29,457 bases of DNA from Thamnocephalis sphaerospora (Eukaryota; Zoopagomycota; Zoopagomycetes; Zoopagales; Sigmoideomycetaceae). A program made the translations under genes and the position numbers. Every line of letters begins with the position of its first letter. Position 1 is the stretch's first letter. Location: the NCBI GenBank assembly GCA_003614735.1, contig KZ992573.1:1-29457 (forward strand). The letters are read 5' to 3'. The notes beneath the pieces are model-generated. The model saw only the letters and a list, made by a program, of their open reading frames with translations, was not told the DNA's origin and searched no databases. Shown in pieces: positions 1 to 29,457 of the stretch.

Positions 1-221
1 CGCTGGTTTAACTTCGGAGATCAGACGGGATCCGGTGCGTTTCAGCGTATATGGCAGTAGCTGACATGTTGTATCTCTGAAAAATTTTATCCTACAAATT
101 TCTGCCATGGTATGACATCATACCCTGTTTTTTGTATGCGTATTCAGAAAAAAAACATGTCGACGGTGAACCGTGCCTTTCTTTCTTCTTTCCGCGCTCA
201 GTAGTAGTCAGCGTCTAAAAC

Positions 222-928
222 ATGGCGCATTCCAAAGCCCAAAAGCAGGACAAAAGTGCTGCAACTGGAAAGTTTTGCCGTTGGCAAATTGACATCCGTA
301 CCATCCTATCCGAACCACTGAGCACCTTTTACTTGCGGAACGAGGACGACAATGAGAATGTGGTCGTGCAAGAGCGCCTTCGTCCTAAAATATACGATTA
401 TGCTTCAGAAAACTCGCTCATATATGACGTGTCGCATTTTGGCAAAAATGGCGGGATGCAGCCAGCTATCTGTTTAATATGGAAGCCATAGTGGGTGTAG
501 ACATTCGCAATCGGCAGGTTAAATTCGTCTTCAAGACTGATGAGGCCGCGGAAAAGGCTCTGGAGGAGGGTGCCACCTTCCGCGACCGGCAGATCCCCGT
601 CACACGAGCGTATAAGGCTTGCAAGACCCTTGTCGAAGTGAAAGTGGCCAACATGCCCATAAGTAGCCCAATCAAAATGACAAAGGAACTCATCAAAGCC
701 TTTCAGCCTTTTGGCAAGGTCGTAGATACTTGCCTTTACATGGTTAATTCGAACCATGCGATGACCGAGTACACATTGGTGCTGATCAACACGGCCGTCG
801 ATGCCGAAGACACGTCACGGCCAAGGGCGCTTAAAATAGATGGTCGTACTGTAAGACTCTGGTGGCAGGTAAAGGATATAGTGTGCCGCTTGTGGTGTCT
901 ACACGCACAGAACCACATAACCTTTTAA
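222..928 (+). pseudogene. RRM-like ORF, possibly retrotransposon Gag-like, split by a frame change
   Basis: Two overlapping frames seem to make one protein. 222-491 begins MAHSKAQKQDKS and runs as a charged sequence to about residue 75. The second frame, open upstream of its ATG at 479, continues as DAASYLFNMEAIVGVDIRN and ends at 928. The second part looks like tandem RRM-like beta-alpha-beta units: a FVFKTDEAAEKALEEG stretch, then LVEVKVANMP with LIKAFQPFGKVVDT. Such folds occur in fungal nucleic-acid-binding proteins and in ORF1/Gag proteins of fungal LINEs, but I see no zinc knuckle, reverse transcriptase or target-site duplication. The frame change near 430-465 could be a frameshift or a short poor-consensus intron (GTCGCA at 431 to AG at 465 restores the frame). 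A second end is possible at a GTAAAG donor near 868 just after a Leu-Trp-Trp-Gln. Identity is uncertain. Confidence 0.4.
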
Positions 929-941
929 ATATGACTCGCGC

Positions 942-965
942 TCTGAAAGCAAGCGTGCTTTCAGA
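942..965. repeat. Perfect 10-bp inverted repeat (hairpin)
   Basis: TCTGAAAGCA and TGCTTTCAGA pair perfectly around a four-base loop AGCG, 14 bases past the stop of the RRM-like ORF. It could fold in the transcript 3' end or be the relic of a mobile-element end. No flanking direct repeat was seen. Confidence 0.8.
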
Positions 966-1652
966 ATAGCCCTTTTGTCGGGGTGGTTAGAGCGCAGGCT
1001 AGCCACAACACATACTACAGCCGTAGTTTCTCAGGAGCATCAAACACATCTTTTGCATCCGTCTCTTTCACTTGTGAATGGTCAAAATACCGACGCCAAA
1101 GTCGAAGACGACCTACCGAAATGACGCGCCTTTCTTGGTGGCCACGCAAGTGTTATACGCATGATGCGCGTCACTTGTCAAGCATCTGGCCGTAGCGGTA
1201 TCTTGGCTGTAGATAAGAAGGCTATACAAGAACGATATGAATACGACTAACATCTCTACGACAAGGCAGGCGGATGCATAGCTATGATGACCACGCTTAT
1301 TAGCGGCTGCAGCTTGCTATTGCTAGCTGCATCAATACAAAATTGCCTGCATTATACTATCAAGTCAATCTAATGTGAGCGCATTTCTTTTACCAGTGCC
1401 GCGCGTACACACTTGACGCTAACTCACATTTGTGCATCTGTACCGCCTGCATAGACCCAAGAGTCGGTTGATACATCGTTCATGATAGCTAAAGTACAAG
1501 CATACTCTTGTCCAACCCGCTTGCGAATGCTGTCTAGCATGGTGCAGCTTGGGCAGAGTACAGTGTCGTGTTGTGGCTATTGCTTTGATTTCTTTCCGTA
1601 GCGCTATGCGTTCCTAATCTCTCCCTTTGTCCACTGAATCCGCCGCTACGCC
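966..1652. other. Spacer without a recognised gene
   Basis: About 690 bases between the RRM-like ORF and the mL53 gene. Only short open frames occur (the longest about 70 codons at 983-1195), none recognisable. The 3' part must hold the mL53 promoter. No repeat shared with the rest of the window was noticed. Confidence 0.5.
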
Positions 1653-2144
1653 ATGACTTCGATTGTTCGCCATCTCACTCAGGTCACTGCGACCATCCCG
1701 TCCATGCACCGGGGCAACAAGTCCTGCCGGTAGGTGGACGCGAACTGTCTGGCGGCGCGCTGGTCGGGGCTGCCACTGAGACTACTGGCACGGTTGCTGA
1801 GCAAACTGCTGCATCGCGTCGTGCTCGGTTAGCGTGTTTCTCGCGCGGATCATGACGGACGAGGCACTACGCAGCAACCCGACGTGCAAATTCCAGGTGA
1901 ATCTGGTCGACGACATTCAACAGGCGTCGCAGCTGCACGTTGTTTTCCGTAAGTAGCGCATTCTGAGTGGACGCTAGCGTGCGCAGCGCAACTGATCACA
2001 GCGGTCTGCTTGCTGGCCACGCGCACACCAGGTGACGGCCTCAAAATGGACCTGGCCACCGCCAGCATGAAGCCGGAAGAGATTCTGGAGGCGGTGGGCA
2101 AGCACGCCCGGAAGCTCCAGGACAAGGCGGACGCGATGGGCTAG
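1653..2144 (+). CDS. MRPL44: Mitochondrial large-subunit ribosomal protein mL53 (yeast MRPL44 family)
   Basis: Structural protein of the mitochondrial 54S/39S ribosomal subunit. Three exons, 1653-1729, 1833-1948 and 2032-2144, join in frame to 101 aa; yeast and human relatives are about 98-112 aa. Intron 1 is GTAGGT...TTAG and intron 2 is GTAAGT...CCAG. Family landmarks are the start MTSIVRHLTQVTATI, the basic segment before the R-V-F-L helix at the first junction, the central V-V-F-R-D-G-L-K-M-D strand created by the second junction, and the C-terminal helix K-H-A-R-K-L-Q-D-K-A-D, matching the R-H-S-R-x-L-x-R-x-x-x-L end of the family. The correct joining of the V-F-R-D-G motif supports the second splice. 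It ends 55 bases before the convergent BLOC1S1 stop. Import signals must lie in the N-terminal basic helix; no long presequence is present. Confidence 0.85.
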
Positions 2145-2199
2145 TGATGGATATACAGTACATTAAAAAGGCACGCGTTGCATAGCTCGCTAGGGCGCA

Positions 2200-2755
2200 T
2201 CAGTCGGCGTGCGCGGGTGCTCGCTCCTTGGCTAGACGTAGTGTTTCGGCCATTTCACGCGCATCGCCCTCAATCACCTTGCAGTAGTGACCGACCATGC
2301 CGAGCTCCTGGTTGCGCGAGTGCGCGATTGAGCGTGCGCCATGCTACGCCGCAACACGGCATACGCACCTTGAGCGCTCCATTCAGCTTCTTGGACATTT
2401 CCAGCCACTGGTTGGTCAGCTCCACGCAGCGCTCCGTCTGTTCATTCAGCATGCGTGCTTGCTGCTGCAGCTGCCGTTCGTTGGTAAAGACCATGCTGAC
2501 GCTAGCACAGACAGCGTTAGCGTGTACCAGTCACAGACGCCGCCAACAGCACGCCTCACCCCGCGTTCAGCGTATCCGCGAGTGCGTCGGTATAGTTGCC
2601 GAGCGCCTGAATTGCTTCTCGGCGTCGGTGATCTGCGCAGTAGCAACCCCGTGAGCTGACCGACACAGCAGCTGGCCGAGTGCTCTCGCATTACCGTTCT
2701 CTTTGCGCTGCTGCGTCTGTCGCGAAGCGTGCTCTTTCAGCAATTTGGAATACAT
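2200..2755 (-). CDS. BLOC1S1: BLOC-1 subunit 1 / GCN5L1 homologue
   Basis: Small coiled-coil subunit of the BLOC-1 complex, which acts in endosomal and lysosome-related organelle sorting; in animals it also has a mitochondrial acetylation role. Exons on the minus strand are 2755-2695, 2632-2560, 2495-2369 and 2307-2200, giving 122 aa, close to the 125 aa short human form. Introns are 55-73 nt. The start MYSKLLKEHASRQTQQRKEN matches the family L-S-x-L-L-K-E-H beginning, the first splice rebuilds R-R-R-E-A-I-Q-A-L, then T-D-A-L-A-D-T-L-N-A-G, a glutamine-rich coiled coil, and a final E-L-G-M-V-G-H-Y-C-K-V-I-E-G-D corresponding to the E-I-G-D-V-E-N-W block. Reading frame is conserved across all three introns, so the model is firm. 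Convergent with mL53. Confidence 0.9.
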
Positions 2756-3108
2756 GATGGTAGCAAGGCGGAGGTGTAACCGGAAAGAGGGCAGCAGCGT
2801 TGGCCTTGCAACAGTGACGCGCTACTTGCCACGTGACACTAATGCATGCCCGTGCCAATCTTAGCGACGAGTAATGAAGCCGTATCCATTGTTCTGCTGC
2901 GTGACCGGCACTCTTCCTGCTCATTCCCGCCTCCACAGTCTAGTTTCAACGAACGCTGGAGTGTACGTACAATATTCGGCAAGCGTGGTCTTTTGTCGTC
3001 ACTCGACGAGGCGTCTTTACTGCGCAGCATATCCCTGGAACATTGCTCACCAAACACATCGTCGGTCCATCTCACTGCTGAGCTGAAGCAATACGATTTT
3101 TCACGATC
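2756..3108. other. Divergent intergenic region
   Basis: About 350 bases between the start codons of BLOC1S1 (-) and the next ORF (+). No gene or RNA recognised; it should contain both promoters. Confidence 0.5.
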
Positions 3109-3774
3109 ATGGGCGGTGCGTCATTTTCTCGACCGCTAGACGATGCATCGGATGCCGAACATCCTGCGGTGCAGGCTGGTGGTTGGGAAGTGCCAGCAAG
3201 TCGCAGGTCTGCTAAAGCATCGGGCATCAGACGCTGGAAGCAGAAACTTGTCGCTGGTCACGGTGTTTATCGTGCAGCTCAGAATACTGGCGGAGGCCAT
3301 TTGCATGACGGCAGCGACCGTGGAGACACTGTAACCCCGTCTCGGCTGCGCCGTTTAGGGCTTGGAGAACTGTGCAACGGTAGCGACGACAGACTTGGCC
3401 ATGAAGGCGAACCATATGAAAGCTGCGACAGCAACACGCACGCAGCAACCGCCGACCAGCTAGGCGCAGCAGGGCCAATCGACAATACACACAAGTTGGA
3501 AGCACCACGGCGAAAGTTGCGGCGTATTCACACCTCATTCTTGAATCTGTCGTACGCACGCCCTGGCCCCGGCAACGAGGAGCTACCGCGCAAGCCCATG
3601 AAGATTACACGGAAGCGACCGCCACAGCAGAGCATGCTACTAAGGCCTCTGCTTGCCAGCAGCCATAGCTCGCGTCCTAGTCTTTCGCGCCCACCGTCGC
3701 CCGCCTCCATGTCGCCTATGGCTTCGATACTGGGCGATGCTGACCTCTACCAGCAGCCTACGCTAACTGCATGA
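3109..3774 (+). CDS. Unrecognised basic, Ser/Pro-rich protein (221 aa)
   Basis: A single open frame with a clear ATG. I do not recognise a family. The N-terminal half is polar with many Gly, Asp and His. From about residue 130 it becomes basic (E-A-P-R-R-K-L-R-R-I-H and K-P-M-K-I-T-R-K-R), then a Ser/Pro-rich tail S-R-P-S-L-S-R-P-P-S-P-A-S leads to a conserved-looking end with I-L-G-D-A-D-L-Y. No membrane segment or signal peptide is seen; the basic cluster could be a nuclear localisation signal (inference). The opposite strand also has a 110-codon frame (3559-3227), which is cysteine- and arginine-rich and looks like a shadow. It is convergent with SLP2, with 157 bases between the stops. Confidence 0.5.
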   Translation: MGGASFSRPLDDASDAEHPAVQAGGWEVPASRRSAKASGIRRWKQKLVAGHGVYRAAQNTGGGHLHDGSDRGDTVTPSRLRRLGLGELCNGSDDRLGHEGEPYESCDSNTHAATADQLGAAGPIDNTHKLEAPRRKLRRIHTSFLNLSYARPGPGNEELPRKPMKITRKRPPQQSMLLRPLLASSHSSRPSLSRPPSPASMSPMASILGDADLYQQPTLTA

Positions 3775-3931
3775 CACGTCTGTTCGCCCACTTGACTGCC
3801 CTTTGCTTATCCATTCATTTTGTGTGTGTATTGGCCAATGTAAATTTTTGCATTGAATGGCTGGCTCTGCTGCTTGTCTCGCCACAGGCACACGCGCCAG
3901 CGAGAAAGCTACCGTGGGCATTGCTCCACCA

Positions 3932-5645
3932 TCACTTGTCCAACTTGCTCCGATCACCACTGTAGGTCGTCTCACCGGTGCCCGATACATATTCCGTGAG
4001 CAGAGGCGTGCTAGACGCGCCATTGGCTGTCGATGCCGCATCCCCCGAGGTCGTCGCTTCAGACGCCGCTGTGCCAGTGCGATTGTGATTGATCGCATCA
4101 AAGATAGAAAGGGCCTGTGCGGAACAGATGCATGCGTGAGAAGATGACCTATGCTGACCACATGCCATAGCAGCATCGCAGGCCATGCCCTTACCTGTGC
4201 GACCATACCGCTCACGTTGGAGGTAGTGGCAGGCACCACCACCGTCGTGCCCTTCTTGGCCAGCTGGCCAAATGCATCCACATATCTCTCGGCCACATTG
4301 AGCGACACAGCGTCCGAACCGCCCGGCGTATTGCGGATTGCATTGGCAACTGCCTCGATGCCCTGTGCTGTAGCGCGTGCACGCAGCAGAATGGCCTCGG
4401 CCTCACCCGTTGCGCGGTTGATCTGCTCGGCGCGAACAGCCTCAGACGCAAGAATGGTAGACTGCTTCCGACCTTCAGCCACATTGATGGCCGACTGACG
4501 CGCACCCTCCGACTCGAGAATCTCTGCACGCTTGGACCGTTCTGCCGACACCTGCGAGTGCATGCTTTCCACAACGTTGGTCGGAGGATGAATGTCACCT
4601 GCAAACAAATGTTTACAGAAACGCGGTCAGTCCACGGTGCATCTGCATGGATATTCCATTTGGCGCATGCAGCAAAGCACTTACGAATTTCATACCGCAG
4701 GCAGCGAATGCCCCAGTCTTCTGCCGCGTGGTTAATGGCTCGCACGATATTGATGTTGAGCTGGTTTCGCTCGGCAAGTGTGCGATCCAGCGACATTTGA
4801 CCAATCTCAGCACGCATCGTTGTCTGGGCAAGCTGTGCCACGCTATACTCGGCATCCTCCACACCGTAGCACGCCTATCGTCATCCAAGCGCCGATCGTG
4901 AGCAATAGCAGCGTATTGTAGGCATAGCACCACCACGGCTAAACCCACCTTGTACGGATCCACAACACGAATGTAGAGCACACCGTCAATCTGAAGTGTA
5001 ACGTTGTCTTTCGTAGCACGCGTCAGCCATCAGTCGACTCGATCAAACTTAGGCGTAGCTTACCCTGCGTAATGGCGCTCTGGCTTGGGATCTCAATGGC
5101 CACTTCCTTCAAGCTCTTCACATACTTGACCTGATCAACGATCGGAACAAGGATGGCAAGACCAGGTTCCAGCACGCGGTTGAAGCGACCCATGCGCTCC
5201 ACCACCCAAGCTTCCTGCTGAGGCACAAACTTGACCACCTTTGCAGCCAAAGAGGGCACCACGCATCGCCTTGCTGTCAGTCGCCGGCTTTTCAGTCTCT
5301 GCCAATACAACGCTGCCCAGGAGAATACCGACCGTGTTTACAGGCAGGCTGCGCCTGCGGGAACGCCAGTACGCGTCATTGGGAAACATGCCGCCAGGAC
5401 TGCCAGGGCCGTTTGTGATAGAGCGGCTGCCGCTGGCCGGGAGCATGCCTACATGCTGGAAATGCGCCGCAGTTCCACCCTAATACGCGTAATCGCAGGC
5501 AGGTTAGCGCACAAGCACGCATAGGCGCCACCATGTCGCGCGTAGGGCCGTCAATGGCACTGCCTACCAGGATACGAGTGGCACTATGCGCGGTGCGCGG
5601 AACGGCCGCTGAACGGGCAGCGGATGCAATCCTCAGTGCATTCAT
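3932..5645 (-). CDS. SLP2: Mitochondrial stomatin-like protein 2 (SPFH/prohibitin family)
   Basis: Inner-mitochondrial-membrane scaffold of the SPFH family; animal STOML2 binds prohibitins and cardiolipin and organises respiratory complexes. Proposed exons (-): 5645-5532, 5479-5333, 5238-5064, 5007-4949, 4874-4685, 4598-4195 and 4114-3932, about 423 aa. Exons 3-7 are firm: F-V-P-Q-Q-E-A-W-V-V-E-R-M-G-R-F, the L-E-P-G-L-A-I-L-V-P strand, D-N-V-T-L-Q-I-D-G-V-L-Y, Y-G-V-E-D-A-E-Y, C-L-R-Y-E-I-R-D-I-H, the A-E-R-S-K-R-A-E-I-L-E-S-E-G coiled coil, and V-A-E-R-Y-V-D-A-F-G-Q-L-A-K. Exons 1-2 give an Arg/Ser/Ala-rich start MNALRIASAARSAAVPRT, a typical mitochondrial presequence, but those two splice sites are less certain (donors GTGGCG and GTCGGT are weak). 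The Ser/Thr-rich C-terminal tail is longer than in the animal protein. Confidence 0.85.
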
Positions 5646-6036
5646 GATGCGGCGGTCGAGTGTCGAGTGCGCACGTAGCCAGGCGCGTTTACGTCGCTGA
5701 GATGCGCGGTGGCGTGCAGCAGCGGGAATCGGGGAACAAGAAAGAGTGCAGCAGTGGTGGCGTAATTGCCACGCGGAAGGACGGCGCAACGCGGAACATT
5801 TATCCCTTCACCGTAGCTCACTGAGATACTACGACTCACCAAGCCTTTTTCAACCACCGACTCGGTGTATTGTAAAGGCCGATGCCATGACTCGGCAGTG
5901 CGTGGAAAAAAGGCACGATGGCGTTTAGTGAACAGGGCAAGCAGCAGTAGCAGTAGCAGCAGCAGCAGCAGCAGCAGCGGTAAGGAAAGGAAACGCAACT
6001 TGAAGAGGCAGTTGGTAGAATACATGGATGGCATCA
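5646..6036. other. Intergenic region upstream of SLP2
   Basis: About 390 bases between the SLP2 start and the stop of the next minus-strand gene. It holds the AGC repeat listed separately and presumably the SLP2 promoter. A 132-codon frame here contains poly-leucine only because it reads the repeat. Confidence 0.5.
5941..5979. repeat. AGC/CTG trinucleotide microsatellite
   Basis: About thirteen GCA/AGC triplets, with two GTA interruptions near the left end and an uninterrupted run of seven or so at the right. It lies about 300 bases upstream of the SLP2 start, in non-coding sequence on both strands under the gene models given here. Confidence 0.9.
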
Positions 6037-8436
6037 TCACTCGCGGACACCGTTGAGCCAGGGAACACGCTGGCGCATGGCATCGTCTATGGCGTCCGGT
6101 GTAGCGTCAGTTCCGTTGGCCAAAACACCCGCCGTGGCGCCTGGAAGAGTTGTGCAGGCATCTACGCCGCGTTCAGCTTTGACGGCCAATACAGATTTGC
6201 GATCCCAGACGATGGGCCGTTTGTCGGTGGTTGCATCCACACGGCTCAATCGCTGTTCGCCTTCACGATGCAGTTTAAGCGGCATGCTCTTGTTACCAGC
6301 TTCAGTGCTGACGGACGGAGCATGATCGGGTAAGATATGGCGAATCGAAATGCCGCGGCGCACCTGGGCTTGGTGATGTAGGTGTGCATGCTGGGCAAGT
6401 GCGTCACCCGAGCTAGCATCGCCATGATGGCCGTTGGTCGAGACGGCCGGCACAATGTCACGGTCCTCGTTCATAAAAAGACGCGGACCATCGGTACCGT
6501 CCATGCCATGATCGCTCTGGTCTTCGAAACTGCAGGCGCTCCGCACCTTGCGCCGCAACCGGTCCGGACGCAGGACGTTGGCAGGCCGTGGTTGTTTTGG
6601 CGCAACATGGCTGCCAAACGAGCTATCCTCCTCGTTGGACGACAGGCGTACCATCAGCGGCACCGATATGCTAGCGTTCCGCTCCCCAATCAGAACAGTC
6701 TGGGCGTCTTTTCCCCGAAGCGCCGAAGCAACGGCCTCGGATACTACGGTAGCGGCCGAGTCACGACGGCCACTTTGGGCTGCACGCGACTGAGCCGTCT
6801 TTGGCTCACCCACGGGTGCAAGTCCAAAGGTAGAGGCGTCCGACAGAGGCAGCATAGCGCTGAATGTTCTTGCTGTCGGTTCGCCCAACTGACCAACGTC
6901 TGCGGCATCGCTACCATCCGCCGCCAAAGGAAGACAGTGGTGCGAGATGGCAGCTGGCTCGTTGCACGGAGCTGGGAAAAGCGGTGACGCCGAGCTGAGC
7001 GTGTGTCGGTGGCCGCGGCGAGTAGGCGGATGAGGAGGTGGCGAACTGGCGGGCGACGCGATCGGCTTAGGCGATGGCTTGACCGAGTCAGCAGGCGAAT
7101 CTTTGATCAGCTCGTGCGATGAGACGGGTGGGCCTAGATGACTGCTGTGCTGGCTGGGTGACACGGAGTGCATGTCCTTGTTGCTGGATCGGGCAGTAAG
7201 GTCACCGGGCGATCGAGAGTAGAGCTGGTGTGGCTGCTGGTCCGGTTGCGGCACAGCGGTCGTATCCGGCATGGCAATGGGCTCTGGTGCGCTGACGATA
7301 AAGTTGCTCGAAGCGACGCGGCGCACACTGCCCGTGACCGAGCCGGCGGTAGACAAAATTGACAGTTCGCTCATCGACGTCTTCTTGTACTGCCGATTGT
7401 GCTCACCAGGAAGCGTGGCGCTGCCTGGCCGCAGCTGAACAGGCGACAGGCGGTCCGACAGGACATCGTGGGTGTGCATGTGAGCGTGCAAATCGGCCAA
7501 GGATGAACTGTTGACGCGCAACAGGCGTGCCGGCTGCTGCATGCTCGAGTGCGATCGCACATGGCCCGATGCATGGACGGGCGTGCGACGCCCCTGCGAA
7601 AGCTGCGACTGCGACTGCGGCGTTGGCGATCGGTCAATCACGCCCTCGGCCACCATGACAAATGTGGCGCTGATGGTGCTGCTGTTGCGCTGCACAGGCC
7701 GCGCCGGCGGCAGCGGGCCAACCCAGGTGATCGGCCGTCCCTCCGGATCGTGCAGTCCGTCGTCGCCAAATTCGGCTGTTGACGGTGCTGCGACCGCCGA
7801 TGCCGCATCACGTCGCCGCCGCACACCGGTCGAGCCGTTGCCTGTGTCGCCAAGCGAAGCCAGCGATGCCCACTTTGTGTGCGCGTCAAAGCCCTGACCG
7901 CCGTCCAGACAGCGGTACGAACTGCTATCAAACCCAGCGTGGCCAAATGCATGCGACTCGCGGTCGGATTCGCTCAGGTTCGCATCCTCTGCATCAGGTC
8001 CCACGGCGCCGGCGCGCACCACGTCCGATACCCAGTCCTCCACTCGTTCGTAACGGCTGCGCTCCTCCTGAATGCGACTGCTGCCCGTCATGCCAAGCAC
8101 AAACTCCCAGCCGCGGTGAAAGCCGGGCGGCGCGGTACGACGGCGCAGTCGCTTATTCTTTTGGCGTAGCAGTGCTTCCTGCGCAGCGCCTCCGAGCAGA
8201 TGCTCGTCGCCTCCACCTCGACCATGCTGCCGCGGCAGGTTGAACTCGGCCGACTGCGTATCGGCTGCCATATGGCCGCCATGGTCGCGGAGGTGACGCA
8301 GCCAACCAAAGGGAGACGTGTCTACATCCACCGGCTCGCCCGCCAATAGATGCGAGAAGCGTAGTGAAGCGCGACGCCGGTAGTTTGTCCTCCCATTGTT
8401 GCCAATATCACGGGCCTTGGATGCTCGAAGGCCCAT
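6037..8436 (-). CDS. Large low-complexity protein of unknown function (about 799 aa)
   Basis: One intronless frame. It is open to 8472 only from a TTG; the first ATG is at 8436, giving MGLRASKARDIGNNGRTN, so an upstream exon cannot be excluded. I do not recognise it. Residues about 20-140 look like an ordered region: Y-R-R-R-A-S-L-R-F-S-H-L-L-A-G, T-S-P-F-G-W-L-R-H-L, a basic L-L-R-Q-K-N-K-R-L-R-R-R and P-P-G-F-H-R-G-W-E-F-V-L-G-M. The rest is disordered, rich in Ser, Pro, His and Gln, with many R-x-x-S-type sites (possible kinase targets, inference). It ends V-P-W-L-N-G-V-R-E. No transmembrane segment is evident. Several antisense frames of 80-200 codons here are shadows of its GC-rich codons. 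Confidence 0.75.
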   Translation of the reverse strand: MGLRASKARDIGNNGRTNYRRRASLRFSHLLAGEPVDVDTSPFGWLRHLRDHGGHMAADTQSAEFNLPRQHGRGGGDEHLLGGAAQEALLRQKNKRLRRRTAPPGFHRGWEFVLGMTGSSRIQEERSRYERVEDWVSDVVRAGAVGPDAEDANLSESDRESHAFGHAGFDSSSYRCLDGGQGFDAHTKWASLASLGDTGNGSTGVRRRRDAASAVAAPSTAEFGDDGLHDPEGRPITWVGPLPPARPVQRNSSTISATFVMVAEGVIDRSPTPQSQSQLSQGRRTPVHASGHVRSHSSMQQPARLLRVNSSSLADLHAHMHTHDVLSDRLSPVQLRPGSATLPGEHNRQYKKTSMSELSILSTAGSVTGSVRRVASSNFIVSAPEPIAMPDTTAVPQPDQQPHQLYSRSPGDLTARSSNKDMHSVSPSQHSSHLGPPVSSHELIKDSPADSVKPSPKPIASPASSPPPHPPTRRGHRHTLSSASPLFPAPCNEPAAISHHCLPLAADGSDAADVGQLGEPTARTFSAMLPLSDASTFGLAPVGEPKTAQSRAAQSGRRDSAATVVSEAVASALRGKDAQTVLIGERNASISVPLMVRLSSNEEDSSFGSHVAPKQPRPANVLRPDRLRRKVRSACSFEDQSDHGMDGTDGPRLFMNEDRDIVPAVSTNGHHGDASSGDALAQHAHLHHQAQVRRGISIRHILPDHAPSVSTEAGNKSMPLKLHREGEQRLSRVDATTDKRPIVWDRKSVLAVKAERGVDACTTLPGATAGVLANGTDATPDAIDDAMRQRVPWLNGVRE

Positions 8437-8606
8437 TTGTGGTGGGTGGCCGCAGTGCAACTGGACATGCAACGGGCATCAGCGTACAGCGCGGCTGCAT
8501 GCGACCGTCTGCCGAGGTACTCACCGGCCTGTGATAGCGTTGGGCAACTGGTGCGGTGTATAGCCTGGTCGTTCTACTGCGCTAGTGATGCAATGGAATA
8601 GCCGTG

Positions 8607-8911
8607 ATGCTGTCCAGCATGGCGCAAGCGTTAGCTATCGGCCGTCGTCTAGACCGGATCTTTCGCGACGCCCTTTGTCTCCTGGCCGACCGTGGTCACA
8701 CCAGCAACGTCCACTACAAACTCCGACGTACCCCTTTGGGTGGGAGTAATGCTAGGCGCATACAGGGAGCAGCGACGACGACAACGAAAAGAACAAGCTG
8801 AAGAAGACATGGCAGCCACGTAGGCGGCGCATCGACCGGCGCGGCGCACGCGACAAAAAGACCATGCCTGCTAGTATGGTTCATGATAAAGCAGGCGAGT
8901 GGCCTCGTTGA
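8607..8911 (+). CDS. Tentative small basic protein, two exons, unrecognised
   Basis: Starting at the ATG at 8607 the frame reads MLSSMAQALAIGRRLDRI, then R-D-A-L-C-L-L-A-D-R-G-H-T-S-N-V-H-Y-K-L-R-R. If a 26-nt intron (8740-8765, GTGGGA...ACAG) is removed, it continues in an acidic then strongly basic frame (S-S-D-D-D-N-E-K-N-K-L-K-K-T-W, then R-R-R-R-I-D-R-R-G-A-R-D-K-K) to a TGA at 8911, about 92 aa. The amphipathic Arg-containing N-terminus would suit a mitochondrial matrix protein (inference). The intron would be shorter than any other here, so the second exon is a guess. Without splicing the frame stops at 8801. Confidence 0.3.
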
Positions 8912-10116
8912 GGTGTGCATGTACGCCGCGTGGCCCACCGCCGCATGGCAGACGTGGCGCCACGCCTTCCCAAACAAGCAAGCAAGTGCTACTCCACGCG
9001 TCCATCCTGTATCGCCGGCCCAGCCCAGCGCCAGCAACAGCAGCAGCTCATTGTGCTGACGACGCGCATACATGCAGCCCAGTAGCAGCAGCTTACCTTG
9101 TGAAGGCGCGTGGCGGAGCTAGCCTGGCTCCGCTCGCAGCGCAGTAGCTTAAAACGGCGCACAGGAATGCTGCAACGGCGCGCCAGGGCCTAGCTTACGA
9201 GCGGCAGTAGTTGGTGGCAGAAAGAAGCGGTGCGAAGAAGCTTTGCGCCATACACGGGCAGCGCTGCTCGATGGGCGTGGCAGGTGGTCCACGCGTGAGC
9301 CAGTACGCACGACAAGGACACGCGGTGCAGTGCGGTGCGCCAGCAGCCGCAGAGCCGACGCACAAACAGTGGGAAAGAGAAGGACAGAGTGCAAAAGGAC
9401 AGACGGTCGGCAGTCGCGAGAAAGATGCAGCGCTGGCTGCGACAGACAAGTGTGGCAAGCACGGCGCAGGCAAGACCAATAGAGAACAAAGAGCTTACGC
9501 AAAGTACGGCGTTAAACGTAGGCGATGAAGAACAGGAAATGGCGCAGAGATGAGCACGTAGCAAGGAAGCGATGAAATGTACGGTTAGGGCCAGGCATAC
9601 GTACAACGTTGTAACGGAGGCTGTACGCGTGCACAGGCGTCGCAGTAGGAAATAGACGGGCGAGAGCAGCGTGATAGATGAGCGACAAAGCGGGTGTATG
9701 CAACAATGGAGCTACACGCGCCAGTGCGCTGGGCGGCCCATTTTGTACAGTCGAGGCCTTGAGACAAGTAGCATTCACAATACTGGTCGACACGCTCCAT
9801 CACCACTGGGAGCGTACTACGGCATGAGCCGCCATCTTGGGCTCCGCAGCTGGCTACCATGGCAGCACGGACCGCATCGGCTGCCGTGTTGGCGCAGCTG
9901 CTGACCACGGCAAGCACAGGCGCTGGTGCCACTTGTGCTGGTTGGCATGGTGCAGTGATAAATCACGACAAGGGCTACGCACGCCTTGAGTGCAGGCCAT
10001 TTCCAGAGACTGTGTTGCACACTCTAGCCAAGACACCTGCTCGCCTGCCTGCGATAACACGATATATTGATACACACTGCCTGACCAGCAAGATGTAGGA
10101 TGAACAATGTCGGCCA
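8912..10116. other. Unresolved region with no confident gene
   Basis: About 1.2 kb. The minus strand holds open frames with splice-like donors (for example CAAG|GTAAGC near 9096 and GCG|TAAGC near 9494). One stretch at about 9932-9720 (-) reads with regularly spaced cysteines (S-S-C-A-N-T-A-A, V-A-S-C-G, G-S-C-R-S-T, Y-C-E-C-Y, L-D-C-T-K). It has no ATG in frame (it begins at GTG), so if coding it is an internal exon of a Cys-rich protein with a 5' exon towards 10050. I could not build a model I trust. Confidence 0.35.
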
Positions 10117-11525
10117 TCATAGCACGCGCTTGTCCGCTTGGTACCGCTTCATGGCACCGCTTACCGCTAGTCGATCGGCCGCTTCGTTGCCTGGAATGCC
10201 AACATGGGCACGCACATGAGTCTGCAGGCCAGCAAAAGGGCAAGACGGTCGAGATCAGCAGACCGACGGCCGCAGTGCGCCACTATGCCCAGCACCCACG
10301 TACAAAGGTAACCGGTTTCTGACGTGTCATCAGTAGACTGTCCATCCGACGAAACAGATCCTCATTCAGTACTGCCTTGCCGTCCGACTTGCGCCAATTA
10401 CGTTGCTTCCAATTTCGAATCCAAGTACGGGCCGCTGGTAGTACGACCGTCATGAGCTTGATCTGCGGACTTGTGGTCCAAAGCAGAACTCACCGTTTAC
10501 CACGTAAGCACTGTCGGTGCGAATTTCTACAGGGCGAGCATCACCAGCTGTTTCTAGTGCTCGTATCACTGCCTATAGGATGCTTGCATGTGAGCATGAC
10601 CAATAGGTTTATGGTAGCTGGCCATTCCATATGCTCAGATTTACCGTAATCTCTGCCCGCTGGTTTGTCTGCGTTGGTCCAGGCAGCGGTTCGCTAAGAT
10701 TACTACCAGCCATCGACAAGTTAGCTATGATGCTTGACCATGACGGATAATGCATGTTTGCAGCGTACCGTTCATCGTTGGGTCCAAAAAATACGCCAAT
10801 GCCAGCACAAGCACGCGTTGTTCCGTTGTTGATGCCACTTCCGTCCGTGTAGACAATCAGCGGCGCATTCGGATTCTGATTACTGGCCTCTACGACCATC
10901 GGATCGTTTTTCTGCCGCAAAGATCATGCGATCAAATGATGGTTGCATTAGACCATGCCACATGCAACAGAGGCCACAGTGGTCCTGTTGGCCTGTAGCA
11001 AACATCCAGCAACCGCTACTCACCCGTATTTCACTCACTGTCCGCTGTTTGGTATCGATAGGCGGATGGCTGGTGATTTGGCCGCGCGATGGCAGTGTAT
11101 ATGGCTGGTAGCGTTTACGCTCTATCGGACAAGCAGGCAGACAGACATGAGCATGGTCGGTCTGCAGGACAGGCCTGGCCAGCACCCACCTTTACCGGCC
11201 GCTGCAAGGGTTGCGGCCGCGGCTGCCTCTTGCGCAATCGGGTTCCGTGCGGACGCGGTGGACGGTCGGCCCGACACAAAGGCGTGCGCCTCGCTTTGGG
11301 ATTCAAAGCGCTTGAATTCTGGCTTGGGAAAACCGTGCACCTGAGCTTGGCATTCTTTCCTGCCACCACCACCGCCACCGTCCACCCGTCCAGCGTCACA
11401 GGCATGAGAAGGAGCGACGCAATCCAGCGCGTGATCTAGTGCGCTCACCAAGTGCGGAAAATGCCTACTTGTCGACCACGCCGCACCGCATAGTAGCCTA
11501 CGCCGCCCGTCTTCTTCTTGGGCAT
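10117..11525 (-). CDS. Ribonuclease H1 with N-terminal hybrid-binding domain
   Basis: Degrades the RNA strand of RNA-DNA hybrids such as R-loops and primers. Eight exons (-): 11525-11449, 11359-11196, 11121-11024, 10911-10769, 10693-10645, 10572-10494, 10434-10304 and 10221-10117, 281 aa, all junctions in phase. Residues about 10-50 form the viroplasmin/hybrid-binding domain ([16 protein letters not shown], then [10 protein letters not shown]). After an alanine-rich linker, the catalytic domain has all four acidic residues: D136 (Y-T-D-G-S), E175 (N-Q-R-A-E), D197 (R-T-D-S-A-Y) and D263 (G-N-E-A-A-D), plus the H253 flap loop. Fungal RNase H1 usually has this layout. Seven introns in an 846-nt coding sequence and the hybrid-binding domain argue for a host gene rather than a retroelement RNase H. 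Confidence 0.92.
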
Positions 11526-11795
11526 GGCCGATAAAAGCTGCTGCAGCTTTAAGCGCGGAATGGCGACGGTAAGAAACGCAGGCAGTTTCCACCCTGCGAG
11601 ACGTGGCTGGCAGAATCTGCTGTGATGGTTGCGGCCCGCAGGCAAAGAAGAGAAAGGAGAAGGAAAGGTGACCGGCACCAGCACCAGGTGACCTTTCTCT
11701 TCGCCAAGTAGCATGGACGATGCACTGTTTATTACCGCGCAGTGCGATCGGTCCAGGCGTACATGCCCGGAACACGACGCGACAGGCGCAAACGT

Positions 11796-12417
11796 CTAGA
11801 CTTCTTGTGTTGGCGCAGTCACCGTCACCGGCTTGAGCGGCTCCTCGCCAGCAGCAGCGCGCTCCGCTTTTGCATTCGTTTCGTGCTCGCGCAGCCACTC
11901 CTCGTCGTTCCAGACTGGCCGCCGTAGGAGGTGTTGAGGTCGTGTGAGCGCCAATGCCTCTGAGCAGCGCCAGGCACGGGTACCTACTCGCTTTGTTCAT
12001 CTGTTCGCGGCCGCGCATCGGCTTGGACAGATTCACCTTGATGGTGCGGCCAAACATTTCCGAAAGGTGCATGTTGTCGATGGCTGCGCGTGCATCCGCC
12101 GCGTCCATAAAGTCGACAAAGCCAAAGCCGCGGTGTCCTTCGCCTGAGCGCCCGTCACGCTAGCATCAGCAGCTGCGCCGTGCTCATGCGGTCCGCCGCC
12201 CCGCATTCACATACTGCGCTTCGGATCGCTGGGAATGTCCACGTCGTTGATGTCGCCAAACGGCAGAAAGGCCGCATGGAGCATGTCCTTGGTCACCTGG
12301 TCGTCGAGACCGCCTGTAGCAATGTTGCCGCCAGCAGCGTCAGACAGCGCGTCAGTCTCGGGTGTTTGCGCGGCTCTACTCACTGACAAACAAGGTAGAT
12401 CGCTTTCGCTCGGTCAT
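11796..12417 (-). CDS. RRM-only protein related to the RRM of cyclophilin-33 (PPIE)
   Basis: RNA-binding protein of 135 aa from exons 12417-12384, 12313-12215, 12143-11988 and 11914-11796 (-). The first splice rebuilds RNP2 (T-L-F-V-S-G-L) and the third exon carries RNP1 (H-R-G-F-G-F-V-D-F). The wider sequence [30 protein letters not shown] and V-N-L-S-K-P-M-R matches the PPIE/Cyp33 RRM very closely. In animals this RRM is followed by a cyclophilin peptidyl-prolyl isomerase domain. Here the protein instead has the short linker [14 protein letters not shown] and stops after P-T-Q-E-V, with no isomerase domain between here and RNase H1. Cyp33 works in spliceosomes and chromatin; a spliceosomal role is inferred. 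RNase H1 starts 271 bases downstream on the same strand. Confidence 0.9.
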
Positions 12418-12500
12418 TGTGGCGCAAAGGGTAACAAAACAACAAAGAGCGCCGGGCGAGAGGCACGCGAAAGAAGCGGGCAGGCGGCTGTTTGCGCGGC

Positions 12501-12504
12501 AAAA
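12501..12504 (-). terminator. RNA polymerase III terminator of the tRNA gene
   Basis: Four T residues on the minus strand, three bases after the tRNA discriminator base. This is the usual short oligo-T stop of polymerase III. Confidence 0.75.
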
Positions 12505-12507
12505 GAG

Positions 12508-12580
12508 CGAGCATACCAGGACTCGAACCTGGAATCTCCTGATCCGTAGTCAGGCGCCTTATCCATTTGGCCATACGCCC
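12508..12580 (-). tRNA. tRNA-Arg (anticodon ACG), intronless
   Basis: 73 nt on the minus strand. The acceptor stem GGGCGTA pairs with TATGCTC, with G as discriminator. The D arm contains TGGCCAAATGGATAA (A box), the anticodon stem CCTGA/TCAGG encloses loop CTACGGA with anticodon ACG, and the T arm CCAGG-TTCGAGT-CCTGG contains the B box. The 34A would be edited to inosine to read CGN codons. No intron and no encoded CCA, as in eukaryotic nuclear tRNA genes. Confidence 0.95.
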
Positions 12581-12819
12581 CGCACATTTGAACAGCGAAT
12601 ACGAAAACTGATTGCCACACATACTATAAACTAATCACGTGACTAATAGACGCCAGCGGAACACTTGCCAGCAATCGGACAAACTCTCAGTCAAGCTAAG
12701 CGTTTTGGCCTAATTGGCTCGTAAGATATGTCAAGCTGAAGACGTACAAAAGACCCACACATCGCCTTTATATCGTTCATAGGTTGGCATGTATTGTGGC
12801 TCTAGTGATGAGCCTTTGC

Positions 12820-14301
12820 TTACTCCACAAACCGCCAGATGCGCACAATGCCGTCGTCACCGGCCGTGGCCAACAGGTGCCCGTGTTCAGCCAGTGGGCA
12901 CCAGATGGCTGCGTTGACATCGGCAGTACCGTGCGCATCGCTTTGTGTGCAGCTTAGATCGAGAGAGACGGTTTCCTCGGAGGGATCGTCGGTTACTTGC
13001 TGTGGACGGGATATCGCATCGTGTTCGTTAGCATGTGCATATCCTCTCAAAAGCACTGTACTCGTGTACTTGCCAGCATTTTGAAGATGCGAACGCTGTT
13101 GTCAGCCGAGGCGGAAGCAATGTAGCCGTGCACCTTGGACCATGACACCGAATAGATGCAGCGTTCGTGCTGCCCAGACGCGGTATCAACGCACTTCCAC
13201 ATAGGCTCACGTCGCTGCGGCACAAAGACAGAGGCTGTGCGCGCCATGGTTGCACTCAGCATATGGACACGCCATCAGGCTGTCACCGCATTCACGTACA
13301 CTGTTCGCTCGCGGATGGTGCTTCGCGACGCCAAATCTTGAGCGTCTTGTCATCACTGCCAGACACAATGTGCGTGCCATCTCGATCAAAATCAACGGCC
13401 CACACGGTCGACTGGTGGCCAGTAAGGATACTTGCGCAGAACCAGTCGTCGTCATCCTCACGCCACACACGGATCGTGTCATCGTAGCTGGCTGAGATGA
13501 GCAGCTAGTCAGACAGTACATGTCAGCCAAATGTCTACACACTTGCGCTATCCTACACAGCATACCTCCTCTTTGGGATGCCACGCAACCATTTTGACAT
13601 CCTGAGTATGCTCTTGCAGTACACTGAGGCACTCAAAGTCCTCGCCATCCTGTCCAACTGCGTAGCGCACATGTGTGAGTTTGCATGTCTGCGCCATCTA
13701 GCGACAAGCTATGACGTACCTTCCCAGATCCAGACGCTTTTATCACGGCTGCAGGTGGCTAGAAGCGCGCCATCCGATGACCAGGCAACGCTCTTGACCT
13801 CGTTCTCATGGCCTTCCAGCGTCGCTGTGCATTCATAGTCTACGACATGGGCGTTAGCATCGCTGTCGATTGTGGCTGCCGGCCCGGCCACGCTCGCCTG
13901 CCTGCCTACCGCCATTCTCCTCTTCCTGTTCCCAGATTCCAGTCGAGGCGTCAAAGCTTGCTGTAGCGATCGCACGGGCAGACGGCGAGTAGGCGACACT
14001 GCGTACGGTTCGCTCGTGCGCACCGTCAAGTATATGCACACATTGCCAGTCCTGCAACGGCGCGGTCTCTTCGCCCGTCGCTGCAGGCTGGGAATTGCGT
14101 GGCGCCCAGACGCGCACCGTCTTGTCACCACTGCAGCTGGCCAGCTCTAGCCGCTTTGGGTTCCAGCTTACCAGCCAGACACGGTCAGCATGGCCTGCAG
14201 GCGCGCAACGTTAGAGCAGACGGCCAGCGGAACACTCGCTGCTGTGTATGCTCTCTAGTCTGCCTACCCTTGAGCTCGGCGAGCAGTTCAAGCGTTGGCA
14301 T
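12820..14301 (-). CDS. CIA1: Cytosolic iron-sulfur protein assembly WD40 protein CIA1 (CIAO1)
   Basis: Targeting factor of the cytosolic Fe-S assembly machinery that, with MMS19 and Cia2, hands Fe-S clusters to nuclear and cytosolic apoproteins. Exons (-): 14301-14268, 14194-13910, 13839-13720, 13657-13566, 13504-13300, 13234-13074 and 12999-12820, 358 aa, all in phase. It forms a seven-bladed propeller. Recognisable blades include [21 protein letters not shown] with [23 protein letters not shown] with [16 protein letters not shown], and the last blade [10 protein letters not shown]. Intron 6 is a GC-AG intron (CTG|GCAAGT...CATGCTAAC...CCACAG). The C-terminal part carries an acidic insert between blades 6 and 7. 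Divergent from the cyclin gene. Confidence 0.93.
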
Positions 14302-14564
14302 GACGGATGGACGGCGAAGGCGAGTGCTATGGGAGCAGTTGTGAAGAGAGGCGCGATTAATCTGATAGTGTGATGTGCGCGACTTTGGCTGCACCACCGC
14401 TAATCTCACTGTGTCTACAGGCTGCTCACCGCGTTGGCCGTGTGGGACGCGCCTGTTTGCTCTTCCAGCTTACATTCACCCCCACGATCCACCGTCTTTT
14501 CTGTACTATTGCCAACCGCAAGACTGAGTGCGTGCGGTTGCTGCATTGCCACGCAACTACTGCA
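14302..14564. promoter_or_regulatory. Shared 263-bp intergenic region between CIA1 and the cyclin gene
   Basis: The two start codons face away from each other across 263 bases, so this stretch must hold both promoters. It is pyrimidine-rich on the cyclin side. No specific operator was recognised. Confidence 0.5.
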
Positions 14565-16001
14565 ATGAATCCTACGCCTACCGAGCCGCTTGTTCCGCCG
14601 CCGCCCTCAGTGGCGGTGCCAGCAGGTAGCAAGCCGTACCCAGGCGCGCTTCCACCCATGGACTATCTGCTGCTGTGTGGAGATCTGCTTGACCTGTACG
14701 GCCCTGGCGTATATGAGGCGTGAATGTACCTTGTTTTGCTGACACGCTGCTCTGGCCGTGCAGTCCGCGCATAACGACTGCCGTAGCTCAGATTTACATG
14801 CACCGGTGCAACCGCCACCTGGCCCGTGAGGCAGAAAGGCACGGCACTGCCGGTAGATCTACCACGGATTTGGATGTTTATGTAAGGATGTTGCGGATGT
14901 GCGGTGTACGACTGCGACGACTGACGGATGGGTGTGCTATTGCTACTGGCATCGGCGCAGTTGATGACTTCAGCATGCTTGCATTTGGCATGCAAGTCAA
15001 CCGAGACACTGCGCAAGGTGCGCGACATGGTGAATGTCGGCAATCTGTAGGTGATGCGCGTCTGCGTGCGAGTGGACAAATGTGCTGACAATGATGCTTG
15101 CACGACTGGCGTTTCGGATGGCACTGCAACGGCCAGGGTCCTTCACGCAAAGCAGCCATACTTGAATCTTGATGACGTGGGTGGCCTAGTTGCGCGGTGG
15201 ACCATTGAACTCAGCGCTAATCAGGACGTTGATTTGGTTTATTCTAGCGGTATCAACGTCTGCGAGACTCGCTGGTAACGGCCGAACTGATGGTGCTGCG
15301 GATACTGCGGTTTGATGTCAACGCTCAGCCGCCGCATGTCTGGGTGGCTCGTATTATTCGGCGCACGCTGGAGCCGGAGCGGTACGCGGATATTTACGAT
15401 GATGATGGCGACACGCTGAGCGATGATGGCGAGGAGGGTGCAGTGCGTGCTAGTGATACGCGGACCGATACCAATGGTAGGCTGTGCGGTGACGGACATG
15501 TGCTGGCGGGTGTTTAGCAGGTTTGCTCACTCATTCTGCGCCAATACCACACAACGCAATAGCGTCTGTATCACATCCGATGGCGCGCACATTTGCACAG
15601 CTTGCCTGGGTGCACGCCAACGACAGGTATATGGCATGGCTGTAACGCATGCGTATGACACCGCTGATGCCTGCGCTCGCCCACATAGCATGCGGTCAGA
15701 GAAACTGGCGTTAGACTATGCACCGCGCGTGCTTGCCCTTGCTAGCGTGTATATGGCATCGCATGCCCTCGATATCCCGCTTCCGCAGCCATTTGAAACG
15801 GTGAGTTGACACAATATGCCCTTTAGATATTTGCAGCTGACACATGCAATGTGCATAGTGGTGCACACTCTGGGGAGAGCCAAATGCAGGGCAAATCAAA
15901 GGTGAGTGCGCACGGCCGGGACGTATTGGCGGTCACTGAGCTTATTCTTGCAAAATGGGCTGCATTCAGCGGCTGTGCTAGATTTAGCGGCCATCTATTG
16001 A
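14565..16001 (+). CDS. Cyclin Q / cyclin L-like cyclin (transcription-type cyclin)
   Basis: Regulatory subunit for a cyclin-dependent kinase. Nine exons: 14565-14719, 14764-14881, 14961-15046, 15137-15176, 15248-15476, 15563-15626, 15689-15800, 15859-15901 and 15970-16001, 292 aa, all in phase. The first cyclin fold includes A-V-A-Q-I-Y-M-H-R, A-C-L-H-L-A-C-K-S-T-E-T and R-K-V-R-D-M-V-N-V; then Y-Q-R-L-R-D-S-L-V-T-A-E-L-M-V-L-R-I-L-R-F-D-V, closely resembling the cyclin Q (FAM58) and cyclin L block. The second fold has L-A-W-V-H-A-N-D-S, Y-A-P-R-V-L-A-L-A-S-V-Y-M-A-S and I-P-L-P. A helix I-K-A-A-V-L-D-L-A ends the protein. An acidic insert (D-I-Y-D-D-D-G-D, then D-D-G-E-E-G) separates the folds. 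No RS domain follows, so cyclin Q (CDK10 partner in animals) fits better than cyclin L; which one is not settled. Confidence 0.85.
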
Positions 16002-16325
16002 AGCGTGCGGATGCGCGCCACGCTTGTTAGTCTAGCGCATTTGCGCTCTACACACGTGTGCGATCATCGCTCAACAGTAGCATTTATATGTAAAGCACTT
16101 GGATATCCGCATCACTGTCGTATACAGTGCTTGTTTTGTCTTTTAGTTGGCCGCAAATCCTTTAAAGTAGTGGCTCAAGCAACGCAGCAAGTCGCGGTGG
16201 ATTGAGCTGTCAAAGGATATGGCGCAGTATGTAAAAGTGATTTATTATGAGCAAGTATAGAGTACACTGACTGTTTGACGGGCTGCATGGCAACTGTTAT
16301 GCAGTGCTCAGCAAGCACATGGCTT
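16002..16325. other. Convergent 3' intergenic region
   Basis: About 320 bases between the cyclin stop and the stop of pseudokinase copy 1. No gene seen. The last 100 bases resemble the 3' flank of the other pseudokinase copies only weakly. Confidence 0.4.
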
Positions 16326-17713
16326 TCACGGTATCTTGTACCGCGTAGACCTGTCTTCAGTCTGCTCTCTTGGAGCTGGCTCGACCAGCCAACTGGGTGT
16401 TCCAACGATGGGCAGCATTGACTTTAGATAACCCCATAGCCCCCAGAATGAGCTTTCCACTAGCGTGTTTCTGAAAAAGCGGAGACTATCATCGATGGCG
16501 ATTCTGTTTGCGTTAGATCGGTGTTCTGGCTTAGGCTTCAGGAGACTCTCCATTTCGTAAAGCAGTGCTCCGCTCCTTGCCTGGATCGGCAGATATGAGT
16601 TTTTGCCGGTTTTCGCCACCTGTTCCATTGTCTGCTGCAACTCCTCTGCAGACACCGGGAGCATTGCACCATGGCTTTTGGAGTATGCAAAGCCGTAGGG
16701 CGGATGGCCGTTTGTCATGAAATACAGTGTTGCGCCAAACATCCATGCATCACGCGAGCGTTGATCTGCTTTTGACCCAACGTAGTCCTCCGGCGGAGCA
16801 TAGCCTTTTGGTTTGATGATTGACGCCTGAGGAAAGCTTTCTCGCACTTGCGATCCTTCAAAGCCTGTAAGGACCAGGTCAACGCCGCTTTCTTCCTTGT
16901 TGGACTGGAAATAGACGTCTATGCCATGAAAAAGCGCAGCTTGTGAGACTATGTAAAACCTGCGCGGCATAGGACCTGCACCTACTGTCTGGCGTGATGT
17001 TGCCGTGAATAAAACCGGATTTGTGCACAAAGGAAAGCGCTGTATGCCGGATGCGTGAGCGCTGGCTTATGACAGCAAGTCATCAAAATCATATAGCGGC
17101 ACTTGCCAGAGGATAGATCGGTGGCAACTCTGGACACAGCGGCATCCTTTGAATGCTCCAGCGTCATGGACATGTACTCTCGCAGACTATATCCCTTGAT
17201 CACCTCCAGCACCAAGCAGTGATAACCGTTTGCTGTCTGGAATGTGCTCAGTACTTTCGGAACTCGTACAGGCTCAAAGGACGGGATGGTTTGTCTGAGT
17301 GTCTGGTTGGCGGGTCAGCATGATTGCGCGCATGCTTTGCGCGCTAGCTCTGTGCTTACCTTGAGCGCTGCAACCTCGTTGTTGTGCTGATTCACGTGTG
17401 GTGTGCATTTGAGCAAACCGTTCATATTGCTGTAGTCCACAACGGCAGTGCGCATTCCACTACCCTCTTCCGGGTGCCATTTTACGATGTAGATGCCGGG
17501 TTGGTTGGGCCAGTCGGCATCGGTGGTGGACTGCGTCGAATTTGCAAATATCGAATCATAGCTCGGCGGCATGTCTGGCCGAGCGGAAACCTGGTGTGGC
17601 GCGTTACCACTAGGCAGTGTGCCGGGCTGTGTCGGGCGCGCACAGGCCAGATAGCCGCTTAGAAACACGGCGGCGACGATAATAAAATGTGAGTGAATAG
17701 GAAAAGCGCACAT
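16326..17713 (-). CDS. Secreted pseudokinase-like protein, copy 1
   Basis: 398 aa from exons 17713-17360, 17302-17107, 17039-16986 and 16918-16326. A hydrophobic signal peptide (to about A25, V-A-A-V-F-L-S-G-Y-L-A-C-A) precedes a short linker with P-P-S-Y-D-S and a protein-kinase fold: beta-3 lysine K102 in L-L-K-C, alpha-C glutamate E113 in N-N-E-V, hinge L-E-V-I-K-G-Y-S, catalytic-loop H-G-N instead of HRD, G-F-E instead of DFG, and a well-kept alpha-F region R-D-A-W-M-F-G-A-T-L-Y-F. Loss of the catalytic and metal-binding aspartates predicts no phosphotransfer (inference). Intron 2 starts with GC (G|GCAAGT), unlike the other copies, and exon 4 is 3 nt longer. It is the most diverged copy. 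The glycine-rich ATP loop is not recognisable. Confidence 0.8.
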
Positions 17714-19071
17714 GGTGAATGATTAGTGGTGCCAAGTGTGGTTCTGCTTGTATTGGAAGTAGGGCAGTGGCAGATGTGGGAAGACTCTAAGCTATATGGC
17801 GATGTAAAGTGCGACGGTGCTGTTCAGGCTGAAAGGCTTGGCAGGCGGGGTGCGCTTTGTGGGCGTGGTTGCTCGCCAATGCTTGGTTGCAAATCTTTTA
17901 CGCAAATGGCCAGGCTTCAGCCTCGCAAGGCCCAAGAATAACAAGTGCCACGCCGTATACGGGTGGCCACGAGGTGCAAACAACGTACAAGGCAGTTCCG
18001 TGGCTCTGTTTGGTTTTACTACTTGCGTGGCCATAACCCACGGGGTGCATACAGTGCACACACCATGCAATCATTATCAAAGCGTGGTTGTGCTACTGAT
18101 AAAGGAAAGAGTCATGTGTATGGGGTAGAGTGATGTGTCGACGTTTTAGGCGCTATGGCCACCAAGGACCAGACCATATTTCACCGATGCCATCCTGTAC
18201 TCGGCTTCTCACCACGTTCAACGCACCGCTCGCCATCACATCTTTTCATTTAACAGCTCCTTGCGTGTTGCATCTCGTTGCTCAGCATCGCTGCTGCTGT
18301 CGCGCTCGCGGGGGGTTGTGTTTGCCAACTCGTCTGTCGATGCGGTGTTGCAAACCTGCGCCAAGGGGGTCGGTACTTGTGCAGAAAGGGCTGAGTAGCC
18401 TCAACAAAGTCGCAATAGGGCTGCTGGTATAGACATGGGCTGCATGCTGTAGACAGTCTGTTGAGCTAGATGCGCTGCGTTGGAGAGAGCGCGAGAGCGC
18501 GGCACAAAAGAATATGCGAGGAAAGGCTTGTGTTTATTCTGTTGGCGCGCGGTGACAAGGCTTTTATAGCTATGCTGCTGTGCGTGCGTACTAATGGTGG
18601 AGGTAAAAGAGTGGCTGGGCTAACATATGTGGTCAAGGCGGCAGAGAGCGGCCGATCCAATGACTGGCGGCGACAACAGCGTGCTTAATCACAAAGCAGG
18701 CCTGCCAGTGTCGACGGCAAGCACGCTGATGTGGGCAATGCCAGGAATGAAGGTGGCTAGGGTGAGCGCCGCGCTGTTCAACTCGCAGATCGCGGATGTG
18801 GCATGACGCACTGATGCACATCAGACGTATGGTACGCAACGCGTGGCGGTTCAACCCGGTATCGCCTGAAAAGTGTATTTGCAAATGCATTTCGTTTATA
18901 TATTGTATTATTCAATAGCGTGACTCTCACAAGCAAATAGAACCGTAAGATTGTATGCAAAGAGTGGTAGCGGGGGTGATTGATCCGACGGCATACAGCG
19001 GCAAAGAAGCATTACGCTGCGCGACTAACCATATCGTAGCCACCAAGCGGTGCGCAGCAAGCATTCGATGT
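17714..19071. other. Spacer between pseudokinase copies 1 and 2
   Basis: The first 380 bases (read on -) are the shared upstream module of copy 1. Near 18831-18900 (-) lies a block like TATAAACGAAATG...GGGTTGAACCGCCACGC that also occurs (on +) near 20850-20934, 23155-23237 and 25507-25592. Bases about 18960-19071 are the 3' flank of copy 2, resembling those of copies 3 and 5. Between 18130 and 18800 only unconvincing short frames occur. Confidence 0.6.
17790..18095 (-). promoter_or_regulatory. Shared 5' module of the pseudokinase family, copy 1
   Basis: Read on the minus strand it contains CCAAACAGAGCCACGG, then CTCGTGGCCACCCGTATAC and later GCACTTTACATCGCCATA, all repeated with small changes upstream of the other four genes at about the same distance from the ATG. 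On this copy the module is also an open frame (A-P-R-G-H-P-Y-T-A-W). Confidence 0.65.
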
Positions 19072-20460
19072 TTACAGAGGCTTGTACCGTGTAGACGTGT
19101 CTTCAACATGCTCTCTTGGGGGCGGCTCGACCAGCCAGCTAGGTGTCCCAACGATGGGCAGTCTCGACTTTAACAAGCCCCATCGCTGCCAGAGGTTATT
19201 ATTCTTTGGCATGCTTGCAAACGTTTTAAAATGCTCGCTAAAGGCGATATCGTCGGCTCCAGCGCGGCCATTAGGGATGGACACCAGAAGACTTTTTATC
19301 GCGTAAAGCAGAGCTTTGCTCCTGGTTTTGACCGGCAGATATGAGTTTTTGCCGGTTTCCGCCACCTGTTCCATCGTTTGCTGCAGCTCTTCTGCAGGCA
19401 CCGGAAGCATTGCTTTGTGTCTTTTGGAGTATGCAAAGCCGTAGGGTGGATGGCCGTTCGTCATAAAGTATAGTGTTGCACCAAACATCCATGCATCACG
19501 CGCGTACTGAAACGCGTCTGACTCGACGAAATCCTCCGGTGGACTGTAGCCTTCTGGTTTGATTATCGATGCCTGCGGGAATTCCGAAAAGGGGTGTGAT
19601 CCTTCAAAGCCCGTTAGGATCAGCTTGAATGCACCTTTGCTGTTTAGCTGAAGATAGACGGCTGCGTTATTGGTAGATGCGTTGCGTCAGTTTACATAGA
19701 TGATTGCGCGAGAGCATGATGACGGTACATACTGTCTGGCGTGATGTTGCCGTGAACGAAACCATTTGCGTACATTGTGAAGAACGCTACACATTGATGG
19801 CGTAAGCACTAGTTTGCGGTTGCAAGTCATCAGAGCCGGTTAACGCTGCTTACCAAAAGATAGATAACGTGTTATTTTGGTGATGGTTACATCTCTTTGA
19901 TGCTTTGGTAGCATGGTCCTATACTCTCGCAGACTACATCCATCAATCATCTCCAGAATCAAGCAGCGATAGCCGTTGCTGGTCTGGAACGTATCCAGTA
20001 TTTTTGGGAATGCCAATGAATCGGGGAGCGAGGTGAGTCCTCCAAGTGACTAATTGGCGAGTCAGCACGATTGCGCGCATGTTTTGCGCGCTAGCTCTGA
20101 ACCTACACTGAGCGCTGTAACCTCGTTGTTGTGCTGATTCACGTGTGGTGTGCACTTGAGCAGGCCATTCGTGCTACTATAGTCCACAACGGCAGTGCGC
20201 ATTCCATTGCTCTGCTCAGGATGCCATTTTACGACATAGAGGCCAGGTCGGCTGGGCCATTCCGTATCGCTGACTGACTGCGCTGGATTTGCAAACAACG
20301 TATCGTAGCTTGGCAGCATGCCTGGCTGAGCGGGAATCTGGTGCGACGCGCTACCGCTAGGTGACATGTCAGGCTGTGTCAGGTCCGCATAGGACAAATC
20401 GCTGCTCAGCAACGCGGCGGCGGCTATAACCAACAGCGTGCGAATAGAAAAGGCGTGCAT
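19072..20460 (-). CDS. Secreted pseudokinase-like protein, copy 2
   Basis: 397 aa from exons 20460-20107, 20049-19854, 19786-19733 and 19661-19072. Signal peptide MHAFSIRTLLVIAAAALLSS. The N-lobe keeps K102 (L-L-K-C) and E113 (N-N-E-V); the hinge reads L-E-M-I-D-G-C-S, giving one extra cysteine. The catalytic loop is V-H-G-N-I-T-P-D and the DFG position reads L-T-G-F-E-G-S. The P-P-E-D-F block stands where APE normally is, followed by the conserved R-D-A-W-M-F-G-A-T-L-Y-F and G-H-P-P-Y-G-F. The C-terminal tail I-V-G-T-P-S-W-L-V-E-P-P-P-R-E-H is shared by the family. The linker has L-P-S-Y-D instead of P-P-S-Y. Transcribed away from copy 3 across a 1.1-kb divergent region. Confidence 0.85.
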
Positions 20461-20539
20461 GGCGAATGGTTAGCGATGCCAAGTGTAGTGCTGCTTGTAT
20501 TGGAGACAAGGTGAAAATGGAGATGTAAGGGCTGTAAAC

Positions 20540-20840
20540 TTTATGACACACAAAATGTGGCAAAGTTTAAGCTGAAAGGCATGGCGAGTGGATGTGCTTG
20601 TAGGCGCAGCTGCTTGCCAATATTTGGCTGCAGATTCTTTTACACAAACGACCGGGTTCCAGCCTTGCAAGACACAAGAATAACGAGTGACACGCTGTAT
20701 ATAGGTGGCCACGAGGCGCAAGCAACATACAAGGCAGCGCCGCAGCTTTATTTGGCGTCTGTGGTCTGTGTGGTTGATACCCCGCAAGGCCCATCCAGCA
20801 CACGTGCCATGCGGTTTTCGATTATTGGTTTATTTGCTCG
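20540..20840 (-). promoter_or_regulatory. Shared 5' module of the pseudokinase family, copy 2
   Basis: Read on minus: GGCACGTGTGCTGGATGGGC, then GCCAAATAAAGCTGCGG, GCGCCTCGTGGCCACC and GCAAGGCTGGAACCCGG, each closely matched upstream of copies 1, 3, 4 and 5. Confidence 0.65.
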
Positions 20841-21234
20841 TGCGAACCACGCTACCAAATGATACGATGTAAAGACGAAATGGTTTTCCAGCACCACTCT
20901 TGCAAGCATACGCCGAGTTGAACCGTCGCGTCTGTGCATGTTCCTGCTCTACATGCATGGATCTCAACTATGAGAAAAGAATTGCTGCTTAATCGGCGGC
21001 TGTTTTGTGGCAGCCGAGAATGATACAGTACGTCTGCTGTGCGCCTAGATAGACTGAGCCGATTGCGTGAGCTGCCTGCGCTATGCCTTCAGCCGCTCAT
21101 ATTACTGCACGTGCTATGTGTTTCCACGCTGCGGACTGTGCTGGGGGATATACTGCGACTCTTAGTGGCCGATGTGTCATAACATTGGTACTTTTCCTAG
21201 TAGTCAGGCACATGACTCTTGCCATTATCGGTAG

Positions 21235-21540
21235 GTAATGACACATGCACTAGATGAGCCCCGTAAGCTGTAGCCCACGCGAGCAAAGAAAACCAAATAG
21301 AGTCATGGAGCTGCCTCGTATGTTGCTTATGCCTCGTGGCCGCCCATATACAGCGCAATGTCCGCAGTTTTTGCATTCTGCAGGACTAAATCCTGGCCAT
21401 TTGTGTAAAAAAATGCAGCCTAATATCGGCGAGCAGCTGCGCTCACAAAGCGCACTCACTTACAAGCCTTTCGTCCTCAGCCATATCATTGCACTTTGCA
21501 TCGCCATAAACTTTAGAGCCTTTTCGTGTCCGTCTCCGCC
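21235..21540 (+). promoter_or_regulatory. Shared 5' module of the pseudokinase family, copy 3
   Basis: Contains AACCAAATAGAGTCATGG, GCCTCGTGGCCGCCCATATA, GGCGAGCAGCTGCGCTCA and GCACTTTGCATCGCCATA, matched upstream of the other copies. In this copy the module is an open frame that reads straight into exon 1, but the signal peptide starts at the downstream ATG. Confidence 0.65.
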
Positions 21541-21568
21541 CTGCCTCCGATACGGGTGGTCATTTGCC

Positions 21569-22965
21569 ATGTGCGCTTTTTCCGTTCGCACACTTTTGGC
21601 TATAGCCGCTGCCGTACTGCTAAGTAGCGGTCTGTCCTGCGCAGGCCCGACGCAGTCTGGCGCACCATCTAGCAGCAAAATATCTCCCCAAATTCTAGCC
21701 CAGCCCGATTTACCACCGAGCTATGATTCGATATTTGCAAACCCCGCACAATCGCTCGCATTAGCTGACCATGAAGCCAGCTGGCTCAACCAAACTGACC
21801 TCTATATCGTAGAATGGCATCCCGAGGAAAGGAATGGGATGCGCACGGCAATCGTGAACTACAGCGGCGTACAGGCCTTGCTCAAATGCACTCCAGATGC
21901 AAATCAACACAACAACGAGGTTACGGTGCTTACTGTAAGCTTGCAGCGAGTGCGCAGAGCATGCATATTCTTGTGCTAACTCGTCCACCAGACACTCAGA
22001 GGGGAGATTGTATTCTCTGTGCCCTTTCTGGCTCCAGAGATCCTGGACACATTCCAAGCAAAAAACGGCTATCACTGCGTGATTCTGGAGATGATTGATG
22101 GATACAGCCTGCGAGAGTACAAATCCATACTACCAAAATATCGAAGAGACGTAGTTGTCGCCAAAATTGCCACCCGTCTAGCGTCCGGTAAGCGTTGCTA
22201 AACAATTCTAATAACGTCCAGCCGTAAGCTGATGCTGGATTTCAATGCGTAGTGCTTTCCATCATGTACATGAGTGGCTTTATTCATGGCAATATCACAC
22301 CAGACAGTACGTGTAGTGTTTATGATCATGCCACCATTTATGTAAGCTTATACGACGCACTTACCAATGTCGCAGCCGTCTATCTCCAGCCAAATGGCGA
22401 GAATGATTTCAAGTTGATCCTTACAGGCTTTGAAGGATCGCAGCCTCTTTCCGACTTTCCGCAGAAATCAATCATCAAACCAGAAGGCTACAATCCGCCA
22501 GAGGATTTCGTCGACTCGAAAGTTTATCAGTACGCGCGCGATGCATGGATGTTTGGAGCAACGCTATACTTTATGACGAACGGTCACCCGCCTTATGGCT
22601 TCAAGTATTCCTGGACTCAATGGGCAATGCTCCCGGTGCCTGCAGAAGAGTTGCAGCAAACGATGGAGCAAGTGGCAAAAACCGGGCAAAGCTCATATCC
22701 ACCAATTCAAACCAGGAGCAGAGACCTGCTTTACGAGATAGAGCGTCTTTTGGAGCCTGATCCTGAAGACCGTGCTGAAGCTGACAGCATTGCCTTTAGC
22801 GACTTTTCGAATGTCGTCGAAAGCATGCCAATGGGATATATTCTTTGGGAACAATGGGACCACCTAAAGTCGAAACTGCCTATCATTGGAACGCCTAGCT
22901 GGCAGGTCGAGCCGTCCCCAAGAGAGCACGGCGAAGACACGTCTACGCGGTACAAGACTCCGTAA
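21569..22965 (+). CDS. Secreted pseudokinase-like protein, copy 3
   Basis: 401 aa from exons 21569-21934, 21992-22187, 22253-22306 and 22376-22965. Intron 1 has a perfect GTGCTAAC branch site. The start at 21569 gives the signal peptide MCAFSVRTLLAIAAAVLLSS; an in-frame upstream ATG at 21254 is rejected because it would bury it. Landmarks: P-P-S-Y-D-S linker, K106 in L-L-K-C, E117 in N-N-E-V, L-E-M-I-D-G-Y-S hinge, F-I-H-G-N at 197-201 replacing HRD, L-T-G-F-E-G at 221-226 replacing DFG, P-P-E-D-F, and R-D-A-W-M-F-G-A-T-L-Y-F. C107 and C151 are the only cysteines after the signal peptide. The fold is kinase; activity is not expected (inference from the lost aspartates). Confidence 0.87.
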
Positions 22966-23999
22966 AAACTAAATGCTTGTTGCACATCACTTGGTGGCTA
23001 CGACATGCTTAGTCGCGCAGCGTAATGTTCCTTTGCGCTCAATCATAGTGAGCGCACTTTTATATGCTACTGCTACTGTATGCCATCAAATCAGTTGTCT
23101 TCCGCCGCCACAATCGCATAAGGCTTTACAGGTTTGTTTTGCGTACATGGGCCATGCTACCAGGTGATGCAATGTATAAACGAAATGGCTTTTCAGCTCC
23201 ACTCTCATTGGCAGATACAGGGTTAGACCGCCACGCCTTTACGTGTTTTGTTTCTACAGATACCACGCAAGAATAATTGTGGCTTAGAGTCGGTTGGCCT
23301 GCATTGACTTTCTGTTAGCACGAACCTATGCCTTGACTTGTAGGGTCACTGTATCTTGTGCAGGCTATTTGCGCTCATGCCCGGTGTTGGCCGTGCAGCG
23401 CGTGTCATGATTCAATCGTATATTGTGTCTGCTGTGTCTACACATGCTGAGCCGACCGCGTGGGCTAGCCTGCAGCTGTTCATGTTGCCGTTGGTGCGAC
23501 GCTTGGCGGCAGCGACATTGCATACCATATGCTTCCACATGGCAGACTCTGTGGAGAAATGCACGGTGATTCTCAGTGGCTGATGTTTCAAAGCATTGAT
23601 GTTTATTTGGTAGCTGTACACATGGCTCTTCTACTATCGGTAATCTAATGGCACGTGTGCTGGATAAGCCTCGTGGGCTGTAAACCACGCAAGCAACGAA
23701 ATCCAAATAGAACCGTGAACTACCTTGTGCGCTGTTTGCATCTCGTGGCCGGCTGCACGCAAATGTGGTACTGTTATTCTTATGTCTTGCGAGGCTAGAG
23801 CCCGGTTATTTGCTTAAAAATCTGCAGCTAAATATTGGCGAGCAGCTGCGCCCACAAGCGCATCCGCTCGCCAAACCTTTCAACCTGGACACCACCGCCG
23901 CACTTTACATCGCCATACAGTTTAGAGTCTTTTTCATCTCCGTCACCACCTTGCTTTCAATACAGGCAGCATCGCGTTTGGCACCACTAGCTATTCGTC
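22966..23999. other. Spacer between pseudokinase copies 3 and 4
   Basis: Starts with a 3' flank like those of copies 2 and 5 (TTGGTGGCTACGACATG, GCGCAGCGTAATG). Carries the repeated block at 23155-23237, then the conserved upstream sequence of copy 4. No independent gene seen; a 75-codon frame at 23356-23583 has no family resemblance. Confidence 0.6.
23640..23960 (+). promoter_or_regulatory. Shared 5' module of the pseudokinase family, copy 4
   Basis: Contains ATGGCACGTGTGCTGGATA, ATCCAAATAGAACCGTG, CATCTCGTGGCCGGC, GCGAGGCTAGAGCCCGG and GCACTTTACATCGCCATACA, with the same order and spacing to the ATG as in the other copies. Confidence 0.65.
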
Positions 24000-25321
24000 A
24001 TGCACGCATTCACCGTGCGCGCATTTTTGGCTATAACCGCTGCTGCGCTACTAAACAGCGGCGCATCACTCCAGGCATCAGCACAATCCGACTTACCTCC
24101 AAGCTATGAGTCGGCACTGTCAGCCAGCGATACCGAATGGCCTAACCAACCCGGCCTCTACGTCACGAGATGGCTCCCCGAGGGGAGTAATGGCATGCGC
24201 ACTGCTATTGTAAACTACAGCAGTGTAAACGGTCTGCTCAAGTGCACTCCTCACATGGATCAGCACAACAACGAGATTGAAACGATCGGCGTAAGCTCAG
24301 GACTATCGCACGCAACATGCGCGCAATCGTGCTGACTCGCCAATCAGACTCTTAGAGGAACCATCACGTCCAACGAGACATTACCATTCCCAGAAATAAT
24401 GGATACATTCCAGACAAATGATGGATATCACTGCTTGGTTCTGGAGATGATTGGCGGGTACAGTCTGCGAGAGTACATGCCCATGGTGCCACACTATCAA
24501 AAGGACGTGGTCGTCGCCAAAGTTGCCAGCTACTTATCCTGCAGTAAGCATCTTTAAGCGATTCTGATGACTTGCACTCATAGACTGACGCTTGAACTTT
24601 CAACACAGTACTTTTCGTTATGCATAGGAGGGAGCTTGTTCACGGCAATATCACCCCAGACAGTACGTGTAATCCTCGTGCCCGCGCAGCTGTCCGCGCA
24701 AACTGACACGGTGTATTTACCAATGGCGTAGCCGTCTATGTCCGATGGAACGACGCAGGAGACCTCCGAATAACCCTTACAGGCTTTGAAGGGTCGCAAC
24801 CACTTTTGAACGTCCCGCAGAAATCAATCGTCAAACCAGAGGGCTACAGTCCACCAGAGGATTTTGTTGAGTCACGGGTGTATCAGCGGCCGCGTGACGC
24901 GTGGATGTTGGGCGCCACGCTATACTTTATGGCGAACGGCCATCCGCCCTACGGCTTTGAATACTCTGCAAGCCACGAGGCAATGCTCCCGATATCCGAA
25001 AATGAGCTAAAAAAGACAATGGTAAGGATGGCAAGGACCGGCAGAAGCTCATATCCGCCGGTTCAAACAACGAGCCATGAGATAAACCGCGAGATCAAGG
25101 ACCTCTTGCAGCCCAGGATTGCGCTTCGAGCTCACGCCAGCAGCATTGCATTCAGCCGCACTTTCGATATGGCTGAGAATATGACGTTGGGGGATATTCT
25201 TTGGGAACGATGGGACTATCTAAAGTCAATGCTGCCCATTGTTGGAACGCCTAGTTGGCAGGCCACGCCGCCTCCAAAAACGCGCGTTGAAGACAACCTT
25301 ACGCGGTACAAGACTCGGTAA
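24000..25321 (+). CDS. Secreted pseudokinase-like protein, copy 4
   Basis: 376 aa from exons 24000-24290, 24348-24543, 24609-24662 and 24732-25321. Shortest copy because the linker after the signal peptide (MHAFTVRAFLAITAAALLNS) lacks about 20 residues. P-P-S-Y-E-S, K81 in L-L-K-C and E92 in N-N-E-I are present. The hinge is L-E-M-I-G-G-Y-S, the catalytic loop L-V-H-G-N-I-T-P-D, and the DFG position L-T-G-F-E-G. Exon 4 keeps R-D-A-W-M-L-G-A-T-L-Y-F and the P-S-W-Q tail but differs most in the late C-lobe helices. Intron 3 acceptor is GGCGTAG. There is an extra cysteine at the end of exon 2 (Y-L-S-C). All exons remain open, so it is not an obvious pseudogene. Confidence 0.82.
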
Positions 25322-26324
25322 GGGTCAGATGCCTGTTGCACGCCACTTGATGACTATTACATCGCCAGTCCCACGATGCAATGCAATTTTGTGCTTATTT
25401 ATAATAAGACTACTCTTGCATATTGCTGTCACCGTTTGTCGTCGGATCGACTGTCCTTTGCCGCCTCCCTTCGTATACGGTCTTGCGGTTTACTCGTTTG
25501 TGTAAGCTACGCTATCAGGCAACAAAATGTATAAAAAGATACCTCTCCAGCATCACCCTCTCAGGTAGACACCGGGTTAAGTTGCCACATATTTAGGTGG
25601 TTGGTCAAACAACGCGACTTTTTCCAATGCTCCTGCGTATTGTGTCCCAATGGCCTTGGCCACTGTCGCCAGCATGCCCTTTATGCTTGCCCTAATCGCA
25701 GTTGTGGAAAAAAGACTGTTGTTTGACTACGGTTACTTTTGTGGTCACTGACGATGGTGCAGTACACCGGCGATGCATCTAGACAAGCTGGGTTGACCGT
25801 ATGCGCATTTGATGCTGGTGCGGTGCTTGACGATAATGATATCGCGTTGCATGCGTTTCCACGCACCAGATTGTGCTAGGAGATATATGATGGCCCTCAA
25901 TGACTGGCATTTCAAAACATTGGCACATTCCCTGGTGGTAATACACATGGCTCTTTCCATTTCAAGTCATCTAATGGCACGCGCACTGGATAGATCTCGT
26001 GGGCTATAACCCGCGCAAGCGAAGAAAGCCAAATAGAGCCACGGTACTGCCTCGTACGTTGCTTGCGCCTCGTGGCTATCGATATGCAGCGTGGTACTTG
26101 CTACGCTTATGCTTTGCAAAACTAATGTTTAGCCGTTTGCATAAATCTGTGACCAAATATCGGCGAGCAGCTACATTTATAAAGCGCACCGTTTATCTGG
26201 TCTCTCAATCCAAGTCACATTACCACATTCTGCATCGCCGCATAGTTTGTACTTTCCTACGCCTGCCTTCGCATATTGTCTCCGATAAAAGCGGTACCGC
26301 GCTCAGCACCATCATTCATTCGCC
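25322..26324. other. Spacer between pseudokinase copies 4 and 5
   Basis: Repeated block at 25507-25592, then sequence homologous to that upstream of copies 3 and 4 (for example CGTTTCCACGCACCAGATTG near 25855, similar to GTGTTTCCACGCTGCGGACT near 21118). No gene seen. Confidence 0.6.
25970..26315 (+). promoter_or_regulatory. Shared 5' module of the pseudokinase family, copy 5
   Basis: Contains ATGGCACGCGCACTGGATAG, AGCCAAATAGAGCCACGG, GCGCCTCGTGGC and ATATCGGCGAGCAGCT, matching the modules of the other copies. It ends in CATTCGCCATG at the start codon, as in copy 2. Confidence 0.65.
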
Positions 26325-27696
26325 ATGTGCGCTTTCTCTGCTCGCAGACTTTTGGCTATAGCTATCACTGTGTTGCTAAGCAATGACCTGTCGTATGCAA
26401 GCCCAACACAACCTAGCGCGTCGTCTAGCAGTGGCGCATCACTTTGGGCGTCTGGCCAATCCGCCTTGCTGCCGAGCTATGATGCGACACTGTCAGCCGG
26501 CGATACCGAATGGCCTAACCAGCCCGGTCTCTATGTCGCAAAATGGCTCCCCGAGGAGAGCAATGGAATGCGCACGGCAATCGTGGACTACAGCGGCGTG
26601 CAGGCCTTGCTCAAATGCACTCGAAATGCGTATCAACACAACAGCGAGGTTAAAGCGCTTAATGTAGGCTTGGAACTAGTGCGTACAACATGCGCGCAAT
26701 CATGCTGACTTTTCAATTAGGCACTTAGAGGAACTAGCTTGTCCAATGAGACATTACCATTCCCAGAAGTACTGGATACATTCCAGACGGATAATGAGTA
26801 CCACTGCTTGGTTCTGGATATGATTGACGGGCACAGCCTGCGAGAGTACATGCCCATGGTGCCACACTATCAAAAGGACGTGGTCGTCGCCAAAATTGCT
26901 AATCAGTTGGCTTCCGGTAAGCATCACTAACCGGCTCTGATGACTTGCAGCCGCAAGCTGACGCTCGAGCCATTGATGCATAGTGCTTTTTGCTGTGCAC
27001 CAAAAAGATTTCATTCACGGCAATATTACTCCAGACAGTACGTATGCTCCTTATGCCCACGCAGCTATTCACGTACGCTTACACGACACACTTGTCAATA
27101 ACACAGCTGTCTACCTCCGGTCGGATGACGAGGGTGCACTCAAGTTGGTCCTTACAGGCTTTGAAGGGTCGCAAGCGCGAGATGACTTTCCGCAAGAACC
27201 AACTGTCAAGCCAAAAGGCTACACCCCACCAGAGGATTTCGTCGAGCCAAAAGCATATCGGCGCTCGCGCGATGCATGGATGTTTGGCGCAACGCTGTAC
27301 TTTATGACAAATGGCCACCCGCCCTACGGCTTTGCATACTCCCAAAGCAGCGGGAAAATGCACCCGGTATCCGAAGAGGAGCTGCAGGAAACGATGGTGC
27401 AAGTGGCAACAACCGGCAAAAACTCATATTTACCGATTCAAACAGAGAGCAATGATCTACTTTATGAAATGGAGGGTCTTCTAGAGCCTAAGCCTGGACG
27501 CCGCCTTGAAGCCGACAGCCTTGCCTTTAGCGACAGTTTGGAAGCCGCCGAAAAAATGTCGATGAAAAACAGCCTCTGGGAACGATGGGACCATCTAAAG
27601 TCAATGCTGCCCATCATTGGAACGCCTAGTTGGCAGGTCGAGCCGCCTCCAAGAACGCGCGTTGAAGACAACTCTACGCGGTACAAGACGCCGTAA
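26325..27696 (+). CDS. Secreted pseudokinase-like protein, copy 5
   Basis: 392 aa from exons 26325-26663, 26721-26916, 26984-27037 and 27107-27696. Signal peptide MCAFSARRLLAIAITVLLSN. K97 in L-L-K-C and E108 in N-S-E-V mark beta-3 and alpha-C; hinge L-D-M-I-D-G-H-S; catalytic loop F-I-H-G-N-I-T-P-D at 188-196; T-G-F-E-G-S at 213-218; activation-segment end P-P-E-D-F; alpha-F R-D-A-W-M-F-G-A-T-L-Y-F. C98 and C142 are the only cysteines outside the signal peptide. Exon 2 is closest to that of copy 4 (shared R-E-Y-M-P-M-V-P-H-Y-Q-K-D-V-V-V), which suggests recent tandem duplication or conversion between neighbours. Confidence 0.87.
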
Positions 27697-28016
27697 GGAT
27701 CGGATGCTTGTTGCATACCGCTTGGTGGCTACCATATAGCTGAACGTACAGCGTAATGCTTGTTTGCGTTGGATCGCAGTAAGCTTTTGTGCGTCTTTAC
27801 CGCTATCTGTCGCCAGATACATCGCCTTTCATCAGACACTCTTTGCATCTGTCAGTAGATACCCATTCATGTCTTTGCCATCAACTATCCAGTAGATGGT
27901 GTACAACCGCACAGATCCTATCGCCTTACTCTTGCATGTTACTATTTAAACAAACATCCATTCTATGAGCACAGCAATTTTATTAGGCTGCCGTGGTGCA
28001 AAAAGGGGGTCGATGT
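27697..28016. other. Convergent intergenic region
   Basis: About 320 bases between copy 5 and the thiolase stop. The first 100 bases resemble the 3' flanks of copies 2 and 3 (CTTGGTGGCTACCATAT, CAGCGTAATGCTTGTTTGC). The rest shows nothing. Confidence 0.5.
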
Positions 28017-29216
28017 TTAAGCGACATTCTCCAGGATGACAGCAATACCCTGGCCGCCGCCAATGCATGCGGAACCAAGTGCAAACTGCTTGCCCTGGCG
28101 CTGCAGCTCGTGCGTAAGGTGCGCAAGAATGCGGCTGCCCGACGCGGCCAGCGGATGACCAATGGCGATGGCACCACCGTGGGCGTTTGTAATCTCGCGG
28201 TTCAGGCCGAGTTCACGCTCCACGGCAAGGTACTGGGCGGCAAAGGCCTCGTTCACCTCGATCATCGACATGTCTTTGAGGGACAGGTTGGCACGGGCCA
28301 GAGCACCCTTGATGGCCGGCACCGGACCGATGCCCATGATGGTCGGCTCGACGCCCGACACCTGGTAGGCCACCAGACGTGCCAGCGGCTTCAGGTTGTA
28401 CTTGCTGACGGCTTCTGCCGACGCGACGACCACCGCAGCCGCACCGTCGCAGATGCCAGACGCGTTACCAGCGGTCACGGTGCCGTCCGGACGCTTGAAC
28501 ACCGCCGGCAGCTTGGCCAGGCTGGCAAGCGTGGTCTGCGGACGCGGGTGCTCGTCGGCCTCAACCAGCTCGGTGCCCTTGCGGGTCTTTAGCTCGATCG
28601 GGCTGATTTCCGTCTTGAAGATGCCGGCCTCCTGTGCCTTGGCAGCGCGCTGCTGGCTTTCGAGCGCATACTGGTCGCAGTCGGCACGAGTCAGGTTGTA
28701 CTTTGTGGCAAGGTTCTCGGCCGTGACGCCCATAGGGCACTGGGTGGGATAGCGGTCGACGAGCGCAGCGGCCAGCGTGTCCTCCAGCTTCAGGTCCACG
28801 CCGTAGCGGGTGCCCCAGCGTGCGTCACGCAGCGCATACGGCGCCTGGCTCATGCTCTCCGAACCGCCGGTGAGCACCACCTCAGCCTCGCCGAGGCGGA
28901 TCTCGTGGGCAGCGTTGATGACGGCCTGGAAGCCGGATCCGCACAGGCGGTTCACGGTCAGCGCCGGCACCTCTACCGGCAGGCCGGCGCGCAGGCCAAC
29001 GTGGCGTGCAAGGTAGGCAGCATCGGTGGAGGTCTGGCACACGTTGCCGACAATGACCGAGTCCACCGGCGTGCCAGCCGGCAGCGAGGCCAGCGCAGCC
29101 TTTGCAGCGTGCGCACCGAGCTCCGTGGCGGTGAGGCCGCGCAACTTGCCACCGAACGCACCAAACGGCGTACGCTTGGCGGCCACGACAAAGACATCGG
29201 CGAGCTTCTTGGACAT
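28017..29216 (-). CDS. 3-ketoacyl-CoA thiolase / acetyl-CoA acyltransferase (ACAA2-like)
   Basis: Cleaves 3-ketoacyl-CoA with CoA to acetyl-CoA and a shortened acyl-CoA (fatty-acid beta-oxidation), or catalyses acetoacetyl-CoA formation in reverse. It is 399 aa, the family's usual length, intronless and GC-rich with strongly biased codons, unlike its intron-rich neighbours, suggesting high expression. Motifs: R-T-P-F-G-A-F-G-G near the N-terminus, nucleophile C92 in N-R-L-C-G-S-G-F-Q, G-G-S-E-S-M-S, N-E-A-F-A, H in G-G-A-I-A-I-G-H-P-L-A-A-S-G, and the second catalytic Cys in A-C-I-G-G-G-Q-G near the C-terminus. These resemble ACAA2 (mitochondrial) more than the peroxisomal form. There is no obvious peroxisomal PTS1 (ends E-N-V-A) and no long presequence, so location is open. 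Confidence 0.93.
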   Translation of the reverse strand: MSKKLADVFVVAAKRTPFGAFGGKLRGLTATELGAHAAKAALASLPAGTPVDSVIVGNVCQTSTDAAYLARHVGLRAGLPVEVPALTVNRLCGSGFQAVINAAHEIRLGEAEVVLTGGSESMSQAPYALRDARWGTRYGVDLKLEDTLAAALVDRYPTQCPMGVTAENLATKYNLTRADCDQYALESQQRAAKAQEAGIFKTEISPIELKTRKGTELVEADEHPRPQTTLASLAKLPAVFKRPDGTVTAGNASGICDGAAAVVVASAEAVSKYNLKPLARLVAYQVSGVEPTIMGIGPVPAIKGALARANLSLKDMSMIEVNEAFAAQYLAVERELGLNREITNAHGGAIAIGHPLAASGSRILAHLTHELQRQGKQFALGSACIGGGQGIAVILENVA

Positions 29217-29457
29217 GATGAACAGGCGGAGTGTGTATGTGCAGGCGGAAGCAGGCCGGGATTAACAGCAGTAGAAGGAGTGTGGATGCAGGGCTGGGAA
29301 GAAACGCGTCGGCCGTGCGCGGCTATTTGACGTTGCGGTAAGCTCGGCCAGTGTGTTGCCGACGTGACCGCCCGATATAGGCACGTGAACACAGCAGCAA
29401 CGTCTACGCCATGAACGCCAACTGCTCGGCATCCAACGCGAGACAAACTGGCAGAAG
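29217..29457. other. Upstream region of the thiolase gene
   Basis: About 240 bases 5' of the thiolase start with no recognised gene. It should carry the thiolase promoter. Confidence 0.4.

Follow-up and report, generated by a model that had tools for sequence, protein, structure and literature searches.

An array of five genes for predicted secreted pseudokinases belongs to a lineage-specific kinase family of the mycoparasitic fungus Thamnocephalis sphaerospora

For a mycoparasite, the cells to be attacked are built like its own. Thamnocephalis sphaerospora is an obligate mycoparasite that is cultured on Cokeromyces recurvatus (PMC6784888). The question addressed here is what such a fungus would do with an array of kinase-like paralogues whose products are predicted to be secreted and to lack ordinary catalysis. 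The array lies at positions 16326 to 27696 of a 29,457-nucleotide stretch of T. sphaerospora DNA, referred to as the window. On balance we think it probable that these genes encode secreted pseudokinases of a lineage-specific family, most likely working as binding modules at or inside the host fungus.

The first-pass annotation described five intact paralogues, and this description holds: after intron removal all five have open frames and intact splice sites. The first two predicted secreted pseudokinase genes are on the minus strand, namely, g1 (16326 to 17713; exons 17713-17360, 17302-17107, 17039-16986, and 16918-16326; 398 aa), in which intron 2 is of the GC-AG type, and g2 (19072 to 20460; exons 20460-20107, 20049-19854, 19786-19733, and 19661-19072; 397 aa). 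The other three, likewise predicted, are on the plus strand: g3 (21569 to 22965; exons 21569-21934, 21992-22187, 22253-22306, and 22376-22965; 401 aa), g4 (24000 to 25321; exons 24000-24290, 24348-24543, 24609-24662, and 24732-25321; 376 aa), and g5 (26325 to 27696; exons 26325-26663, 26721-26916, 26984-27037, and 27107-27696; 392 aa). A five-way DNA alignment places the three short introns of these four-exon genes at homologous positions, with lengths of 57, 65 to 67, and 67 to 71 nt and phases 0, 1, and 1 throughout. The five genes share 54 to 63% amino acid identity in the kinase domain, which is more divergence than amplification copies would show. The assembly was made by single-cell co-assembly, with chimeric joins possible in the gene order. 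A scan for three TTAGGG repeats, which bears on a telomere-linked location, gave no match in a pattern search that skips simple repeats.

Read without splicing, the genes look broken: all five run into in-frame stops right behind exon 1, and past HGNITPDS the reading of g1, g2, and g4 shows frame changes or stops. This reading was dropped, as the stops are false and vanish once the three introns are removed. The splicing method was checked on other family members, where it gave 100% identity to the public models over the shared length (P0004, P0005, P0013, P0016, and others). For the window itself, the public model of g1 (P0007) misses internal segments and begins only at Met47, so that the signal peptide is left out; those of g2 and g4 also lack internal segments, and eight residues are absent from that of g5. 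The spliced frames were preferred because the open exon itself contains the upstream Met and all five genes are consistent with one another; the truncated public models of g1, g2, and g4 were therefore left out of the motif calls.

All five proteins match the Pfam Pkinase profile (PF00069) with 35.5 to 53.4 bits against a cut-off of 31.7, and they are predicted to have a kinase fold. The best 60 matches of sequence searches against the PDB include CaMK-, CHK2-, ULK-, and DAPK-type kinases. The annotated replacements of HRD by HGN, KPxN by TPDT or a similar segment, and DFG by GFE were read in every spliced protein: the catalytic-loop segment is HGNITPDT in g2 to g5 and HGNITPDN in g1, and the DFG region is LTGFEGSQ in g1, g3, g4, and g5 and LTGFEGSH in g2. 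LLKC, PPED, and the RDAWM of the αF block are likewise present in all five. The β3 Lys and αC Glu are also kept, as annotated; these two calls rest on the family alignment because the Pkinase matches start only at profile positions 53 to 63 of 263. In g5 numbering, the retained residues are Lys97 and Glu108, while Asn192 and Gly214 stand at the places of the HRD and DFG aspartates. Both aspartates are missing in all five proteins, which makes them pseudokinases by sequence. Ordinary phosphotransfer is not expected of them, with both the catalytic base Asp (now Asn) and the Mg-binding Asp (now Gly) gone.

Other kinds of activity occur in some pseudokinases, and the five proteins might work by an unusual mechanism, using a substitute acidic residue or another chemistry such as AMPylation. 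The kept Lys and Glu, and the Glu that follows the DFG Phe in GFE, would suit such activity. However, nearly the whole clade to which the five belong has lost both essential aspartates, and we consider an active enzyme quite unlikely.

This clade is one part of a large family. T. sphaerospora has at least 50 members, of which 50 were aligned, and we put the family at about 50 to 60 predicted secreted kinases and pseudokinases. The 50-row family has a support of 100/99 in the tree. Within it, the window clade comprises 23 rows with the HGN/GFE-type signature (support 100/98), and a second clade of eight rows has lost the β3 Lys wherever that position is readable (support 100/99). The remaining 19 rows include 12 that keep both catalytic aspartates, the Lys, and the Glu. 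A single shared loss for the window clade and the Lys-less clade was rejected, since joining them costs 9.39 log-likelihood units (p-AU 0.029), although this rejection is weak because the groups were named after the first tree and the backbone is poorly resolved.

The altered active site of the window clade is itself conserved. Among 22 rows scored over 334 columns, 25 columns are invariant, and the Lys, the αC Glu, two cysteines, and PPE are each found in 22 of 22. Asn occupies the HRD Asp place in 21 of 22 rows, Gly the DFG Asp place in 18 of the 21 with data, and the Glu of GFE is present in 21 of 22. N-glycosylation of the HGNIT Asn was considered and set aside: the sequon occurs in all five window proteins but is not a family feature, because the required position holds Thr in only 12 and Ser in one of the 22 clade rows. 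Over the ten pairs of g1 to g5, kinase-domain dN/dS was 0.21 to 0.41 by NG86 and 0.16 to 0.56 by YN00, with no pair above 1. In the short tail and the linker, some pairs exceed 1 over 29 and 28 to 42 codons, respectively, too few to weigh.

These values bear on two other readings. The changed catalytic elements and the many genomic copies could reflect decaying, functionless copies of secreted kinases; the model of one sibling, L093, contains an in-frame stop, and extra introns that possibly hide breaks are required to model L057 and L060. Such decay is very improbable, and for the window's five it was rejected on the NG86 ratios and on the conservation of the new HGN/GFE motif and the invariant columns across 22 rows, to which the intact frames and splice sites of all five can be added. 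A large, diverse, and partly clustered family with an altered but conserved active site could also let the fungus tell self from non-self or recognize a partner, as in mating or hyphal fusion, in which case diversity would be the function. Against this stand the overall constraint on the kinase domains and a Pfam scan of ten other window ORFs, which returned no mating or fusion gene, and we give recognition little probability.

The secretion of these proteins is predicted from their N-termini, which in all five fit a signal peptide as judged by hydropathy. The Met-starting N-termini of 25 rows (24 of the family and L080) all carry a hydrophobic stretch with a best 10-residue mean of 1.73 to 3.35, compared with 0.44 to 1.42 for ordinary kinases (the five of eight for which the script found an ORF). 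Six public models (P0006, P0007, P0008, P0009, P0011, and P0012) start downstream of this stretch. An automatic cleavage-site rule was discarded, as its sites often fell inside the hydrophobic stretch.

A second feature that fits secretion is a pair of cysteines. Counting L080, Cys follows the β3 Lys position in 49 of 49 rows with data and is found in β5 in 51 of 51, and both cysteines persist in six rows whose Lys place holds another residue. In four outgroup kinases the first position is Val or Ile; at the β5 place, two of them have Val or Ile and the other two a gap. Within the 22-row clade these cysteines (Cys98 and Cys142 of g5) are the only invariant ones, and they are predicted to form an N-lobe disulfide. 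The pair offers a simple handle for finding secreted kinases elsewhere.

Signal-peptide-like starts and a Cys pair suit a location in the ER or Golgi no less than one outside the cell. The proteins might therefore reside in the secretory pathway of the parasite itself and regulate siblings that phosphorylate secreted or cell-wall proteins. In animals, the pseudokinase FAM20A supports FAM20C in this way, a secreted pseudokinase with an active sibling, although these animal proteins belong to another kinase subfamily and are likened here by description, not by sequence. The presence of siblings with catalytic residues in the same family agrees with this possibility. However, the C-terminal tails of g1 to g5 (RYKIP, RYKPL, RYKTP, RYKTR, and RYKTP) have no ER-retention ending, and some 50 copies in one species, with none listed from the sister genera, are more in keeping with an arms race than with housekeeping. 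We regard secretory-pathway residents as unlikely and favor binding modules that act on the host.

The distribution of the family was explored with protein searches. The 14 strong relatives that the g5 protein found are all from T. sphaerospora, and four are the models of the window genes themselves. A profile built from eight catalytic-branch proteins retrieved 10 T. sphaerospora proteins down to 2.1e-49, followed by a drop to 1.2e-16; in the other 110 matches listed of 403, the named ones were animal, bacterial, or Trichomonas. No specific relative outside T. sphaerospora was among the matches listed, in a searched set that includes sister-genus genomes, although distant relatives may be missed because the search needs shared short words and the matches listed are the best part. 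As a control, the neighboring thiolase matched Syncephalis pseudoplumigaleata at 87% and Piptocephalis cylindrospora at 69%, which indicates that the sister-genus genomes were searchable and that the contig is not host DNA. Since these searches show no such family in the sister mycoparasites, it does not belong to the general equipment of mycoparasites.

The first-pass annotation had read these proteins as secreted pseudokinases and knew of no named fungal family with their combination of motifs, and the evidence supports this reading. A named fungal kinase family that can be compared is Pkinase_fungal (PF17667), also called FunK1. Two siblings, P0016 and P0018, pass its cut-off with part of the domain and P0020 falls below it, but PF00069 gives the siblings much higher scores (104.8 versus 30.8 bits in P0016). 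Membership of the window proteins was rejected, as none matched PF17667 at an E value of 1 or below in the Pfam scan. Among the titles and abstract openings listed from the open-licence literature, we found none describing a secreted pseudokinase family of T. sphaerospora and little on effectors of Zoopagales mycoparasites. By a word search of the genome paper for T. sphaerospora, "effector" and "secreted" do not occur and "kinase" occurs twice, both times for metabolic enzymes (PMC6784888).

Given the lifestyle, and by analogy with other parasites, the proteins are most likely mycoparasite effectors that act by binding, comparable but not related to the rhoptry kinases (ROPK) of Toxoplasma. 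The ROPK family (ROP2, ROP5, and ROP18 of Toxoplasma and those of other coccidia) is likewise a lineage-specific secreted parasite family that mixes likely active kinases with pseudokinases (PMC3682881). In several ROPKs the catalytic-loop Arg is replaced by Gly (HGK, HG[R/K/H], and HGH), the ROP24 subfamily has GFT for DFG where the window proteins have GFE, and the family has its own disulfide (PMC3682881). The likeness is one of description rather than sequence, and kingdom and host differ, T. sphaerospora being a fungus and not a coccidian. The HRD Asp is replaced by a basic residue in several ROPK pseudokinases and by Asn in the window proteins, and most ROPK genes are single-exon, compared with four exons here (PMC3682881). 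The ROPK αF WC motif with its C-lobe disulfide, itself absent from some ROPK clades (PMC3682881), has no counterpart among the invariant cysteines of the 22-row clade, which are confined to β3 and β5. Another secreted kinase effector of a filamentous pathogen is CRN8 of Phytophthora infestans, which is translocated into its host; it differs in that it is a modular CRN effector of an oomycete, described with kinase activity and directed at a plant (PMC3426532).

A probable mode of action can be outlined. The products of g1 to g5 would enter the secretory pathway, with the N-lobe probably braced by the β3/β5 disulfide, and the kept Lys-Glu pair would hold this lobe in a kinase-like form, perhaps loaded with nucleotide. 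The protein surface would then bind a partner, which may be a host protein or a catalytically intact sibling that is scaffolded or regulated; nucleotide binding and pairing with active siblings are speculative. More tentatively still, and in our view unlikely, the family as a whole may be an independently evolved arsenal of the rhoptry-kinase kind, in which the parasite would send dozens of secreted kinases and pseudokinases, each braced by a disulfide, into the hyphae of its host; the dead HGN/GFE members would there bind and steer catalytic members or capture host proteins. The family also provides a second, independent case to set against the rhoptry kinases of Toxoplasma. With active-looking, half-changed, and dead members that are predicted to be secreted and share a common gene structure within one species, the family offers a natural experiment on the passage from kinase to pseudokinase.

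A motif in the linker may bear on the choice of partner. The window's 14-row subclade carries (P/L/S)P(S/D/N)Y(D/E) in this region, in the form PPxY in 10 of the 13 rows that include this part. On the tentative arsenal reading, this motif could be a docking site for the WW domains of an Rsp5-type ubiquitin ligase of the host.

The array at 16326 to 27696 comprises five genes, each of which looks interrupted in six-frame reading. A five-way DNA alignment revealed three short introns in matching positions in all five genes (g1 to g5), with phases 0, 1 and 1 in every one. Splicing yields open frames of 376 to 401 amino acids, bearing out the five intact paralogues of the first-pass annotation. 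The third intron lies inside the catalytic loop and splits the codon after TPD. As a control, models of other family members spliced in this way were compared with public models (P0004, P0005, P0013, P0016 and others), and identity was 100% over the shared length. Internal segments are missing from the public models of g1, g2 and g4; the g1 model moreover begins at Met47, which leaves out the signal peptide, and the g5 model is eight residues short. The second intron of g1 (17040 to 17106) starts with GC instead of GT; the other four genes have GTAAGC at that place. The minus strand carries g1 and g2 and the plus strand the other three, with a repeat spacing of 2.7 kb within the first pair and approximately 2.4 kb among the plus-strand genes.

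In all five proteins the catalytic segment reads H-G-N-I-T-P-D-(T/N) and the DFG segment L-T-G-F-E-G-S. The HRD Asp is replaced by Asn, the DFG Asp by Gly and the KPxN Asn by Thr in four genes, g1 retaining Asn. LLK-C (containing the beta-3 Lys), the alpha-C Glu, P-P-E-D and R-D-A-W-M are kept throughout. Motif reading agrees in 5/5 genes with the earlier description of HGN for HRD, TPDT or similar for KPxN (TPDT in four, TPDN in g1), GFE for DFG, and retained beta-3 Lys, alpha-C Glu and R-D-A-W-M. The Pfam kinase model scored above cut-off in all five, with matches starting at profile positions 53 to 63. Kinase-domain dN/dS for the ten gene pairs was 0.21 to 0.41 (NG86) or 0.16 to 0.56 (YN00); in the 29-codon tail, the NG86 ratio exceeded 1 in 3 of the 10 pairs. 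We are highly confident that g1 to g5 encode pseudokinases, predicted to be secreted, that belong to a new family. Given the signal-peptide-like start, the conserved Lys-Glu pair and the loss of both Asp, they would act as secreted binding or scaffolding proteins rather than enzymes.

Genome searches with four members from different branches gave 101 to 116 exon matches each, ordinary kinases included. The final alignment holds 50 family rows: five from the window, 41 from elsewhere in the genome (among them L067b, the second of two copies on a single fetched stretch) and four public models (P0010, P0019, P0020 and P0021) that match no fetched locus. Duplicate or partial copies on contigs C500 and C89 and the fragments C452 and P0023 were omitted, eight matching loci were left out (C562, C552, C154, C161, C153, the second on C421, C54 and C111), and L080 and L081 were kept separate as kinases outside the family proper. 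Contigs C425 and C500 of this genome (G000) have matches at identical coordinates, and between C89 and C428 there is a partial, nearly identical copy at the end of a contig; each pair is probably one locus assembled twice. The family has at least 50 genes, perhaps about 60. Phases 0, 1 and 1 recur in the final three introns of 26 of the 37 modelled loci outside the window, including 5 of the 9 that carry both Asp, Lys and Glu, and the gene structure is therefore common to the branches; these models were fitted to a profile, L057 and L060 carry extra introns, and intactness is claimed for the window's five only.

Three catalytic states were observed in the family tree. The clade containing g1 to g5 (class II, 23 rows, support 100/98) has Asn (21/22 scored rows) or Ser (1/22) for the HRD Asp and Gly for the DFG Asp in 18 of 21 rows with data, L057 keeping Asp. 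Glu follows Phe (GFE) in 21/22, and Lys, alpha-C Glu, both conserved Cys and PPE occur in 22/22. A second clade (class III, support 100/99) has eight rows: L072, L073, L076, L088, L090, L092, L093 and L094. Here the beta-3 Lys is absent from all six rows with letters at that place, the Cys pair is kept, the HRD Asp is changed in 7/8 (L073 has Asp), and DFG reads DLH, DMH or GLH, its Asp being kept in 6/8. Since Lys and base are lacking, class III is probably catalytically dead. Among the other 19 rows, 12 combine HGDIK..N, Lys and Glu with DFD (11 rows) or DFG (L074): L070, L071, L074, L075, L083, L085, L086, L087, L089, P0019, P0020 and P0021. These siblings are putatively active secreted kinases; DFD instead of DFG is unusual. 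The remaining rows are partly changed, as in L068, with HGDIKPEN and TGFD. L069 (HGN) and L082 (HGD) are paired at 100/100, which shows that the HRD Asp was altered one more time. A tree constrained to unite classes II and III was weakly rejected (p-AU 0.029). The tree was rooted with two generic kinases whose branches are long, and its backbone has low resolution, so our inference that intact sites preceded lost ones leans more on kinase biology than on the tree.

Class II and the 12 catalytic-looking rows share 13 identical invariant residues. These include Lys, Glu, the Pro-Glu of APE, the alpha-F Trp and a late Arg, all usual kinase residues, together with some family-specific ones and two Cys. 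In row models fitted to a profile that itself contains these two Cys, one Cys stands directly after the beta-3 Lys place in 49/49 rows with data (two rows do not have that part) and the beta-5 Cys occurs in 51/51 rows, L080 included. Both persist in the six rows whose Lys place is occupied by a different residue (LLTC twice, VAAC, WIGC, TIRC and FLTC). The four outgroup kinases have Val or Ile after the Lys and Val, Ile or a gap at the beta-5 place. As beta-3 adjoins beta-5 in the kinase N-lobe, the simplest reading of the pair is a predicted N-lobe disulfide, which fits a secreted protein. L080 (775 to 1893, plus strand) is a single open frame with a signal-peptide-like start, HGDLKGKH, IIDLGTT and both Cys; it may link the family with ordinary kinases.

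The N-terminal linkers of g1 to g5, L051 to L057 and L060 carry (P/L/S)P(S/D/N)Y(D/E) in 13/13 rows with that part, as PPxY in ten (g1, g3 and g4 in the window), within variable surroundings. From its sequence, this motif is a possible WW-domain ligand. In the 14-row subclade formed by g1 to g5 and near relatives, many C-terminal tails share a conserved ending of the ED(T/N)STRYK type.

A protein search with g5, in which the 8,000 best candidates were scored, found 14 relatives, all from T. sphaerospora and four of them the window's own; next came a single match at E=0.07. This search detects relatives sharing short exact words, so that distant homologues in Syncephalis or Piptocephalis could escape it. 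With a profile of eight catalytic-branch proteins, ten T. sphaerospora proteins ranked on top; among the best 120 of 403 matches, the next start at 1.2e-16, and those named are animal, bacterial or Trichomonas, many carrying no name.

PMC3682881 describes the rhoptry kinases of coccidia as a secreted, lineage-specific family that includes both kinases and pseudokinases and has a disulfide. The likeness lies in parasitic lifestyle, lineage-limited expansion (here one species) and the coexistence of intact-looking and dead siblings. Lineage and the position of the disulfide place the T. sphaerospora proteins outside the rhoptry kinase family, and the gene structure is also unlike; what is compared is the working principle only. 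By analogy with ROP5 and ROP18, dead members of the present family may pair with active siblings. Our confidence in a host-facing action of g1 to g5 is moderate.

Proteins encoded by the window are deposited under T. sphaerospora, one of the obligate mycoparasites of PMC6784888, where dual culture with Cokeromyces recurvatus supplied the material for single-cell sequencing. The assembly is a single-cell co-assembly of 14.46 Mb in 594 contigs, one of which (C150, 29,457 bases) is the window. A thiolase at 28017 to 29216 shares 87% identity with Syncephalis pseudoplumigaleata and 69% with Piptocephalis cylindrospora in a protein search, which identifies the contig as belonging to Zoopagales rather than to the host. 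GC content in 1-kb windows is 0.48 to 0.54 across the array (16001 to 28000) and 0.55 to 0.65 in most windows outside it, the low exceptions being 1 to 1000 (0.48), 1001 to 2000 (0.52) and 10001 to 11000 (0.52). On the minus strand, Pfam matches in two parts point to a possible ribonuclease H1 gene in pieces (10609 to 12108): an open frame at 11122 to 12108 has the Cauli_VI/RNase H1 N-terminal domain, and 10609 to 10920 has an RNase_H match below cut-off. The same strand carries a Band_7 C-terminal region (3763 to 4608), a WD40 repeat (13709 to 14131), a tRNA-Arg(ACG) (12507 to 12580) and part of a 5S rRNA (1 to 62).
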